Assembly: GCA_022072085.1 (NCBI GenBank)
Contig: JAJVII010000070.1
Location: forward strand, 1-55,719
DNA length: 55,719 nt
From: Phycisphaerae bacterium
Lineage (GTDB): Bacteria > Planctomycetota > Phycisphaerae > JAJVII01
Direction: 5' to 3'
The notes beneath the pieces were generated by a model. The model searched no databases, had not been told where the DNA came from, and saw nothing but the letters and a program-made list of their open reading frames with translations. This document shows positions 1 through 55,719 of the stretch, in pieces. A program made the translations under genes and the position numbers. How positions within the stretch are numbered: position 1 is the first letter of the stretch; every line of letters starts with the position of its first letter.

Positions 1-402
1 GTGTCGAGCCGCGAAGGATTGGACGAGCGATCCGCCATGGCCCAACGTGTAACACAACCAAGGGCCTGGCGCAAGTGTTAATGGCATAGTACCCGGAAGT
101 CTTTTGCAGACGGGTGAAGTGTTACGTTCTTCTGGCCCCTCAATGAGGACGCTTCCGCTTTCCACATGAAAAGGCACGGCAATCACTCGCTCGTATTCTG
201 GCTTCGGAGTAAAGCGGTCGCAGGCCCACCGCACGCTCGCATGGCCGAATTCTACGAGAGTTTGAAAACAGACTGTCGAGCGACGTCTGGCAAAGCCCTG
301 TGCCGAGTGCGCTTCCGTCCAACGGCACCCGGGAGCAGGCACGCTCTGATCATAGACCATGAATTGACCATACGAGAAATACAGACGTTCCGCGCTATTC
401 AT
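1..402 (-). CDS. ComJ-family nuclease-inhibitor homologue, partial
   Basis: An open frame of 134 codons starts at ATG 402 and is still open at base 1, so the C-terminus lies outside the window. The protein resembles Bacillus subtilis ComJ (about 132 residues, inhibitor of the NucA competence nuclease) along its length as I remember it: LYFSYGQFMVYD near the N-terminus, a WTEAHSAQGF block, and YERVIAVPFHV followed by VLIEGPEE. From family knowledge, ComJ-like proteins also occur as immunity proteins beside nuclease toxins in bacteria that are not competent. No nuclease gene is visible here; it could lie left of the window or be lost. The upstream GGTAGGAGAC (about 15 bases before the start) is a weak, rather distant ribosome site. 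Family call by motif recall only. Confidence 0.7.
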   Translation of the reverse strand, partial: MNSAERLYFSYGQFMVYDQSVPAPGCRWTEAHSAQGFARRRSTVCFQTLVEFGHASVRWACDRFTPKPEYERVIAVPFHVESGSVLIEGPEERNTSPVCKRLPGTMPLTLAPGPWLCYTLGHGGSLVQSFAARH

Positions 403-410
403 CGTCACTG

Positions 411-482
411 TTAGTCTCCTACCACGACACGGAACTTCTCGCCGGGTTTCAAGTCATTCGTCTTGTAGAATCGGAAACGGGT
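411..482 (-). pseudogene. Possible C-terminal remnant of a lost gene upstream of the ComJ homologue
   Basis: Just upstream of the ComJ-like gene a short frame reads FRFYKTNDLKPGEKFRVVVGD and ends in TAA. It looks like the charged tail of a real protein, but it is cut off by a stop at 483-485 where the ~100 bp repeat begins. It may be the last trace of a gene, possibly the partner of the inhibitor, removed by recombination. With only 23 residues chance cannot be excluded. Confidence 0.25.
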
Positions 483-571
483 TCACGAGGCAATCCTTCG
501 GCCATCCCAAATGTCCTGCCTGCCGCTCTGCCCCTCAGCCAACCGGCCCCGACAAGAGGGATTGCTCGTGG
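471..571. repeat. ~100 bp direct repeat, copy 1
   Basis: Shares tcggaaacg, tcacgagg, and then a long nearly exact block (ctgccgctctgcccctcag, accggccccgacaagag, gctcgtg) with bases 871-966. It lies between the ComJ-like gene and the 77-residue gene. Function unknown; it may mark a recombination point in a small-gene array. Confidence 0.75.
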
Positions 572-617
572 GCCCCTTTGCGCTCTCCTCACAAGGATTC
601 CATCAGACGAAACAGAG

Positions 618-851
618 TCACTTTGTCTTGATGGCCTGCTTCGTTTCGGAGATCAACTGCTCCACTATATCTAAAGGAACTTCACGAAAAGTTTGCAAGC
701 GGAATTGCCCCTCCGCATCCCAAAACACCAGGCTTGCCGCACACTCGCTTCTGCCGTTCACCTCGCGGTACAATTCAAGCCCTGCTGATCCGGCCCTTCT
801 ATCTTCCACCGTACGTGTCGTGTATGTTGCAACACCATACTTGCGATTCAT
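618..851 (-). CDS. Small unknown protein (77 residues)
   Basis: I do not recognise this family. The start at 851 is supported by a good ribosome site (AAGAGGAG, about six bases upstream). The product is a compact single domain without signal peptide or membrane segment: a predicted beta-rich front half (ELYREVNGRSECAASLVFWD, then QFRLQTF) followed by a helix (DIVEQLISETKQAIKTK). Codon choice and composition look like real coding sequence. It sits between a ComJ-like inhibitor gene and a YdeI-type gene on the same strand, with a copy of the ~100 bp repeat on each side, so an immunity or resistance role is possible but is only guilt by association. Confidence 0.65.
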   Translation of the reverse strand: MNRKYGVATYTTRTVEDRRAGSAGLELYREVNGRSECAASLVFWDAEGQFRLQTFREVPLDIVEQLISETKQAIKTK

Positions 852-870
852 CGGGTACTCCTCTTAAGGA

Positions 871-966
871 TCGGAAACGAGGGTCACGAGGTATTCTTAG
901 GCCATTGCCCTCCCTGCCGCTCTGCCCCTCAGCGAACCGGCCCCGACAAGAGAGAATCGCTCGTGC
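871..966. repeat. ~100 bp direct repeat, copy 2
   Basis: Second copy of the element at 471-571, in the same orientation, ending about 20 bases upstream of the start of the 77-residue gene. The central 40-50 bases are almost identical between the copies while the left parts have drifted. Confidence 0.75.
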
Positions 967-998
967 CCCCCCCGTTCACTCGAGGGCGGGTGAGGCCT

Positions 999-1298
999 TC
1001 AACGATGTTTGCAGCCGGGCCAGCAGCAGGGGCGGCGTTTGCCGGCCAGGAGATTCTCGCACGCCCACACGATGTGATGTCGTCGCGTTTCGGGCTTCTT
1101 CACGGAAATGATCCAGCAGATCCACTCGTTGCGCGCCAACGGGGTGAGATCGTTCCACGCGGCCCGCACCTTCGGCGCCGCTGCCAGGGCCTTGCGCAGA
1201 TCGGCCGGCACCCCGTGCACCACGCCCGTGGCGATCCGCCTGGTCGCCCCGTTCGCTCCGGCTGACGGGGACTTCGATTTCCGCCTGCGTGCGGCCAT
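999..1298 (-). CDS. YdeI/OmpD-associated family protein (bacteriocin-protection type)
   Basis: A 99-residue protein starting at ATG 1298 behind a strong GAAGGAGGAA ribosome site. The core matches the small YdeI/OmpD-associated domain: GVPADLRKALAAAPKVRAAW, then LTPLARNEWICWI, then the family signature KKPETRRHHIVWACENLLAGK. Members are small cytoplasmic helical proteins linked to resistance to cationic peptides or bacteriocins; the mechanism is unclear. The C-terminus is unusual in carrying several cysteines (CCWPGCKH). It is the first gene of a minus-strand group with the 77-residue and ComJ-like genes, and a promoter and a dyad lie just upstream. Confidence 0.75.
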   Translation of the reverse strand: MAARRRKSKSPSAGANGATRRIATGVVHGVPADLRKALAAAPKVRAAWNDLTPLARNEWICWIISVKKPETRRHHIVWACENLLAGKRRPCCWPGCKHR

Positions 1299-1340
1299 GC
1301 GGCGTTCCTCCTTCGGCCGTCGGCCCCGGCCTGCGAAGAA

Positions 1341-1361
1341 GAATAGGGCGCGTTCCTATTC
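1341..1361. promoter_or_regulatory. Perfect 7 bp dyad in the leader of the YdeI-type gene
   Basis: GAATAGG, seven bases, CCTATTC. It lies between the predicted promoter and the start codon of the gene ending at 999, so it could be a repressor site or a leader hairpin. Confidence 0.45.
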
Positions 1362-1385
1362 GTCCATTCATGGCACACCCGGCGC

Positions 1386-1414
1386 ACTATAGCGGCGTGC
1401 CGGATTACGGGCAA
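1386..1414 (-). promoter_or_regulatory. Sigma-70-type promoter for the YdeI-type gene
   Basis: On the minus strand TTGCCC (-35) is followed after 17 bases by TATAGT (-10). Transcription would begin near 1379 and read into the dyad and the gene starting at 1298. Confidence 0.5.
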
Positions 1415-1553
1415 CGGACCGGACCGGCGGCTTCCCGTCACGCGGCGCTGAGAATGGCCGCCACCGGGGCGCGGCCGGGGGATTCAACTGTATGCGCGGG
1501 ATCCGGGCGGGCATAATGTCCGGCGACCTGGGCACTTCATCGAGGAGGCGATC

Positions 1554-4187
1554 ATGAATCAGGCGTGGACGATCCGGAGGCGTGCGAAGGCGGGCCTTGC
1601 TGCCCTGGCTGCCCTGGCGGCGGGGCTGACGATACTCCTGGCGGCGACCCCGCAGGCGATGGGCGATGAGCCGGCGGCTGCCCCCGCGGCGGCGGCCGAC
1701 AGCGGCGCGGTGATCGGCCAGGGGACGCTGTGGCGGTGCTTCAAGGGTTTCCGCACGCCCGACGTCCGTAACGACGAGGGCAAACTGGAGCCCCGAAACA
1801 TCAACGCCTACTGGGGCGGCATCATGGGCAGCGAGGCCAAATCGGTCGGGGCCTCGCCGCTGCCTGACGCCGCCTGGGTCAACGTGGACTTCGACGATGC
1901 GACCTGGGACCGCCTGCGCGCTCCGCTGGCGCCGCGGGGCAACCTGGAGGCCGGCGACCAGTCCTACGACCTGTCGCTGATCCTCGCCCGCGCCCGGTTC
2001 AACGTCGACGATCCCGCAAAGGTCAAGGCGCTCACGCTCACCGTCAACTATCAGGGCGGGGCGGCCGTCTACCTGAACGGCCGACTCATCGCCCGCGGCC
2101 ACCTGGGCGGCGATAGGCCCGATCTTCAGGCGCCCGGCGAGGACTATCCCAGGGAGGCCTACGTCACGCCCGAGGGCAAGCTGCTGCGCCCCGACGACAA
2201 GAACAACAAGGACCGCATCGCGCTGCGCGACCGCAAGCTCGACACGGTGGCCGTGCCCCTCGACGCTCTGCGCAAGGGGGTCAACGTGCTGGCCGTCGAG
2301 GTCCACCGCTCGCCGATCCCCGCGGTGGTCGGCGGGCAGGGCAAGGGCCCGTCGCGGGCCGACGCGTGGGCGGCCTGGCCGCCGGTGGCGCTGCTGAGCG
2401 TGGAGTTGTCGGCGTCGGTGGCCGGCGCGGTCTCGCCCAACGTCGCCCGCCCCGCGGGCGTGCAGGTCTGGACCTGCGACCCGATTCACACGCTGGGGAC
2501 TTCCGAGTATCGCGACCCCTGCGAACCGCTGACGCCGGTGGACATCACGGCCGCCCGCAACGGCGTCTTCTCCGGCCGCGTCGTCGTCAGCTCCGATCAG
2601 CCGATCAGGGGCCTGGCCGCCAAGGTGAGCGACCTGGCCGACGACAAGGGCGGTAAGATCGCCGCGGCCCAGGTGCAGGTCCGTTACGGCGAGCCGGCGA
2701 TCCCGGCCAACTGCGCCGTGCCCGCGGGGCGATTTGACGGGCTGCTCGACGCGATTCCGGCGGAGATTCCCGTCGTCGGCACGGGCCCCGACGCCGGGGC
2801 GGTCGCGCCGATCTGGCTCACCGTCCGCGTGCCGGCCGGCGCCGCGCCGGGCGACTACAGGGGGACGGTCACGCTGTCGGCTGACGGCCTGTCGGCGACG
2901 GCTGTGCCCGTGGTGCTGCACGTCAGCGGCTGGACGCTGGCCGACCCGAAGGACTTCCGCGTCCACAACTTCGGCCAGGTTTCGACCGACTCGCTGGCCC
3001 GGCGCTACGACGTCGAGCGCTGGTCGGACAGGCACCTGGCGCTGATCGCCCAGTCGATGAAGTGGATGGCCCAGATCAACTCTCGCGAGGTGCTGGTCGA
3101 TCTGTGCATCAACTTCTACGGCGGCAACAAGGGGGCGATGGACAGCAGCAACGTCGAGTCGATGGTCCGCTGGATCCGCCAGGCCGACGGCAGCTACAAG
3201 CACGACTACGCGGTGCTGGACAAGTATCTGGACATGGTGGCCAAGGCGATCGGCCAGCCGATGCTGCTGCGGATCAACGCCTGGGGCGAGTGGGGAACCG
3301 CCAACATGAAGACGCCCGAGTGGCACGGACCCAGCGCGGTGAGCCTGCTGGACCCGGCCACCGGCAAGCTGGAGGCCCTCGACCAGCCGCCGGGCGATAA
3401 GCCGGAGTTCGTCGCGTTCTGGAAGCCGGTGCTCGGCGAGGTCCGCAAGAAGATCGAGGCCCGCGGCTGGTGGGGTGCGACCGCGATGGGCGCCAACTCC
3501 TACTGCTGGGGCGTCGGACCGGCGATGGTCGACGCGCTGCACGAAATCTGGCCCGACGCGGTCTGGGCCTACACCGCCCACAACGGCACGCTGGCTGCCC
3601 GTGCCAAGGGCGCGACCGAGGGCGTCTCGGCCCTCATCCGCTACGCCGACTGCGTCTGGTCGCACGGCAAGCCCGTCCCGCGCGGGGCCCAGCAACTGCT
3701 CAAGCCGCGCGCCGGCGACTGGTGCTTCACCTTCCGCGGCCACCGCGACAACCGCGCCCCGTCCAGCTATCGCACCATCCCCGAGCGCGAACTGAGCATG
3801 GGCCAGGACGGCTACAGCGATTTCGGCGTGGACTTCTTCCCCTTCCCCGGCGCCCGCGGGCGGCTCTACCGCGTGGGCAACGGACGCGGCACCGGCGGGC
3901 CCAACGACGGCACGCTGGCCATCCTCGCCCCGGGCCCCGACGAGCCGATCGCCACCGAGCGCTTCGAGATGCTCCGCGAGGGCGTCCAGCTCGCCGAGGC
4001 CGTCCTGTTCCTCGAACGCGCCCTGGCCGACAAGAAGATCGACGGCGACCTGGCCGCCAGGGTCAACCGCCTGCTGGACGAGCGCGGCCGCCTGCTCGTC
4101 AACAACTGGCTCAACAGCCGCCTTATCGCCGACCGCGAGTTGCTGGCGACCGCCGGCGAGGTGGCCGCCGCCGTTGCGAACCGGTAG
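1554..4187 (+). CDS. Secreted GH123/DUF4091-like protein with N-terminal beta-sandwich
   Basis: 877 residues, started at the ATG behind GAGGAGG. Residues 1-38 form a signal peptide (twin arginines near the N-terminus, [19 protein letters not shown] core). Residues about 90-270 look like a GH2-type sugar-binding jelly roll ([39 protein letters not shown]). A further beta domain follows, then a catalytic-type barrel from about 470 with many Trp/Asp residues, and a C-terminal helical stretch ([20 protein letters not shown]) typical of DUF4091/glycoside hydrolase family 123-like proteins. GH123 enzymes release beta-N-acetylgalactosamine, but most planctomycete relatives are untested, so the substrate is unknown. 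It is a single gene, divergent from the small-gene group on its left. Confidence 0.75.
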
Positions 4188-4248
4188 AATGCCTCGCTCA
4201 GGCCGGGCCGCCTCGGTGCGACGACTCCGGTCTTCCTGCGAGGATTCG

Positions 4249-4821
4249 ATGAACGCCCTCTGCGTCTATTGCGGCTCCAGCAGCGGCGCCGACGGGGCCT
4301 ACCGACAGGCCGCCGCCGAGCTGGGCCGATCCCTCGCCCGCGCCGGCCGGACCGTCGTCTACGGCGGCGGCAACGTCGGCCTGATGGGCGCCCTGGCCGA
4401 TGCCGCGCTGGCCGCCGGCGGGCGCGTCATCGGCGTCATTCCGTGCTCGCTGGCCGACCGCGAACTCGGCCACCTCGGCCTGACCGAGCTGCACGTCGTC
4501 GCGACCATGCACGAGCGCAAGGCGATGATGGCCGACCTGGCCGACGCCTTCGTCGCCCTGCCCGGCGGCATCGGCACGCTCGAGGAGTTCTTCGAGGCCT
4601 GGACCTGGGGCCAGCTCGGCCTGCACGCCAAGCCCTGTGGCCTGCTCAACGTCGCCGGCTACTTCGACCCGCTGCTGGCGTTCCTCGGCCGCATGGTGGA
4701 CGACCGCTTCATCCGCCCCGGGCACATGGAGATGATCTGCGTCGCGCAGACGCCGGCCGACCTGCTCGCCAGGCTGGAGTCCTTCCGCCCGCCCGACCTG
4801 CCCAAGTGGATCGACCCCTGA
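4249..4821 (+). CDS. LOG-family nucleotide 5'-monophosphate phosphoribohydrolase
   Basis: 190 residues from ATG 4249, with GAGGA upstream. It is a complete TIGR00730/LOG Rossmann protein: N-terminal [31 protein letters not shown], the nucleotide loop [12 protein letters not shown] and the preceding HERKAMM arginine-lysine segment. Characterised members cleave N6-modified adenosine monophosphates (cytokinin activation) or other nucleoside monophosphates at the N-glycosidic bond. The C-terminal half ([19 protein letters not shown]) is also standard. It is followed by the restriction system with its own promoter and is probably monocistronic. Confidence 0.9.
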
Positions 4822-4918
4822 GTTCCCTCTTCTTCTCTTCGAGCCGGCCGCGGGAACCGGCGGTCCATGGTCCGTGACGTGTGGCCGAGCCCCGAGCCTT
4901 GCGCCCCGCCCCCCCGAA

Positions 4919-4947
4919 TTGACACGCCCCCGCCGGCGCTCTAATCT
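4919..4947 (+). promoter_or_regulatory. Promoter giving a leaderless restriction-modification mRNA
   Basis: TTGACA, 17-base spacer, TAATCT. The ATG at 4955 begins eight bases after the -10 box, where transcription should start, and no Shine-Dalgarno sequence precedes it, so a leaderless transcript is predicted. Confidence 0.6.
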
Positions 4948-4954
4948 GTCGGCC

Positions 4955-7234
4955 ATGTCAACAAGACGCAAAGCCCGAGGGAAGGCGAGCACCACTGCTA
5001 CCGATGAAAGCGGCAAGTTGAAGATCCTGCGCGACCAAAAGGGCGGCAAGATTTGGAGTCACGTTCGGCAGAAGTGGCTTGTCGAAACACCCGAGGAACG
5101 CGTGCGGCAAGAATATCTGTGCATCCTGGCCAACGAATACGGTTTCGCCACAGATCAGATGGACGAAGAGGTGGAGGTTGGCGTTGGTCGAGCCCAAAGG
5201 GCTCGCGCCGACTTCGTTATCTGGAAGACTGCCCAAGACAGGGCGGACGGGCGCAACCCGCTGATCGTTGTGGAATGCAAGTCCGACAACGTCACGATTT
5301 CCGAACCCGACTACTGGCAGGGGGACAGTTACGCCAGGCAGACCGGGGCGCGGTTTCTGGTCACGCACAACAGCCGCGAGACGAAATACTGGCGTGTCCT
5401 GCACGACCGGATGCCCAAGAGCCTGGAAGAAATCGAGAACATCCCGCACGCCGACGCGAGCAACAAGGAAATTGACGAGTTGCTCGCGCGGCTCAAGACT
5501 TTCAAGGAAGATGAATTTGCCAGGCTGCTCCACGATTGCCACAACATCATTCGCAACCGCGAGAAACTGGACCCAGCGGCGGCCTTCGACGAAATTGCCA
5601 AAGTCCTGTTTATCAAAGTCCATGTCGAGCGCGACTTGGCGATGAAGCGCAAGCGGGAGAACCGTTTCGACGGTGATTACCTGTCCCGTCTGCCCGGCGA
5701 TAACCCGCTGAATCTCCTGTTTCAGGAAACCAAGCGACACTACCGCAAAGACCGCATCTTTGAAGAAGACGACGCCATTCGACTGCGACCCGCTACCGGG
5801 TTGGCAATCGTCAAGGAACTGGAGCGCTACAACCTGTCGGACACCAGCGAAGACATAAAGGGCATTGCCTTCGAGCGGTTCTTGGGCAAGACCTTCCGGG
5901 GCGACATCGGCCAATTCTTCACGCCCCGGCCAATCGTCGAATTCATGGTCCGCATGGTCGAGCCGAAGGAAGGCGACGTGATTTGCGACCCGGCGAGCGG
6001 GTCCGGCGGCTTCCTGATTCGCTTCTTCGAGCTGGTCCGCCAGCAAGTACTGGCCGACGCCGACCGCGAGTATCAGACCTTCAAGAAGAAGATCGAGAAG
6101 AGCAAGAACCTGTCCGCCCCCAGGAAGGCCCATGCCTTGCGGGCCAAGTATGAAGAAATTCAGGAACGGCTGCGCCAGGACAAGAGGGGCGGGCGGCTGT
6201 GGAAGCTGGCCAACGAGTGCATATTCGGAACTGACGCCAACGACCGCATGGCCCGCACGTCCAAGATGAACATGATTATGCACGGCGACGGGCACGGCGG
6301 CGTTCACCACCACGACGGCTTCCTGAACGTCAACGGAATCTTTCAAGGCCGGTTCGACATCATCCTGACCAACCCGCCCTTCGGGGCCAACGTCGAGCCG
6401 TCCGACGTGGTAACGGACGAGCAAGTTGCCGCCAGCGCCGAAGCCGAACGGGAATACCTGGAAGTCTTTGGCGACGCCTACCGCGAAGCGCAGGCCGGCG
6501 TAAGGGCCGCCAAGGGCAAGCCCATTGCCGCCATGTTTGAATTGCCCCAGGCCCGAAGCAACGGCAAACGCAAGGTCGGCAAGATCAAGACCGAAATCCT
6601 GTTCATCGAGCGTTGCCTGTCGCTGCTGAAGCCCGGCGGCCGGCTGGGAATCGTCTTGCCCGAAGGCGTCTTCAACAACCCGTCGCTGGCCTACGTCCGC
6701 GAATTCTGCGAAGACCGGGCTTTCATCCGGGCCGTGGTCAGTCTGCCCCAGGAAACCTTCTATTCGTCCGGGGCGACGGTCAAGGCGTCGCTGCTGTTCA
6801 TGCAGAAATTTACCGTCCGCGAACAGGCCGACTTCAACCGCAAGCGGGCCGACGCGGAGAGAGAAATCCGCGACAAGCTGGCCCCCGAGATTGAGGCCGA
6901 AACCGCGCGCCTGAAGGCCGACATCGACGCGGCCAAGGCCGCCAAGGACCGCGAGCGACAGAAGGAAAGTATGTCCGCCTTGCGGCAATATGAACGCCAG
7001 GCCGAAGAGCGAATCCGGGCAGAAGCCCGGGCGCTGCTGAAAGAGCGATTCGATTACCCCGTCTTCTTCTGCGAAACGGAACACGTCGGCATTACCGCCA
7101 CCGGCGAGCCCGACAGCAACGAGCTTTACCCCAACGACAACACCCCGGCGGGCACGACGAAGACCGCCCTGGAACTCTATCACGACTTCCGCCGCGACCC
7201 GGGCGCCTTCGCCGCCCAGGGGGCCACGGCATGA
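4955..7234 (+). CDS. Fused nuclease-methyltransferase subunit of a type I-like/type IIB restriction system
   Basis: 759 residues. The N-terminal ~170 residues carry a PD-(D/E)xK nuclease of the HsdR N-terminal type (RADFVIWK, then LIVVECKSD around residue 105). This is joined to an HsdM-type N6-adenine methyltransferase: a helical domain, EDIKGIAFERFLGKTFRGDIGQFFTP, SAM motif DPASGSGGF near 345 and catalytic NPPF near 472. A long charged coiled coil (about 615-700) follows. The stop overlaps the start of the specificity gene (ATGA), showing translational coupling. No helicase/translocase HsdR gene is present on either side. The arrangement resembles BcgI-type enzymes, in which one subunit cuts and methylates and the other reads DNA; a modification-dependent or type I-derived system is the alternative. 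GAA and CAA codons are commoner than in neighbouring genes, suggesting acquisition. Confidence 0.85.
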   Translation: MSTRRKARGKASTTATDESGKLKILRDQKGGKIWSHVRQKWLVETPEERVRQEYLCILANEYGFATDQMDEEVEVGVGRAQRARADFVIWKTAQDRADGRNPLIVVECKSDNVTISEPDYWQGDSYARQTGARFLVTHNSRETKYWRVLHDRMPKSLEEIENIPHADASNKEIDELLARLKTFKEDEFARLLHDCHNIIRNREKLDPAAAFDEIAKVLFIKVHVERDLAMKRKRENRFDGDYLSRLPGDNPLNLLFQETKRHYRKDRIFEEDDAIRLRPATGLAIVKELERYNLSDTSEDIKGIAFERFLGKTFRGDIGQFFTPRPIVEFMVRMVEPKEGDVICDPASGSGGFLIRFFELVRQQVLADADREYQTFKKKIEKSKNLSAPRKAHALRAKYEEIQERLRQDKRGGRLWKLANECIFGTDANDRMARTSKMNMIMHGDGHGGVHHHDGFLNVNGIFQGRFDIILTNPPFGANVEPSDVVTDEQVAASAEAEREYLEVFGDAYREAQAGVRAAKGKPIAAMFELPQARSNGKRKVGKIKTEILFIERCLSLLKPGGRLGIVLPEGVFNNPSLAYVREFCEDRAFIRAVVSLPQETFYSSGATVKASLLFMQKFTVREQADFNRKRADAEREIRDKLAPEIEAETARLKADIDAAKAAKDRERQKESMSALRQYERQAEERIRAEARALLKERFDYPVFFCETEHVGITATGEPDSNELYPNDNTPAGTTKTALELYHDFRRDPGAFAAQGATA

Positions 7235-8622
7235 CGGCCGCCACGGCAAGCCCCAGGGCCTTTGTCGCCCGGTTCAAGGAAGTGGACCGCTGGGATTACC
7301 TCAGCCTGAGCCTGAATCGCATATCAGTTCGTGCGCCCCTTGTCCCCGTTGGCGATCTCTTCACCGTTCGCAAGACTATCGTTTCTGCCGCTGACTTGGG
7401 CAAAGGCAAAGTTTCGATGGTTGACCGCGTGAGCTTTGACGGAGAAATCTTCGCCGGGCGGACGAAGACGCGAATGACGCAATTCCTTGCCCTGCCTGGC
7501 GATCTTGTGGTTTCCAAGATTCGCGCCCGCCAAGGCTCTGTTGGCCTTGTGGAGGACCGGCATGGCCCCGTCAGTGCCACTATACACTACCGGGCTCTTA
7601 CGCCCGACAGGTCACGCGTTGACCCCAAGTACGCCTGGCTAGTCTTCCGATCTGGATATGGCCGCGCCCAATTCCTGGCCGCTACCGGCGGCGCTATGAA
7701 GGGCGAAATAAGCGAAGAAGCCTTGTTGTGCATCTCTCTGCCGTTTCCGCAGTTGTCCGTCCAACGCGCGATCGTCCGCCGCTGGCAGGACGCCCAGGCC
7801 GAAATCGCCCAGGCCGCCGCGCGGGCGGACAAGCTGGAAACCGCTGTCGGCGAAGAAGTCCTGCGCCGCCTGGGCCTTGCTGCCCCTACTGTCGGGAAAC
7901 CGCCGAAGGTCTTCGCCGTCTGGTGGAAGGACCTTGCGAAGTGGGCTGTGAACACCAATCAACAGTCGTTCTTCCGGTTGGACCCGGCGAAGAGCAGATA
8001 CCCGACTGCCCGCTTGGGCGAAGCGATTGCAGACCTTGAAAATGGTTGGAGTCCGAAGTGTCTTGACCGCCCGGCCGAAGGGGAGGAATGGGGAGTATTG
8101 AAGTTGGGTGCTGTGTCCTTTGGCATCTTCAATGAGCATGAGAACAAGGCACTGCCCAAGACCCTAAGCCCAATCCCTTCCCTGGAAGTGAAGCGGGGCG
8201 ACTTCCTCATTAGTCGAGCGAACATCACCCGACTGGTTGGGGCGTGTGCCGTTGTGCCAGAGACGCCAACCCGGCTAATGCTTTGCGACAAGATATTTCG
8301 AGCCGTCTGGCGGGAACCGTCGCCAATCGACAAGGATTACCTGGCAGAAGTCTTGAAGACGCCCCACCTGCGCCAGCAGATTGAAAACAACGTGACGGGA
8401 ACATCGGCCACAATGAAGAACATAACGAAGCCGGCGCTGCTGGCGCTCCGTCTTCCCCTGCCCCCGCTGGACGTTCAGCGCGGCATAGTGGACACGGTGA
8501 ACGCCCGGCGGGCGGAAATCGCCGCCGCCCGCCAATCGGCGGCAACGCTGTCCGCCGACGTTGCCCAGGAAGTCGAAGAAATGATCCTGGGCACGCGGCC
8601 CGTGCCGGATCAACAGGCCTGA
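7231..8622 (+). CDS. Restriction-modification specificity subunit (HsdS-like)
   Basis: 463 residues, overlapping the methyltransferase gene by four bases. It has the two-repeat layout of HsdS proteins: a first target-recognition domain (about 20-170, with PGDLVVSKIRARQGSVGLV and ISLPFPQLSVQRAIV), a coiled spacer (AEIAQAAARADKLETAVGEEVL), a second recognition domain (about 250-410, with LKRGDFLISRAN-type wording and LPLPPLDVQRGIV) and a closing helix. Each domain should recognise half of a bipartite asymmetric DNA site. The GC content is visibly more mixed than in the flanking operons. Together with the upstream fused subunit it makes a complete two-gene restriction-modification unit. Confidence 0.88.
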   Translation: MTAATASPRAFVARFKEVDRWDYLSLSLNRISVRAPLVPVGDLFTVRKTIVSAADLGKGKVSMVDRVSFDGEIFAGRTKTRMTQFLALPGDLVVSKIRARQGSVGLVEDRHGPVSATIHYRALTPDRSRVDPKYAWLVFRSGYGRAQFLAATGGAMKGEISEEALLCISLPFPQLSVQRAIVRRWQDAQAEIAQAAARADKLETAVGEEVLRRLGLAAPTVGKPPKVFAVWWKDLAKWAVNTNQQSFFRLDPAKSRYPTARLGEAIADLENGWSPKCLDRPAEGEEWGVLKLGAVSFGIFNEHENKALPKTLSPIPSLEVKRGDFLISRANITRLVGACAVVPETPTRLMLCDKIFRAVWREPSPIDKDYLAEVLKTPHLRQQIENNVTGTSATMKNITKPALLALRLPLPPLDVQRGIVDTVNARRAEIAAARQSAATLSADVAQEVEEMILGTRPVPDQQA

Positions 8623-8913
8623 CCCCTCTCCGGCCGCGACTTCGTCGCGTCCACCTCCCCCGCGAGGGGGGGAGGGGTGGGGGCGGAACGAGCCACCGGC
8701 CTCGGACCACAAGCCACTGACCCCTGACCAAGCCACCCTCACCCCGGCCCTCTCCCTCGCTTCGCGAAGGAGAGGGAGAAGAGGCCGAGCCGATCGTCCC
8801 ACAGCACTCGCCACTCGCCACTCGAAACTTGAAACTCGTCACTCCCCTGGGCCGGTTGGGGTCCGGCCGGCGTCGCGGATGAGCCACAGGTTCCGGCCGG
8901 GGGGGGCGGGCCA
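8623..8913. other. Gene-free spacer built of repeat elements
   Basis: No gene seen. It holds a G/C-run inverted repeat (8640-8690, cctcccccgcgaggggggag), the phrase ccactgacccctgacc, the REP-like element (8735-8778) and the word repeat cactcgccactcgaaacttg (8801-8845) that also occurs near 55310. Confidence 0.7.
8735..8778. repeat. REP-like palindromic element, copy 1
   Basis: ccctcaccccggccctctcc followed by a hairpin whose arms are ctctccctcgcttcg and cgaaggagagggag. The same head sequence recurs at 27723 and 32490, and inverted at 55246. Confidence 0.8.
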
Positions 8914-8941
8914 TTGACAAAATGTTCAGATCGCACATAAT
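8914..8941 (+). promoter_or_regulatory. Promoter of the DeoR operon, predicted leaderless
   Basis: TTGACA, 16-base spacer, CATAAT. ATG 8950 begins nine bases after the -10 box and has no ribosome site, so transcript and coding region should begin together. The AT-rich stretch stands out from the G-run before it. Confidence 0.6.
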
Positions 8942-8949
8942 AGCGCACT

Positions 8950-9729
8950 ATGGCACGAAGCGGCGAGAAGGCCCGGCGGCGGCGCGAGCAATTGCTGCGG
9001 ACGCTCCAGGGCTGGCGCGAGGTCTCGACCATCGCGATGGCCCGCCGGCTGGGCGTCTCGCCGATGACCATCCGCCGCGACCTGGCGGCCATCCAGGCCT
9101 CCGGCGCCGCGGTCCGCTGCTACGGCGGGGCGGTGGCGGCCCGCCGGATCACCTTCGAGTTCGCCTTCGACCGGCGGCATCGGCGGAACCTGGCGGCCAA
9201 GCGGCGGATCGGCCAGGCGGCGGCTGCCCGCATCCGGCCCGGGCAGGTGGTGTTCCTGGACACCGGCACGACGACGCTGGAGGCGGCCCGGGCGCTGGCG
9301 GCCCGCGGCGTCGCCTGCACCGCGGTGACCTCCAGCCTGGTCGTCGCCAGCGAGCTGTGGGGCCGCGCCGGCATCGAGCTGCACCTGGTCGGCGGGCGCG
9401 TCCGCGGGGCCAGCCCCGACCTGGTCGGTCCGCAGACCGAGCTGCTGCTCGACCGCCTGACCGCGGACATCGCCCTGGTGGGCAGCGACGGGATCGACCC
9501 GGCGCGGGGGAGCTTCTCGGCCGACGCCGAGTCGGCCGGCGTGGCCGAGCGGATGTGCCGCAACGCCCGACGGGCGGTGGTCGTGGCCGACGCGTCCAAG
9601 CTGGGCGTGGCCGGCGCGGTGCGATACCTGCCCATCGACAAGATGACCGAGTTGATCACCGACCGGTCGGCCGACCGCAGGCAGGTGGCAGCCATGCGCG
9701 GACGAGGCGTAAGGGTGGAAGTCGTGTGA
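8950..9729 (+). CDS. DeoR-family transcriptional regulator
   Basis: 259 residues. The N-terminal winged helix-turn-helix (REQLLRTLQGWREVSTIAMA, then RRLGVSPMTIRRDLAAI, about residues 12-50) is typical of DeoR, and the C-terminal sugar-phosphate sensor domain keeps FLDTGTTTLEAARAL, VTSSLVVASEL and ALVGSDGIDPARG. DeoR proteins usually repress sugar operons until a phosphorylated intermediate binds. As the first gene of a seven-gene operon ending in a sugar kinase, it very probably controls that operon. The TGA overlaps a possible GTG of the next gene; the ATG 15 bases on has the better ribosome site. Confidence 0.92.
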   Translation: MARSGEKARRRREQLLRTLQGWREVSTIAMARRLGVSPMTIRRDLAAIQASGAAVRCYGGAVAARRITFEFAFDRRHRRNLAAKRRIGQAAAARIRPGQVVFLDTGTTTLEAARALAARGVACTAVTSSLVVASELWGRAGIELHLVGGRVRGASPDLVGPQTELLLDRLTADIALVGSDGIDPARGSFSADAESAGVAERMCRNARRAVVVADASKLGVAGAVRYLPIDKMTELITDRSADRRQVAAMRGRGVRVEVV

Positions 9730-9740
9730 CGGGAGCGGAC

Positions 9741-11111
9741 ATGGGTGCGACGGGAATGCAGAGGGCGGCCACGACGACGACCGGGCGGGCGATGCACGCG
9801 GCGCTGGAGTTCCTGGACAGCCACGCGCCGGCTGACCTGCTGACGCGCGTGGGCCAGACGATCGAGGAGCTGCCGGCCGTCGCGACGATCGACAAGCGAC
9901 TGCTCCAGCGAGCCAGCGGCGGCGACGCCGGCGGGCCGACCGACGACCTGCTGACTGGGCGCGGGTTGTTTTACATCACCGAGCAGCGGCGGCTCTGCCT
10001 GGACTGCACCGCGGGGCACTACCAGATGACCTGGGGCTACAACCACCCGCGGCTGGCGGCGATCGTCCGCGACGCCGCCGATGCCGGCATCGTCTGGGAT
10101 AACCACAGCAACATCCCGCAGTGGCCGGTGAAGAAACTTGCTCACCGACTGGTCGAATCGGCCAACGACCCCGGCCAGTCCGACCCGCTGGACGCGGTGC
10201 TGCTGAGCTGCTGCACGGGCTCGGTCGCGTGCGCGGCGGCGCTGAAGATGCAACTCCTGCACTTCGAAGCGACGCACGAGACGGCGGTCACACCGGCGAT
10301 CGTCGTGCTCGACGGCAACTACCACGGCACGGACATGGTGGCGCAGCGGCTGCGGGGCATGTGGCCGCGCTACATCGCGAACCTCGACGTGGTGGCCGTC
10401 CAGCCCAACGACGCCGACGAGTTGCGGCGGGCGTTTGCGGCCCACGCCGGGCGCGTTGCGGCGTTCTGGGCCGAGCCGGTGATGATGAACCGCGAGGCCA
10501 TCGCCGTCGAGGCCGACTATCTGAAGCTCGCCCGCGGGCTGTGCGACCAGGCCGGCGCGGTGCTGTGCCTCGACGAAATCCAGACCGGCTTCTGGGACCC
10601 GCGGCTGTTCCAGTTCCGCTCGCTGGGCGTGGCGCCCGACATGGTCGTCGTGGGCAAGGGCATGACCGGCGGCTTCCATCCGCAGGCGGCGGTGCTCTAC
10701 AAACGGCGCTACGACCGGCTGGCGCAATACGACGCGATCAGCACCAACGGCAGCGCGGCGTTGCCCTGCCTGGTGGCGCTGGAGGTGACGGACATGGCGG
10801 CCGAGTCGTCCGCGGCGACCGCGGCGGCCGGGGCGCGAATCTCGGGGGGGATGGCCGATCTGGCCCGACGGTTCGACGGCCGGCTCGCAGGCCCGCGCGG
10901 CCGGGGCCATCTGGCCGGCATCAAGTTCGCCAGCCGCGATGACGCCCTGGCGGTGCATCGGCGGCTGGTGGACGGCGGGTTGTGGGTGCGGGCGCACGCG
11001 TATCACGAGGGGCACAGCACGATCCTGAGCAAACTGGGCCTGCTCGCGGACGAGCGGGTCATCGAATTCGTGATCGAGCGATTCAACCGGGTTCTCGGAC
11101 AGGAGCATTAA
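9741..11111 (+). CDS. Class III (PLP-dependent) aminotransferase
   Basis: 456 residues; ATG 9741 is chosen because GGGAG precedes it (an in-frame GTG at 9726 is possible). The fold-type I aminotransferase signatures are all present: CCTGSVACAAALKM, the YHGTDM turn, LCLDEIQTGFW (cofactor aspartate) and VVVGKGMTGGF, with the Schiff-base lysine at about residue 306. Relatives include glutamate-1-semialdehyde aminomutase and omega-aminotransferases; the exact substrate cannot be read from sequence. In this operon it would add or remove an amino group on a keto or amino sugar or cyclitol made by the neighbouring dehydrogenases. One base separates it from the next gene. Confidence 0.88.
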   Translation: MGATGMQRAATTTTGRAMHAALEFLDSHAPADLLTRVGQTIEELPAVATIDKRLLQRASGGDAGGPTDDLLTGRGLFYITEQRRLCLDCTAGHYQMTWGYNHPRLAAIVRDAADAGIVWDNHSNIPQWPVKKLAHRLVESANDPGQSDPLDAVLLSCCTGSVACAAALKMQLLHFEATHETAVTPAIVVLDGNYHGTDMVAQRLRGMWPRYIANLDVVAVQPNDADELRRAFAAHAGRVAAFWAEPVMMNREAIAVEADYLKLARGLCDQAGAVLCLDEIQTGFWDPRLFQFRSLGVAPDMVVVGKGMTGGFHPQAAVLYKRRYDRLAQYDAISTNGSAALPCLVALEVTDMAAESSAATAAAGARISGGMADLARRFDGRLAGPRGRGHLAGIKFASRDDALAVHRRLVDGGLWVRAHAYHEGHSTILSKLGLLADERVIEFVIERFNRVLGQEH

Positions 11112-11112
11112 G

Positions 11113-12294
11113 ATGGGCATCAGCATCGGGCTGGTCGGGCTGGGGTCGTTCGGCAGCAGCTTCGCGGACCTGTTCATGGCCCACCCGCTGACCGGCCGCG
11201 TGGCGCTGTGCGACCGCGAGGCGGACCGCGTCGCCGCGTTCGCGAACAAGGAGTCGTGGAAGCGCAGCGGCAAGTTCAAGCCGTCCGACGCCTACGCGAC
11301 GCTGGACGACATCTGCAAGGCGGACCTGGACGCGCTGGTCATCATCACGCAGCATTGGCTGCACGCCCCGCAATGCGTGCAGGCGATGGAGGCGGGCAAG
11401 CACGTCTACTGCGCCGTGCCGCTGCTGAGCGTGCCGGACGCCGACGAGATCCTCGACTGGTGCGACCGGGCGGTGCGGACGACGGAGCGGACCGGGCGGC
11501 ATTTCATGTACGGCGAAACGACGTTCTACCGGCCCGAGGCGATGTACTGCCGCCGCCGGGCGGCCGAGGGGGCCTTCGGGCGTTTCGTCTACAGCGAGGG
11601 CGAATACTTCCACGCCTTCGACCTGCCGACCAGCGACCTGCGCAAGGTCTGGGCCCACCGCATGGGCAGCACCATCGGCAAGGAATTCCTCGCGCGGCGT
11701 GCGGACTACGGGCGGCGGGGCATCCGCGGCGGGCCGATGCACTACCCGACGCACTCGACCGGCGGGCCGATCAGCGTGACCGGCGCCCACGCGGTGAAGG
11801 TGAGCTGCCGGGGCTTCGGGCCGGCCTCTCGCGACGAGTATTTCGCCGTGACCCAGGACGCCTTCAGCAATGAGACGGCCCTGTTCACGATGAGCGACGG
11901 ATCGACGATGCGGATCTGCGAGTATCGCGAGATCGGGTTCCGCGGGCGCGAGACCTTCCGCATCTATGGGACCGAGGGCAGCTTCGAGGACAACGTCTGG
12001 CACGACAAGAAGTCGGCCACCGAATTGAGCGTTCCGGAGATGCGCGACAAGCTGCCGGCGGAGGTCGAGGCCGCGTTCAGGGCGGCCCGCCCCGAGCACG
12101 ACGTCTACGGCGGGCACGGCGGCTCGCACGCCTATCTTGTTCACGAGTTCGTGGACGCGATCGCCCACGACCGGCGTCCGGCGTGCGACGTCTACCAGGG
12201 CGTCCGCTACATGGCGGCCGGCGCGGTCGCGCACAAGTCCGCGCTGCGCGACGGCGAAATCCTCGACGTACCGGACTGGGGCGACGGAAGATAA
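11113..12294 (+). CDS. Gfo/Idh/MocA-family protein lacking the EKP lysine
   Basis: 393 residues, with AGGAG before the start. The N-terminal Rossmann domain shows GLVGLGSFGSSFADLF and binds NAD(P); the C-terminal alpha/beta domain is of normal size (YGETTFYRPEAMYC, then GGSHAYLVHEFVDAI near the end). Where family members carry the catalytic E-K-P motif after GKHVYC, this protein reads AVP (residues 101-103), so the usual lysine is missing. It may use another base, act on a different reaction, or be a non-catalytic partner of the second family member two genes downstream. Its position between the aminotransferase and amidohydrolase genes ties it to the pathway. Confidence 0.85.
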   Translation: MGISIGLVGLGSFGSSFADLFMAHPLTGRVALCDREADRVAAFANKESWKRSGKFKPSDAYATLDDICKADLDALVIITQHWLHAPQCVQAMEAGKHVYCAVPLLSVPDADEILDWCDRAVRTTERTGRHFMYGETTFYRPEAMYCRRRAAEGAFGRFVYSEGEYFHAFDLPTSDLRKVWAHRMGSTIGKEFLARRADYGRRGIRGGPMHYPTHSTGGPISVTGAHAVKVSCRGFGPASRDEYFAVTQDAFSNETALFTMSDGSTMRICEYREIGFRGRETFRIYGTEGSFEDNVWHDKKSATELSVPEMRDKLPAEVEAAFRAARPEHDVYGGHGGSHAYLVHEFVDAIAHDRRPACDVYQGVRYMAAGAVAHKSALRDGEILDVPDWGDGR

Positions 12295-12345
12295 GAGGCG
12301 CGGGGACGCGGGGAAGAAGAGAAGAGAGAGACGCGGAGACGGACG

Positions 12346-13377
12346 ATGTGGCGCGAGACGACCCGGCACGAGCGGAACATGGCGATCTGGCGCGAGGAGC
12401 TGGACGGCTTCGTCCCGCCGCGCGTTCTGGACTTTCACGTCCACCTCTACGACGCCGCTTGCATCGACCCCGCGCACGTGCCCAGCGCCGGCGGGCATCC
12501 CTGTCCGGAGTATTCGCGCGAGATGCTGCTGGGCGACCTGGCTGAGTTCTACCCCGGCCGCGAGACGGCGGCCGTCTGTTTCGGCTCGCCCCATCCCGAA
12601 CATGACCAGGCCGCCAACGACCGCTACGTCGCCGACTCCTGCGACGGGCGGCGAATGTTTGCGCTGCGGCTGATCGACCCGGACAACGACCCGGACGACG
12701 TTCGGGCGGATGTGGCCGGGGGCAGGTTCGTCGGCTTTAAGCCCTACCTCACCTACGTCCGCAAGGCCGACCCCAACACGGTCGAGGTCCGCGAAATGCT
12801 CCCGGATCCGATCATGCGGATCGCCGACGAGTTCGGCCTGATCGTCATGCTTCACATCCCGCGCAAGGCCCGGCTAGCCGACCCGCTGAACCACCGTCAG
12901 GTCCGCGAACGATGCGAGCGCTACCCCCGCGCGAAGATCGTGTTGGCCCACATCGGGCGGGCCTACTACCTCAAGAACGTCGTCGGCCACATTGAGCGAT
13001 TCGCCGACCTGCCCAACTGCTACGTCGATCTGGCGATGCTGAATCACGCCGGCGTGCTGGAGTATGCATTCTCGCACTTCCCGGCCGCCCGCATCCTCTA
13101 CGGCACGGACCTGCCGATCGCGGCGGCGCCGGGCAAGTCGGTCGAGATCAACAACCAGTACACCTACGTCACGCCGGTTCCCTGGGAGTTGTCGATCTGC
13201 GACGGCGGCGGGCGGATCCGGTTCACGTCGTTCCTCTACGAGGAACTGCGGGCGATCCGCGACGCGGTCGGGCGGCTGGGCCTGGGGCGCGGGTTCGTCG
13301 AGGACCTGTTCTACAACAACGGCATGCGGCTGCTGGGCGGCGTGCCGGCGGTGGGCGATCGGGAGGGCCGGCCATGA
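12346..13377 (+). CDS. Amidohydrolase-2 family metal-dependent hydrolase
   Basis: 343 residues (an internal ATG at 12379 is an alternative start). The TIM-barrel amidohydrolase markers are clear: LDFHVHLYD (HxH) after strand 1, IVMLHIPRK and IVLAHIGRA (metal/active-site histidines) and LYGTDLPI (catalytic aspartate). Relatives hydrolyse lactones or amides or decarboxylate (ACMSD-like), so a lactonase step after a dehydrogenase would fit, but this is inference. No signal peptide, so cytoplasmic. It overlaps the next gene by four bases (ATGA), showing coupled translation. Confidence 0.85.
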   Translation: MWRETTRHERNMAIWREELDGFVPPRVLDFHVHLYDAACIDPAHVPSAGGHPCPEYSREMLLGDLAEFYPGRETAAVCFGSPHPEHDQAANDRYVADSCDGRRMFALRLIDPDNDPDDVRADVAGGRFVGFKPYLTYVRKADPNTVEVREMLPDPIMRIADEFGLIVMLHIPRKARLADPLNHRQVRERCERYPRAKIVLAHIGRAYYLKNVVGHIERFADLPNCYVDLAMLNHAGVLEYAFSHFPAARILYGTDLPIAAAPGKSVEINNQYTYVTPVPWELSICDGGGRIRFTSFLYEELRAIRDAVGRLGLGRGFVEDLFYNNGMRLLGGVPAVGDREGRP

Positions 13378-14531
13378 GCGAGAGGATCCTGGGCGTCGGC
13401 GTGCTGGGCTTCGGGTTCATGGGCCGCATGCACACTTACGCCTATCGGACCATCCCGCTGCACTACGACCCGGCCCCGGGGCGGTTCGCGCTGCGGGCGG
13501 TCTGCACGGCGCACGCCGCGACGGCCGAGGCCGCCAAACAGGCCGGCGGTTTCGACCGCTGCACCACCGACCCGCGGGCGGTCATCGAGGCCGACGACGT
13601 GGACATCGTTCACGTCTGCACGCCCAACCAGGCGCACCTGGACGCCCTGCGGCTGGCCGTCGCTGCCGGGCGGCACATCTACGTCGACAAGCCGGTTACC
13701 GCGAGCCTGGCCGAGGCCGACGCGCTGGCGGGCCTGCTGCCCGGCTATCGCGGCGTCGCCCAGGTCGCGCTACAGAATCGTTTTCTGCCGGCGACGATGA
13801 AGGCGAAGCGGCTTGTGGACGAGGGGTTCATCGGGCCGGTCTCGCACTTCCGCGCCGCCTACCTGCACGGCGGCAGCATCGACCCGGACAAGGCGGTGAA
13901 CTGGAAGTCCACCGCGGCCGCCGGCGGCGGAGTCATCCGCGATCTGGGCTCGCACGTGCTGGACCTGCTGGACTGGCTGATCGGTCCCTTCGCCGCGGTC
14001 CATTGCGCCAGCCGCATCTGGTCGCGCCAGCGGCCGAGCCTTGATCGGCCCGGCGAGCGCATGACGATCGACGTCGAGGACGCCGCGGTGATGCTGCTGC
14101 GGTCGGCCGACGGGGCCATTGGCAGCGTCGAGGCCAGCAAGATCGCCACCGGCAGCGAGGACGAGTTGAGGTTTGAGATTCACGGTCGCCACGGCGCGAT
14201 GCGGTTCAATCTGATGCAGCCGAACTACCTGGAGGTGTTCGACGGTCGGCTGCCCGACGGCGACCTGGGCGGCCGGCACGGCTGGCAGCAGATCGCCTGC
14301 GTGCAGCGATACCCCGTGCCCGACGGCGGCCGCCTGAAGCTGCCATCGCCCAAGAACGCGATCGGCTGGACGCGGGCCCACGTGCACGCTATCTACTGCT
14401 TCCTGCGGAGCGTCGCCGGCGCGGGCCCGGCGTCGCCGTCGCTGTCCGACGGGCTGCGCCTCCAGCGCGTGCTGGAGGCGGTGCGCGAGTCGGCCGGCCG
14501 CGGCGCGTGGGTCGATCTGCCGCAGCGATGA
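13374..14531 (+). CDS. Gfo/Idh/MocA-family NAD(P)-dependent oxidoreductase
   Basis: 385 residues, with GGGAGG before the start. Rossmann motif GVLGFGFMGRMHTYAY near the N-terminus and the conserved HIYVDKPVTASLAEAD, in which the catalytic lysine is kept (DKP in place of EKP). GGGVIRDLGSHVLDLLDWL contains the Asp/His pair expected in the active site. Members oxidise hydroxyls of sugars, inositols or their derivatives, or act as aldose reductases. Because the first family member in this operon lacks the lysine, this is the likely active dehydrogenase. Confidence 0.88.
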   Translation: MSERILGVGVLGFGFMGRMHTYAYRTIPLHYDPAPGRFALRAVCTAHAATAEAAKQAGGFDRCTTDPRAVIEADDVDIVHVCTPNQAHLDALRLAVAAGRHIYVDKPVTASLAEADALAGLLPGYRGVAQVALQNRFLPATMKAKRLVDEGFIGPVSHFRAAYLHGGSIDPDKAVNWKSTAAAGGGVIRDLGSHVLDLLDWLIGPFAAVHCASRIWSRQRPSLDRPGERMTIDVEDAAVMLLRSADGAIGSVEASKIATGSEDELRFEIHGRHGAMRFNLMQPNYLEVFDGRLPDGDLGGRHGWQQIACVQRYPVPDGGRLKLPSPKNAIGWTRAHVHAIYCFLRSVAGAGPASPSLSDGLRLQRVLEAVRESAGRGAWVDLPQR

Positions 14532-14592
14532 GGGGCGGCATGTGTCTGGACGCTCGGCGACCTTTCTGCGACACTCAAGTCGGGAGACGCTC

Positions 14593-15996
14593 ATGGCCGC
14601 ACTTCCGGGCAAGCCACGGGTCGGACTGCTGGCGCTGACGCTGGAGTTCTACGAGCGCGGCGGGCCCGGCATCCGCCAAGGCCGGGAGCAGTGGGTCCGC
14701 GACCGCGTCCTGCCGGCGCTGGCCGAGGTGGCCGAGGTCCGCTTCGACGGCGCCGCCTGGACGCGCGAGCAGGTCGACGCGCGGGTGGCCGAGTTCGAGG
14801 CCGCCGGCTGCGAGTGCCTGCTGGTCATGCTGCTGACTTACGCGACGAGCCTCACCTCGCTGCCGGCGCTGATGCGGACGCGGCTGCCGGTGGTCGTCTG
14901 GAACACGCAGGAACTCTACGCCGTTGACGAGAGCTACGACTCGCCGCGCCTGACGGCCAACCACGGCGTACACGGGACCTTCGACCTGGGCAACGTGCTG
15001 ACCCGCGCAGGCGTGCCGTTCGCCTACGTCACCAGCCATCTGGACGACGCCGGCGCGGTCGCGGGTCTGGGCGACGCGCTGCGGGCCGGGGCGACGGCGA
15101 CGCGGCTGCGGAATTTCCGCGTCGGGCTGATGGGCTATCCGTTCCCGGGAATGGGCGACTTCGGCCTGGACACAACGCACCTGGCGGCGACGCTGGGCGT
15201 CGCGTGGGAGTCGCTGTCGGTGGTGCAGTTCAACCGGCTGGCGGCGGACGCGGCGTCGGCCGAGGTCGCGGCGCTGACGGCGGAGTATCGCGACAGCTAC
15301 GACGTCGCTCCCGCCGTGTCGGCCGACGACCTGGCAGCCACGGCGCGGGCCGAGCTGGCGCTGCGGCGGATGGTCCGCGAGCACCGTCTGGACGCGGTCA
15401 GCTACCAGTTCCTGGCCTTCGGCGAGGACGACCGCACCGCGACGCTGCCGTTCGTGGCGGCCAGCCGGCTGATGGCCGAGGGGGTGGGCTTCGGCGGCGA
15501 GGGGGATCTGATCTCCGCGTCGTTTGCGGCGGCGATGAACCGCCTGGCGCCGCCGGCCAGCTTCAGCGAAATCTTCAGCATCGACTTCGGGGGCAACAGC
15601 CTGCTGCTCAGTCACATGGGCGAAGCCAACCCGGCGATGGGGACCGACCGCGTGCGCCTGGTCAAGCGGGCCCGGCCGATCGTGCCGGTGCGCGTCTCGC
15701 AACTGGCCCTGGCGGCGACCTGGCGGCCTGGGCCGGCGACGCTGGCGGCGCTGACGCCGGGACCGGGCGGGCGGTGGCGGATCATCGCCTCGGCGATGCG
15801 GATGCAGGCCTTCGGGCCGCTGCCGCAACTGGAGGTGCCGCACGCGAAGATCGCCCCGGACGGCGACGTGCGCGACTGGCTGACGGCCTATGCGACGGCC
15901 GGCGGTCCGCACCACCTGGCGGTCTGCTACGGCGACGCCCGGGCGAAGCTCAAGCACCTGGCCCGATGGGTCGATGCCGAGTACATCGAGGTGTGA
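14593..15996 (+). CDS. L-arabinose-isomerase-family sugar isomerase
   Basis: 467 residues from ATG 14593, behind CGGGAGA. It follows the plan of arabinose/fucose isomerase-like proteins: an N-terminal Rossmann-like domain (CLLVMLLTYATSLTSL) and a middle and C-terminal domain. Candidate metal ligands are in the expected order: E in GEGDL (about 303), E in SEIFSIDF (about 326), H in LLSHMGEANP (about 341) and H in GGPHHLAVCYGD (about 438). The family interconverts aldoses and ketoses using Mn2+. The sequence differs from classical AraA, so the substrate need not be arabinose. Two bases separate the stop from the kinase start. Confidence 0.85.
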   Translation: MAALPGKPRVGLLALTLEFYERGGPGIRQGREQWVRDRVLPALAEVAEVRFDGAAWTREQVDARVAEFEAAGCECLLVMLLTYATSLTSLPALMRTRLPVVVWNTQELYAVDESYDSPRLTANHGVHGTFDLGNVLTRAGVPFAYVTSHLDDAGAVAGLGDALRAGATATRLRNFRVGLMGYPFPGMGDFGLDTTHLAATLGVAWESLSVVQFNRLAADAASAEVAALTAEYRDSYDVAPAVSADDLAATARAELALRRMVREHRLDAVSYQFLAFGEDDRTATLPFVAASRLMAEGVGFGGEGDLISASFAAAMNRLAPPASFSEIFSIDFGGNSLLLSHMGEANPAMGTDRVRLVKRARPIVPVRVSQLALAATWRPGPATLAALTPGPGGRWRIIASAMRMQAFGPLPQLEVPHAKIAPDGDVRDWLTAYATAGGPHHLAVCYGDARAKLKHLARWVDAEYIEV

Positions 15997-15997
15997 C

Positions 15998-17449
15998 ATG
16001 GGCAGCCTGCTCGGCCTGGATCTGGGGACGACCAACGTCAAGGCGCTGCTGTGCGAGCAGGGCGGCCAGGTGCTGGGCGTCGAGGCGGCGCCGGTCGCAA
16101 TCGAACACCTGCCCGGCGGGGCCGTCGAGCAGGACATCGAGGACATCTGGAAGGCGACGCTGGCTGCGATCGGGCGGCTGGGCGCCAAGCACGACCTGTC
16201 CGCCGTGCGGGCCGTCGGACTCAGCGCCCAGGGCGGCGCCGTCCAGCTCGCCGACGCCGCCGGCCGACCGACGGCGCCGGTTATCAGTTGGTTGGACGCC
16301 CGCGGGCGGATTTACGATCACCGCCTCCAGGAAGAAGTCGGTCGGGCGTGGCTGACCGAGCACAACGGCCACGGGCGCAGCGGAACGGCCGTGGGCCAAC
16401 TGCTGCGGCTGGGGGAGCAGTCGCCGGCGCTGATTGCTGCGCCACGCCGGGTCGGCTTCGTCGGCGACGCCATCTGCCAGCGGCTGTGCGGCCGGGCGGC
16501 CCACGACGCTACGTCGCTGTCGCTCTGCTTCCTCTACAACCCCCGCACCGACGACTACGACGGCGAACTGCTGGAGAAGGTCGGCCTGAAACGCGGCCAG
16601 TTGCCCGACCTGCTCAAGGCCGACGAAGCGGCCGGCGGGTTGCAGGAAACCGTTGCCCGGCTGACCGGGCTGCCCGCGGGCGTTCCCGTCACGCCGGCGA
16701 TCCACGACCAGTATGCCGCCGCGGTCGGATGCGGCGCGGTGCACGCGGGCGACGTGATGTTCGGCGCGGGGACGGCGTGGGTTCTGCTGGCGGTGACCAA
16801 GGCGCTGGCTGACCCGATCGCCGGCGCGGCGTTCGTCTGCCGCCACCCGGCGCCGGGGCTCTACGGCCAGATGCTTTCGGTGAACAACGGCGGCTCGTCG
16901 CTGTCGTGGGCGCGGCGGATGCTGCGGCTGGAGGATCTGACCGACGAGCAGTTGGACAAGCTGATCGAATCGGCGCCGCGGGCGTGCGAGGGGCTGCGGT
17001 TCTGGCCGCTGCTGGCGCTGTCGGGGGCGGGGCTCAAGCCGGGGACGGGCGGCCGACTGGACAACATCCACCTGGCCCACACGCCGGCCCACGTCCTGCG
17101 GGCGGTGGTCGAGGGGCTGGCGTGCGAACTGGCCCGCTACATCGGATTCATTCGGGCGTCGGGCGTAGCGCTGGGGCGGCTGGTCATGTGCGGCCGGGCG
17201 GCCGGCAGCCGCGTCACGCCGCAGATCATCGCCGACACCGTCCACCTGCCGATCGCTTGCGCCAGCGAGCGGGAGACCAGCGCCCTGGGGGCGGCCATCG
17301 TTGCCCGGCGGCTGGTCGAGCCGAAGAGCGAGTTGGCCCGGCTGGCCGAGGCGATGGCCCCGCGGGTCCGCGAGGTGCACCCCGACGCCGGCGCGGACAC
17401 CTACCGCGAGTTGCTGCGGCAATACGTCGCGTCGCTGCCGATGGCGTAA
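15998..17449 (+). CDS. FGGY-family carbohydrate kinase
   Basis: 483 residues. N-terminal LLGLDLGTTNVKALL is the phosphate-1 loop of FGGY kinases, followed by LSAQGGAVQL and VISWLDARG. The C-terminal half contains FGAGTAWVL, the glycine-rich NNGGSSLSWARR and the family ending ASERETSALGAAIVA. Length and domain order are those of xylulose-, gluconate- or related kinases, but residues do not settle which. As last gene of the operon it would phosphorylate the ketose made by the isomerase, and the phosphorylated sugar is the likely DeoR inducer. Confidence 0.92.
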   Translation: MGSLLGLDLGTTNVKALLCEQGGQVLGVEAAPVAIEHLPGGAVEQDIEDIWKATLAAIGRLGAKHDLSAVRAVGLSAQGGAVQLADAAGRPTAPVISWLDARGRIYDHRLQEEVGRAWLTEHNGHGRSGTAVGQLLRLGEQSPALIAAPRRVGFVGDAICQRLCGRAAHDATSLSLCFLYNPRTDDYDGELLEKVGLKRGQLPDLLKADEAAGGLQETVARLTGLPAGVPVTPAIHDQYAAAVGCGAVHAGDVMFGAGTAWVLLAVTKALADPIAGAAFVCRHPAPGLYGQMLSVNNGGSSLSWARRMLRLEDLTDEQLDKLIESAPRACEGLRFWPLLALSGAGLKPGTGGRLDNIHLAHTPAHVLRAVVEGLACELARYIGFIRASGVALGRLVMCGRAAGSRVTPQIIADTVHLPIACASERETSALGAAIVARRLVEPKSELARLAEAMAPRVREVHPDAGADTYRELLRQYVASLPMA

Positions 17450-17485
17450 GACTCACCGCGAGCGAGTTTCACCCACCAACGAAGA

Positions 17486-17507
17486 GCCCCCCGCGTCGGC
17501 GGGGGGC
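17486..17507. terminator. Perfect 9 bp hairpin between convergent genes
   Basis: GCCCCCCGC, loop GTCG, GCGGGGGGC, placed between the kinase stop and the converging thioredoxin gene. It can serve both strands; there is no T-run. Confidence 0.6.
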
Positions 17508-17537
17508 GGAGTTCCGAAACGGAAACTTCGGCGCCAA

Positions 17538-18026
17538 CTACGGCGCGGAGACCCGTACGCCGTTGGCGCCGAACGTGGAGGTCGTCGACGCCGGCGGCGC
17601 CTTGGGCGCGAGCTTCTCCAGCGTCGGGCGGATCCAGAAGCGCGACGCGTTGCCCACCCAGCGGGCCTGCTCGCGGCCGTTGACGAAGACCACCGTCGTC
17701 GGCACCAGGCCGAGGTTGTAGTAGTCGCGGATCTGCGGCTCGGTCTTGCCGAACGTCGAGTTGAGGATGAAGAACGAATCGAACCGGACGCGGCCCTTGT
17801 ACTCGTCCTTCAGCGGCTGGATTTCCGCCTCCTGAATCTCGCAGGTCGGACAGTGGTCCTTGTGGAACACCACCAGGACCGGCACGTCGCTCTTGAGATA
17901 CTCCTGCTGGAACCACTGCACGCTGTGGCCGCTCTTGCCGATGTCGCACCCGCCTGCGAGCAGGGGCAGGGCAGCGGACGCCAATACCAGCACCAGGTTC
18001 GACCGACGGGGCAATCGAAGGCTCAT
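17538..18026 (-). CDS. Thioredoxin-like lipoprotein
   Basis: 162 residues from ATG 18026, with GGAGTGG upstream. The N-terminus is a lipoprotein signal ending in the lipobox LLAGGC, so the mature protein should be anchored at a membrane outside the cytoplasm. A thioredoxin fold follows: VLVVFHKDHCPTCEIQ with the CPTC redox pair, then the cis-proline segment GLVPTTVVFVNG. The active-site dipeptide PT differs from the GP of thioredoxin. It probably reduces or isomerises exported thiol proteins, or transfers electrons to an unknown partner. It follows a small lipoprotein gene by 65 bases (likely operon) and pairs functionally with a similar gene at 18618. Confidence 0.82.
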   Translation of the reverse strand: MSLRLPRRSNLVLVLASAALPLLAGGCDIGKSGHSVQWFQQEYLKSDVPVLVVFHKDHCPTCEIQEAEIQPLKDEYKGRVRFDSFFILNSTFGKTEPQIRDYYNLGLVPTTVVFVNGREQARWVGNASRFWIRPTLEKLAPKAPPASTTSTFGANGVRVSAP

Positions 18027-18091
18027 AGGCCACTCCTCGCGATGGGTCCCGGCCGGCGAGCGGACCGGGGACGGGTCAGACATTCAGGACG

Positions 18092-18334
18092 TTACATGCC
18101 GGGCTGGGACGTCGCCCAGCCGCCTTCCCTGACGATCCGCGGATCGTCGTCGCCCGGGAAGCTCAGGCCGGCCGGTATGTGATACTTGCCGTCGGGACCG
18201 GGCAGGAAGCAGCCCACGCCCGGCACGCACAACTCCTCCTGGGCAGCCGGCGGGTTCTGCTTCTGGCAGCCGCCCGACAGGAGCAGGACAGCCGACAGTG
18301 TCGCGGCAGCCAGCGAGAGCAGGAGTCGGGTCAT
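18092..18334 (-). CDS. Small lipoprotein of unknown function
   Basis: 80 residues with a clear start (AAGGAGAA, six bases upstream). Residues 1-22 form a signal ending in LLLSGGC, so the mature protein is only ~58 residues with an N-terminal lipid anchor. It has one further cysteine pair (LCVPGVGCF) spaced by five residues. No family recognised. It lies directly upstream of the thioredoxin-like lipoprotein gene; a substrate or cofactor-binding partner is conceivable because of the cysteine pair, but nothing proves it. Confidence 0.7.
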   Translation of the reverse strand: MTRLLLSLAAATLSAVLLLSGGCQKQNPPAAQEELCVPGVGCFLPGPDGKYHIPAGLSFPGDDDPRIVREGGWATSQPGM

Positions 18335-18617
18335 GGGGTTCTCCTTGGTCGGATGCCGCCTCGCGCACCAGCCCGGGGGCCTCCCCGGGCCGGGCGATTT
18401 CGGTCAAGTTTACATTATATCGGCCAGACAAGCCGTCCAAAATTAGGTGATGGGCGTTACACGGCTTACCCGACAAATTGCCTACAAGCCGAGTGAAACT
18501 TATAGTAGATTGATCTGGAGGGCGTGAGCGGCTTGGCCATAGGCGGCGAATGCGCTCATGGCCCCGGCCGGCCGGAATCGGTCTTGCCGGCCATCCCCAA
18601 GAGGACGGGAGGTTCGT
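18335..18617. other. Divergent control region
   Basis: Gene-free region between the two outward-reading lipoprotein transcripts. Bases 18405-18515 are AT-rich compared with the surroundings (tttacattatatcgg, cttatagtagattgatc) and probably hold both promoters; I could not assign exact boxes. Confidence 0.4.
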
Positions 18618-19157
18618 GTGGACCCGACCCAGCCACAGTCGGCGTGCGACGAGCAGGGCTGCCCGGTGGACGGGAGCCGGTTGCCCGGCGGCCCGGCCCG
18701 GCCGCGCTGGAGTCGGCTGGGACACGTCACGCGCTGCTGCATCGCGCCGCTGCTGGCGCTTTTCGGCGCGGGCGGCTGCCACCAGTACGTCACGATCCAC
18801 AGCAAGGGTGCGTTCGAGAAGACCGTGCTGAAGAACCCCCGGCCCGTGCTGGTCGAGTTCAGCAAGGACGGCTGCGCCCCCTGCATCGCGATGAATCCGA
18901 TCCTGGATCAACTGGCCCGCGACTACAAGGGCCGGGCGAGCGTCGTGAAATATCGCCACATGAGTTTCACCTTCATCCACACCTCCTTCTCGATCACGCG
19001 GAAGTACGGCGTCTACTTCGTGCCGACGGTCATCCTGTTCGTGGACGGCAAGGAAGAGAAACGCTGGTTCAGCGACTTCCGCCTGAGCACCTATCGCAAG
19101 GCCCTGGACAAGGCCCTGTCAGCCAGGGAGCACGCCTCGGTCTCGGCGGTCCCGTAG
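18618..19157 (+). CDS. Thioredoxin-like protein with lipobox-type segment
   Basis: 179 residues if started at GTG 18618, which is preceded by GGGAGG; an ATG 60 bases upstream lacks this support. About 40 hydrophilic residues precede a hydrophobic stretch ending LLALFGAGGC, a lipobox-like site, giving a rather long n-region. The thioredoxin domain has VLVEFSKDGCAPCIAMNPIL (CAPC redox pair) and YFVPTVILFVDGK with the cis-proline. Likely an envelope thiol-disulfide protein, read away from a paralogue at 17538 with a different active site (CPTC), so the two may act in sequence or on different partners. Confidence 0.78.
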   Translation: MDPTQPQSACDEQGCPVDGSRLPGGPARPRWSRLGHVTRCCIAPLLALFGAGGCHQYVTIHSKGAFEKTVLKNPRPVLVEFSKDGCAPCIAMNPILDQLARDYKGRASVVKYRHMSFTFIHTSFSITRKYGVYFVPTVILFVDGKEEKRWFSDFRLSTYRKALDKALSAREHASVSAVP

Positions 19158-19455
19158 GCCGCCTGCATCCCCGGCTGCTGTATCCATTTCTTTGCGTCGT
19201 CCGTCCTGCCGGTGCAACTTGCGCACCCCTGCCCACTGTTCACCCCGGGGCTTGCCGACGCCGTGCCGTCGCGGGTAGCATTCAGTGTCGATTCTCTTCC
19301 TGGTCGCCCCCGTCCGCGGGCTGGGCATTCTGCGGGAACCCGCAGCCGCCGGGCGAGTCTAACAATCGAACTGAAGGCGGGGGAGAATCCCTGCGCCCGC
19401 GGCTGGCGCGGGGGCGCTGCGATCAACCGGTCGGAACCTGCAAAGGGAGCTTGCC

Positions 19456-22400
19456 ATGAAGCGTCTGCTCATCGTGACGGCGGTGCTGCTGTCGGCGGCG
19501 GGGTCGGTGCGCGCACAGGAGATCGGGTTCTCCGAGGACTTCGCCCTGGCCCGCGACCGCGCCGAGGCCCTCAAGCAGCTTATCCCGGGCACGGAGGACC
19601 ATTACTACTACTCCTGCCTGGACGCCCAGAACCGCGGCGACCTGGACAAGGTCGACGGGCTGCTCAAACTCTGGATCGAGCGCTACCACCGGACCGGCCG
19701 CGTCGTCGAGATCGAGAACCGCCAGGCCCTGCTGCGCTACGACAAGCAGCCCGGCCCGTCGCTGGAGTACATCCGCAAGCAGATCGGCCTGGACTTCAAC
19801 CACCAGCGGCAGACCGAGGCGCGGCAGGTGAAGCTGGCGACGCGCCTGGACCCGGCGCTGATCTCGCGCGACACGCTGCTCAAGGCCGCCCTGTCGCGCT
19901 ACGGCAACCTCCAGGGGCTGGAGGCCTCGGCGCTGGACTGGGCGACGGCGGTCTCGCTCAATCCGGATCAGCGCCGCGATCTGCTGGGCCGACTGGCCCG
20001 GCCGGACTATCCAAACCTCGTGCAGCTCGTCAGCGACGACCTGGACTACCGCTACAGCGGCGGGTTCGGTTCGTTGAACGTCCATCGGCTGATGCTGCTG
20101 GACCAGCTCGACGCCCTGCTCAAGCTCAAGCCCGCGCTGCTGAACGACACGAACTTCGTGCAGGCCCACATGGCCAGGCTGATGCCCGGCGCGGATGTGA
20201 ACTGGCAGCAGGACCGCAAGGCCCAGGTCGCCTGCCTGGACCGCCTCTGGGGGTTCGTCAGCCGGCTGGGCCCGGTGCACAATTCGCTCAAGGCCTGCGT
20301 GCTCTATCACCGCCTCACGCTGGACCGGGCGATGGGGGCGTGGGACCGCGACCGCTTCATGACCTACCTGCAACTGCCCCGGCCGGTGTTCTACATGCGG
20401 CCGCAGTATCTCCAGCGCAAGGAGCTGCGCGACTACCCGGCCAACCTGGGCGCCGACTACAGCCGGTTCATGCGCTTCGGGCCGATCAACGCCGACGAGC
20501 CGCTGGTTCGCAGCTACCTGCTGCACTTCCTGGTGCAGGCCGACGGCTACGACGACTTCTCCGAGTGCGTCGAGAGCGGCTACCTCAAGCAGGTCTTCGC
20601 CGAGAGCAAGATCGTCAACGGCATCGGCGACATGGAGAAGTGGTATTCGCTGATGCCGCCGTCGATCTACCAGGCGCTCAAGGACCGCGTCGACGTGGAC
20701 TTCGCCTTCACCAACAAGGAGCTGTTCACCCCCAACGAGCCGGTCTCGCTGGACCTGTTCGTCAAGAACGTGCCCAAGCTGATCCTGAAGGTCTACCAGG
20801 TCAACGCCCTGAACTACTACCGCGACAACCTGCGCGAGGTGGACACCGACATCAGCCTGGACGGCCTGGTCGCCAATTCCGAGCAGGTCTTCAACTACGC
20901 CGACCCGCCGCTGCTGCGCAGGGCCCGCACCTTCGACCTGCCGCAGCTCAAGGAGCGCGGCGTCTACGTCGTCGAGTTCATCGGCAACGGCATCAGCAGC
21001 CGGGCCCTGGTCCGCAAGGGCCAGCTCCGCTTCGTCGTCCGCACCAGCACCGCCGGCCAGGTCTTCACCGTCCTGGATGAGAGCGACAAGCCCGTCCCCG
21101 GCGCCCGCCTGTTCCTGGCCGGGCATGAGTTCGTCGCTGACAAGACCGGCCAGGCCGCTGTGCCGATGAGCAACAACCCGGGGAGCCAGCCGATCGTGCT
21201 GGCCGATCCCGACGGCGACTTCGCCACGCTGGCCCGCTTCACACAGACCGGCGAGAATTATCGCCTGTCGGTCGGCTTCCACGTGGACCGCGAGGCCCTC
21301 GTCCGCGCCGACACCAGCCCGCACAAGGCCTCGGTCATCATCCGGCCGCAGCTCACGCTCAACGGCCAGCCGGTGACGCTCTCGGTGCTCGAGGACGTCC
21401 GCCTTCAGGTCGCCTCGACCGACATGAACGGCGTGCAGAGCACCAAGGAGGTCCCCGACTTCAAGCTGGCTGAGAACGGCGAGTCCACGTTCGAGTTCCA
21501 GGTGCCCGGCCGACTGGCGTCGATCGCCTTCAGCCTCTCGGCCAAGGTGCAGAACCTCTCGCAGAACCAGAAGCAGTCGCTGGCCGACTCGGCATCGTTC
21601 TCGCTGGCGGCCATCGACCGGACGAACCGCACGATGGACCTGTTCCTGCTGCGCGACGGGGCGAACTACGCCCTGGACCTGCTGGGCAAGAGCGGCGAGC
21701 CGATGGCCGACCGGCCCGTCCAGGTCGTGCTCAAGCACCGCGACTTCCGCGACCCGGTCCACGTCACGCTGGCGACCGACAGCGCCGGCCGCGTCGCCCT
21801 GGGCCCGCTGACCGACATCGCGACGATCACCGCGACTTCGCCCGAGGGGGCGTCGCACGCCTGGACGCCCGCCCGCGACATGGCCGATCTGCCCGCGTCG
21901 ATCGGCGCCCGCGTGGGCGACGCGGTGGCCGTGCCCTTCATGGCCGACCCCGACCAACCGCTCCGCTCGCAGCTCTCGCTGATCGAGCTGCGCGGCGGGC
22001 AGTTCTTCGCCGACCGGTTCGACGCCCTCTCGGTCAAGGGCGGCTTCGTCGTCGTCCAGGACCTGGCGGCCGGCGACTACAGCCTGCTGCTCAAGGACGC
22101 CGGCCAGGAGATCGCCGTCCGCCTGACCGACGGGCCGATCCTCGACGGCCGCGTCATGGGCGCCTATCGGGTCCTGGAGCAGCGCAACCCGGCGCCGCTC
22201 CAGATCGTCTCGGTCACCGCGGACAAGGACGCGGTGAAGATTCAACTGGCCAACGCGACCAAGTTCGCCCGCGTCCACGTCATCGCGACGCGGTTCGTTC
22301 CTGAGTATCCGCTGTTCGACGATCTGCGGATGGGAACGCCGGGGGCCGCCTGGGCGCTGCGCGGGCAGCCCGAGTCGGTCTACGTCGCCGGGCGGAACAT

Positions 22401-25400
22401 CGGCGACGAGTATCGCTATATCCTGGACCGCAAGTACGCCGCGCGGTTCCCGGGCAACATGCTCACGCGGCCGGGCCTGCTGCTGAACCCCTGGTCGGTC
22501 CGCAAGACCCAGACCGGGCAGCAGGTGGCCGCCGAGGGAGAGGAGTATGGCCGCCAGGGCGGAAAGTCATTCGGCAGCGGTCCGGGCGGGGCGAATCGCG
22601 AGCGGCAGGCCGGTCCGGCTGCCGGTGGCGGGTTCAGCGAATACGACTTCCTGCGCGACCCGGCTGTCGTGCTGGTCAACCTGCTCCCGGACGCCAAGGG
22701 CGTGATCACCATCCCGCGCAAGGACCTGGGCGACAAGCAGCAGATCCGCGTGCTGGCTGCCGATCCCGAGAACACCGTCCTGCGCGACATCGCCCTGGCG
22801 GCGCCGCAGGCCGACTACCTCGACCTGCGGCTGGCCAACGGGCTGGACCCGGCGGCCAGGCTGACCGAGCAGAAGCAGGTGTCGGTGGTGGCCAAGGGCG
22901 GGGCGTTCACGCTGGCCGACGTGCGGACCTCGCAGTTCGAGGTCTACGACAGCGTCGCCCGGCTCTATCGGCTGCTCACGACGCTTAGCAGCGACCCGAC
23001 GCTGGCGGAGTTCAGCTTCATCCTGGACTGGCCGAAGATGAAGGACGCCGAGAAGCGCGAGAAGTATTCCAAGTACGCCTGCCACGAGTTGAACTTCTTC
23101 CTGATGCACAAGGATCCCGACTTCTTCAAGGCCGTCGTGCAGCCCTACCTGAAGAACAAGAAGGACAAGACCTTCATGGACCATTACCTGCTGGGCGACG
23201 ACCTGAGCGGCTACCGCTTCGGGTGGGAGCACCAGCAGCTCAACGCCGCCGAGCAGGTGCTGCTGGCCCAGCGGATCGACGGCGAGGCCCCGGCCACCGC
23301 CCGGCACGTCCGCGAGTTGTGGGAACTGATCCCGCCGGATGTGGAGCGGTTCAACCGGCTGTTCGGCACGGCCCTGGCGGCCGGTTCTCTGGAGACGGCC
23401 GACCGGTTCGGGCTGAAGGAACTCCAGGCGGCGGCTGAGCCGAAGGCGGGTTGGAAGGCTGAAGTTGCTCGGGCCGCGAACGGGCACGGCGCGACCGGCG
23501 GGGCTTATCCGGCCGAGACGCCCGCCTTGGCGCCGCCGATGGCGCCGCCCGCGACTTCAGCTGCGCCGGCTGCCAAGATGCCGATGGATGCCCAGGCTCG
23601 GCGGGACGTGGCCAAGGAGCAGATGGATGAGAAGTTGGCCGACGATAGCGCGGGCTACTACGCCAAGGACCGCGAACTCCGCAGCCGGGGCCGGCAGTTC
23701 TATCGCCGGCTGGACAAGACCGAGGAGTGGGCCGAGAACAACTACTACCACCTGCCGATCGCCCGGCAGAACGGCGACCTGATCGCGGTCAACGCGTTCT
23801 GGAAAGACTACGCCGCGTGGGACGGCAAGGGGCCGTTCCTCTCAGCCAACTTCGCCGAGGCCACGGGCAGCTTCGCCGAGATGATGCTTGCCCTGGCGGT
23901 GACCGACCTGCCCTTCGACCCGGCCGACGCCAAGACCGCCGCCAAGGACCGCTCGCTGACGCTGACCGCGGGCGGGCCGATGGTGGTCTTCAGCCGACAG
24001 ATTCTGCCGGCCCAGGCCGCCGAGAAGACGCCCATCCTGGTCAGCCAGGACTTCTTCCGCGCCGACGACCGCTACAGCTACGACGGCAACGAGCGGAGCG
24101 ACAAGTACGTGACCGATGAGTTCATCGTCCACGTCGTCTACGGCTGCCAGATCGTGCTGACCAACCCGACCTCCAGCCGTCAGCGGCTGGACCTGCTGGT
24201 CCAGGTCCCCGTCGGTTCGATGCCCGTGCTCAACGGGCAGCAGACGCGGTCGGTGACGATCGAGCTTCAGCCGTTCGCGACGCAGAAGATCGAATACTAC
24301 TTCTACTTCCCGCGGGCCGGCACGTTCGCCCATTTCCCGGTGAACGTCGCCCGCAACGAGAAGCTGATTGCCGCGGCCCCGGCCGTGACCCTGAACGTCG
24401 TGGACACGCCCACGAAGGTCGACACCACGAGCTGGGAATACGTCAGCCAGAACGGGACCGAGGAACAGGTTCTCAAGTATCTCCGCGACAACAATGTCGA
24501 GCGGCTGGACCTGGACCTGATCGCCTGGCGGATGGCCGACGCGAAGTTCTTCCGCACGGTCGTCGCCCTGCTGGACGGGCGGCACGTCTACAGCCACACG
24601 CTCTGGTCGTACGCGATCAAGCACGACGATCCGGCGGCGGCCCGGCAGTTCCTCCAGCACTGCGACGGCTTCCTGGCCCAGTGCGGGCCGTACATCGACT
24701 GCCGGCTGGTCACGATCGACCCGGTCGTGCGGCACGCCTACGAGCACCTGGAATACAGCCCGCTGGTCAACGCCCGGGTCGATCAGCTCGGGGCCCGGCG
24801 GCGGATTCTCAACGACCAGTTCCATCAGCAGTATCATCGGCTGATGGCCATCCTCTGCTGCCGTCCGACGCTGGACGACAGCGACCTGCTGGCCGTCACC
24901 TACTACATGCTGCTCCAGGATCGCGTCGGCGAGGGGCTGGACTACTTCGCCCGCGTCAACCCCGACAAGCTGGCGACGCGGATTCAGTATGACTACCTGA
25001 CGGCCTACGTGGACTTCTACAAGTCCCGCCCGGCCGACGCCCGGGCCGTCGCCGCCCGCTACGCCGAATACCCCGTCGACCGCTGGCGGCAGCTCTTTGC
25101 CAACGTGCTCAGTCAGGCCGACGAGATCGAGGGCAAGGGTCCGCAGGTGGCCAACCCCGAGGACCGCGACCAGGTTCAGGCCCGCCTGGCCGCCACCGAG
25201 CCGGCGCTGGACTTCGCCCTCGACGGCCGCACCGCCAACCTGACCTGGCGGAACCTCGACGAGGTCCGCGTCAACTACTACCAGATGGACATCGAGCTGC
25301 TCTTCTCGCGCAACCCGTTCGTCCAGTCAGCCGGCGGCGGCGGCGACTTCGCCTACATCCGTCCGAACCTGAGCCAGACCGTCAAGCTCCAGGCCGGCAA

Positions 25401-25779
25401 GACCGCCCAGAGCTTTGAGCTGCCCGAGAAACTCGCCGGCTCCAACGTGATGGTCGAGATCGTCGCCGGGCCGATCCGCAAGACGCAGGCCTACTTCTCC
25501 AACTCGATGAAGGTGCAGTTGATGGAGAACTATGGCCAACTCGCGGTGACCGACGCCGCCGGCAAGGCCGGGCTGTCCAAGGTGTACGTGAAGGTCTACG
25601 CCCGCACGAACGACGGGCAGGTGATCTTCTACAAGGACGGCTACACCGACCTGCGGGGCCGGTTCGACTACACCTCGCTGAACACGAACGAGCTGGAACG
25701 CGTCGCGCGGTTCAGCATCCTGGTGCTCAGCGACACGCAGGGCGCGGTCGTCCGCGAGGCCGCCCCGCCCAAGCAGTAA
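19456..25779 (+). CDS. Giant secreted protein with alpha-2-macroglobulin-like beta domains
   Basis: 2107 residues, starting behind AAAGGGAG. Signal peptide MKRLLIVTAVLLSAAGSVRA, then a mature protein beginning QEIGF. An alpha-helical N-terminal part (to about 410) is followed by beta-sandwich units whose wording resembles macroglobulin MG domains (NEPVSLDLFVKNVP, RGVYVVEFIGNG, VVRTSTAGQVFTVLDESDKP). There is an alanine/proline-rich hinge near 1350-1375 and later SRQRLDLLVQVPVGSMPVL plus ATQKIEYYFYFPRAGTF, known to me from large planctomycete proteins of unknown role. No CxEQ thioester motif was seen, so covalent protease trapping is unlikely. The C-terminus has TPR-like helices and a beta tail. 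Monocistronic, with a strong terminator. Function unknown; the A2M link is tentative. Confidence 0.8.
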   Translation: MKRLLIVTAVLLSAAGSVRAQEIGFSEDFALARDRAEALKQLIPGTEDHYYYSCLDAQNRGDLDKVDGLLKLWIERYHRTGRVVEIENRQALLRYDKQPGPSLEYIRKQIGLDFNHQRQTEARQVKLATRLDPALISRDTLLKAALSRYGNLQGLEASALDWATAVSLNPDQRRDLLGRLARPDYPNLVQLVSDDLDYRYSGGFGSLNVHRLMLLDQLDALLKLKPALLNDTNFVQAHMARLMPGADVNWQQDRKAQVACLDRLWGFVSRLGPVHNSLKACVLYHRLTLDRAMGAWDRDRFMTYLQLPRPVFYMRPQYLQRKELRDYPANLGADYSRFMRFGPINADEPLVRSYLLHFLVQADGYDDFSECVESGYLKQVFAESKIVNGIGDMEKWYSLMPPSIYQALKDRVDVDFAFTNKELFTPNEPVSLDLFVKNVPKLILKVYQVNALNYYRDNLREVDTDISLDGLVANSEQVFNYADPPLLRRARTFDLPQLKERGVYVVEFIGNGISSRALVRKGQLRFVVRTSTAGQVFTVLDESDKPVPGARLFLAGHEFVADKTGQAAVPMSNNPGSQPIVLADPDGDFATLARFTQTGENYRLSVGFHVDREALVRADTSPHKASVIIRPQLTLNGQPVTLSVLEDVRLQVASTDMNGVQSTKEVPDFKLAENGESTFEFQVPGRLASIAFSLSAKVQNLSQNQKQSLADSASFSLAAIDRTNRTMDLFLLRDGANYALDLLGKSGEPMADRPVQVVLKHRDFRDPVHVTLATDSAGRVALGPLTDIATITATSPEGASHAWTPARDMADLPASIGARVGDAVAVPFMADPDQPLRSQLSLIELRGGQFFADRFDALSVKGGFVVVQDLAAGDYSLLLKDAGQEIAVRLTDGPILDGRVMGAYRVLEQRNPAPLQIVSVTADKDAVKIQLANATKFARVHVIATRFVPEYPLFDDLRMGTPGAAWALRGQPESVYVAGRNIGDEYRYILDRKYAARFPGNMLTRPGLLLNPWSVRKTQTGQQVAAEGEEYGRQGGKSFGSGPGGANRERQAGPAAGGGFSEYDFLRDPAVVLVNLLPDAKGVITIPRKDLGDKQQIRVLAADPENTVLRDIALAAPQADYLDLRLANGLDPAARLTEQKQVSVVAKGGAFTLADVRTSQFEVYDSVARLYRLLTTLSSDPTLAEFSFILDWPKMKDAEKREKYSKYACHELNFFLMHKDPDFFKAVVQPYLKNKKDKTFMDHYLLGDDLSGYRFGWEHQQLNAAEQVLLAQRIDGEAPATARHVRELWELIPPDVERFNRLFGTALAAGSLETADRFGLKELQAAAEPKAGWKAEVARAANGHGATGGAYPAETPALAPPMAPPATSAAPAAKMPMDAQARRDVAKEQMDEKLADDSAGYYAKDRELRSRGRQFYRRLDKTEEWAENNYYHLPIARQNGDLIAVNAFWKDYAAWDGKGPFLSANFAEATGSFAEMMLALAVTDLPFDPADAKTAAKDRSLTLTAGGPMVVFSRQILPAQAAEKTPILVSQDFFRADDRYSYDGNERSDKYVTDEFIVHVVYGCQIVLTNPTSSRQRLDLLVQVPVGSMPVLNGQQTRSVTIELQPFATQKIEYYFYFPRAGTFAHFPVNVARNEKLIAAAPAVTLNVVDTPTKVDTTSWEYVSQNGTEEQVLKYLRDNNVERLDLDLIAWRMADAKFFRTVVALLDGRHVYSHTLWSYAIKHDDPAAARQFLQHCDGFLAQCGPYIDCRLVTIDPVVRHAYEHLEYSPLVNARVDQLGARRRILNDQFHQQYHRLMAILCCRPTLDDSDLLAVTYYMLLQDRVGEGLDYFARVNPDKLATRIQYDYLTAYVDFYKSRPADARAVAARYAEYPVDRWRQLFANVLSQADEIEGKGPQVANPEDRDQVQARLAATEPALDFALDGRTANLTWRNLDEVRVNYYQMDIELLFSRNPFVQSAGGGGDFAYIRPNLSQTVKLQAGKTAQSFELPEKLAGSNVMVEIVAGPIRKTQAYFSNSMKVQLMENYGQLAVTDAAGKAGLSKVYVKVYARTNDGQVIFYKDGYTDLRGRFDYTSLNTNELERVARFSILVLSDTQGAVVREAAPPKQ

Positions 25780-25805
25780 GCGGCGCCCGCCGCCGGGTAC
25801 ATGAA

Positions 25806-25844
25806 AAGCAGGCGCAGCCGCGAGGGTGCGCCTGCTTCGCTTTT
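25806..25844. terminator. Bidirectional intrinsic terminator
   Basis: AAGCAGGCGCA, ten-base loop, TGCGCCTGCTT: a perfect 11 bp stem with AAAA on the left and CGCTTTT on the right. It separates the giant + strand gene from the end of the Wood-Ljungdahl operon on the - strand, serving both. Confidence 0.85.
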
Positions 25845-25859
25845 CGCCCGGACCGTCGG

Positions 25860-27059
25860 CTACGCCTTGAACAGCCCGGCGGCGGTGAACCGCTTCTTGA
25901 GCGCCGCGATGAAGGCCGGGCTCGTGCCGCAGCATCCGCCGACGATCGTCGCGCCGGCGTCCACCAGCTTGAGTGCCTGCTCGGCGAAGACTTCCGGTTT
26001 CATTGTGTAGGTCGCCTTGCCGTCGACCATCACGGGTTGGCCGGCGTTGGCCTTGATCCATACCGGGCCCTTCCAGGCGGCCCGGTACTTGCCCGCGACG
26101 GTGATGTAGTTGTCGATGCCGATGCCGCAGTTGGCGCCGACGACCGCGACGCCCAGCGGGCCGAGTTTCTCGACCACCTGCTCGGGCGTCACGCCCATCA
26201 TCGTCCGCGTGTGGTCCGGGCCGGAGTCGAAGGTGAAGCTGGCCACCACCGGCAGGCCTGTCGCGACGGCCGCCTTCACCGCCAGCTCCGCCTCCGCCAG
26301 GTCGGTCATCGTCTCGACGACGATGCCGTCGGCGCCGCCGGCTTTGATCGCGTTCGCCTGCTCGGCGAACGCCGCCAGCACCTCGTCAGCCGACACCTCG
26401 CCCATCATCATCATCTTCCCGCATGGGCCGATCGAGGCGAAGACGGCCGCCTTCGCGCCGGCGGCCTGCTTGCTGATCTGCACGCCGGCGGTGTTGATGT
26501 CGGCCGTCCGCGATTCCTGTCCATGCCGCGACAGTTGAATCCGCGACGCCCCGAATGTGTTGGTCAGGATGACGTCCGAGCCCGCCCCGACGTAGGCCGA
26601 CGCCACCTCCTTGACCGGCCCGGGGTTGTCCAGGTTCCAGGAGTCGGGCTCCTGCCCGGGCTTGAGCCCCCGCTGCTGGAGCTGCGTGCCCCAGGCGCCG
26701 TCGGAGAGCATCAGTTTCTTCGAGGCCAGTCGTGCTCTTGCGTCGCTCATCGCGAGATTCTCCTTATGAATGCAAAATGCTGAGTCCTGAGTGCTGAGCG
26801 TCCTTGTCGATCCGTCGTCGTCATCGGCCGTCCCCGCGTCCGCCGCCTTCACGTCCAGGCATTCGTTGGCCGACTTGCACCATTCGGCGCAGCCCATGTC
26901 CTTGCGCGGGTTGCGCACCCGCACGCCGCAGGTGCAGGGCCGGAATGCGTCGTCCTTGAAAAACTCGATCGCCCGCCCGCAGGCCGGGCAGGCCACCTCG
27001 AAGATGTCCTCCGGTTTCCAGAACCGCAGGTTCTGTCCCGGGCATCGCGGCGTTTCCAT
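25860..27059 (-). CDS. Cysteine-rich zinc-ribbon read in frame into a homocysteine S-methyltransferase
   Basis: One open frame of 399 residues from ATG 27059 (GAGAAAGGA upstream, 14 bases after the activator gene). Residues 1-68 are a small metal-binding domain: FWKPEDIFEVACPACG and CTCG (Cys 24/27/42/44) plus Cys 57/61/67, a type I recall from proteins near corrinoid and acetogenesis genes. After a ~35-residue linker that looks like spacer DNA, a second start at 26750 with its own AGGAG begins a complete 296-residue methyltransferase: LMLSDGAWGTQL, ILTNTFGASR, GANCGIG and GGCCGT, the zinc-binding cysteines of MetH/BHMT N-terminal domains. It should move a methyl group to homocysteine or another thiol, probably from a methyl-corrinoid. 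Either a true fusion or two genes without an intervening stop. Confidence 0.8.
   Translation of the reverse strand: METPRCPGQNLRFWKPEDIFEVACPACGRAIEFFKDDAFRPCTCGVRVRNPRKDMGCAEWCKSANECLDVKAADAGTADDDDGSTRTLSTQDSAFCIHKENLAMSDARARLASKKLMLSDGAWGTQLQQRGLKPGQEPDSWNLDNPGPVKEVASAYVGAGSDVILTNTFGASRIQLSRHGQESRTADINTAGVQISKQAAGAKAAVFASIGPCGKMMMMGEVSADEVLAAFAEQANAIKAGGADGIVVETMTDLAEAELAVKAAVATGLPVVASFTFDSGPDHTRTMMGVTPEQVVEKLGPLGVAVVGANCGIGIDNYITVAGKYRAAWKGPVWIKANAGQPVMVDGKATYTMKPEVFAEQALKLVDAGATIVGGCCGTSPAFIAALKKRFTAAGLFKA
26759..26764 (-). promoter_or_regulatory. Internal ribosome site deciding the second start of the methyltransferase
   Basis: AGGAGA on the minus strand, eight bases before ATG 26750. 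Its quality argues that the methyltransferase is translated by itself, even though the upstream frame is open into it. Confidence 0.6.
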
Positions 27060-27073
27060 GCTCGATCCTTTCT

Positions 27074-29755
27074 CTACAGCAGTCCGATGCACAGTCGTCC
27101 CGCGATCACCGCGGCGTCCTCGGCGTCGAAGGCTCGGCGGATCGCGGCGTCGAAGACCACCTCGGCCGACGGGCCCATCTCCTCGTCGCCGACGCGGTAG
27201 ATCAGCGTCACGTCGATCCGTCCGACCGCCTGGACCCGGGCCCCCAGGTCGCCGATCGGCAGCGGCTGCCAGCCGAAGCGGTCCAGGTTCTTCCGCAGCG
27301 TCGCCAGGTCGTTGCCGATCCGCCGCTCCAGCACCGCCGCCGACCGCGCCCGGAACGAGTCCCAGTAGAACGGCCCGCCGGGCAGGTCGCGGAACCCGAT
27401 CAGTTCGCCCGTCGGCCCGACCGGCACGTCGCACAGCAGGTAGTGCAGCGCCAGCACGCGGTCGGCTGCCCGTTTGGCGGCGAGCCGCAGGCGAGCGGGC
27501 TCTTCACCAGCGCCTTCGCCCTCGGTCTCCACCGCCTCGAAATCCGGCGGCGCCAGCCGCACGCGCCGCCCGAACACCGGCACGACGACCGCGCCGTCGG
27601 CGTCGGGTGGTTCCAGCCCCAGCGTCGCGCAGCGGGCCGCCAGGTCCACGCCCTGTAGCTTGCTCGCCGCCAGTCGGGCCGCGTCGATCAGCGCCTGCTC
27701 GCGGTTGCCGGGGGCCGATGAACCCTCACCCCGGCCCTCTCCCTGGGAGGGAGAGGGAGCAAAAGGGGCCTCCTCGTTCGATTCCGCCGCCCGCATTGAA
27801 GAGGAGGGGGCGTCCTCCGGCCTGCCTTTTCGCGATTCCTGCGTCGCCGCCATCCGCGCCTGCACGGAGGGGAACTGCCCGGGGTCGGTGTGCGGCAGGA
27901 AGAGGGCCGCGGTGTATTGCTCCATGTAGCCCGGCTCGCCGCCAAGGTCCACGTAGGTCATCCGCGACGCGAGGTCGAGCTGGCGGCGGCGGTAGTCCTG
28001 CGACACCGCGACCATGTAGCTGCCCATCAGCGACGTGTTGCCGACGTAGGCGAACCGCTCCCGCGGCAGGTCCGGCAGCAGGCCGAGGGTCACCGCGTTC
28101 TCCAGGTCCAGGAACCGCCCGAACCCGCCGGCGATGTAGATGTGGGCCAGGTCGCCGAAGCCGATGCCCACCTGCCCGAGCATCAGCCCGCAGGCCGAGT
28201 AGATCGCGGCCTTGGCCCGCACGATGTTCTCGATGTCCAGTTCGCTGATTGTGACCGGCCGGCCGTCGTGCGACTGCTCCGCCGGGGCGACGACGTAGCG
28301 GGCCCGGCGGCCTTCGATCTGGATGGCCGGGCTCGGCCGCGAGCGGTCCAGCCGCCCGGCCGGGTCCAGCCAGCCGGTCGTCAGCAGCTTGGCCAGCAGG
28401 TCGATCATGCCCGAGCCGCAGATGCCGCGCGGGCGGACCTGGCCGATGGTCCAGTACTTCGCGACGCCGGTGGCCGGGTCGATGTCCACCTTCTCGACCG
28501 CCCCCAGCGCCGCCCGCATGCCGCACTCGATGCCGCCGCCCTCGAACGCCGGGCCGGCGGAGCAGGCGCAGGTCATCAGGAACTCGTTGTTGCCGATCAC
28601 CAGTTCGCCGTTGGTCCCCACGTCGATGAACAGGTTGATCTCGCCGGTGTCGGTCGCCAGGTCGGTGCAGAGCAGCCCCGCGGTGATGTCGCCGCCGACG
28701 TAGCTGCCCACGCAGGGCGACAGGCAGATCCACGAGTCGGGGTTGATCCGCATGCCGATCTCGGCGGCCGTGAGGAACCCGAACCGCGTGACCGTCGGCG
28801 TGTAGGGGTCCAGCCGGATCTGCTCGGGCTCCAGGCCCAGCAGCAGGTGCATCATCGTCGTGTTGCCGGAGACCACCGCGTTGCAGATTTCCGCCGGCGC
28901 GACCGAGCGGCCCTCGCAGACGCCGGCGATCAGCCGATTGATCGTGCCCAGCACGCGGGTCCGCAGCTCCTCCAGCCGCCGCGGCGTGCGGGCGTAGGTG
29001 ATCCGGCTGAGCACGTCCAGCCCGCAGGCGACCTGGTCGTTGTAGTCGCTGCGGGTCGCGAGGATTCGGCCCATCGTCAGGTTGATCAGTTGCACCGCGA
29101 CGGTGGTCGTGCCGACGTCGATCGCCAGGCCGAAGTGCCGCGTCGTCGTGTCGCCGGCCTCGACGCGGATGACGTGCAGCGGCGACTCGCGGCCGGGCCC
29201 GCGGATGAGCGTCACGGTCACCTGTCCGCCGGCCGCCCGCAGCGCCGCCGCCGCCGACCGCATCACCGAGAGGGGATAGATCACCTCGCGGCGGCCCCAG
29301 TCGCGCTGCACGGCGCGGGTCAGGCGGTCCAGGTCGCTCAGGCCGTCGTCGCGGCGCGGCGGCTCGACCGCGAGCAGCCACTTGAGGGCGAGCGGCTCGA
29401 ACTGGAACTCCCGCGGCAGCAGCTCGCGGCGGAGCAGGTGGGTCTCGTCGGCGTCGGTGAGCTTGCCGCCCTCGTAGCCGAGCTGCTCGGGGACCTCGAT
29501 CGTCACGTCGCGCTCGCCCACGCGGCTGCGGCAGGCCAGCACGTGCCCCTCGGCGGCCGCCGTCCGGGTCAGGCTGCCGATGCTATCGCTGTCCACCTGG
29601 CCGCTGGCGACGCGGACGATGCACGCCCCGCAGGTTCCCTTGCCGCCGCAGGCCGCCTCGATGAGCACGCCCGCAGCCTGCGCCGCGTCGGTCAGCTCCG
29701 TGCCCGCGGGCACGCTGGCGGATCGGCCGGACGGCATGAAGGTGACAGTGGGCAT
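27074..29755 (-). CDS. acsV: Corrinoid protein reductive activator (RACo-type) fused to DUF3786
   Basis: 893 residues. Residues 1-90 are a plant-type [2Fe-2S] ferredoxin domain (ACGGKGTCGACIVRV, then VLACRSRV). Next come a linker domain and an ASKHA ATPase domain (LAIDVGTTTVAVQLIN, VSGNTTMMHLLLGLE, FIDVGTNGELVIG, YIAGGFGRFLDLENAVTLG), the layout of RACo, which uses ATP to re-reduce Co(II) in the corrinoid iron-sulfur protein. The enzyme normally ends near residue 620-640. Here a linker containing an in-frame REP-like repeat (about 665-680) leads to a C-terminal domain (about 700-893, VLALHYLLCDVPVGPTGELI, FRDLPGGPFYWDSF) that I identify as DUF3786, normally a separate protein of anaerobes. 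Lies between acsC and the methyltransferase gene. Confidence 0.9.
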   Translation of the reverse strand: MPTVTFMPSGRSASVPAGTELTDAAQAAGVLIEAACGGKGTCGACIVRVASGQVDSDSIGSLTRTAAAEGHVLACRSRVGERDVTIEVPEQLGYEGGKLTDADETHLLRRELLPREFQFEPLALKWLLAVEPPRRDDGLSDLDRLTRAVQRDWGRREVIYPLSVMRSAAAALRAAGGQVTVTLIRGPGRESPLHVIRVEAGDTTTRHFGLAIDVGTTTVAVQLINLTMGRILATRSDYNDQVACGLDVLSRITYARTPRRLEELRTRVLGTINRLIAGVCEGRSVAPAEICNAVVSGNTTMMHLLLGLEPEQIRLDPYTPTVTRFGFLTAAEIGMRINPDSWICLSPCVGSYVGGDITAGLLCTDLATDTGEINLFIDVGTNGELVIGNNEFLMTCACSAGPAFEGGGIECGMRAALGAVEKVDIDPATGVAKYWTIGQVRPRGICGSGMIDLLAKLLTTGWLDPAGRLDRSRPSPAIQIEGRRARYVVAPAEQSHDGRPVTISELDIENIVRAKAAIYSACGLMLGQVGIGFGDLAHIYIAGGFGRFLDLENAVTLGLLPDLPRERFAYVGNTSLMGSYMVAVSQDYRRRQLDLASRMTYVDLGGEPGYMEQYTAALFLPHTDPGQFPSVQARMAATQESRKGRPEDAPSSSMRAAESNEEAPFAPSPSQGEGRGEGSSAPGNREQALIDAARLAASKLQGVDLAARCATLGLEPPDADGAVVVPVFGRRVRLAPPDFEAVETEGEGAGEEPARLRLAAKRAADRVLALHYLLCDVPVGPTGELIGFRDLPGGPFYWDSFRARSAAVLERRIGNDLATLRKNLDRFGWQPLPIGDLGARVQAVGRIDVTLIYRVGDEEMGPSAEVVFDAAIRRAFDAEDAAVIAGRLCIGLL
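27723..27757. repeat. REP-like element inside a coding region, copy 2
   Basis: ccctcaccccggccctctcc with the hairpin ctctccctgggagggagag. Read on the minus strand it encodes PSPSQGEGRGEG in the linker between the activator and DUF3786 domains, without breaking the frame. Confidence 0.85.
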
Positions 29756-29792
29756 GAGGTTACGTCAAACAGTGTTACTCGCGGCCAAGTGG

Positions 29793-29905
29793 GGATTCTG
29801 GATTTTCGATTGAAGATTCTTGATTGAAGGAGAGAGAGGACCCGCACGCCAAGTCCTTTCTTTTCCGACAATCTGCAATCCAAAATCTCAAATCCAAAAT
29901 TTCTC
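29793..29905. repeat. Inverted word repeat between acsC and the activator gene
   Basis: Left arm words ggattttcgattgaag, right arm words caatccaaaatctcaaatcc; the arms can pair into a long imperfect hairpin. The same words recur at 38103-38215. Confidence 0.7.
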
Positions 29906-29908
29906 CCT

Positions 29909-31252
29909 TCAGTTCAGCCGCGCCTTGATGAAACTCTCCAGGTCCGCCGCCTCGGCCGGGCCGACGAGAACCTCCCAGCCGGGCAGGCCCTCCTCCAGTT
30001 CGCCGCTGATCTGGGCGACGTAGCCGGGGATCACGATCCGCCGGGCGGAGACCTGCGACTCCAGGCCGATCTCGCGGGCGAACTTCGCGATCGAGCCGCC
30101 GGAGAACTTGCCCGCGGCCCACGCGGTCAGCACGCTCATCCCCTCGCACTCGGGCACGAGCAGCCAGGCGCTCGTGCCGCTGTTCTCGATCTCGCCGCTG
30201 ACGATGAAGTAGGTCAGCGAGAAGTTGGTCGTGACGAAGACCGGCGAGTCGGGCTTCGGCTCGCCGACCGGGTAGAGCTTGGGCTCGACCTGGATGGGCT
30301 TCTGCGGATCGGTGTAGACGTTCAGCCGAAGGGTCATCAGCGCCGCCAGTTGGGCCGCGTCGAAGCGCGGCAGCACGATCAGCCCGCCGTACTTGGCGAT
30401 TTCCGTGACGGCCTCGACGGTGGCGTCCAGTTCGTCGCCGTCGCCGATGATCCGCAGCGACGGGTAGCCCAGCGGCTTGAAGCTGTCCTTGATTGCGGCC
30501 CGCCGGGCGATCGAGTTGGTCTGGAACTGCTCAGCCAACCCCTGCACGCCGGACTTGAAGTTCAGCAGCAGGTCGTTGAACCCGGCCGCCTTGATCCGGG
30601 CCGCCAGGGCGACCAGGCCGTCCAGGTCAGCCGCCGACAGCGCCAGGGCGTGCTCGTTCTCCTTGGCGACCGGCCAGAGGGCGTCGGCCGACTCGGGATC
30701 GGGGCAGCAGATGACGCTGTGCGAACCCATGACCGCGACGGCCGCCGACCGCAGGGCGTTGGCGTCGGGGCTGACCAGCACGAGCGGCCGCCCGACGGCC
30801 TTCCACGCCTTGGTCGCCAGGGCGACGAAGGCGGCCGCGTCGGTCCCGCGCTGCGTGACGGCGACCATGTCCACGCGGATCTGCTGGCCGACCCGCTCCA
30901 GCAGGTAGTCGGCGACGGCCTTGAGCGTCGCGTCAACTGTGGCCGCCGGGTCGGTGTCGTTGACGTTAACGGCGATCGCCGGGGCGTGGACGAAGGTCCG
31001 CTCGTGGCGGTAGAGGACGGTCTCCTCGCCGAGCTTGAGTGACTTGTCGGCGCCGAGCGCTACGCCGCGGACGGGGGCCTCGGCTGCTGCGCCCAGAACC
31101 TGCTTGGCCTCCTCGGAGGCGTAGGGGCACTCGGCCAGGTCAGCCTTCTTGGCGGCCAGCTTCATCGCGAACGCCAGGCAGGTGTTGCAGCCGCATTCCT
31201 TGCAGTTGGTCTTCGGGAGAAGTTTCTGAATCTGAAGGCCTGTCAGTGCCAT
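29909..31252 (-). CDS. acsC: Corrinoid iron-sulfur protein large subunit
   Basis: 447 residues, full length for AcsC/CdhE. N-terminal four-cysteine motif for a [4Fe-4S] cluster (LLPKTNCKECGCNTCLAFAM, then LAECPY), a TIM barrel in the middle, and a C-terminal corrinoid-binding domain (SGTSAWLLVPECEGMSVL, ending ARRIVIPGYVAQISGELEEG). It carries the methyl group on cobalt from methyl-tetrahydrofolate to the A-cluster of acetyl-CoA synthase. Its small-subunit partner is not a separate gene but the C-terminal part of the upstream fused protein. Cytoplasmic; oxygen-sensitive. Confidence 0.95.
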   Translation of the reverse strand: MALTGLQIQKLLPKTNCKECGCNTCLAFAMKLAAKKADLAECPYASEEAKQVLGAAAEAPVRGVALGADKSLKLGEETVLYRHERTFVHAPAIAVNVNDTDPAATVDATLKAVADYLLERVGQQIRVDMVAVTQRGTDAAAFVALATKAWKAVGRPLVLVSPDANALRSAAVAVMGSHSVICCPDPESADALWPVAKENEHALALSAADLDGLVALAARIKAAGFNDLLLNFKSGVQGLAEQFQTNSIARRAAIKDSFKPLGYPSLRIIGDGDELDATVEAVTEIAKYGGLIVLPRFDAAQLAALMTLRLNVYTDPQKPIQVEPKLYPVGEPKPDSPVFVTTNFSLTYFIVSGEIENSGTSAWLLVPECEGMSVLTAWAAGKFSGGSIAKFAREIGLESQVSARRIVIPGYVAQISGELEEGLPGWEVLVGPAEAADLESFIKARLN

Positions 31253-31287
31253 GATCGCCTCAATTCCTGTTGAGCCTCTTCCTCGCC

Positions 31288-31383
31288 TGAATGTCGAGTG
31301 TCAAATGTCGAGTGTCGAATGAAAGAAGGATGCGGCCCACGGCTCTTTGCATTCGACATTCGACATTCGTCATTCGACATTTC
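31288..31383. repeat. Inverted word repeat overlapping the end of the AcsB-AcsD gene
   Basis: atgtcgagtgtcaaatgtcg on the left pairs with cattcgacattcgacattcg on the right. The right arm supplies the last three codons and the stop of the gene ending at 31370. The same words occur at 43545-43693. Confidence 0.75.
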
Positions 31384-34300
31384 CATTCCCGTCCATCAGC
31401 CGGTCGATCGTCCGCTTCAGCGCCGTTGCCGCAGCGGGGTGATACATGATCAGGATGTCCGCGCCGCTGTAGAGGAACGTCGTCGCGGTGGACAGCTCCC
31501 ACAGCGCGGCCCGGCGGGCCAGGTCGCCCCAGGCGGGCATGTCGGCCTCAGCCGACCGCAGTTCCTTGACCTTCGCGCACTCCTGGCCGGGCGAGACGAT
31601 CAGCGGGGCTGCGAGCATCTTGTCGCCGCCCAGCGCGGTCAGGCGGATGCGCTCCATCACGCTGTAGGTGTACTCGATGCCGTAGCCCATCGCCCCGGTC
31701 ATCGGGTCGCTGACGATCTGGCCGGGCTGGATGTCCATGTTGGTCAGCAGGATGTTGAGCTGCTTGCCGATGTTCACGTCGATCGGCGACTGGGCGACGA
31801 CGCAGTGGCCGTAGGCCATCGCGGCCCCGGCGATCGTGCGGTAGTTGTCCTGCTCGACCCAGTTGAGCAGCAGGTTCTCGCCGGCGCAGGCGGCGGCGAC
31901 GGCCTTGAGCACCTCGTTGGCCTTGTCGAAGTGGTTGTGCCCGGTCACGATCAGCGGCACGTCCACCGCGGCCAGCACGGCCTTAACCGTCTCGACGGCC
32001 TGCTCGGGTGTGCGGTTGCCGCGCTCGGGGTGCGTGCCGTCCAGGCGGACGCTGATCAGGTCAGCGCCGTACTGGCTGACGCAGAGGCGGGCCATGGCGG
32101 CCGGGTCGTGGACGGCGTCGCCGTAGATTTCGCGAAGGACCTTTGGATACTTCTCGCTGACGGCGTCGAAGACCTCCATCGCGACCAGCGGGCGGTGGGG
32201 CATCCGGCCTTCCCAGAGGTGGAAGGGCATGCAGGTCGCCCCGCCGACGGTCAGCGTGTGGCCGCGCGTGCCGCCCTGCTCGCGGGTCGCGCCCAGCGTG
32301 ACGGTGTTGACGGGGACTTCGCTCTTCTCCTTGCGGATCGCGACCGAACGGACCGCGCCGAGGCGGTCGGATGCCTTGGGAGCGGGCGGAGCGGTGGGAA
32401 CTGACGCGGGGACGCCGGGACGCGGCGACACGGGGAAAGAACCCAGGCCCCGGCCCTCTGGCTGGGAGGGAGAGGGGGGAAGAGAAGAACCCTCACCCCG
32501 GCCCTCTCCCTGAGAGGGAGAGGGGGAAGAGGGGACGCCGAGGAAGCGTTCGCTCAGCGTGTTGATGATCTCGGTGACGATCTGCCGCGTCAGGGCCGGG
32601 CGGATTTCGCCGACGATCTCCTGCGCAATCTCCTTCTTCAGCCGTGCCAGGTCGTCGGCCGTCATGGGCTGGCCGCCAGGCGCCGCCGCAGCCGGCGCGG
32701 CGGATTCCGGCGCTGGCGCAGGTGCAGCCGCGGCCTCCTGTGAAGGCGCGGGGGCGGCCGCCGGGCTTTCGGCGTTCGCGGGAGCGGGGGTCTCCGCGGG
32801 CGCTTCGTGCGCCTGCGCCAGCTCGCTCATGTCGGGCATCGTCAGGGCCGGGTGGCCGACCTTCTCCATGAACGCCCGGATTTCCGACGGGTCGGTCGCG
32901 ACGGTTTCGTCGGCGATCTGGTCCATCAGGTCAGGCGCGCCCTGCTCGGCGAAGCGCCGCCGCAGGTCGTCGCCGAGCAACTCTTTCAGTTCCTTGGGCA
33001 TCCAGACCAGCCGCTTGTGGCCGCCGTCGGCGAAGCAGAACTTTCGGCTGGTCAGGAACACCTTGCCGCAGCCCATGAAGCCGGGCGTCTGCTGTCCGCC
33101 GCCGACGTTGCCGGCCAGCGAACTGAAGGTCATGCCGACGGGCGTGTCGCCGGGGAACTCGCGGTTGACCACCATGATGCCGTTGCACTCGGGGACGTAG
33201 CCGCAGATGACCTCGAAGCAGCCGCAACTGGTCATCGGGCGGTCCATGATCGAGTAGGCGCAGAAGGCCTCGGTCATCTTGTGGCTGTTGGTGAAGACGT
33301 AGTCGTTGACGCCCTTCCAGATGCCGCGGACGGGGTCGAGGCAGTCGCCCTTGAGCACCGGCTGGTTGGGCCCGGTCTCGTCGATTTCGTAGGCGGCCTT
33401 GCCGTCGAGCCAGTTGTAGGCGCCGCACAGCCCCAGCCGCTCGGGCGTGATGACGCAGACGTGGTTGGGCGCGAAACTCTGGCAGAGCAGGCAGGAGTAG
33501 AAGGTGTCCACCGAGTCATCGGTCATGCTCTCCAGGCGGCGGTTACGCTGGTCGTAGGCCTTGCGGGCGATCGGCAGCCGCCGCTCGACCTCGGCCGGAT
33601 CGGTGATCATCGTGACCTTCACCTTGTCCACGATCGCGGGGTAGTCGCCCAGCAGCTTGGCGTGGAGGATTTCGCCGTAGTGCCGCAGCCGCAGGCCGCG
33701 TTCGAAGCCGGTCTTGCTCACGCGGGTCCAGATGATGTCGCGCTGGCCCATGTGCCAGACGCCCTCGGCGCCGTTGAGCAGGTGATGAATCTGCCGCTCG
33801 AGGATCGGCTCGAAGTCGGGCTGCATCTTTCGCCCGGCCACCTCGACCCAGATGGCCAGCGGAACGGCCGTGCCCGGCTGGACGCTGTCGATGTCCGGGC
33901 CGATCAGGTCGATCTGGCCGTCGTTGACTTCGTCCATGCCCACGGAGGTGACGAACTCGAAGGCGTGGGAGCGGTTGCCGCCGAACTCGACGTGCACGTC
34001 GTTCTTGCGGATGCGTTCGCCCTCGAACGCCGGCCCGTAGGGCACGGGCACGGGGACCTTGGTGATGCGGATCTTGCAGCCGCGGACCTCCAGGGCCTTC
34101 TCGACCATCGTCTCGCAGGGCACGCCGGAGACGACGTGCTCGTAGGTGCAGACGCCGGTGGGCAGAATCTGCGGGATATCGGTGTCGGCGACGACGGGGA
34201 AGCCGTAGTTGATCGCCCCGGCCGCGGCGGCGTACTTCTCCGCGTCCACCTCGTCCAGCGCCAGCACGAACGCGAAGATGCGGTTCTTGTTGTAGCGAAG

Positions 34301-35002
34301 GTTGGCTTCGTAGTCGCCGGGCTTCACCCCGCCGAAACTCAGCGCCGCCCGGTTGGCAAAGCCCAGCGCGTACACCAGCGAAGAGACGTCCTTGCCGAAG
34401 GGGACCAGCCGCGTCTCCCAGCCGAGCTGCACGCCGGCGTCGGCCAGTTGCTCGGCGAACTGCACGCCGCCGGTCGCACCGCCCATGAAGACGTAGATGT
34501 TCTTCTCCTGAAGCTCGCGGGCGATCCGGACGGCCGTCTCGTTGCTGGGTGCCCGGCCGGTGATTGCGGCAAAGCCCGGGGCCGTGCCGTCCACGAACTC
34601 GATGCCGCGCTCGCGCATGATGACGTCGCTGGCGGCGCCCAGCCAGATGCCCTTGACCGGCGGCGGGCCGATGAGGTACTTGCAGGCCTCGATGATCTCA
34701 CAGGCGAACAGCGCCGCGACGCCGGCGTCCAGGGCGTTGCCCAGGTACGGCAGCCAGACCTTCTCGCTGGGCCGGTTGGGCAGCAGCTCCTTGGCCAGCC
34801 GCAGCACCTCGCGGCAGTCGGCCAGCGTGCGGACGGCCTTGCCGGTGAAGGCGTAGATGATCGGCAGGAAGTAGGCGGTGTTGGGGAAGCCGACGGCGGC
34901 CGACTCGCCCCTGGCGGCGACGGCCTGGTCGAGCTTGGCCTCGGCCCGCGCCACCCAGATCGTCGCCCCGTCAATCGCGCTTGCGCAGATCAGCTTGGAC
35001 AT
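31370..35002 (-). CDS. acsB: Fused acetyl-CoA synthase / corrinoid protein small subunit (AcsB-AcsD)
   Basis: 1210 residues. Residues 1-727 are a complete acetyl-CoA synthase: CODH-contacting N-terminal domain, central domain, and A-cluster cysteines in SCLLCQSFAPNHVC, RLGLCGAY and the hallmark TSCGCFEVI. Residues about 728-880 are an Ala/Pro-rich flexible linker with a short helical patch and two in-frame REP-like repeats. Residues about 884-1210 are the corrinoid protein small subunit (AcsD/CdhD TIM barrel): VNTVTLGATREQGGTRGHTL, VTGHNHFDKANEVL, MTGAMGYGIEYTYSVMERIR. Normally these are two genes. The fusion ties the methyl donor to the site of acetyl-CoA assembly and forces 1:1 synthesis. 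It sits between acsA and acsC in the operon. Confidence 0.93.
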   Translation of the reverse strand: MSKLICASAIDGATIWVARAEAKLDQAVAARGESAAVGFPNTAYFLPIIYAFTGKAVRTLADCREVLRLAKELLPNRPSEKVWLPYLGNALDAGVAALFACEIIEACKYLIGPPPVKGIWLGAASDVIMRERGIEFVDGTAPGFAAITGRAPSNETAVRIARELQEKNIYVFMGGATGGVQFAEQLADAGVQLGWETRLVPFGKDVSSLVYALGFANRAALSFGGVKPGDYEANLRYNKNRIFAFVLALDEVDAEKYAAAAGAINYGFPVVADTDIPQILPTGVCTYEHVVSGVPCETMVEKALEVRGCKIRITKVPVPVPYGPAFEGERIRKNDVHVEFGGNRSHAFEFVTSVGMDEVNDGQIDLIGPDIDSVQPGTAVPLAIWVEVAGRKMQPDFEPILERQIHHLLNGAEGVWHMGQRDIIWTRVSKTGFERGLRLRHYGEILHAKLLGDYPAIVDKVKVTMITDPAEVERRLPIARKAYDQRNRRLESMTDDSVDTFYSCLLCQSFAPNHVCVITPERLGLCGAYNWLDGKAAYEIDETGPNQPVLKGDCLDPVRGIWKGVNDYVFTNSHKMTEAFCAYSIMDRPMTSCGCFEVICGYVPECNGIMVVNREFPGDTPVGMTFSSLAGNVGGGQQTPGFMGCGKVFLTSRKFCFADGGHKRLVWMPKELKELLGDDLRRRFAEQGAPDLMDQIADETVATDPSEIRAFMEKVGHPALTMPDMSELAQAHEAPAETPAPANAESPAAAPAPSQEAAAAPAPAPESAAPAAAAPGGQPMTADDLARLKKEIAQEIVGEIRPALTRQIVTEIINTLSERFLGVPSSPSPSQGEGRGEGSSLPPSPSQPEGRGLGSFPVSPRPGVPASVPTAPPAPKASDRLGAVRSVAIRKEKSEVPVNTVTLGATREQGGTRGHTLTVGGATCMPFHLWEGRMPHRPLVAMEVFDAVSEKYPKVLREIYGDAVHDPAAMARLCVSQYGADLISVRLDGTHPERGNRTPEQAVETVKAVLAAVDVPLIVTGHNHFDKANEVLKAVAAACAGENLLLNWVEQDNYRTIAGAAMAYGHCVVAQSPIDVNIGKQLNILLTNMDIQPGQIVSDPMTGAMGYGIEYTYSVMERIRLTALGGDKMLAAPLIVSPGQECAKVKELRSAEADMPAWGDLARRAALWELSTATTFLYSGADILIMYHPAAATALKRTIDRLMDGNGNVE
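32442..32526. repeat. Two tandem REP-like elements inside acsB-acsD, copies 3 and 4
   Basis: ccaggccccggccctctggc (32442 onward) and ccctcaccccggccctctcc (32490 onward), each followed by a short inverted repeat. On the minus strand they encode SPSQGEGRGEG and SPSQPEGRGLG in the interdomain linker. Confidence 0.85.
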
Positions 35003-35024
35003 CCAGCGACTCCGGTAAGAAGAC

Positions 35025-35183
35025 TAACCACAGAGGCACAGAGAAGACCTCAACACGAAGAGCCACGAAGTTCGGAGAAGAGGCACGAAGAGAGCATCGC
35101 TTGAAAAAGAAATCAGATTCTTCTTCGTGGCCCTTCGTGTTGTTTCTTGTTCTTCTCTGTGCCTCTGTGCCTCCGTGGTGAAT
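35025..35183. repeat. Long inverted repeat between acsA and acsB
   Basis: Left arm accacagaggcacagagaag and cacgaagagccacgaag; right arm cttcgtggcccttcgtgt and ctctgtgcctctgtgcctc. The arms pair over much of the 159-base gap. Confidence 0.8.
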
Positions 35184-35192
35184 GCTCTTCGT

Positions 35193-37142
35193 TCAGACTT
35201 CCAGCGCCCGGCGGTCCTTCATGTCGAGCATCTTGCGCTCCTGGGCGCGGTTGATGCCGAGCTTCTCGCGGCGGGCGTCCAGCAGACGCATGATCGTGTC
35301 GGCCGCCTTCTGCGAATCCTCGGCCACGTGGAACGACGCCCCGAACAGGCCGGCCGTCTCCTCGTTGAGAAACTTCACGACCTTCTCCGATCCCTCGATG
35401 TGGAACGGATGGCCGAGGATCACGTCGATGCCCGAGGCGACGAAGTAGCAGCCGATGGTGACGGCCTTCTCGCTCATCCACTCCGGGGCGACGCCGACCG
35501 CGGGCACCGCCGACAGGTCGTCGCCCAGGCCGCCCTCGGCGACGACCTCGGTCGCGGCTTCGAGGATGCGGCTGTTGTCCACGCAGCTTCCCATGTGCAG
35601 CACGGGGGGCATGCCGACGGCCTCGCAGACTTCCTTCAGGCCCGCGCCGGCCTGGGCCAGGGCGGCCTCGGGGGTGAGTCGGCCTTCCTTGGCCGACGCG
35701 ATGGCCGCACAGCCGGTCTTGACGACCAGCACGTTGCGGGCGATCAGCTCCTCGGTCAGGGCGTTAGTGTACTCTTCGAGCTTGCTGTTGGGATTCGAGC
35801 AGCCGACGATCCCGACCACGCCCTTGATCCGCCCCTGCATGATTGCGTCGTTGAGCGGGCGGAAGCTGGCGCGGAATCGGCCGCCGAGCATGTACTTGAT
35901 CGCGTCCACCGAGAACCCAGCCACCAGCGGGCGCTGATGGTCGGGGATGGCCATCTTGCGGCGGTCGCGGCGGGCGTAGTTGTCGATCGCCTTGCGGAGC
36001 AGGGCCTTGGCCGACTCCAGGGCGTGCTCGTCGTCGAAGGTCGCGTGCTCGGCGCCGATGGTGCGGGCGATGTCGCTGGTCGAGACGACCTGGGTGTGAT
36101 AGGCCGCCGCCACCTCCGGCAGGCTGGGCATGCAGCACTGCACGTCGGTGATCATCATCTCGACGGCGCCGGTGAGGATGGCCAGCTCCTGCTGGAGGAA
36201 GTTGCCGGCGACCGGGATGCCGTGCCGCACGAGGATTTCGTTGGCGGTGCAGCAGATGCCGGCCAGCGTGACGCCGCTCGCCCCGGCGGCCTTGGCGTAA
36301 TCGAGAACCTCCGGGTCGCTGGAGGCGACCGCGAGCATCTCGCTGAGCGCCGGCTCGTGGCCGTGGACGACGACGTTGACCGTGTCGGCCCCCAGCACGC
36401 CGAGGTTGGCGCTGCTGCGGACCGGCGAGGGGGTGCCGAACAGGATGTCCGAGACGATGGTCGCGACGCGCGAGCCGCCCCAGCCGTCCGCGAGGGCGGT
36501 GCGGAACGCGTGCATGAGCAGGTTGCGGTAGTCGTGGTCGACGCCCATGTGCGTGCGGTGCAAGCACTCGACGACCATGCGGTCGATGCCGGCCGGCTTG
36601 ATGTCGTGGGCGTCCCAGACGTTCTGCCGCGTGACCGGGGCCAGCCGCAGCGTCGCCAGGGCCTGCTCCTGCGAGGTGAACTCGGTCAGGAAGCGGTTGG
36701 CCAGATCCAGGGCGACGGCCGGCGCGTCGCGGCCCTCCTCCTCGATGTCATACTCGCGGGCGGCCCGCCGCAGGGCCCGCTCGTCCTTGATGACGTAGCT
36801 GCCGGCTTTGCCCTGGGCCGCGTCGCGCAGCAGCAGGACGAGCCGCCGGCCGTGGTCGCAGTGGGCCGCCGCTCCGCCGGCCACCTCGCGCAGGAAGTTG
36901 CGGGCGACGATGGTGTCGGCGTCGGCGCCGCAGACGCCCAGCGGCGCCTTGGGCGTGATCCGGCAGGGCCCCATGTGGCAGAGCCGGCAGCAGAGGCCCT
37001 GCGTGCCGAAGGTGCAGTGCGGCGACTGCGCGTCGGCCCGCGAGAAGACGGTCGAGACGCCGGCCTCGTCGGCGCGGGTCAGCACTTCCAGCGACGCGGC
37101 GTCGGTGACGCGGTCCGCGGGCTTCTTCTTTTCCTTGGCCAT
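35193..37142 (-). CDS. acsA: Ni-Fe-S carbon monoxide dehydrogenase catalytic subunit
   Basis: 649 residues, with GGAGAG upstream of the start. The D/B-cluster cysteines appear in TFGTQGLCCRLCHMGPCRIT and VCGADADTIVARN; C-cluster and active-site segments include GICCTANEIL, MLHMGSCVDNSRILEA-like wording, SKEGR and the IEGSEKVVKFL C-terminus. It reduces CO2 to CO (or the reverse) and, with acetyl-CoA synthase encoded just downstream, forms the bifunctional complex that feeds CO through a channel to the A-cluster. Two maturation ATPases of the CooC type are encoded upstream. Length and motif order are standard. Confidence 0.95.
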   Translation of the reverse strand: MAKEKKKPADRVTDAASLEVLTRADEAGVSTVFSRADAQSPHCTFGTQGLCCRLCHMGPCRITPKAPLGVCGADADTIVARNFLREVAGGAAAHCDHGRRLVLLLRDAAQGKAGSYVIKDERALRRAAREYDIEEEGRDAPAVALDLANRFLTEFTSQEQALATLRLAPVTRQNVWDAHDIKPAGIDRMVVECLHRTHMGVDHDYRNLLMHAFRTALADGWGGSRVATIVSDILFGTPSPVRSSANLGVLGADTVNVVVHGHEPALSEMLAVASSDPEVLDYAKAAGASGVTLAGICCTANEILVRHGIPVAGNFLQQELAILTGAVEMMITDVQCCMPSLPEVAAAYHTQVVSTSDIARTIGAEHATFDDEHALESAKALLRKAIDNYARRDRRKMAIPDHQRPLVAGFSVDAIKYMLGGRFRASFRPLNDAIMQGRIKGVVGIVGCSNPNSKLEEYTNALTEELIARNVLVVKTGCAAIASAKEGRLTPEAALAQAGAGLKEVCEAVGMPPVLHMGSCVDNSRILEAATEVVAEGGLGDDLSAVPAVGVAPEWMSEKAVTIGCYFVASGIDVILGHPFHIEGSEKVVKFLNEETAGLFGASFHVAEDSQKAADTIMRLLDARREKLGINRAQERKMLDMKDRRALEV

Positions 37143-37159
37143 TTAACTCTCCTCTATCG

Positions 37160-37302
37160 GAGGAACACGGATTACACGGAGAAGAGGGAACAACCGCGAA
37201 TGAACGCGAATCGACGCGAATGGAGAAATCAGATCGTTTCTCTCTTCATCAACATTCGCGTTCATTCGCGTTCATTCGCGGTTCTCTTTCTCTTCTCCCC
37301 GT
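37160..37302. repeat. Inverted word repeat between cooC and acsA
   Basis: cgaatgaacgcgaatcgacg on the left and cattcgcgttcattcgcg on the right, tandem on each side and mutually complementary. Fills nearly the whole gap. Confidence 0.75.
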
Positions 37303-37307
37303 CCTCT

Positions 37308-38084
37308 TCAGCCCGCCGCCGCGGCGACGGCCGCTCCGTCGAGGAATCGTTCGATCCGGGCGACGACCGGATGGTCCGGCGGCAGCGCTGCCAGGTCGCA
37401 GCCGCGTTCGTCCAGTTCCGCCAGCGTCGCATCGTCCGGCAGGCCGACCACGAAGTCCGCCACGGTGTGCTCGCGCAGGGCGGCTGCGCCCTCGGGCAGT
37501 TCGTCGCGGCGGAGGCGGTTGACGACGATCGCCAGCCGGTCGAACTGCACCTGCATCTCGCGGGCCAGGTCGTAGAGCCGCCCGATCGTCGCCAGTCCGC
37601 GGGCCGACGGGTCGGTGACCATGACCATGAGCTGCACCTTCTGGACGATGCGGCGGCTGAGGTTCTCCAGGCCGGCCTCGTTGTCGATGACCACGTAGGG
37701 GTAGCTCTCGGACATGCGGGCCAGGGCCTGCTGGAGGACGTTGTTGGCGTAGCAGTAGCAGCCGGGGCCTTCGGGTCGCCCCATCGCGATCAGGTCGAAC
37801 GAGTCGGCTTCGACGAGGCTCTCGGCGATCTTTAGTTCCAGGAGCTGCTGCTTGCTGACGCCGGCCGCCAGCCCCTTGCCGGCGATCTGGCGGGCCTCCT
37901 CGCGCACGCCGCCGATGGTCGTGCCGACCGAGACGCCCAGCACGCGGTCGAGGTTGGTGTTAGGGTCGGCGTCGACCGCGAGCACCGGGGCGCAGCCGCG
38001 GGCGATCAGCCGCGAGACGATCAGCCCCGCGACGGTGGTCTTGCCCACGCCGCCCTTGCCGGTGATGGCGATGGTGTAGGTCAT
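37308..38084 (-). CDS. cooC: CooC-type CODH nickel-insertion ATPase
   Basis: 258 residues from ATG 38084; an earlier in-frame ATG at 38174 lies in repeat DNA and is unlikely. MinD/ParA-type P-loop with the deviant Walker A ITGKGGVGKTTVAGL, DADPNTNL, and the CooC metal-binding C-x-C in GRPEGPGCYCYANN; VVIDNEAGLENLSRR is Walker B/switch II. CooC hydrolyses ATP while delivering nickel to the C-cluster of CO dehydrogenase, whose gene is next in the operon. Confidence 0.93.
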   Translation of the reverse strand: MTYTIAITGKGGVGKTTVAGLIVSRLIARGCAPVLAVDADPNTNLDRVLGVSVGTTIGGVREEARQIAGKGLAAGVSKQQLLELKIAESLVEADSFDLIAMGRPEGPGCYCYANNVLQQALARMSESYPYVVIDNEAGLENLSRRIVQKVQLMVMVTDPSARGLATIGRLYDLAREMQVQFDRLAIVVNRLRRDELPEGAAALREHTVADFVVGLPDDATLAELDERGCDLAALPPDHPVVARIERFLDGAAVAAAAG

Positions 38085-38102
38085 AGCCGACTCCCGCAGA
38101 AC

Positions 38103-38215
38103 CGGGAAATTTTGGATTTTCGATTGCGGATTTTCGATTTTCGGAAGGACCGGCGACAGCCGCGCGTTTCTCAATCGAAAATCTCAAATCCCAAATCGCA
38201 AATCCGTTCCCGTTG
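38103..38215. repeat. Inverted word repeat between mesB-like gene and cooC
   Basis: ggattttcgattgcggattt on the left, caatcgaaaatctcaaatcc on the right; same word family as 29793-29905. Confidence 0.75.
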
Positions 38216-38220
38216 ACGAA

Positions 38221-39300
38221 TCAGTCCAGTCCGTACTTCTTCTTCAGGGCCGCGCTGGTCGGGCCCAGCAGGGAGAAGACGCGCGTCGAGTCCTCCACGC
38301 TCAGCGAGCCGGTTCCGCAGGAGGGCGTGATGGCCGACTGCCGGACGATCAGCGCCTTATCGATGCCGGTCCGCTTGGCCAGGTGGTCCACGACCCGGTC
38401 GAAGTGGGCGACCATCCTGTCGACGTCCTGCTCGCGGATCTTCGGCGAGGTGGGCAGGATGCCCCAGGCCAGCGCCCCGCTGCGGTCGAACAGCTTCTTC
38501 ACATGCTCGGGATACAGGGCGATCGTCTCACCGTATTCAAACGCGTCGAAGTTCACGAGGTCCACGCCCGCGTCGATCAGCATGCTCCACTCGGTGTTGG
38601 CGCAGACGTGCACGCCGGCCAGCCCGCCGTCGGCGTGGATCGCCTCGATCACCTCGCCGAGGATGGCGACCACGTCGTCGCGCCCGACCGAGACGTAGGT
38701 CGAGCTGCCGAAACCGGCCAGGATCGGCTCGTCGATGAAGCAGATCACGTTGTCGGCGAAGGGGCGGAACTTCTGAATCTGCCAGCGGGCCTTCATCGCC
38801 AGGGCCTTGACGACGACGTCGCGGAACTCGTCGTTGTAGTAGAGCGCCCGCTTGTCCTGGTCGACAATGGTCAGGCTGAACGAGAGCGGACCGGTGACCT
38901 GAACCTTGACGAAGGGCCGCTTCTTCCCCTCGGCCTTCAGCCGCTTCTCCATCGCGTAGATGCCGCGGGAGAACTCCGGGCCGATGGCCATCGCCGAGCA
39001 GTCGCCGTTGCCGGCGTCGGGGTCCATCGCCGCCAGGTAGGCCTCGTAGAACGCCGCCAGATCCTCGGAGGTGTCGCCGGTGGTGTCGAAATACATCCGC
39101 CGCTTGTCGGCCTCGATGTGCCGCCGCGGAAGGCCCTCGCTGTATTGAATCTCCATCTGCTCGTTGAGGCTCATCGTCGGCAGTTGCGGCCAGACCGGGG
39201 CGTCGGGGATGCTCGCCAGCACCAGGTCCACCGCCTGCTCGGGCGTGGGGTGGGGAAAGCTGCCGATCCCGGTTGCGAGGCATTTGGGCGTGAAGCTCAT
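38221..39300 (-). CDS. mesB: Core methionine synthase (folate-domain-free MetE-like, probably MesB)
   Basis: 359 residues, about half the length of MetE, because it has only the catalytic C-terminal-type barrel. Zinc ligands look intact: VHVCANTEWSML (His and Cys), the FIDEP segment and TPSCGTGSL (second Cys). ATGIGSFPHPTPEQAV at the N-terminus is the family start. Published work (Price and colleagues) defined core methionine synthases MesA-D and predicted that the MesB family in Wood-Ljungdahl anaerobes takes methyl groups from the corrinoid iron-sulfur protein. Location inside this cluster, between two cooC genes and upstream of acsA, fits that prediction well. The family assignment among MesA-D is from context plus motif memory. 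ATG 39300 starts after AAAGGAA. Confidence 0.75.
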   Translation of the reverse strand: MSFTPKCLATGIGSFPHPTPEQAVDLVLASIPDAPVWPQLPTMSLNEQMEIQYSEGLPRRHIEADKRRMYFDTTGDTSEDLAAFYEAYLAAMDPDAGNGDCSAMAIGPEFSRGIYAMEKRLKAEGKKRPFVKVQVTGPLSFSLTIVDQDKRALYYNDEFRDVVVKALAMKARWQIQKFRPFADNVICFIDEPILAGFGSSTYVSVGRDDVVAILGEVIEAIHADGGLAGVHVCANTEWSMLIDAGVDLVNFDAFEYGETIALYPEHVKKLFDRSGALAWGILPTSPKIREQDVDRMVAHFDRVVDHLAKRTGIDKALIVRQSAITPSCGTGSLSVEDSTRVFSLLGPTSAALKKKYGLD

Positions 39301-39390
39301 GGAGAGTTCCTTTGTTCGAATTTCGGGTTCCTCGTGTCCTGCAATCCTGCCGTGCTCGCTGACGGTCGCGGCAATCGGGCGTTCATGGAG

Positions 39391-39539
39391 TCCTGCAAGA
39401 GAAACCTTCACCACAGAGAACACAGAGGGCACAGAGTCGGGCGTATCTGAAGATTCTTGATTTCGGGCATTTCTCGACGCTTCTGACTTCCTCTGTGATC
39501 TCTGTGTCCTCTGTGGTGAATGAAGATTTCTCTTGCAGG
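39391..39539. repeat. Very long hairpin between the second cooC and mesB-like gene
   Basis: tcctgcaagagaaaccttca followed by ccacagagaacacagagg on the left, and cctctgtggtgaatgaagat then ttctcttgcagg on the right: arms of ~46 bases, largely complementary. Confidence 0.8.
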
Positions 39540-39557
39540 TTTCAATGACCGCCGGCG

Positions 39558-40352
39558 TCAGCGAGCGCGGGAGCCGGCTGCCTGTTTCACTTTCTCAAGG
39601 ATCGATTCGAAGCGGGCGATCAGTTCCGGCGGCAGGCCTTCCAGCACCGATCGTCCCGCCCGGTCGGCCGACCGGATGGTCGGGCTGAACGGGATAACGC
39701 CCAGCAACTCCTGGCCGGCCAGGCTGTCGCGGATGAACCGCTCATCGTCCGGGCCCGTCACCTTGTTGGCGACGAAGCGCACGCGGTCGGCCAGCCCGAT
39801 CTCGCCGGCCAGCCGAACGACGCGGCGGGCGCTGTCGATGGATCGTTGCCCCGGCTCGACGACGACCAGCAGCGTGTCCACGCCGCGGGCGGTGGATCGG
39901 CCGAGGTGCTCGATGCCGGCCTCCATGTCCATGACCAGGGCGTCGTGCTTGTGCAGGACCAGGTCCTGCACCAGGGCGCGGATCAGGACGCTCTCGGGGC
40001 AGGCGCAGCCGGAGCCGCCGGACTCGATCGCCCCCAGCACCAGCAACGCCACCCCGTTGTGCCGCAGGGCGTAGCCGTCGGCGATGTCGGCGACCTCGGG
40101 GTTGATCTTGAACATCTGCCCGTATTGCTTGACCTTCGCGCCGGTCCGCTGCTCGATCAGGGCGCGGTGCTGGCTGATCGGGACGATGCCCGCCTGCACG
40201 TCGGCCGGGATGCCCAGCGCCGACGCCAGGTTGCCGTCGGGGTCGGCATCGACCGCGAGCACGCGTCCGCCGTCGCGGGCCGCCAGCAGCGCCAACGCCG
40301 CCGACAGCGTGCTCTTGCCGACTCCGCCCTTGCCTGAAACCGCCAGTTTCAT
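39558..40352 (-). CDS. Second CooC/AcsF-like maturation ATPase
   Basis: 264 residues from ATG 40352 (AGCGGAG upstream; an in-frame ATG at 40397 would add 15 residues). Walker A AVSGKGGVGKSTLSAAL, DADPDGNLASALGIP, metal-site motif GGSGCACPESVLIRAL and MDMEAGIEHLGR. It differs clearly from the cooC product (CAC in place of CYC, an aspartate in VMDMEAG). In acetogens a related ATPase (AcsF) activates acetyl-CoA synthase, so the two ATPases here may serve CODH and ACS separately. First gene of the operon, so it may also set expression of the rest. Confidence 0.88.
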   Translation of the reverse strand: MKLAVSGKGGVGKSTLSAALALLAARDGGRVLAVDADPDGNLASALGIPADVQAGIVPISQHRALIEQRTGAKVKQYGQMFKINPEVADIADGYALRHNGVALLVLGAIESGGSGCACPESVLIRALVQDLVLHKHDALVMDMEAGIEHLGRSTARGVDTLLVVVEPGQRSIDSARRVVRLAGEIGLADRVRFVANKVTGPDDERFIRDSLAGQELLGVIPFSPTIRSADRAGRSVLEGLPPELIARFESILEKVKQAAGSRAR

Positions 40353-40572
40353 CTCACGCTCCGCTTCCCCGGCGACGCCCGGGGCCGATAGTTTCATGCT
40401 ACGGCATTCCCCGGGCAGGTCTTGTAGGCTGGCGGATTATTTTGGTAATTTTATGCGCGCCGGGTCCGGTAACCCGCCTCAAGTCCCTTTCCGCCGCGAT
40501 GAGGGGGGCTGGAGAGCCTCAATCCTTCTGACCCGGGAGCCGGTCCCGGGGCGATCCGCCGCCTCCGCGCGC

Positions 40573-40600
40573 CTTGCGGACACGCCCCGGCGCGCTATAC
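40573..40600 (+). promoter_or_regulatory. Promoter of the fucosidase gene
   Basis: TTGCGG, 16-base spacer, TATACT, 41 bases before ATG 40642. Confidence 0.5.
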
Positions 40601-40641
40601 TGCCGCCTGCGGCGGGACTCCTCCGCCCGGAGACACATCCC

Positions 40642-41943
40642 ATGTCCGATGCAGGCATCCGACCCACCACCGGCGACAGCAGTTGGTTCGTGCACGATCG
40701 GTTCGGGCTGTTCATTCACTGGGGGCTCTACGCCCTGGCGGCCCGGCACGAGTGGGTCAAGCACCGCGAGGAGATCCCCGACGAGCGCTACGACGCCTAC
40801 TTCCGCCGCTTCGACCCGGACCTCTACGACCCGGCCGCCTGGGCCGACGCCGCCGCCGCCGCGGGCATGAAGTACTTCGTCATCACCACCAAGCACCACG
40901 AGGGCTTCTGCCTGTGGGACAGTGCGCTGACCGACTACAAGGCCCCCAACACGCCGGCCGGTCGGGACCTGCTGAGGCCCGCGGTCGAGGCCTTCCGCGC
41001 CCGCGGCCTGCGCGTCGGGTTCTATCACTCGCTGATTGACTGGCATCATCCGCAATACGTCCTCGACGTCATCCACGGGCCCTATCGCAACAGCCCCGAC
41101 CGCGACGCGATGAACCGCGGCCGCGACCAGCAGCGGTACGCCGACTACCTGCACGGCCAGGTCCGCGAACTGCTCACCGGCTTCGGGCGGATCGACGCGC
41201 TCTGGCTGGACTTCAGCTACCCGCGCCCCGACGGCACGGGCAAGGGCCGCGCCGACTGGCGGAGCGAGGAACTCTACAGGCTGGTCCGCGAACTTCAGCC
41301 CGGCGTGATGCTGAACGACCGGCTGGACCTGCCCGACGGCTGGGACTTCAAGACGCCCGAGCAGGTTCAGCCGCGCGGCTGGCTGACGGTGGGCGGGCAG
41401 CGCGTTGTGTGGGAGGCCTGCCAGACCTTCAGCGGCTCGTGGGGCTACCATCGCGACGAGGCCGAGTGGAAGAGCGTCGAGCAGCTCGTGCGGATGCTCA
41501 TCGACACGGTGAGCAAGGGCGGCAACCTGCTGCTGAACGTCGGGCCGACCGGCCGAGGCGAGTTTGACGCCCGGGCGCTGGATCGGCTGGCCGGCATGGG
41601 CGGGTGGATGAAGCGGCACAGCCGGTCGATCTACGGCTGCACGCAGGCGCCGGCCGAGTTCGTTACGCCGCAGGACTGCCGGCTGACCTGGAACCCCGAC
41701 ACGCGGCGGCTCTACGTGCACGTGTTCGCCTGGCCGTTCAAGCACCTTCACCTGCCCGGGCTCGCCGGCCGGGTCGAATACGCCCAGTTGCTCAACGACG
41801 CGTCGGAAATCCGCATGCGCGGGCCCGAACCGTGGCAGATGGAAAAGATGGGCGGCTCGCCCGACGCGAACCTGCTGACGCTCACGCTGCCGGTCGCCAA
41901 GCCGGACGTGGTCGTGCCGGTGATCGAGCTGTTCGTGAAATAG
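40642..41943 (+). CDS. Alpha-L-fucosidase (GH29-type)
   Basis: 433 residues, with CCGGAG upstream. Family 29 signatures follow in order: WFVHDRFGLFIHWGLYAL, AGMKYFVITTKHHEGFCLWD, VGFYHSLIDWHHP, IDALWLDFSYPRPD with the probable nucleophile aspartate after LWL, and KGGNLLLNVGPTGRGEFD. Retaining enzymes of this family release terminal L-fucose. There is no signal peptide, so it either works on imported oligosaccharides or leaves by another route. The C-terminal small beta domain is present but no carbohydrate-binding module. It converges with an AraC-type regulator gene that may control it. Confidence 0.92.
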   Translation: MSDAGIRPTTGDSSWFVHDRFGLFIHWGLYALAARHEWVKHREEIPDERYDAYFRRFDPDLYDPAAWADAAAAAGMKYFVITTKHHEGFCLWDSALTDYKAPNTPAGRDLLRPAVEAFRARGLRVGFYHSLIDWHHPQYVLDVIHGPYRNSPDRDAMNRGRDQQRYADYLHGQVRELLTGFGRIDALWLDFSYPRPDGTGKGRADWRSEELYRLVRELQPGVMLNDRLDLPDGWDFKTPEQVQPRGWLTVGGQRVVWEACQTFSGSWGYHRDEAEWKSVEQLVRMLIDTVSKGGNLLLNVGPTGRGEFDARALDRLAGMGGWMKRHSRSIYGCTQAPAEFVTPQDCRLTWNPDTRRLYVHVFAWPFKHLHLPGLAGRVEYAQLLNDASEIRMRGPEPWQMEKMGGSPDANLLTLTLPVAKPDVVVPVIELFVK

Positions 41944-42027
41944 CAGGGGTCGGGGATCAGGGGTCGGGGGTCAGGGGTCAGGGGAAGAGGCCTCCTCCGG
42001 TCTTCACCAGCCTCTGGCCTCTAACCT
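41944..42027. repeat. Short-word repeat between convergent genes
   Basis: Tandem ggggtcaggggtcagggg-type words (41946-41990) followed by cctctggcctctaacctcta. May fold or terminate; no T-run. Confidence 0.6.
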
Positions 42028-43233
42028 CTAGCTTCCCTCCCGCCGGCGGTACTGCCGCGGCGTCATCCGCCTGTAGCGGCGGAACACCTTCGTGAAGTAG
42101 CTCTGGTCGTTGAAGCCCACCTCCAGGGCGATCGCCAGCACGCTCTTGTCGGTGTCGCGCAGCAGCTCGGCCGCCCGGTCCGCGCGCATCTGGTTGACCA
42201 GGTCGCTGAAGCTCCGGCCCATCCGCTGGTGAATCAGCCGCGAGAAGTAGGCCGGCGACAGCCCGGCCATGCGGGCCACCTGGTCGCGCGAGACGGGGTC
42301 CTGGAAGTGCGCCGCCAGGTACTTCATGGCTGCGTGCAGCATGGCCGCGCTGGGCTCGCGGCGGTGGCGGCGGATCGAGTCCATGATCCGCTCGAGCATC
42401 TGAACCAGCCAGTGCGACAGGTCCACCTCGCTGTCGATGCCCGACAACTCGCTGATGCTGGCGAAGTTGGCGCCCAGGAGCTGCTGCGGATCGCCGCCGC
42501 ACTCGACGGCGGTGCGGCACATGGTGACCACCAGCTCCATGAGGAAGCTCTTGATGACCTTCAGGTCGTCGCCGCCGAGGTGATAGATTTCGACCAGGAT
42601 GCGGTTGAGGATGCCGCGGGCCTCGTGCCGGTCGCCGCGGCGGACGGCCGCCACCAGCGCCGGCTCCTCGCGGAGGTAGACCTCGCGGATGCTGTAAAAG
42701 TAGCGGGTCTTGAGATCCTGGATCGCCTCGGCCCGTTTCTGCTCGCGATCGTATTCGGCCCGCCGGGCCGCCAGCAGGTCGGCGTTGGTGAGGTTCATTT
42801 CCTCCGCCGACGTGCGCAGGTCGGCGCAGGCCTGTCGAGTGTCGATGGGGGCCGGCCCGCCGCTGCCGGGCAGGGCCCGCCGCTCCGCCGTCACCGCGAT
42901 CAGCCCGCCGAGGAGTCGGCGGTTGTGCATCAGCGGCGCCGCCCAGGCCAGCCGCTTCCCGGGATACTCGACGACGGTGGGTTCGCCCCAGCGCAGGGCC
43001 TCGGCGATGGCGTGCTCGCGGGCCCGCGTGGCCGCCTCGTGCTGCCCGCGTGCGGCGGTGGCCACGCCCATCGCGACCCGCCCGTCGGGCCAGGCGGCGC
43101 AGAGCCGGACCCCCCACCGCCGCCGGTAGGCCGACGCGATCCGCCGGAACGCCTCGGCGTCGATGGGCGACGCGGGCCCGCCGTCGCCGGGCCGGTCGGC
43201 TGCCGTGCTGGAGGGGTCTTCAGTTTCCGCCAT
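42028..43233 (-). CDS. AraC-family regulator with PocR-like sensor domain
   Basis: 401 residues from ATG 43233 (an ATG 36 bases upstream is possible). Residues about 25-130 resemble the PocR ligand-sensing domain: IASAYRRRWGVRLCAAW, EHAIAEALRWGEPTVVEY, WAAPLMHNRRLLGGLIAV, though the cysteines usual in that domain are mostly missing. A helical middle region follows, then a C-terminal AraC/XylS double helix-turn-helix (VSRDQVARMAGLSPAYFSRL and ALEVGFNDQSYFTKVFRRY). Such proteins activate catabolic genes on binding small ligands. The neighbouring fucosidase gene is the obvious but unproven target. Confidence 0.88.
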   Translation of the reverse strand: MAETEDPSSTAADRPGDGGPASPIDAEAFRRIASAYRRRWGVRLCAAWPDGRVAMGVATAARGQHEAATRAREHAIAEALRWGEPTVVEYPGKRLAWAAPLMHNRRLLGGLIAVTAERRALPGSGGPAPIDTRQACADLRTSAEEMNLTNADLLAARRAEYDREQKRAEAIQDLKTRYFYSIREVYLREEPALVAAVRRGDRHEARGILNRILVEIYHLGGDDLKVIKSFLMELVVTMCRTAVECGGDPQQLLGANFASISELSGIDSEVDLSHWLVQMLERIMDSIRRHRREPSAAMLHAAMKYLAAHFQDPVSRDQVARMAGLSPAYFSRLIHQRMGRSFSDLVNQMRADRAAELLRDTDKSVLAIALEVGFNDQSYFTKVFRRYRRMTPRQYRRREGS

Positions 43234-43324
43234 GCCCCCAGGTCTACCCGCCCACGCCGGCGCGGGCAAGAGTCAGCCGGCGCATGACAGGGCAAAGGCA
43301 AAGTCATGAACGCAGAGGGGCAGA

Positions 43325-43439
43325 GAGGAACAGAGGCGGGACAGAGGTCTTTCCTTCAAAGGAATTCAAACCTCTGTCCGACCTCTGCCGCTAATCCGCT
43401 CTGCGCTTGATCCGGGCTGCCGGACGTTGCGATTGCCCT
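43325..43439. repeat. Dispersed ~115 bp repeat, copy A
   Basis: Shares ggaattcaaa, cctctg, tccgctctgcg, ttgatccgggntgccgga and gcgat...gccct with 51571-51695; roughly four bases in five agree by eye. Confidence 0.75.
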
Positions 43440-43544
43440 GCGGCGCATGAAAAGAGGCGGGCGGGCGTCCCCGACGAACGCCCGGGGTCCGCATGGACCC
43501 GGCCCGCCTCAGGCCATGGACCGTGGGCCCGCCGAAGCGGCGGG

Positions 43545-43693
43545 CAATGACGAATGTCGAAACCTGAATGATGAAGGAATGACGAATCACCAATACCGAA
43601 TGACGAGTCCGGCCACCGTGACGCCTGCGAGGTCATTCGTCATTCGGGCTTCGTCATTCATTCGACATTCGACATTCGTCATTCGACATTCCC
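43545..43693. repeat. Inverted word repeat downstream of cydB
   Basis: Left arm aatgacgaatgtcgaaacct and atgacgaatcaccaatacc; right arm gtcattcgtcattcgggctt and cattcgacattcgacattcg. It lies directly after the cydB stop. Confidence 0.7.
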
Positions 43694-44713
43694 TCAGTAC
43701 CCTTCCGGCTCCAGCTTCACCTTGCCGCGGAAGATGTGGTGCACGACGGCGGTGTAGACCAGCACCGCGGGCATGCCGACCAGGGCGATGACGAGCATCG
43801 CCTTGAGCGTCAGCGGCGTCGAGCTGCTGTTGGCGATCGTCAGGCTGCGCGACAGGTCGTCGGAGCAGGGGAGCAGCCGCGGATAGAGCCCGCCGGCCGC
43901 CAGGGCCATGCCCGCCCCGATGGCCGCCGAGCTGGCGACGAACGCCCGGCTGAACCGCCCGCTGCGGACCAGGGGCACGACGGCTGCCAGTCCGCCGGCT
44001 GCCAGCACGAGCAGCACCCAGGTCAGCGGCCGCGCCAGCAGGGCGCGTTCAAACAGGAACGGCGAGACGGCCCGGGCCGCCGCGGTCGCGCCGATGAACA
44101 GCACGATGAACAGCGCCCAGAGCGGACCGACGAGCCGAACCAGCCGGGCCTGCTGCTCGCCCTCGCACTTGCCGGCCAGGTAGATCGCCCCGTGGGCGGT
44201 CGCCCCGACCAGCGTGAGGACGCCGACCAGCAGACTGAAGGGGTTGAGCAGGCCGATGAACGTGCCGGCGTAGTCGCCCTGGGCGTTCAGCGGCACGCCG
44301 CGCAGGACGTTGCCGAATGCGACGCCCAGCAGCAGCGCCGGAACGGCCGAGCAGACCCAGAAGGTCGCGTCCCACGTCCGCCGCCAGCCGGGGGAGTTGA
44401 TCCGCGAGCGGAACTCCAGCGCCACCGCGCGTCCGATCAGCACCGCCAGCAGCAGCATCAGGGCGATGTAGAAACCGGAGAAGACCGTCGCGTAGACCGG
44501 CGGAAAGGCGGCGAACAAGGCCCCGCCGGCCGTCAGCAGCCAGACCTCGTTGCCGTCCCAGGTCGGGCCGATCGAGCCCAGCGAGATCCGCCGCTGGTCG
44601 TCGCCGCGCGCCAAGATGTGCAGCGCGCCGACGCCCAGGTCGTATCCGTCCATGATCGCATAGCCGATCAGCAGCACGAACAGCAGCACAAACCAGGTGT
44701 CTTGCAGAGTCAT
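43694..44713 (-). CDS. cydB: Cytochrome bd quinol oxidase subunit II
   Basis: 339 residues, eight to nine hydrophobic helices. The N-terminus TWFVLLFVLLIGYAIMDGYD, then LGVGAL, and IGPTWDGNEVWLLTAGGALF are the CydB signatures (the conserved Trp/Asp/Asn quartet near the haem region). It overlaps cydA by four bases (ATGA), so the two are co-translated in a 1:1 ratio. Together they form the inner-membrane bd oxidase that reduces oxygen to water with electrons from quinol, at very high oxygen affinity. Confidence 0.95.
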   Translation of the reverse strand: MTLQDTWFVLLFVLLIGYAIMDGYDLGVGALHILARGDDQRRISLGSIGPTWDGNEVWLLTAGGALFAAFPPVYATVFSGFYIALMLLLAVLIGRAVALEFRSRINSPGWRRTWDATFWVCSAVPALLLGVAFGNVLRGVPLNAQGDYAGTFIGLLNPFSLLVGVLTLVGATAHGAIYLAGKCEGEQQARLVRLVGPLWALFIVLFIGATAAARAVSPFLFERALLARPLTWVLLVLAAGGLAAVVPLVRSGRFSRAFVASSAAIGAGMALAAGGLYPRLLPCSDDLSRSLTIANSSSTPLTLKAMLVIALVGMPAVLVYTAVVHHIFRGKVKLEPEGY

Positions 44714-46089
44714 GCCTGCCTCCCGGGGTTGGAGAGCGCCGCCACGCCCATCTCGACCGCTGCGTGCCTTATCTTATGCCGGATCAGGAACAGGTAGAGC
44801 GCGAACAGCGCCAGGTAGATCGCGCCCAGCAGGAAGATCGAGAACAGCACATGGGCCGCCGACAGGTTGCTGGAGAAGGCGTCGGAGGTCCGCATGACGT
44901 GGTAGACGATCCAGGGCTGCCGACCGGCCTCGGCGGTCATCCACCCGAACTGGCAGGCCGCCAGCGGCAGCGGAATCGAGATCAGCAGCACCCAGAGGAA
45001 CCATCGGCTGGCGTAGACCTTGCCGCCGCGCAGCCGCAGCACGCCCCAGGCGGTGGCGGCCAGGAAGAACGTGCCCAGGATGACCATGTTGTGGAAGGAG
45101 ACGAAGGTCAGCCAAAGCGGCGGGATGTCGTCGGCGGGGAACTGGTCGATGCCCTTGATCTCGGCATTGGTGTCGCCGAACGCCATCCAGGAGAGCAGGC
45201 CGGGCACTTCTACCGATGCCTTGAGCTGCGGCGGCTTGGAGTAGGGCAGGGCGAAGAGCACCAGCGGGGCGCTGTCGGACGAGTTGTAGAGCCCTTCGAT
45301 GGCGGCGAACTTCTCCGGCTGCATCCGCGCCACCTGCTGGGCGTGCATGTGGCCGAAGGGGAACGCGACGAGGATCGAGCCGATCAGGCCGACGACCAGC
45401 GAGACCTTGAGGGCCTTGCGGGCAGCCGCCGCGACGGCCTCGGGCTGGGCGGCGTCCTTGCGGGCCCGCAGCAGCAGCCAGGCGGCCAGGCCGGCCATGA
45501 AGAACGCCCCGCTCACCACCGCCGCCATGATCGTGTGCAGGTAGCGAATATTGGTCGAGGGGTTGAAGACGGCCGCCCAGAAGTCGGTCAGCTCGGCCCG
45601 GCCGAGCGCCTCGTTCACGCGGAAGCCTGCGGGCGTCTGCATCCAGGAGTTGGCGACGATGATCCAGAACGCCGAGAGCGTCGATCCGATCGCGACCATC
45701 AGGATCGCGAACCAGTGCCAGCCCCTGGCGATCCGGTTGCGGGCGAAGAGGTAGACGCCCAGGAAGGTGGACTCCAGGAAGAAGGCGAAGACGCCCTCAG
45801 CCGCCAGCGGGGCGCCGAAGATGTCGCCGACGAACTTGGAGTAGCGGGCCCAGTTGGTGCCGAACTGGAACTCCATCACGATGCCGGTCGCGACGCCCAC
45901 CGCGAAGGTGAGCCCCAGCAGCTTGCCGAAGAACTTGCCCGCCTGCTGCCAGGCGAGGTCGTTCCGCCGCCAGCCCATCCACTCGACGATGACCAGCAGC
46001 CACGCCAGCCCGATGGTGATTGGCGGAAAGAGGAAGTGGAACCCGACGGTGATGGCGAACTGGATGCGGCTGAGCATCTGTACGTCCAT
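44710..46089 (-). CDS. cydA: Cytochrome bd quinol oxidase subunit I
   Basis: 459 residues, about nine membrane helices. The N-terminal LSRIQFAITVGFHFLFPPIT holds the haem b595/d histidine; MEFQFGTNWARYSKFVGDIF, LESTFLGVYLFA, and GRQPWIVYHVMRTSDAF (quinol-binding side) are conserved. The region between helices 6 and 7 is short, so it is of the short-Q-loop class. No separate CydX-like small gene was seen next to it. The gene follows the Rrf2 regulator by 66 bases on the same strand and is probably in its operon. Confidence 0.95.
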   Translation of the reverse strand: MDVQMLSRIQFAITVGFHFLFPPITIGLAWLLVIVEWMGWRRNDLAWQQAGKFFGKLLGLTFAVGVATGIVMEFQFGTNWARYSKFVGDIFGAPLAAEGVFAFFLESTFLGVYLFARNRIARGWHWFAILMVAIGSTLSAFWIIVANSWMQTPAGFRVNEALGRAELTDFWAAVFNPSTNIRYLHTIMAAVVSGAFFMAGLAAWLLLRARKDAAQPEAVAAAARKALKVSLVVGLIGSILVAFPFGHMHAQQVARMQPEKFAAIEGLYNSSDSAPLVLFALPYSKPPQLKASVEVPGLLSWMAFGDTNAEIKGIDQFPADDIPPLWLTFVSFHNMVILGTFFLAATAWGVLRLRGGKVYASRWFLWVLLISIPLPLAACQFGWMTAEAGRQPWIVYHVMRTSDAFSSNLSAAHVLFSIFLLGAIYLALFALYLFLIRHKIRHAAVEMGVAALSNPGRQA

Positions 46090-46155
46090 AGGTGTCGCTC
46101 CTTGCTGTCGGCCCCTCTCCGGGCCCGCTCATTTACATTCACCGGCGGCCTGATT

Positions 46156-46602
46156 TCAAGACGATGCCGGTTCGCCCGCGCGAGATTCGATCCGCTCGTC
46201 CGGCGGGATGAGGCTGGCGATGGTCGCCCCAGCCAGCACGTTAGTCAGGCTCTCCTGCGCCCGGGCCCAGACCTTGTGAACCGTGCAGATCACGTCGCGC
46301 GGGCACTCGCCCTTGCGAATCAGGCAGCGGTTGAGCGCGACCGGGCCCTCCATCGCCTCGACCACCTCCAGCACGGTCAGTTCCTTCGGGTCGCGGAGCA
46401 ACTGCACGCCGCCGGTTCGGCCGGGCAGCGTCGCCAGGATGCCCGCCCGGCTGAGCGACTGCATCACCTTGGGCACGTAGCCCGGCGGGATGCCCTGCCG
46501 CCGGGCGATCTGCCCCGACGTGACCCGCTGCCCGCTGGGCAGCCGGATCGCCAGATCCAGCACGACCCGTACGGCGTAGTCTGTAGTTCGAGTGATTTCC
46601 AT
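46156..46602 (-). CDS. Rrf2-family transcriptional regulator with three-cysteine cluster site
   Basis: 148 residues. Winged helix-turn-helix at 1-70 (MEITRTTDYAVRVVLDLA, GQIARRQGIPPGYVPKVMQ, LSRAGILATLPGRTGGVQL) and the Fe-S ligand loop C-x7-C-x5-C as CLIRKGECPRDVIC, typical of members that bind [2Fe-2S] or [4Fe-4S] clusters (IscR, NsrR, RsrR types). It would sense oxygen, nitric oxide or cluster supply and control cydAB just downstream. The ATG at 46602 has no ribosome site, a leaderless start is likely, and an operator lies in its promoter. Confidence 0.9.
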   Translation of the reverse strand: MEITRTTDYAVRVVLDLAIRLPSGQRVTSGQIARRQGIPPGYVPKVMQSLSRAGILATLPGRTGGVQLLRDPKELTVLEVVEAMEGPVALNRCLIRKGECPRDVICTVHKVWARAQESLTNVLAGATIASLIPPDERIESRAGEPASS

Positions 46603-46608
46603 AAAATA

Positions 46609-46637
46609 AATATACTAGACACAGTTTATATAGATAA
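46609..46637 (-). promoter_or_regulatory. Rrf2 promoter with overlapping IscR-like operator
   Basis: Minus strand: TTATCT (-35), 17 bases, TATATT (-10), then six bases to the ATG. The dyad TATAAACT-gtgtct-AGTATATT (46609-46630; six of eight positions complementary, with the ACT-N6-AGT core of IscR-type sites) covers spacer and -10, so self-repression is expected. Confidence 0.6.
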
Positions 46638-46768
46638 CTTGATCCCGGCAAGAGAAATCCAATTCAGGAAGTGGACCGGCGAAAGAATCTGCGCCGCAAA
46701 GCATGTAAATACAATTTCTTATGAATTGCTCTTCCGGCTGGCGGCCGTTCGCCGCCGCTTCGGCGCGG

Positions 46769-48961
46769 TCACGGCAACTTCACGTCCTTCAGCGGCGTCA
46801 CGCGGGCCTTGTCCGCATCCAGACGCAGGGCCCAGACGCCGCCGCCGTAGGCCGCGTCGCCCACCCAGACCAGGTCCCGCCCGGCGTCGTAAGCGGCGCC
46901 CAGGCATACGCCATGGGTGTCGACGGGCGTCTTGCCGGCTGGCAGGGCGAGTTGCACGCCGACCCAGCGGTTGGCCTTCGGGTCGTAGGCGCAGAACTGG
47001 TCGGGCGAGGTCTTGCCGTTGACGGTCAGCCGGGTGATCCACAGGAACAGGTCGGCCGTCGGCACGTAGACGGCCTCGCGAAGGAACATCTGCCACTTGG
47101 CGTCCTTGTTGTCCAGGCCCTGGGGGTCCAGCGGCGTGATCTGCATGGTCTTGAGATCCAGCGCGTGGATCTGCCCGTCATAGGGCTTGGCGTATCCGCC
47201 GAGCGTGACCAGCAGCATGCGGTCGCGTTTGGGGTCGTAGACCATGCCGCAACTGTCCACCCCGACGCCGGGCATCCGGCCCTTGACCGCCAGCGGCTGC
47301 CACTGGAGCGTCTTCTCGTCCAGCAGCCAGGCCTTGTCGCCGAACCAGTCGAACATCCCGTGGGCGGTGTATCGCAGTTGCGTGCCGTAGGCGTCGTTGT
47401 TCTGGCCGTCGGCCATGCGGCCGCGCCCGGCCCAGTCGGCCTTCGCGGGGTCGTAGAGGTAGAAGTGCGGGTCGATCTTCTGGTCGTTCACGCTGGCCAT
47501 CACCATGCGGTCCAGCGCCGGGTCGAAGGCCTGCCCGTTCCAGACGTGCTTCTTCACCCACGGCCGCAGGTTGAAGTCGAACCCGGAGGGATACTGCTCG
47601 TTGGTGCCGCAGCAGCCCAGCGGCAGTTCGACCGGGTCGGTGATCTCCCATCGCCCCGTCGCCAGGTGGAACCGTGCGACGTCGTTGCCGCAGTAGCTCG
47701 CGTGCCCCCCCGCCCAGATGTAGAGCATGTCGCGCCCGGCGTCGTAGACCCACGTGCCCCAGTCGCGGCTGCCCAGCTCGATCGGCGTGTCCAGCCGGGC
47801 CCACGTATTGGCCGGCAGGGCCTTGAGCTTCGCCTCGTGGGCGGCGGCGTCGGGCCGGTCGCCCTTCATGTACCCCTCCGGGCCGGCCGGCGGCCAGTAG
47901 CGGGCCGACCGCGTGTCCGACGGGCAGCCCTTCTCCTCGTGGCCGTCGGGCGTCCACGCGTTCTTCGCGATGTCGTAGACCCAGCGGGCGGGTCCGACGT
48001 GGATGAAGTGCTTGCCCGGCACGTACTGGCAGCCGCCGCGGATGGCGATCCGCCCGTCGCCCAGGGCCTCGATCAGGGCGTCGCATCGCGGCTCGGGCGC
48101 CGCCTGCTGATGCCGCTGCTGCCAGCGCCGCCCGGCCGGGTCGAACAGCCACAGGTCGTTGGTCTGGTAGTCGAAGTGCTCGCCGCCGAAGATGACGAAC
48201 TGCTTCGTCTTCGGTTCCCAGGCGATCCTGCTCAGTGCCCGCGGCGGCGGCTCGGCGTCGAAGGCCTCGGCCGCGATCTCCAGTTCGATCTGCGCCCGCC
48301 GCATCGTTGCCATCCGCTCGGGCGTCGTCCGCTGGTCGAAGGGCTTGATCTGATCGGCCGATGCCTCCAGATGCCCCAGCGCGAACGCTATCTGTCCGGC
48401 CTCGTAGTCGCCCGGGGCCTTGGCGCCCTTCAGGTCGGCGATCAATGCCGCCAACTCCTTCGCCAGCGTCTGGACAGCCGGGTCGATGTCGGCCTTGATC
48501 GCCGCGGCCTCCGCGTCGGCTGACTTGCCCTCGAAGTAGAGGCTCCGCGCCTTGGCCAGCGCGTCCTTGCATGCGTCGCGCAGCCGGCGGACCTGGGCGA
48601 ACCGCGGCTGGAGCGGGTTGGCCTTGCGCAGTTCGTCGATGATGGGCGTCCACTTGCCGTCGACGAGCACGCGCGTGTGCGGCCGGCCGTCGTCGGAGAG
48701 TTGATCGACCCCGCCGAACGCCAGGCCCGTGCCGTCGGGCAGTTCGCAGGTCCAGCCCCAGAGGACCGGGTCCCGCTTCCACTCGGTCGCGGGCACGGGA
48801 TAGGGCTTGCCGCGTTCCAGCGGCTGGGGGATGGTGCGCTCCGGCACGGTGACGCACTTGATCTGCGGCTCCGGGTCGGCCGCGACCGCCGCCAGCGCCG
48901 ACGTCAGCACGATCGCGCCTGCGACCAGAAGGGCCATGACTGATTCTCTTCGCGTGGGCAT
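46769..48961 (-). CDS. Secreted kelch-repeat-like protein
   Basis: 730 residues from ATG 48961, behind AGGGAG. Signal peptide of ~30 residues (VMALLVAGAIVLTSALAAVA). A helical segment of about 100 residues (RRLRDACKDALAKARSLYFE onward) interrupts the beginning of a beta-propeller whose blades read like kelch units: KQFVIFGGEHFDYQTNDLWL, then WVYDAGRDMLYIWAGGHASY, MVYDPKRDRMLLVTLGGYAK and AAYDAGRDLVWVGDAAYGGG. Such propellers bind ligands or sugars and sometimes hold catalytic sites (galactose-oxidase-like), but no copper ligands are evident to me. Exported; partner and substrate unknown. It is upstream of the Rrf2/cyd genes but separated from them by an AT-rich promoter region. Confidence 0.78.
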   Translation of the reverse strand: MPTRRESVMALLVAGAIVLTSALAAVAADPEPQIKCVTVPERTIPQPLERGKPYPVPATEWKRDPVLWGWTCELPDGTGLAFGGVDQLSDDGRPHTRVLVDGKWTPIIDELRKANPLQPRFAQVRRLRDACKDALAKARSLYFEGKSADAEAAAIKADIDPAVQTLAKELAALIADLKGAKAPGDYEAGQIAFALGHLEASADQIKPFDQRTTPERMATMRRAQIELEIAAEAFDAEPPPRALSRIAWEPKTKQFVIFGGEHFDYQTNDLWLFDPAGRRWQQRHQQAAPEPRCDALIEALGDGRIAIRGGCQYVPGKHFIHVGPARWVYDIAKNAWTPDGHEEKGCPSDTRSARYWPPAGPEGYMKGDRPDAAAHEAKLKALPANTWARLDTPIELGSRDWGTWVYDAGRDMLYIWAGGHASYCGNDVARFHLATGRWEITDPVELPLGCCGTNEQYPSGFDFNLRPWVKKHVWNGQAFDPALDRMVMASVNDQKIDPHFYLYDPAKADWAGRGRMADGQNNDAYGTQLRYTAHGMFDWFGDKAWLLDEKTLQWQPLAVKGRMPGVGVDSCGMVYDPKRDRMLLVTLGGYAKPYDGQIHALDLKTMQITPLDPQGLDNKDAKWQMFLREAVYVPTADLFLWITRLTVNGKTSPDQFCAYDPKANRWVGVQLALPAGKTPVDTHGVCLGAAYDAGRDLVWVGDAAYGGGVWALRLDADKARVTPLKDVKLP

Positions 48962-49111
48962 GGTGCACTCCCTGAAGCTGTGGCGACTTGCGAGTCGGCG
49001 GCCTGGGGCCCGACCGCCGCCAAGCATGTGAATCTCCCCGCCCACAGCATACCCGCGGGGCCGGGCCGCCGCCATCCCGCTGCGGGCGCGGCGAAGATTC
49101 CCGCACCCGAT

Positions 49112-49140
49112 TTGACTTCCCCCGGCGCGGCGCCTATTTT
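49112..49140 (+). promoter_or_regulatory. Promoter of the ArsR/SRPBCC pair
   Basis: TTGACT, 17 bases, TATTTT, 38 bases before ATG 49178. The following ccacaaggttaaatac could be part of the regulator's own site. Confidence 0.55.
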
Positions 49141-49177
49141 ACCACAAGGTTAAATACGCACCCACGGGAACAACACC

Positions 49178-49546
49178 ATGGCCACAGACCCGCTCAGTGT
49201 GACTTTCGCGGCGCTGGCCGACCCGACCCGCCGGGCCATCCTCAAGCGGCTGGCCCGCGGCGAGGCGTCGGTCACCGACCTGTCCGAGCCGTTCGACATG
49301 ACCATGCCCGCGATCACCAAGCACCTGAAGGTGCTCCAGGGCGCGGGGCTGGTCGAACGGGGGCGGCGGGCCCAGTGGCGGCCCTGCCGGTTGCGGGCCC
49401 GGCCGCTCAAGCGGGCCACCGACTGGATCGCCCAGTACAGGCGCTTCTGGGAAGAGAGCCTCGACCGGCTGGACGCGTTCCTTCAGGACGTGCAGGAGAA
49501 AGAGAAACCCAAGGGAGCCCGACGCCATGGCCAGACGAAAGTTTGA
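49178..49546 (+). CDS. ArsR-family winged-helix regulator
   Basis: 122 residues. FAALADPTRRAILKRLARGE followed by SVTDLSEPFDMTMPAITKHL and KVLQGAGLVERGRRAQWRPC is the standard ArsR fold; no metal-binding cysteine box is present (only one late Cys), so it probably responds to something other than a metal. The reading frame overlaps the downstream SRPBCC gene by 20 bases. ArsR-AHSA1 pairs are common; in them the regulator and the ligand-binding protein are thought to act in the same response. Confidence 0.9.
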   Translation: MATDPLSVTFAALADPTRRAILKRLARGEASVTDLSEPFDMTMPAITKHLKVLQGAGLVERGRRAQWRPCRLRARPLKRATDWIAQYRRFWEESLDRLDAFLQDVQEKEKPKGARRHGQTKV

Positions 49547-50453
49547 TCGCGACGTGCCGCCCGATCGTGAGATCGTCATCTCCCGCGTCATCAACGCCCC
49601 GCGCCGCCGCGTCTGGGAGGCGATGACCGACCCGGCGCAGCTCGACGCCTGGTGGGGGCCCCGCGGCTTCCGCAACGTCACCGAGTCGTTCGACCTTCGG
49701 CCGGGCGGCATCTGGCGGCACACGATGACCGGGCCCGACGGCGCGGAGTACCCCAACACCACGAAGTTCGTCGAAATCGTCCCGCCCGAGCGGATCGTCT
49801 TCCTCAACGGCGGCCGACTCCGCCGCGGGCGGGGGATCCGCTTCCACGCGATCTGGTCGCTGGTGGATCTGGGCGAGCGGACGCAGTTGATCGGCCACAT
49901 GATCTTCGACAAGCCCGAAGACCGCGACCTGGTCGTCCGCGAATACGGCGCGATTGAGGGCGGCAAACAGACGCTGGCCCGCCTGTCCGAGCACCTGGGC
50001 GTGCCCCCGGCGTTCGTGCTGGATATCGAGCGGGTCATCCATGCCCCGCGGCAGCGTGTGTTCGACGCCTGGACCGACCCCGAGCAGATGGTGCAGTGGT
50101 TCGCCCCCAGGCCCTTCAAGCTGATCATCGAGCAGATGGACTTCCGGCCGGGCGGCCGGTTCCGCATGGCCATGCGCGGGCCGGACGGACAGGACTTCCC
50201 TTTCACCGGCACTTACCGCGCGATCGACCCGCCGGCCCGGCTCTGCTGGACGGGCGAGTTTTCCGTCGGCCCGGCCGACCAGATGACGACGGTGGTGACC
50301 TTCTACGACCGCGGCGGCGAGACGCTGATTCGCGCCCTCCAGACGTTCCACGTGATGACTTCGATCATCGAGCAGGCGACCCAGGGCGCCAACGAAGGTT
50401 GGGACATCATGCTGACGCAGTTGGACGCCTTTGTCGCGCCGGCCAAGGCGTGA
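49527..50453 (+). CDS. Double SRPBCC (AHSA1-type) domain protein
   Basis: 308 residues containing two complete START/AHSA1-like domains in tandem. Domain 1 (about 15-155): ISRVINAPRRRVWEAMTDPA, LDAWWGPRGFRN, FDLRPGGIWRHTMTGPDG. Domain 2 (about 165-300): IERVIHAPRQRVFDAWTDPE, MVQWFAPRPF, MDFRPGGRFRMAMRGPDG. Each begins with the conserved Ala-Pro/Val-Trp block and the WW/WF-P motif, so an internal duplication or fusion took place; the usual form is a single domain. These folds hold hydrophobic ligands in a deep pocket. Translationally coupled to the ArsR gene. Confidence 0.88.
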   Translation: MARRKFDRDVPPDREIVISRVINAPRRRVWEAMTDPAQLDAWWGPRGFRNVTESFDLRPGGIWRHTMTGPDGAEYPNTTKFVEIVPPERIVFLNGGRLRRGRGIRFHAIWSLVDLGERTQLIGHMIFDKPEDRDLVVREYGAIEGGKQTLARLSEHLGVPPAFVLDIERVIHAPRQRVFDAWTDPEQMVQWFAPRPFKLIIEQMDFRPGGRFRMAMRGPDGQDFPFTGTYRAIDPPARLCWTGEFSVGPADQMTTVVTFYDRGGETLIRALQTFHVMTSIIEQATQGANEGWDIMLTQLDAFVAPAKA

Positions 50454-50455
50454 GA

Positions 50456-50487
50456 GCGCCGGGCGCAACGGGCTGTTTCACCGGCGC
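50456..50487. terminator. Weak hairpin between convergent genes
   Basis: GCGCCGG, 18-base loop, CCGGCGC, just after the SRPBCC stop; no T-run. Possible bidirectional terminator. Confidence 0.35.
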
Positions 50488-50534
50488 CATCAGGTCCCCG
50501 TCGTCGCGACCCGCGTAGGTTCTGTTAGAGCCCC

Positions 50535-51269
50535 TTACATGACCCCCTGGGCCTTCTTGTCGCTGACCGCCAGCAGCAGCCTGGGCTGGTGGCCTTCCTT
50601 GTCGTTGCTGGAGAAGTAGACGCGGGCCTTGCCCGTGCGGGTGAAGACCACCACGCCCTTGCAGTTCGGGTCGTCGGCCACGTGTCGCACGAACGCCGCA
50701 TCCAGCGGGATGGTCACGAACTGCATCTTGCTGGCGTCGGTCACGTCGGCCCCGCCGGGATTGAGCGTCGTCTTCACGCCGTCCTTGCTGAACACCAGCT
50801 CGCGGAGATTCTTGACCTTCTTCCCGTCAGCCGATGTCCACGGCTGCACGCCGAACTGGGCCGCGCCGCAGCAGACCTCGCCCTTGGCGGCCGGCTTCTG
50901 GTTCTTGTCGCCCTGTTTCCAGTCCGACGCGGTGTCCAGCGCCGCGACCTGGAGCCGGGCCGGACCCTCCTCGATCGCCCGGATCGACAGCACCAGGCCG
51001 GCCGATACTTCCTTGCCCGCGTGCTTGTCCAGCCAGGCCTTCAGCGCCGCCCGGTCGAAGTCCAGGATGGCCACGTCAGCCGAGTCCATCTCCAGGCTGC
51101 ACACGCGCAGCCGGTGGACTCCTCCGCCGTTCACGTTCATCTCGCTGGCGTGGAAGAAGACGCGGGCGTTCTGCGTGGCGGCCAGTTCCAGCGGCTTGTC
51201 CTGCGCGCATCCCGCGGCGGCCAGGAGGCAGAGAGCCCCGAGCGTCAGCGACAGTTTCATCGGCTTCAT
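50535..51269 (-). CDS. Lipoprotein with DNRLRE-like beta-sandwich
   Basis: 244 residues (starting at 51269, or 51260 at the second Met). Lipobox CLLAAAGC directs lipid anchoring. The body opens with LAATQNARVFFHASEMNVNG and ends YFSSNDKEGHQPRLLLAVSD; this start-and-end pattern is that of DNRLRE-type domains, beta-sandwich modules seen in secreted and surface proteins of Planctomycetota. Middle section has CCGAAQFGVQPWTS with an unusual Cys pair. Probably a surface-attached module without catalysis. Single gene, divergent from the PEP-CTERM region by a repeat-rich gap. Confidence 0.7.
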   Translation of the reverse strand: MKPMKLSLTLGALCLLAAAGCAQDKPLELAATQNARVFFHASEMNVNGGGVHRLRVCSLEMDSADVAILDFDRAALKAWLDKHAGKEVSAGLVLSIRAIEEGPARLQVAALDTASDWKQGDKNQKPAAKGEVCCGAAQFGVQPWTSADGKKVKNLRELVFSKDGVKTTLNPGGADVTDASKMQFVTIPLDAAFVRHVADDPNCKGVVVFTRTGKARVYFSSNDKEGHQPRLLLAVSDKKAQGVM

Positions 51270-51570
51270 GGTGGTCTCCCTCGATCAGGTGGATGGGGTC
51301 GGATTCTTGCTCCGCAACCGCCTGCATACCCCTCCGGGCCCGGTTTGTCCACCCCCTTGCATTTCTCCGCGGGGGCAAACGCAAAGTTATGAACGCAGAG
51401 GCAGAGCATTTTTCATAATTCAGTTCGCCGCTGAGGCGCAGAGGCGCTGAGAGAAAGGATTTGGAGCAAGACCGGCATCGGAGGAAACAAGAATATTCCG
51501 ATGCGAGGCCTTTCACAAATCCTTGTCCCTCTGCGACTCAGCGCCTCAGCGGCCAACTATGAAAAGTCCT

Positions 51571-51695
51571 GAGGAACAGAGGTGCAGAGGTGGGGGCAGA
51601 GGCATCTTTTTCTCAAGGAATTCAAAGCTCTGTCGGACCTCTGCCCCTCATCCGCTCTGCGTTTGATCCGGGTTGCCGGACTTTGCGATGGCCCT
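51571..51695. repeat. Dispersed ~115 bp repeat, copy B
   Basis: Homologous along its length to 43325-43439, with a ten-base insertion near the left end. It ends just upstream of the paired dyads. Confidence 0.75.
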
Positions 51696-51720
51696 GGTTT
51701 CTCCGCGGGGCCCGGCGGGC

Positions 51721-51770
51721 GTTGCCGGGAATCAACATTGGGCGGTCCGGGTGTTGCCGGAAATCAACAC
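51721..51770. promoter_or_regulatory. Paired upstream dyads (candidate activator sites) for PEP-CTERM gene 1
   Basis: GTTGCCGGGAATCAAC (51721-51736) and GTTGCCGGAAATCAAC (51753-51768; extended dyad GTGTTG...CAACAC 51751-51770). The centres are 32 bases apart, about three helical turns, so two dimers could bind on one face of the DNA. They lie about 120-160 bases before a sigma-54 promoter, the usual place for bacterial enhancers. Confidence 0.6.
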
Positions 51771-51887
51771 GACCAGCCGGCCGGGGGCGCCCGGCCTCGG
51801 CAGGCGTACGGTATTTTGGGTCCCAAGCCTCGGCCAGCTACGGCCTTACGCGGGTCCGGCCCGTTCCCTGTCAGGCGGAGCCCCCTC

Positions 51888-51903
51888 TGGCATGCCATTT
51901 GCA
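51888..51903 (+). promoter_or_regulatory. Sigma-54 promoter of PEP-CTERM gene 1
   Basis: TGGCATGCCATTTGCA: -24 GG at 51889-51890 and -12 GC at 51901-51902, the exact spacing required by RpoN. ATG 51988 is 84 bases downstream. Confidence 0.75.
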
Positions 51904-51987
51904 GGAAAATCAGACAGAGCCTAGCCGGCTCGCACGTCTTTGCGTCCCGGAGAGAGAAGCCGCCTCGTCTTTGAAAGGGTCAGTCAG

Positions 51988-53103
51988 ATGAACAGGACGC
52001 TTGCACTGGCCATCGGCCTGTCGCTGCTGGCGGGGTTGGCCGCCCCGTCCTACGGCGATCCGCTGACGCTGAACTACCTCGGGTCGATCGACGTGGCCAA
52101 TCCGCAGTCCGACCCCGGGGCGCTGGTCCAGGACTACTACGTCAACAACGCCGCGTTCGTGCCGGGCGGCAACACGCGGCCGGGCTACGGCTCGGCGCTG
52201 TCGGACCCGACGATCATCCTGCGCTGGGGATGGGCCGGGCACACGATCGAATACAGCCTCGCCGGCGTCACGCCCAAGATCACGGGGCTGGACACCGTGC
52301 ACGCCATCAGCAACGCCAACGGCGGGACGGCCTACGGCGGGATCAGCCCCGACGTGGTGGACGCCGACGGCAACTTCTTCACGACGGCCAACGGGGCGGG
52401 CGCCAGCGGCAACAACCCGGGCAAGGCCCCCGGCGCTCTGGGCGGGACCAGCGCCCCCTATGCGACGTTTGCCACCGGCTGGGCCAAGGCCGGATACTAC
52501 TCCGACTCGGTCACGCTGCGGCTGGGCGACGGGTCGGGCGGCGACCTGCCGACGGCGGCCGGCACTGCCGGCACGACCTACCTGGTCGTCGGCGAGGATG
52601 ACGGGCAAATCGGCTACGGCTACGGCACGCGCATCGTCGCCCAGAGCGTCGACAACGGCGACGGCACGGTGAGCGGCTCAGAACTGTTCCACTTCTCCAG
52701 CGACGGCAGCGTCCACTTCGACACGTCGATTCAGTACATCCGGGCCGTCGACGGCACGGAGTACATCATGCTCGCCCGCAAGGGCGTCTCCAAGAGCGGC
52801 TTCACCCTGTATTTCTACGACCCGGCCACCGCCAGCGGCCTGGACCCGACACCCGTCGCGGCCATCGACATCGACGCGCTGATCGCCGCCGGCGCCGGCT
52901 GGCGCGACGCGTCCCGCCCCGGCATGGGCATCGCGGTGGACTTCGCCAACAACACGATCTACGTCGCCGAGAACGCCGCCAACGTTTCGCGGCTGCACGT
53001 GTTCGAACTGGAAGGCTCGCCCGTCCCCGAGCCGGCGACCCTGGCGCTGCTGGCCATCGGCGGAATGGGCCTGCTCTCCGCCCGTCGCCGTCGCAGCCGC
53101 TAG
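51988..53103 (+). CDS. PEP-CTERM sorted exported protein
   Basis: 371 residues. Signal peptide MNRTLALAIGLSLLAGLAAP followed by SYG; the C-terminus is the PEP-CTERM sorting signal: VPEPATLALLAIGGMGLLSA followed by RRRRSR, that is PEP motif, one membrane helix and a basic tail, recognised by an exosortase. The middle (about 350 residues) is rich in Gly, Asp and Thr and beta-prone, with no cysteine and no recognised catalytic motif (GWAGHTIEYSLAGVTPKITG, EDDGQIGYGYGTRI). Such proteins are found in biofilm matrix or on the surface. It has a sigma-54 promoter, and its last 61 bases before the basic tail match the neighbouring gene exactly. Confidence 0.92.
   Translation: MNRTLALAIGLSLLAGLAAPSYGDPLTLNYLGSIDVANPQSDPGALVQDYYVNNAAFVPGGNTRPGYGSALSDPTIILRWGWAGHTIEYSLAGVTPKITGLDTVHAISNANGGTAYGGISPDVVDADGNFFTTANGAGASGNNPGKAPGALGGTSAPYATFATGWAKAGYYSDSVTLRLGDGSGGDLPTAAGTAGTTYLVVGEDDGQIGYGYGTRIVAQSVDNGDGTVSGSELFHFSSDGSVHFDTSIQYIRAVDGTEYIMLARKGVSKSGFTLYFYDPATASGLDPTPVAAIDIDALIAAGAGWRDASRPGMGIAVDFANNTIYVAENAANVSRLHVFELEGSPVPEPATLALLAIGGMGLLSARRRRSR
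53024..53084. repeat. PEP-CTERM tail sequence, identical copy 1
   Basis: These 61 bases are identical to 54764-54824, in codons for the sorting signal of two otherwise unlike genes. Confidence 0.9.
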
Positions 53104-53206
53104 CGCCCAGGCCGGCGACACGCTCCATTTCAGCGCGTTGCCTTCACGGGCATTCCCAGCATCGTCTCGCCCATCCTCAAGAGCCGCACGCTGACGCCGC
53201 GGCCGC

Positions 53207-53256
53207 GTGTTGCAGAATCGGGACACTGGGCGAGCCGGTTGTAGCGGAAAAGCAAC
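53207..53256. promoter_or_regulatory. Paired upstream dyads for PEP-CTERM gene 2
   Basis: GTGTTGCAGAATCGGGACAC (53207-53226) shares the GTGTTGC...ACAC frame with the site at 51751-51770; a second dyad, GTTGTAGCGGAAAAGCAAC, lies at 53238-53256. Centre distance about 31 bases, about 110-160 bases before the sigma-54 promoter, mirroring the arrangement before gene 1. Confidence 0.5.
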
Positions 53257-53366
53257 AATTGTTATCTGCCACAGGGTCGCGGGCCCTCCAGCTTGTTGTT
53301 TGCAAGATAAGCACGAATAAGTGGTTGTATAATTCCCCCTGGTGGTCATGTGCTGATGCACGAATC

Positions 53367-53382
53367 TGGCACGGCTTTTGCA
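53367..53382 (+). promoter_or_regulatory. Sigma-54 promoter of PEP-CTERM gene 2
   Basis: TGGCACGGCTTTTGCA matches the consensus TGGCACG-N4-TTGCA exactly; GG at 53368-53369 and GC at 53380-53381. ATG 53437 is 54 bases downstream of its end. Confidence 0.85.
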
Positions 53383-53436
53383 TGCATCGGTATACCGAGC
53401 GAAGAGAAGGCGGCTGATCTGCCCAAGAGGTGTTAA

Positions 53437-54843
53437 ATGAAGCGCATACTGTTGCTGGCCCTGGTGCTGGGTATTTCCCCTGCGATTTCGCAGGCGGCTG
53501 TGCTGGACGCGACCACCAGCCTCAACCTGCTTGCCAATCCGATACCGCTGGCCGGGGGGACGCAGAACGTCACCGCCAACGGGTCAGGCGTTTACGACTT
53601 CGCCGACCGCAACGGCGACGGCACGACGGGCGACGCGGTCGCTCCGGGCGGCCTGTCGCTGGGCGGCTTCGCGCTGACCACCGACGACTCGACGGCGATC
53701 AAGTTGAGCCTAAACGGCGGAAGCATCACCGGCAACTCGGGAATCGCTGGAATCTCCACTTACCGCAACCTCGGCGGCAGCGCCGTTGGCGGCGCGACTG
53801 GCGCCGTCACCATCACCAACGCAGGCAATCTGGCCCTGGGCGTCATCAACACCGCCCGCCGCTCCACCAGCACCAGTTCGCCGGGGGCCCCCAATACCGT
53901 CGGCAGCATCACCATCGGCGAGGTCGCCAGCCGCGTCGGGGACGTTCGGGTGGACGCCCTCTACGCCGCCAACTACAACACGGCCGACTCGGCCAACGGC
54001 TATACCTACAACAAGACCAGCGGCGGCAACGTGACGATCTACGGCAGCGGCGACGTGCTGGTCAAGGACAGCGTCGGCACCTATGGCAACATCGTGACCT
54101 GGTCACACGGCGCTCAGTCGGGGCTGATCACCGTGAGTCACGACGGCGGTTTTGCCGCGGCCGGGCTGCTGGCGACGGCCGGGGGCGTCTATGGAACCAC
54201 CGGCAAGGCCAAGGGCGCGAGCTTCAACGGCGACGCCAACTTGGACGGCGCCGACGGCGACTTCTACGTCGCCGGCGACGTGCTCTTCGCCCAGGTCCGC
54301 CTGACCTACGGCGACCCCAACGGCAACATCACGATTACCGGCTACCGGAACGTCACCATCGGCGGCAAGATCGAGACTTATCATGCCAGCTCGCAGTACA
54401 CCGACAACAACGCCGGCAGCCTGATCGTGACGGCGGCGGGCAACATCGTCCTGGACGGCGCCATCGACATGCACGTCTCCAACGCCAGTGCCGTCGCCGG
54501 GACGCTGGACCTGGCCGCCGGCGGGACGATCACCCTGAACGACCTGAACCTGGCGCTGCTGAAGCAGGCCAAGCTTGGCGCGGCCACCAGCCACATCAAT
54601 GGCGTCCTGAGCGGCTTCGCCGGCGACAACGACCCCAGGCTTCGCACCTACCTTGGCGGGACGGTCATCTACGACCCGTCCGTCCAGACCGATCCGCTGC
54701 TCCAGGGCCAGAGCTACAGCTTGCTGGACTTCGGCGGCAATCCGACCGGGTTCCTCGTCCCCATCCCCGAGCCGGCGACCCTGGCGCTGCTGGCCATCGG
54801 CGGAATGGGCCTGCTCTCCGCCCGCCGCCGTCGCCGCCGCTGA
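53437..54843 (+). CDS. PEP-CTERM protein with beta-helix-like repeats
   Basis: 468 residues, AGAGGTG before the start. Signal peptide MKRILLLALVLGISPAISQA; C-terminal sorting signal IPEPATLALLAIGGMGLLSA plus RRRRRR. The body is a series of Gly/Asn-rich strands (GGNVTIYGSGDVLVKD, NGNITITGYRNVTIGGKIET, GSLIVTAAGNIVLDGAID) like a parallel beta-helix of the adhesin or haemagglutinin type. Near residues 265-285 GDANLDGADGDFYVAGDVLF resembles half of a dockerin calcium loop (D-x-N-x-D-G). Probably a matrix or surface adhesin. Regulated by sigma-54 with the gene before it. Confidence 0.92.
   Translation: MKRILLLALVLGISPAISQAAVLDATTSLNLLANPIPLAGGTQNVTANGSGVYDFADRNGDGTTGDAVAPGGLSLGGFALTTDDSTAIKLSLNGGSITGNSGIAGISTYRNLGGSAVGGATGAVTITNAGNLALGVINTARRSTSTSSPGAPNTVGSITIGEVASRVGDVRVDALYAANYNTADSANGYTYNKTSGGNVTIYGSGDVLVKDSVGTYGNIVTWSHGAQSGLITVSHDGGFAAAGLLATAGGVYGTTGKAKGASFNGDANLDGADGDFYVAGDVLFAQVRLTYGDPNGNITITGYRNVTIGGKIETYHASSQYTDNNAGSLIVTAAGNIVLDGAIDMHVSNASAVAGTLDLAAGGTITLNDLNLALLKQAKLGAATSHINGVLSGFAGDNDPRLRTYLGGTVIYDPSVQTDPLLQGQSYSLLDFGGNPTGFLVPIPEPATLALLAIGGMGLLSARRRRRR
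54764..54824. repeat. PEP-CTERM tail sequence, identical copy 2
   Basis: Identical to 53024-53084 over 61 bases; after that the two genes differ only at single bases up to the stop codon. Confidence 0.9.
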
Positions 54844-54850
54844 CACCCCC

Positions 54851-54916
54851 GCCCGGGCTTGGGGCCGGGCCCCCTCACAGAATGCGTTTGGCCGGGGGCC
54901 AAGGGGTCTGGCCCCC
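54851..54916 (+). terminator. Two GC-rich hairpins after PEP-CTERM gene 2
   Basis: GCCCGG, eight-base loop, CCGGGC (54851-54870), and GGGGGCCA, seven-base loop, TGGCCCCC (54894-54916). Neither has a T-run, as is usual in very GC-rich genomes. Confidence 0.5.
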
Positions 54917-55120
54917 GATCGGCCGGTCTGCCCCTACCCGGATACCCCCTGACCCGGCCGCGTGCGGCCAATCGCGTTGGCCGACCTCGGCCGGCGCGGA
55001 TGCAGGGAGCTACAGGCCAATGCAGACAGGTGCAGAGCCCGGGCTGGTTTCGGTGGGGACCGCCGGAGAGGGGGGCCGGTCCTGGGACTCCGGCGCTCTT
55101 CGTTCACTCCGTCGGAGAGG

Positions 55121-55166
55121 GGGACCGGTCCCCTTTTCGCGAAGACGCGAAAAGCGGACCAGTCCC
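55121..55166. repeat. 21 bp-arm hairpin
   Basis: Arms gggaccggtccccttttcgcg and cgcgaaaagcggaccagtccc (two mismatches) around the loop aagaa-type tetranucleotide. No coding frame explains it. Confidence 0.7.
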
Positions 55167-55226
55167 CTAAGAGCGGGCCAGTCCCCTAAGAGCGAACCCG
55201 TCGCCTAAGAGCGGATCAGTCCCCCG
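55153..55226. repeat. Tandem 19-base repeat, four units
   Basis: Unit agcggaccagtcccctaag at 55153, 55172, 55191 and 55210 with scattered changes, overlapping the right arm of the preceding hairpin. The remaining parts of 54917-55245 hold no gene that I can support. Confidence 0.75.
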
Positions 55227-55245
55227 AGGGCGGGCGGCTGCCGCC

Positions 55246-55290
55246 CTTCTCCCTCTCCCTCGCAAGCGAGGGAGAGGGTTGGGGTGAGGG
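55246..55290. repeat. REP-like element, copy 5, inverted
   Basis: ctctccctcgcaagcgaggg followed by agagggttggggtgaggg, the reverse complement of the element at 8735. It is followed (55300-55360) by aacttgaaactcgaaactcg and cactcagcactcagcac word repeats. Confidence 0.8.
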
Positions 55291-55406
55291 TGTCTTGGTT
55301 CCTCACTTGGAACTTGAAACTCGAAACTCGACACTCCGCACTCAGCACTCAGCACTTCCCTCCTCCCCCGCTTTATTCGCGCCGGGGGTTCGGCTAACAT
55401 GACGGC

Positions 55407-55719
55407 ATGGCTGACAACGGATCCGGCAAGAGCGGCTCGAAACGCGGCGGGCAGTCGGCGGCCGGCACGGACGCAATCGTCGGCCGACCCGTCGACCAAT
55501 CGGCGGCGGCGCTGCTGACCGTCTACACCGGCGCGGCGATGATGGCCGGGCAGATCGCCTGGCTTCGGCTGGCCCAGGTGCAGCTCGGTTCGGGCGTGAC
55601 CGCGGCGGCTGTCTCGCTGGCCGCGGCGATGGCGGGCCTGGCGATCGGGGCGACGCTGGCCGGTCGGCGGGCCGACCGGGCCGGGCTCCGCCGCGACGAG
55701 CGCCGCGCGGCGCTGTCGC
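55407..55719 (+). CDS. Start of a multi-spanning membrane protein, possibly a spermidine-synthase-like fusion
   Basis: An open frame starting at ATG 55407 runs off the right edge (104 codons visible). About 35 polar residues (DNGSGKSGSKRGGQSAAGTD) are followed by two hydrophobic segments: AAALLTVYTGAAMMAGQIAW and VSLAAAMAGLAIGATLAG. The pattern TGAAMMAGQIAWLRLAQVQL, then G...A...IGATLAGRRADR, resembles the first two helices of membrane-embedded spermidine-synthase-like proteins common in Planctomycetota. The identification rests on this short stretch and could be wrong. A different ATG eight bases upstream leads quickly to a stop. Confidence 0.55.
   Translation, partial: MADNGSGKSGSKRGGQSAAGTDAIVGRPVDQSAAALLTVYTGAAMMAGQIAWLRLAQVQLGSGVTAAAVSLAAAMAGLAIGATLAGRRADRAGLRRDERRAALS

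Follow-up and report, generated by a model that had tools for sequence, protein, structure and literature searches.

In-frame copies of a dispersed BoxC-type repeat in the linkers of two Wood-Ljungdahl fusion proteins of a Phycisphaerae bacterium

Wood-Ljungdahl genes and element copies in the window

The window, the whole stretch of 55,719 nucleotides that was analyzed, corresponds to contig C42 in an assembly that has 72 contigs and totals 5.49 Mb. It encodes two fusion proteins of the Wood-Ljungdahl pathway, both on the minus strand, and carries copies of a short palindromic element within and between genes. The relevant features are as follows.

8730..8783, plus strand: BoxC copy with a long loop (11 nt), core 8736-8776, intergenic
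27074..29755, minus strand: RACo-like corrinoid activator fused to DUF3786, linker at about residues 633-703
27717..27764, plus strand: BoxC/TM unit with a short loop, core 27723-27757, in the RACo-DUF3786 linker
29909..31252, minus strand: putative AcsC, between both fusions, assigned by its place and by inspection of the sequence by eye
31370..35002, minus strand: AcsB fused to AcsD/CdhD, linker at about residues 726-904
32436..32483, plus strand: decayed second BoxC unit, core 32454-32476, in the AcsB-AcsD linker
32484..32531, plus strand: BoxC/TM unit with a short loop, core 32490-32524, in the AcsB-AcsD linker
55244..55296, minus strand: BoxC copy with a long loop (10 nt), core 55251-55290, intergenic

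Pfam searches placed the Fer2, RACo linker, middle and C-terminal domains of the first fusion up to residue 632 and DUF3786 from residue 704; in the second fusion, CODH_A_N, CdhC and ACS_CODH_B_C extended to residue 725 and CdhD began at residue 905. The elements were located between these domain blocks in both proteins. The copies claimed in a preliminary description of this DNA were all confirmed: the element core is a 35-bp palindrome with one in-frame copy in the RACo-DUF3786 linker and two, at a spacing of 48 bp, in that of AcsB-AcsD, and the copies at 8736 and 55251-55290 both lie between genes. A 20-mer taken from that description, searched with up to three mismatches allowed, was detected at 8736, 27723 and 32490 on the plus strand and at 55271 on the minus strand (2 mismatches). 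Dinucleotide shuffles of the window gave a mean of 0.01 matches, ruling out a chance origin, and none of 100 shuffles contained four. The in-gene copies had been described as always reading as similar peptides; PSPSQGEGRGEG is the in-frame minus-strand reading of both 27723-27757, in open reading frame (ORF) 27074-29755(-), and 32490-32524, in ORF 31370-35002(-), and the third, decayed copy reads PSPSQPEGRGLG. The 48-bp pair would fit either slippage duplication or a second insertion.

No Rfam family was detected in the window at the gathering score. When RNA folding was compared with that of shuffled sequences, the short in-gene units folded no better (z of −1.16 and −0.24), the decayed copy had a z of 0.50, and the long intergenic unit alone folded better (z of −3.37). 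Other repetitive text was observed in the same intergenic regions. A tandem GAGCGGACCAGTCCCCTAA-like text at 55150-55230, beside the intergenic BoxC copy, occurs also at loci L128 and L100 and resembles pieces near BoxC copies on contigs C10 and C27. Degenerate intergenic repeats, GAATGTCGAGTGTCAAATG and ACTCGAAACTTGAAACTCG, were present at 31290-31383, 8805-8845 and 55300-55350, beside genes and BoxC copies.

Identity and dispersal of the element

Judged by its sequence, the element is a repeat of the BoxC, PIT or TM_ECO type, a G/C-rich intrastrand triplex motif, and fits the published pattern. It is composed of CCCTCTCCC as the pyrimidine arm, GGGAGAGGG as the purine arm and GGGGTGAGGG as a second purine tract, from which a third strand could form by folding back. 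On the coding strand, the short core reads CCCTC-T-CCC, five bases, GGG-A-GAGGG, three bases, GGG-T-GAGGG. The pattern given for TM_ECO, formerly BoxC or PIT, by Holder et al. (2015, PMC4666352) is CCCTCNCCCN3-6GGGNGAGGGN3GGGNGAGGG. The window cores at 27723 and 32490 match this pattern exactly; at 55251 and 8736, the long loop goes beyond the N3-6 limit. Within 317 kb of regions from the same genome, 14 exact matches were found, with 0 for the reversed control, and 15 further matches were obtained with a loop of N7-12. At least eight of the nine third-strand triads of a 9-triad purine motif were present in 40 of 43 copies from this genome as against 821 of 5,850 shuffled heads, a comparison that is not independent, since the copies had been selected by the same head.

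A genome-wide count of in-frame copies had been proposed in the preliminary description. The whole genome contained 29 perfect palindromes and 34 heads at up to two mismatches, and reversed-pattern controls gave 0. Regions around these sites, together with the window, made up a census of 317,236 bp, in which genes were predicted with a home-made dicodon model and the coding fraction was 0.844. Forty-four head-bearing copies were scored, or 43 without one double detection (L124), and removal of four more duplicates left 39 events (21 short and 18 long). All ratios refer to head-bearing copies; headless cores exist too, some of them within genes. Thirteen of the 43 copies were wholly within predicted genes (12 genes) and are therefore read in frame. 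Set against the coding fraction, this number indicates that the element is rarer in genes than expected.

Inverted pairs of a plain unit and a B unit with an extra hairpin were listed at several places of the genome; of the pairs in genes, two lie within a PD40 gene and one within the C23 gene. The TM_ECO paper reports 23 copies in Escherichia coli MG1655, none of them within a gene, and five cases of inverted pairs formed by types A and B; it describes triplex formation by an isolated TM_ECO strand while regarding stable triplexes in vivo as unsupported (PMC4666352). Using blastn with a 61-bp query, matches were detected in 4,304 of 5,426 E. coli genomes, one example being a copy between fepB and entC, and in 134 plasmid records and 2 phage records. 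The present element resembles TM_ECO in the exact fit of the short form, the inverted pairs of two types, the dispersal, the patchy presence among related genomes and the lack of a detected transposase link. It differs from TM_ECO in its host, as the paper counted proteobacterial genomes and the window comes from another class (Planctomycetota), and it differs from TM_ECO in MG1655 in having a long-loop form outside N3-6 and a share of its copies in genes. Intergenic location is a property reported for one strain and stands outside the sequence definition of TM_ECO.

Exact heads were found in 33 of 150 genomes of the window's class, its own included, at 1 to 72 copies each. Among the matches listed, in-gene detections amounted to 4/4 in G001, which represents a second genus of the same family, 7/29 in G065, 2/14 in G059, 2/31 in G089 and 0/15 in G077; exact heads in the whole genomes of G065 and G059 number 72 and 52, detections having been sampled at the listed places. 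Pfam searches, covering 10 of the host proteins in these other genomes, identified MnmG, a P-type ATPase, an amine oxidase and a PMT-like protein in G065, UvrA and a radical SAM/HemN-like protein in G059, MutS and TsaD in G089, and TPR and PMT-like proteins in G001.

Host proteins, unit length and reading frame

Of the 12 host proteins in the window's genome, 8 were subjected to Pfam searches and 7 had matches, the C23 protein having none; the other four hosts are two RHS-like proteins and the C40 and C57 proteins. Besides the two fusions, the hosts were a NuoN-like Proton_antipo_M protein, OdhB (the 2-oxoglutarate dehydrogenase E2), a radical SAM/SPASM protein resembling an anaerobic sulfatase-maturating enzyme, a PD40 protein and a PQQ-propeller protein. 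In OdhB, the element separates the lipoyl domain from the E3-binding domain. Non-fusion proteins are therefore included among the hosts (NuoN, OdhB, radical SAM and RHS). An AMP-binding protein with a headless core near its C-terminus stands outside these counts. At locus L119 (G000:C29), the same in-frame BoxC copy occurs at positions 4057 and 6998, in two RHS-like genes separated by 2.9 kb, and the segment was therefore probably duplicated after insertion. An RHS paralogue compared as an exact empty site was not clean, with a gap of no more than 8 residues at an identity of 44%.

Alignment of orthologues, another check proposed at the outset, yielded relatives without the peptide for NuoN, RACo-DUF3786 and AcsB-AcsD. 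At the position of the element, a gap of 16 columns separated the NuoN host from two solved NuoN proteins and one of 17 columns from the NuoN of G001, which shows an empty site. The relatives of OdhB and of the radical SAM protein were also without the peptide, though the alignment is loose there. Being in frame and absent from orthologues, the element behaves as a predicted protein-coding palindrome in NuoN and in both fusions.

Flank conservation placed the edges of the unit at about −6 (AAGAMA) and +6/+7 (RGAAGAG) around the core, for a unit length of 47-48 bp (16 codons) with a 5-nt loop and 52-53 bp with a 10-nt loop. These two forms were distributed differently: by detections, 14 of 24 short-loop copies and 0 of 20 long-loop copies were in genes (Fisher p = 3.4e-5), and with duplicates removed the numbers were 11 of 21 and 0 of 18 (Fisher p = 2.3e-4). 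The PSPSQGEGRGEG frame was used in 7 of 11 in-gene events (p = 0.002 versus 1/5, in a post hoc test), and by eye the short-loop unit is open in five of the six frames. In G065 and G059, loops of 3 or 4 nt were present in 5 of 9 in-gene copies, and a strict 48-bp rule therefore fails there.

The explanation that we consider probable is that a dispersed BoxC-type repeat has in-gene copies surviving only at sites whose frame and fold permit it, the Wood-Ljungdahl hosts carrying passengers. New copies would be inserted without regard to frame, with most staying between genes, and copies within genes would survive selection only where frame and fold allow. A short-loop unit of ~48 bp (16 codons) would be frame-neutral and could persist where a linker or loop is flexible, usually in the PSPSQGEGRGEG frame, as a small polar peptide. 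A long-loop unit of 52-53 bp would shift the frame, and this form was found only outside genes. The length split was observed directly, and we infer selection as its cause. The few or no in-gene copies in G089 and G077 and the reliance of the gene calls on a home-made dicodon finder count against this explanation. A more far-reaching version, possible but on the doubtful side, is that the 16-codon subfamily is a PSPSQGEGRGEG protein-coding cassette in the course of spreading, with length alone confining its 5-nt-longer sister to spacers and with AcsB-AcsD linkers colonized independently in distant phyla.

Two BoxC subfamilies with different targets, the short one entering coding DNA and the long one entering spacers, could also produce such a split without frame selection, and the short and long forms do differ in flank conservation as well as in location. 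We regard this as rather unlikely, as one frame predominates among the in-gene copies, a bias that selection explains directly, and short copies are also found between genes (10/21).

Fusions without the element and the status of the linker copies

Of 80 related loci, labelled in their records as many phyla, 65 encoded AcsB and AcsD as a single open frame, and none of these had the peptide; in the remaining 15, one part was missing, distant, not in the same frame or affected by a cut in the contig. Phycisphaerales records are among those relatives of this fusion that bear a taxon name. The AcsB-AcsD linker distance is 81 aa here versus a median of 55 (50 of 66 linkers being measurable), and the linker is ordinary in size once 32 residues are subtracted. 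RACo and DUF3786 were separate genes in 14 of 14 related loci having both. A fused RACo-DUF3786 query was matched by 36 of 61 genomes of the class, and only 2 had both parts in one open frame, namely, the window's genome and G001, whose linker lacks the element. Of the two fusions previously called unusual, that of RACo to DUF3786 is indeed rare, while that of AcsB to AcsD is common. As G001 is fused without the element, the RACo-DUF3786 fusion would either predate the element or have arisen independently; the element may also have been lost in G001.

These loci bear on the suggestion of the preliminary description that a palindrome landing in a stop region or spacer had helped to join neighboring genes. 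The separation of RACo and DUF3786 in all 14 loci, their fusion in the window's family only (2/61 genomes) and the location of the element in the joint of one of the two fused genomes are consistent with such an event. The insertions had been placed exactly at the joints; they are located inside the linkers and at no junction that could be reconstructed. Approximately 35 open linker codons precede the element in RACo-DUF3786, a 48-bp insert is frame-neutral, though able to interrupt a stop, and many hosts are non-fusion proteins. Given also the AcsB-AcsD and G001 fusions that lack it, creation of the fusions by the element is very unlikely, and the element appears to have made neither of them.

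Fourteen of the related Wood-Ljungdahl loci have DUF3786 downstream of the gene for the RACo-like activator, frequently no more than 100-250 bp away (L019, L020, L024, L033, L040, L066 and others), and it is a candidate partner of this activator. Two linkers of G001, in RACo-DUF3786 (L130) and in an OdhB-like protein (L227), both contain a GRRGDE-like low-complexity peptide, and the OdhB-like match is apparently without the E3-binding stretch. The GRRGD text was rejected as a dispersed repeat family, being found in 149 kb in its own linker only, with the other match overlapping a BoxC copy.

Other repeats were detected in AcsB-AcsD linkers. That of L058, a deltaproteobacterial record, has a BoxC-type hairpin without the third strand, a structure with only two occurrences across the 80 loci (958 kb; reversed control, 0), and also an SVIPANAGIQ palindrome with five matches in the genome of L058 (control, 0). 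The linker of L036 has a AATTCGGAATTCCG palindrome that recurs at a few further sites in the L036 genome, and the palindromes of both linkers lie in frame. Inverted repeats with arms of at least 8 numbered 12 in 66 AcsB-AcsD linkers versus 7.05 in codon shuffles. This excess is weak. Short of statistical proof, the repeats in the L058 and L036 linkers suggest that tolerant linkers collect repeats. Tolerance of the element by linkers had been the second alternative of the preliminary description and is supported; in the two Wood-Ljungdahl fusions, the element would be a tolerated passenger in linkers not needing it.

Lipoyl-domain linkers of E2 need flexibility. This, the linker-like nature of PSPSQGEGRGEG and the two units in AcsB-AcsD could be taken to mean that the inserted peptide was recruited as a useful flexible linker, which we consider highly improbable because the AcsB-AcsD pair includes a decayed copy, the peptide is absent from orthologous linkers, and copies are also present in NuoN and radical SAM loops. 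Least probable of all is a GTAG-type REP mobilized by a RAYT of this genome, an association also raised in the earlier work: the element is palindromic and dispersed, with inverted pairs, and the genome has three Y1_Tnp genes, but the element has no GTAG or CGTC end (the conserved edges being AAGAMA and RGAAGAG), no copies were present in the 3.2-3.3 kb around each of the three genes, and one of these genes has its own, different palindromes. At L016 (G000:C54:27227-30568), a Y1_Tnp (RAYT-like) gene adjoins its own palindromes, AAAAAGTGGACC..GGTCCACTTTTT, at 1391-1454 and 2137-2193; one is a 56-bp inverted repeat with 25-bp arms, and the arrangement is REPIN-like and unrelated to BoxC.

Protein-coding palindromes as such are already known. 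Rickettsia palindromic elements are likewise palindromic repeats in frame in unrelated genes and are longer, at about 150 bp (PMC10969869). Enterobacterial RU elements are also small mobile sequences translated within genes, with lengths of 103-168 bp (Delihas 2007, PMC2759123). Intragenic GTAG/CGTC REPs are short palindromes in ORFs with uvrA among their hosts (Di Nocera et al. 2013, PMC3733652); the UvrA and MutS hosts of BoxC in other genomes recall these repair-gene hosts, and unlike these REPs the present element has no GTAG/CGTC end and no RAYT association was found. No report of BoxC inside coding sequence was found in the open-licence literature, nor by bare sequence.

The findings indicate that a widespread repeat without known function enters predicted proteins, with unit length modulo three as a simple filter. 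Such peptides in databases can mark repeats instead of domains. The copies are natural probes of insertion-tolerant linkers in central enzymes, the Wood-Ljungdahl proteins included.

Follow-up and report, generated by a model that had tools for sequence, protein, structure and literature searches.

The gene acsBD (31370..35002, minus strand), located in the analysed window of 55,719 nucleotides, encodes one chain of 1210 amino acids in which an acetyl-CoA synthase (ACS; AcsB) is fused to the small subunit of CFeSP (AcsD/CdhD). The fusion is real and both domains are complete; moreover, AcsBD is a widespread and widely transferred architecture found in many unrelated anaerobic bacteria. The tethering of ACS to the CFeSP small subunit is well supported, and we infer both a function for the tether and oligomerisation through a conserved helix in the linker. 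Overall, the observations are likely to be best explained by an ACS tethered to CFeSP, probably in oligomeric form, with methyl exchange at CFeSP often proceeding independently of AcsE.

The initial annotation described positions 31370-35002 as one uninterrupted 1210-codon frame holding a full AcsB with its A-cluster motifs and a full AcsD/CdhD barrel. Its coordinates are right, and the gene lies on the minus strand; the plus-strand frame of the same interval is interrupted by stops. The gene starts with ATG, and the first residues of the product (MS...) are invariant in 55 of 55 homologues. It is the sole copy in the source genome (G000, on G000:C42) and contains no internal stop. Pfam assigns to the product the domains CODH_A_N (residues 21-110), CdhC (318-472), ACS_CODH_B_C (483-725), and CdhD (905-1140), an architecture shared by most of its best matches. 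The AcsB part (residues 1-725; 32828..35002, minus strand) comprises the N-terminal CODH-binding, middle, and A-cluster domains and scores 1039.7 bits against the AcsB equivalog NF040764 (cut-off 800; residues 10-725). In particular, the A-cluster positions C504, C507, C516, C526, C593, G594, and C595 show no variation across the 55 fused sequences; as judged by the curated profile, the chain is a full-length bacterial ACS of the alpha/beta type with its A-cluster ligands kept. The C-terminal part (residues 885-1210; 31373..32350, minus strand) is assigned to the CFeSP small subunit, a TIM barrel, since it exceeds the curated cut-off of the AcsD subfamily NF003376 (382 bits against 280; residues 887-1203), and Foldseek aligns it with 4djd_D at a TM score of 0.94. 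The AlphaFold2 model of AcsBD contains two ordered parts (pTM 0.49), and both ends resemble the solved folds of ACS and the CFeSP small subunit (Foldseek), so that both complete domains of the initial annotation are borne out.

The linker of approx. 160 residues had been taken for an Ala/Pro stretch of some 150 residues, which describes only its two outer parts; the conserved, four-residue-periodic helix in the middle had been overlooked. Arm 1 (residues 726-781; 32660..32827, minus strand) is rich in Ala, Glu, and Pro and predicted to be flexible, with pLDDT below 50 at residues 732-781. Arm 2 (residues 822-884; 32351..32539, minus strand) has pLDDT below 50 at residues 822-872 and carries, read in frame, a copy of a dispersed palindromic repeat, CCCTCTCCCTnnnAGGGAGAGGG (32501..32525, minus strand), translated as SPSPSQGEGRGEG; the repeat has 24 matches per strand in the source genome, and the reversed control has 0. 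Among fused proteins, arm sequences vary freely and arm lengths vary widely (medians of 40 and 27 residues). Between the arms lies the helix (residues 782-821; 32540..32659, minus strand), the one helix of the modelled linker (782-820), with a pLDDT of just approx. 60-66; the model does not give its docking or oligomeric state.

The helix is conserved across phyla: its positions 796, 800, 804, 808, 812, and 816 are occupied by V, I, L, M, or F in 100% of 52 sequences, and this hydrophobic pattern of one residue in four continues for about ten turns. Its spectrum has a maximum at 90 degrees per residue, a period of 4.0, which rules out a heptad (3.5) coiled coil, and a common 4-residue deletion takes out exactly one period. 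The helix was looked for in the tails of unfused AcsB, which terminates right after HPALxMxPMF, and in the heads of unfused AcsD; it was found in neither, which rules out inheritance from either source. As three fused proteins (L075, L076, and L089) do without it, the helix is not strictly required. The VASP tetramerisation domain (VASP_tetra, PF08776), a right-handed coiled coil, is likewise a short helix with hydrophobic residues mostly at every fourth position. The VASP_tetra profile matches 7 of 30 members at E up to 1 (best E 1e-4), and weak similarity to PDB 1usd was also seen; however, the linker of the source genome scores 14.8 bits, below the Pfam cut-off of 25.8, so the match is sub-threshold and does not demonstrate common ancestry, and the AcsBD spacing is nearer to a strict 4.0. 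The helix may form a right-handed coiled coil, or it may serve for docking.

Several explanations other than self-association have to be considered for this linker. The helix may instead dock a different operon product (AcsA, AcsC, AcsV, or a methyltransferase), comparable to the subunit-binding domain of 2-oxoacid dehydrogenase E2, an arrangement that we consider possible but doubtful. As in E2, the helix is set between Ala/Pro-rich arms; weak matches to the AcsBD linker by composition include E2 linkers, and conservation is strongest at the C-terminal end of the helix (xxEIVxxIIxTLSxKFLG). However, hydrophobic residues recurring every four positions over so many turns form a stripe that winds around the helix, a geometry more in keeping with a right-handed bundle than with docking through one face, and among the weak Pfam matches VASP_tetra occurs most often. 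It is less probable, and in our view unlikely, that the fusion merely enforces co-expression and a 1:1 stoichiometry of AcsB and AcsD, with a passive linker, a CFeSP that serves any synthase, and no tethered channelling. Widely varying arm lengths, tolerated insertions of the repeat element, and the three proteins without a helix would fit such a reading, but the conservation of the central helix goes far beyond the needs of a passive spacer, which rules out an inert Ala/Pro spacer for the middle of the linker, and the architecture has been retained across many phyla after transfer. Post-translational cutting into ordinary, separate AcsB and AcsD is very improbable: disordered linkers are easily cut and the sequence does not speak against it, but we noticed no conserved motif for cleavage in the freely varying arms, and the conserved element is the helix.

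The initial annotation proposed looking for the same two-domain order in other phyla and named a stop or frameshift in the linker as the sign of a false fusion. In a species-level GTDB genome collection, 67 of the 80 best matches carry the same fusion, with labels of at least 13 phyla, which rules out a planctomycete-specific or chance event; moreover, 65 fused frames run uninterrupted in independent assemblies, which excludes chance. An artefact of assembly, sequencing, or read-through has a negligible probability, because, although the source contig belongs to a draft genome of 72 contigs and two further related loci (L082 and L090) show apparent frameshifts, those uninterrupted frames come from independent assemblies that include the complete chromosome CP070691.1 (L086), and this explanation is already refuted for the fusion family as a whole. 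Fused proteins form one clade in each of the AcsB, AcsD, and AcsC trees, so the fusion probably arose once and then spread horizontally together with its operon. No earlier description of an AcsB-AcsD fusion was found in the literature searched; a prior mention elsewhere is possible.

All genes of the operon lie on the minus strand. Directly downstream of acsBD, here and in fused loci of sufficient extent, is acsC (29909..31252; NF003195, 478 bits; PF04060 and PF03599), which encodes the CFeSP large subunit, a corrinoid-binding protein with an N-terminal Fe-S domain and the separate partner of AcsD. It is followed by acsV, which encodes the corrinoid activator RACo fused to DUF3786 (27074..29755; Pfam/NCBIfam), and by a homocysteine S-methyltransferase gene (25860..27434; PF02574 at residues 243-515), the true start of which is probably internal. 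The CCCTCTCCCTnnnAGGGAGAGGG repeat also occurs at the acsV-DUF3786 junction. On the other side lie acsA for the catalytic subunit of Ni-CODH (35193..37142; TIGR01702, 633 bits), a cooC1-type nickel-insertion P-loop ATPase gene (37308..38174), a gene for a homologue of the core methionine synthase MesB (38221..39432), and a cooC2-type P-loop ATPase gene (39558..40397), both ATPases being recognised by Pfam families and as conserved neighbours. The set HcyMT/mesB-like/cooC2/cooC1/acsA/acsBD/acsC/acsV/DUF3786 is conserved at fused loci.

Given two complete folded parts, acsC directly downstream, and a linker predicted to be flexible, the system is naturally read as a covalently linked CODH/ACS/CFeSP. 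To this extent the tethered complex of the initial annotation stands; its claim that tethering fixes the methyl-carrying subunit beside the A-cluster is too strong, because two disordered arms raise local concentration and fix nothing, and because the corrinoid in CFeSP structures lies at the AcsC-AcsD interface and is held mostly by AcsC. Methyl transfer in CODH/ACS needs two large proteins to meet and then part. In the chain of approx. 130 kDa, the synthase would be followed by a flexible arm, by a short helix for self-association or docking, and, after another flexible arm, by AcsD. Its AcsB part would bind the CODH dimer (AcsA) and receive CO through the gas channel, and AcsC would join the AcsD end, so that CFeSP is permanently tethered to its own synthase. 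According to the published mechanism, methyl transfer requires ACS to leave CODH and reach CFeSP (PMC11474084). When the A-cluster domain opens, the tethered methyl-CFeSP could arrive without a bimolecular search and then swing off, a movement that may be likened to that of the lipoyl arm of 2-oxoacid dehydrogenases. The helix would most likely unite several chains (four, if it acts like the VASP helix), and chains so joined, together with CODH dimers, might build a large assembly, a loose analogue of the ACDS particle of archaea.

The exchange of the methyl group probably differs as well, and the absence of acsE, like the two thiol methyltransferases of the operon, had gone unremarked in the initial annotation. 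No AcsE homologue was found at any fused locus, whereas the acsE of unfused clusters lies beside acsD or downstream; the gene is also absent from most fused genomes tested, and the pterin-binding proteins of the source genome are FolP and MetH only. The partner with which CFeSP exchanges its methyl group in these organisms would therefore not be CH3-THF acting via AcsE. Such independence is not universal, because at least two fused genomes encode an unlinked AcsE homologue (L123/G054 and L152/G051). MtrH was found in none of 24 genomes and is ruled out as a replacement. MttB-type methyltransferases, of which the source genome has three, occur in 10 of 21 fused genomes, which rules them out as a general methyl supply; they may serve in some. 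The two putative thiol methyltransferases of fused operons are the MesB-like protein and the homocysteine methyltransferase. The former, which has no match in PDB or Pfam, carries a candidate Zn site (H-x-C...D...C) at H238, C240, D259, and C335, invariant in seven sequences and equivalent to MesB positions 214, 216, 235, and 311; the spacing of 2/19/76 is that of MesB. MesB of Dehalococcoides likewise has H-x-C, D at +19, C at +76, and a CFeSP neighbour, and Dehalococcoides also lacks acsE (PMC7005905, PMC7857596). Price et al. set the cut-off for MesB at 173 bits or more to DET0516 and noted that MesB-like proteins of this kind may serve a different function. Unlike in the MesB setting, most genomes tested here, including the source genome, also encode MetH; thus, the role of the operon protein may differ from that of MesB. 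We infer that methyl exchange in fused systems is often AcsE-independent, most plausibly through the MesB-like and homocysteine methyltransferases, in whichever direction the route may run.

The carbon-fixation pathway that has CODH/ACS as its key enzyme may be the oldest of all. The acetogen enzyme (AcsA-AcsB; Moorella, Carboxydothermus, and Clostridium autoethanogenum) and its standalone CFeSP (AcsC-AcsD) share with the fused system the N-terminal CODH-binding domain of AcsB, all A-cluster ligands, and the AcsD and AcsC families; in contrast to them, AcsB and AcsD here form one chain with an extra helix, and acsE is missing from the operon. Archaeal ACDS (CdhA-E), a stable particle of approx. 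2.2 MDa, also retains CFeSP permanently at the synthase (PMC11474084), but its subunits are separate and its ACS has no N-terminal domain, whereas AcsBD is covalent and of the bacterial type: instead of a short CdhC and a Cdh-type CODH, the operon encodes a full-length AcsB and a CooS-type AcsA. AcsBD may thus be a bacterial solution parallel to the ACDS particle. Only tentatively can it be regarded as a separate class of CODH/ACS, in which a right-handed tetramer helix would gather synthases, each covalently tethered to its methyl carrier, into a large and possibly networked assembly, and in which CFeSP would exchange methyl groups with homocysteine or a similar thiol via the MesB-like and homocysteine methyltransferases, instead of with methyl-folate via AcsE. 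For the methyl-transfer step, which is poorly understood, the natural chain offers material of fixed 1:1 ratio suited to structural and kinetic studies. Moreover, because most of the tested genomes lack acsE, organisms with acsBD can be missed or misjudged when the Wood-Ljungdahl pathway is scored by a count of AcsA-AcsE (as in PMC12827605). Among the carriers of the fusion are termite-gut treponemes and many uncultured bacteria from sediments.

The acsBD gene occupies positions 31370-35002 on the minus strand as a single ATG-initiated open reading frame of 1210 aa. By Pfam and NCBIfam, residues 1-725 form a full bacterial AcsB and residues ~887-1203 a full AcsD, which bears out the initial annotation of both proteins in one frame. 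The two domains and the general chemistry are already known. Solved relatives of the AcsB part are the Carboxydothermus, Moorella, and Clostridium autoethanogenum ACS chains; for the AcsD part they are 4djd_D and 9fzy_E, both CFeSP small subunits. A full-text literature search, with Adam et al. 2018 outside its reach, returned no prior description of the fused architecture, the helix in its linker, or the link to an acsE-less operon. The gene is present in one copy in its genome. Across 55 aligned fused proteins, the M1 S2 start is invariant (55/55), as are all A-cluster residues (C504, C507, C516, C526, C593, G594, and C595). Residues 1-1200, modelled with AlphaFold2 (mean pLDDT 76.9, pTM 0.49), form two ordered parts, and the ends of the model match ACS and the CFeSP small subunit in Foldseek (TM 0.94 to 4djd_D). 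Residues 732-781 and 822-872 are predicted to be disordered, with a lone helix at 782-820 between them.

The same two-domain order, which the initial annotation proposed to seek elsewhere, is present in many phyla. Scanning a single genome per species gave at least 583 relatives; the best 80 were inspected, of which 67 are fused (several truncated by contig ends), a share not usable as a frequency because these 80 were picked by similarity. A separate acsB is found in nine of the 80, and in four the contig ends within or just after acsB; one of these four, L084, has the linker helix. An uninterrupted frame is seen in 65 of the 67 fused loci, while L082 and L090 carry apparent frameshifts within acsBD (sequencing error or decay). 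According to record titles, mostly of MAGs, fused loci belong to Planctomycetota, Lentisphaerota/Verrucomicrobiota, Spirochaetota (including termite-gut Treponema), Bacillota, Synergistota, Actinomycetota, Fibrobacterota, Thermodesulfobacteriota, Myxococcota, Bdellovibrionota, Acidobacteriota/Aminicenantes, Bacteroidota, Ignavibacteriota, KSB1, SAR324, and Raymondbacteria; one (L086) lies on a complete chromosome. In the AcsB tree, every fused row falls into one clade (support 100%), whose sole 'unfused' row is the frameshifted L082. The AcsD and AcsC trees each contain one fused/unfused split (SH-aLRT 97% and 99%, respectively). Since the fused clade mixes phyla, the acsBD cassette has probably moved horizontally. 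Among 40 relatives of the window's genome, acsB occurs in eight others, always with acsD in a separate frame. Genomes of the window's class (G002, G006, G011, G015, G020, G024, G029, and G035) carry a distant split acsB/acsD pair (AcsB identity 51-62%), and acsE adjoins acsD wherever the DNA permits a check. The class holds two coexisting CODH/ACS lineages.

The linker was originally described as Ala/Pro-rich. This applies to arms 1 and 2 (median 40 and 27 aa), which are Ala/Glu/Pro-rich and freely variable in sequence, but not to the middle, which is a helix in nearly all fused proteins (consensus ~TPxxIxxIKxxxxxEVxxExKxxxTxEIVxDIIxTLSxKFLG). Unfused AcsB terminates directly after HPALxMxPMF and unfused AcsD has no such helix at its head; thus, the helix arrived with the fusion. 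Three fused loci (L075, L076, and L089) are without it. Its hydrophobic positions are 785, 788, 792, 796, 800, 804, 808, 812, 816, and 820, six of which are V/I/L/M/F in 52/52 sequences, and hydrophobicity periodicity peaks at 90 degrees per residue. A four-residue repeat on an alpha helix winds right-handed, as in right-handed coiled coils. In 19 sequences, exactly one period (residues 790-793) is missing, which argues that the hydrophobic stripe itself is under selection. Independently of this periodicity, the commonest weak Pfam match of the helix is the VASP tetramerisation domain (7/30 members, with E 1e-4 at best; the window's protein scores 14.8 bits, under the cut-off of 25.8), and PDB 1usd matches at E 1.8. 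A dispersed palindromic repeat, which reads SPSPSQGEGRGEG in translation, sits in arm 2 of the window's acsBD; its pattern is matched 24 times on each strand of the genome versus 0 for the reversed control. The L060 linker (within 8001-11573) holds stretches, SVIPANAGIQ and SPSPRAGEGG, that resemble intergenic repeats, which suggests that more than one lineage accepts repeat insertions in its linker arms.

Acetogen CFeSP is a standalone protein, and ACS has to open for the two to meet; methanogen ACS quits CODH to meet CFeSP inside a 2.2 MDa particle (PMC11474084). The same source states that there was no structure of ACS with CFeSP; C. autoethanogenum CODH/ACS with CFeSP is now in the PDB (9fzy, 2025). 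In contrast to the acetogen arrangement, AcsBD ties the synthase and AcsD into one chain. Because of this tether, methyl transfer would become intramolecular once AcsC, the CFeSP large subunit, binds the AcsD end. Tetramerisation of the linker helix, should it occur, could hypothetically gather chains bound to CODH dimers into a large or networked assembly.

No fused locus contains a homologue of AcsE, the CH3-THF:CFeSP methyltransferase; in unfused clusters, AcsE lies beside acsD or downstream, where the DNA reaches that far. Genome-wide, FolP and MetH are the only pterin-binding proteins in the window's genome (97% complete). Among 20 other fused genomes, two (G051 and G054) encode a clear unlinked AcsE homologue, three (G041, G042, and G057) a short pterin-binding protein of uncertain type, and G049 and G050 an extra or partial pterin-binding match, also of uncertain type; the rest, including the complete chromosome G060, have FolP and/or MetH only, or nothing. 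MetF is encoded in most fused genomes; it was not found in G050, G052, G054, and G055 (genomes of L048, L058, L065, and L067; completeness not given). Neither a clear AcsE nor MetF was thus found in G050, G052, and G055, yet they carry the acsBD operon. MtrH is absent from the 24 genomes searched. Ten of 21 fused genomes encode MttB-type methyltransferases, with three in the window's own. The methyl route is the least certain step of the mechanism: this gene content fits an exchange of methyl groups with a thiol, in one direction or the other, but most genomes also encode MetH, and MttB-type donors or an unlinked AcsE may serve some lineages.

Fused loci share, in slightly varying order, genes for a homocysteine methyltransferase (25860-27434, minus strand, in the window), a MesB-like protein (38221-39432, minus strand), cooC2, cooC1, acsA, acsBD, acsC, acsV, and DUF3786. 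Dehalococcoides MesB is a methionine synthase thought to draw methyl groups from CFeSP (PMC7005905, PMC7857596). Residues H238, C240, D259, and C335 of the MesB-like protein are invariant in 7/7 sequences, with the same spacing (2/19/76) as the MesB Zn ligands 214/216/235/311. This pattern is intact although searches with the window's protein give no Pfam match up to E 1 and no PDB match up to E 10; a curated family for MesB-like proteins seems to be missing. The gene at 27074-29755 joins acsV (RACo activator) to DUF3786, a separate neighbouring gene in the other loci, and the junction carries a copy (27734-27758) of the arm-2 repeat. The oxygen-sensitive CODH/ACS operon has a cytochrome bd oxidase pair (43694-46089; cydB by Pfam, cydA inferred from sequence) at a distance of a few kb.

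Follow-up and report, generated by a model that had tools for sequence, protein, structure and literature searches.

A sigma-54 enhancer code for PEP-CTERM genes, with a candidate activator, is predicted in the Planctomycetota; judged from the DNA sequence it is sound, and broader than first noted. The window analysed here, that is the whole stretch of 55,719 nucleotides from contig JAJVII010000070.1 of a Phycisphaerae bacterium, carries two genes which very probably belong to a sigma-54 PEP-CTERM regulon, their upstream dyads being paired sites of an NtrC-type response regulator encoded on contig C56 of the same genome.

Gene 1 encodes a PEP-CTERM protein of 371 aa (51988..53103, forward strand, ATG at 51988), with an alternative longer reading from a TTG start at 51940, and gene 2 (53437..54843, forward strand) encodes one of 468 aa. 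Both products possess a C-terminal match to PF07589 (27.4 and 25.5 bits, respectively) above the cut-off of 20.7 bits. Each gene is preceded on its own strand by a sigma-54 -24/-12 promoter, namely TGGCATGCCATTTGCA at 51888..51903 (26.3 bits) and TGGCACGGCTTTTGCA at 53367..53382 (23.4 bits), which bears out an earlier note on this DNA in its reading of two PEP-CTERM genes under sigma-54 promoters. Two dyads lie ahead of each promoter, all on the forward strand, and were scored with a matrix trained on the genome. For gene 1 these are a distal dyad GCGTTGCCGGGAATCAACAT (51719..51738, 19.5 bits) and a proximal dyad GTGTTGCCGGAAATCAACAC (51751..51770, 23.2 bits), at -167 and -135 from the sigma-54 element, and for gene 2 an imperfect distal dyad GTGTTGCAGAATCGGGACAC (53207..53226, 13.5 bits) at -158 and a proximal dyad TTGTAGCGGAAAAGCAACAA (53239..53258, 17.3 bits) at -126. 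The pairing described in the earlier note holds with regard to position, and the dyad starts are 32 bp apart in both pairs. The note needs correcting with regard to the gene 2 dyads (GTGTTGC...GGGACAC and TTGTAGC...GCAACAA), which are imperfect and neither of which has a complete GTTG...CAAC. A long imperfect inverted repeat (GCCGCTGAGGCGCAGAGGCGC ... GCGACTCAGCGCCTCAGCGGC) also precedes the gene 1 dyads, at 51420-51570. Five copies of the repeat's core, CTCAGCGCCTCAGCGG, were identified in the 570 kb of sequence fetched from the genome, making it a small repeat element.

The promoters are distinctive within the window itself. The pattern TGGCAYN5TTGCA has just two matches across its 55.7 kb, these being the two promoters, compared to 0.02 expected, and none of 100 shuffles reached two. 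With the genome-trained matrix, the four dyads are the only sites of at least 13 bits in the window, and the reversed window has one. For the strict dyad GTTGN8CAAC, two were found against 0.56 expected, and 11 of 100 shuffles reached two, which is not significant in the window alone; the case for the dyads therefore rests on their recurrence across the genome. There, the tandem form GTTGN8CAAC-N8..22-GTTGN8CAAC occurs in 15 places, the gene 1 pair being one of them, and the reversed pattern in none, and it is this that lends the window dyads their significance.

The assembly (5.49 Mb in 72 contigs) has 75 PF07589 matches, one exosortase and one rpoN. The strict sigma-54 pattern TGGCAYN5TTGCW has 74 sites in the genome, compared to three in the control. 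About 570 kb was fetched around all 74 of these sites, the 75 PEP-CTERM matches, the 15 tandem pairs and the activator genes. An iterated dyad matrix built from 85 sites gave the consensus RTGTTGM-N6-KCAACAY. This matrix was trained on sigma-54 upstream regions of the same genome, making the counts from this genome partly circular; the regulator relatives and other genomes discussed below are independent of that training. The earlier note had named the absence of dyads before other sigma-54 or PEP-CTERM genes as evidence against its proposal. Instead, 35 of the 75 promoter zones of PF07589 genes have a sigma-54 site together with a dyad at -200..-95, a further 13 have the promoter only (48 of 75 with a sigma-54 site) and 27 have neither. 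The promoter-dyad pair was found in 0 of 75 zones in each of the opposite-strand, reversed and complemented controls, and in 0 of 3000 shuffles (40 per zone). Genes in the set which lack the elements may in some cases have mis-called starts, be internal to operons or sit at contig ends, and some of the PEP-CTERM genes probably do not belong to the dyad regulon.

The 74 strict promoters form an unbiased set for the association with PEP-CTERM genes. Of these, 43 have a dyad, at least 31 of them ahead of PEP-CTERM genes and 12 not so scored, some of the latter through frame and length limits of the gene caller; among the 31 without a dyad, 10 are PEP-CTERM promoters and 21 are not (P=0.0009). Across all fetched stretches, a set enriched by choice, there are 63 dyad promoters (48 PEP-CTERM) and 37 dyad-less promoters (11 PEP-CTERM). 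These 11, without a dyad of at least 13 bits, include C2:1385, C8:153413, C9:70312 and C10:29866; some have degenerate dyads and others may answer to another activator, and no common inverted repeat was seen among them by eye as a second shared motif. Dyads are absent from the sigma-54 promoters of genes resembling groEL, dnaK and hsp20, and the promoter of a flagellar gene has a single weak match of 9.6 bits, these names being our own reading of the translations. With no dyad pair at any of these promoters, the dyad is not a standard component of sigma-54 promoters in this genome.

The dyads are also ordered with respect to the promoter. The 1 kb stretches preceding the 74 sigma-54 sites contain 41 strict dyads in total, and 38 of these are at -190..-95. 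When only the closest strict dyad is taken for each of 28 promoters, the positions group around -104, -115, -126, -136, -147, and -158, giving a period of 10.6 bp and a phase which one in 20000 uniform draws over the same range equalled in strength; the limits of -190..-95 were set post hoc and the uniform null was drawn inside them, so the test informs on phase and not on distance. For 92 dyads called with the matrix, R was 0.61 at 10.5 bp. The spacing of 45 neighboring dyad pairs is 31-33 bp in 34 cases and 21-22 bp in nine, with two other values occurring once each. From about -75 to -40 there is an A+T-rich stretch (about 0.6, compared to 0.3 further upstream). Phase, spacing and this stretch are together the expected look of paired sites for a putative looping activator.

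The candidate regulator gene (C56:18657-20033, reverse strand) overlaps a PAS histidine kinase gene (C56:20023-21216, reverse strand), whose product is a PAS-HisKA-HATPase protein. The regulator is modular in structure, possessing in order a receiver domain (PF00072), an AAA+ sigma-54 activator domain (PF00158) and a Fis-type helix-turn-helix (PF02954). Residues D10, D11, D54, T82, and K104 and the G.FTGA loop are invariant in five relatives. A scan with TIGR02915 found 13 activator-domain regions in the genome, along with one receiver-only match. In the 12 of these activator regions scanned for dyads of at least 15 bits, such sites were mainly at C56, C18 and C37; C17 and C9 had one weak site each. 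The strongest, at 28.7 bits, lies 46 bp ahead of the C56 operon, where no sigma-54 element was seen. The C56 regulator, encoded together with its PAS kinase, is the likely activator. With regard to the search for a PrsR-like activator proposed in the earlier note, an NtrC-type candidate was found, but it falls below the PrsR cut-off.

Other genomes have comparable arrangements. In a genome of the same family (G294), the equivalent operon has a 28.0-bit dyad in the corresponding place and adjoins PEP-CTERM and PilZ genes, each with a dyad and a sigma-54 element. In three genomes of another class (G010, G080, and G098), full-length relatives of the C56 regulator have 51-53% identity and an identical recognition helix, and three of the four tandem dyad sites there are near a PEP-CTERM gene with a sigma-54 element; at the fourth, the sigma-54 element stands before a gene cut by the contig end. 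A 23.7-bit dyad lies 88 bp ahead of the kinase gene in G098, the contigs of G010 and G080 ending before that region. Tandem-dyad matches in two further genomes (G203 and G227) have no sigma-54 element or PEP-CTERM gene nearby and were set aside as chance.

A wider set of 80 relatives of the C56 regulator (59-85% identity) comes nearly entirely from MAGs named as Phycisphaerae or other Planctomycetota. By tblastn, 73 of the 80 have the kinase upstream of the regulator, and in 68 of these operons a dyad of at least 15 bits occurs within 700 bp ahead of the kinase, the other five being without one. In six of the seven relatives lacking the kinase, a dyad precedes the regulator by 127-220 bp, and the seventh has only 214 bp of upstream sequence. 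Overall, 74 of the 80 loci have a dyad in front of the operon or the regulator; these loci were chosen by regulator likeness, are related by descent and do not represent 80 independent events. Dyad density is 2.14 per kb in the upstream windows compared to 0.034 per kb elsewhere in these loci, and dyads of at least 15 bits number 155 in total against 10 in the reversed sequences. The conserved dyad ahead of the C56-type operon is strong footprinting evidence for a predicted autoregulation, and the pattern across the 80 loci ties the dyad motif to the C56-type regulator as its predicted site. In plasmids, tblastn with the regulator returned only general activators of less than 60% identity. The view of the earlier note, in which an activator uses the dyads as enhancer sites, is supported by how often they recur, by their placement ahead of sigma-54 promoters, by their helical phase and by their conservation elsewhere, and its candidate recognition sequence for Planctomycetota can now be written as RTGTTGM-N6-KCAACAY, a predicted site which recurs across the genome and is conserved in others.

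A mechanism may be proposed from the features which the sequence itself provides, these being the dyad sites, their recurrence and phase, their link to PEP-CTERM genes and their conservation ahead of the kinase-regulator operon. Each promoter would be served by two upstream activating sites, palindromes of 20 bp separated by two or three turns of the helix and facing the same side of the DNA with respect to the -24/-12 element. Dimers of the C56 response regulator would bind these dyads and, upon phosphorylation, oligomerize on the paired sites. The oligomer would then loop over the A+T-rich stretch and open the RpoN-polymerase complex, with the G(S/A)FTGA loop of its AAA+ domain predicted to contact sigma-54. 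The regulator would also bind ahead of its own operon.

It is improbable, though worth considering, that the dyads are enhancers of another activator of this genome and that the C56 operon is merely one target. The genome has at least 12 further sigma-54 activators besides C56, and those to be considered are the receiver-less C18:38591-39514, the GAF-containing C37:23955-24956 and the paralogs on C36 and C66. C18 is preceded by a sigma-54 promoter with dyads at -139/-117, a dyad promoter follows closely after C37, and both arrangements are kept in G294; moreover, dyads ahead of the kinase gene would be equally expected if some other protein bound them. However, searches for C18 and C37 relatives in G010, G080, and G098, where not all activator genes were recovered, gave only general activator matches (about 42-53%, in the shared core). 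It is the C56 regulator which has full-length relatives with an identical recognition helix in those three genomes, where dyads accompany PEP-CTERM genes, and across its 80 relatives the dyad tracks the C56-type operon. The regions of C36 and C66 have no dyad of at least 15 bits. The two response-regulator activators encoded there (C36:52067-53467 and C66:5122-6522) share 89% identity and represent a recent duplicate; among the activators recovered from G294, G010, G080, and G098 they have no close relatives.

Less probable still is a repressor or DNA-architecture protein which binds the dyads and merely co-occurs with sigma-54 promoters, activation coming from elsewhere. The C56 operon, having no visible sigma-54 element, could accommodate a dyad serving in repression, but the distance of -104 to -170, the two-site spacing of two or three turns and the phase with the promoter are traits of enhancer sites, and the heat-shock-type and flagellar sigma-54 promoters described above have no dyad pair. 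An artifact of chance or base composition has a negligible probability: two strict dyads are unremarkable within the window taken alone, but chance is excluded by all of the genome-wide and cross-genome controls.

The PrsK-PrsR system of Zoogloea-type bacteria, to which the earlier note drew a parallel, resembles the present one in function, with a two-component NtrC-family activator, sigma-54 promoters, a dedicated upstream site and scattered PEP-CTERM genes. The parallel does not extend to membership, the likely activator here being an NtrC/AtoC-like regulator distinct from PrsR, which has a kinase, a motif and a spacing of its own. PrsR itself was considered as the activator and is ruled out by score, recognition helix and the missing TTTACA motif. 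Against a TIGR02915 (PrsR) cut-off of 502.6 bits, the best of the 14 matches in the genome reaches 418.3 bits (418.7 with hmmscan), compared to 585.1 bits for the PrsR of plasmid pDVUL01 used as control. The cut-off of TIGR02916 (PrsK) is 300 bits; the C56 kinase is far below it, with 80 families matched and TIGR02916 absent from the top 25 (the 25th scoring 88.5 bits), and the G098 kinase scores 91.0 bits. The C56 regulator has 38% identity to the pDVUL01 PrsR, and their recognition helices differ (INRTTLYKKIR vs. VSRPTFYDLLR). TTTACA was found 32-92 nt before the sigma-54 motif in two of 63 dyad promoters and in one of 26 dyad-less promoters of non-PEP-CTERM genes. The sites differ likewise, RTGTTGM-N6-KCAACAY being usually paired at -104 to -170 and the proteobacterial site being a 17-nt motif ending in TTTACA, about 63 nt upstream. 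Among the species examined in the study describing it, this proteobacterial motif is stated to be common to Proteobacteria only (Haft 2006, PMC1569441).

With regulators of the NtrC/AtoC/ZraR type, the C56 protein shares the order of receiver, sigma-54 activator and Fis-type helix-turn-helix domains as well as a predicted autoregulatory site. Its top NCBIfam match is AtoC at 479.6 bits against a cut-off of 714, and no equivalog cut-off is exceeded among the matches shown. It differs from these regulators in that its predicted regulon is large and composed of genes for exported proteins. DVUA0057 of Desulfovibrio vulgaris, a response regulator, is recorded by DAP-chip as binding ahead of five PEP-CTERM genes (PMC3333781, PMC4641369), much as is proposed here. 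The regulator of the related plasmid pDVUL01, taken as the DVUA0057 counterpart, is a true PrsR by score, unlike that of C56. Seven upstream regions on pDVUL01 have no dyad of the RTGTTGM-N6-KCAACAY type, and the strict sigma-54 pattern was not found in the 400 bp before annotated starts; the plasmid is used here solely as a reference against which to judge the regulator and the absence of the dyad. A PilZ gene is found beside PEP-CTERM genes on pDVUL01 also. These comparisons suggest more than one origin for the control of PEP-CTERM genes by sigma-54.

The strict pattern of promoter plus dyad was found in 81 of 397 genomes of the class, with the control column summing to six by our own reading. 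The genome of the window has 37 matches, G294 has 12 and the others mostly have one to three. Inspection of 30 loci in comparison with these two genomes identified as targets a PilZ gene, a gene for a protein of 83-102 residues, PEP-CTERM genes and a stretch before a thiE-like gene; two of the 30 (L305 and L307) have no dyad of at least 13 bits and are probably chance matches, and others have in part weak promoters. The PilZ-type gene with promoter and dyads (C9:13781; L199:831-1255 in G294; L310, L312, L322, and L323) has its dyads at -159/-127 in both this genome and G294. The small protein (C37:25461; L200:2289-2592 in G294; L309 and L311) carries the stretch KYLxFDLEATRRENxYLRxMLE and has no Pfam match, nor a phage match by tblastn; its promoter and dyads (-158/-126 here and -159/-126 in G294) are conserved across families. 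A receiver-less sigma-54 activator (C18:38382-39538; L215:3430-4585 in G294) follows a sigma-54 promoter whose two dyads, spaced by 22 bp, are at -139/-117 in this genome and at -126/-104 for its G294 relative. In both genomes the next gene, which is receiver-like, has a sigma-54 site and no dyads. The position of the C18 activator behind a dyad promoter suggests a possible cascade.

The stretch before the thiE-like gene encodes an apparent structured RNA of about 135-165 nt (family f106; L313-L329, e.g., L314:1666-1855, forward strand), with a sigma-54 promoter and two dyads upstream and a terminator with a GGAGGA loop at its end. Its 25 pairs in three helices are paired in 90.1% of cells, compared to 38-55% when slid, and 10 pairs are changed on both sides compared to a shuffled mean of 4.8. 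No match to Rfam 15 was found at the gathering threshold in 14 loci. Of 397 genomes searched with a model of the sRNA, 36 have it, 35 belonging to f106 and one to f111, the genome of the window having none. Of 30 model loci, 25 have a sigma-54 element ahead of the RNA core and every one of these also has a dyad, the usual positions being about -230 and -137; in the remaining five no element was found by the scan pattern used. The 14 sequences of the model were preselected by the promoter pattern and independent support comes from G411, G589, G613, and G643, four genomes found by the model only which have the promoter; three others found in this way (G515, G450, and G489) are without it. From the GGAGGA loops, it may be guessed that this sRNA titrates CsrA.

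Studholme and Dixon reportedly carried out an in silico study of Pirellula activators. In the literature searched, most subscription journals lying outside it, no prior description of dyad and sigma-54 control of planctomycete PEP-CTERM genes was found. A search combining PEP-CTERM, Planctomycet and sigma-54 returned only PMC1569441, one for Phycisphaer response regulators with PEP-CTERM returned none, and that for planctomycete small RNAs and RpoN apparently has nothing on the f106 sRNA at the level of titles. Planctomycetota genomes can hold dozens of PEP-CTERM genes, and the sole published cis-code found is proteobacterial. With a predicted recognition sequence, regulator-kinase pair, spacing rule and list of target promoters now given, what switches on exosortase cargo outside the Proteobacteria becomes a directly testable question, and an sRNA family without an Rfam entry is exposed under the predicted dyad and sigma-54 switch. 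A wider and rather doubtful proposal is that this two-component system, mostly restricted to the Planctomycetota, is the master switch of a surface-life program, governing PilZ as a reader of c-di-GMP, a small protein of unknown fold, a second activator in a cascade, dozens of PEP-CTERM proteins in one family and, in a sister family, the sRNA possibly titrating CsrA. If true, a single system, assembled separately from the proteobacterial PrsK-PrsR, would connect matrix attachment with c-di-GMP and post-transcriptional control.

A further sRNA candidate is present in the genome of the window at C30:65524, where a sigma-54 promoter with dyads at -147/-115 is followed by a stretch of about 70 nt with a terminator-like hairpin at its end. 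By our own reading of the sequence, it is convergent with the end of a glmS-like gene.
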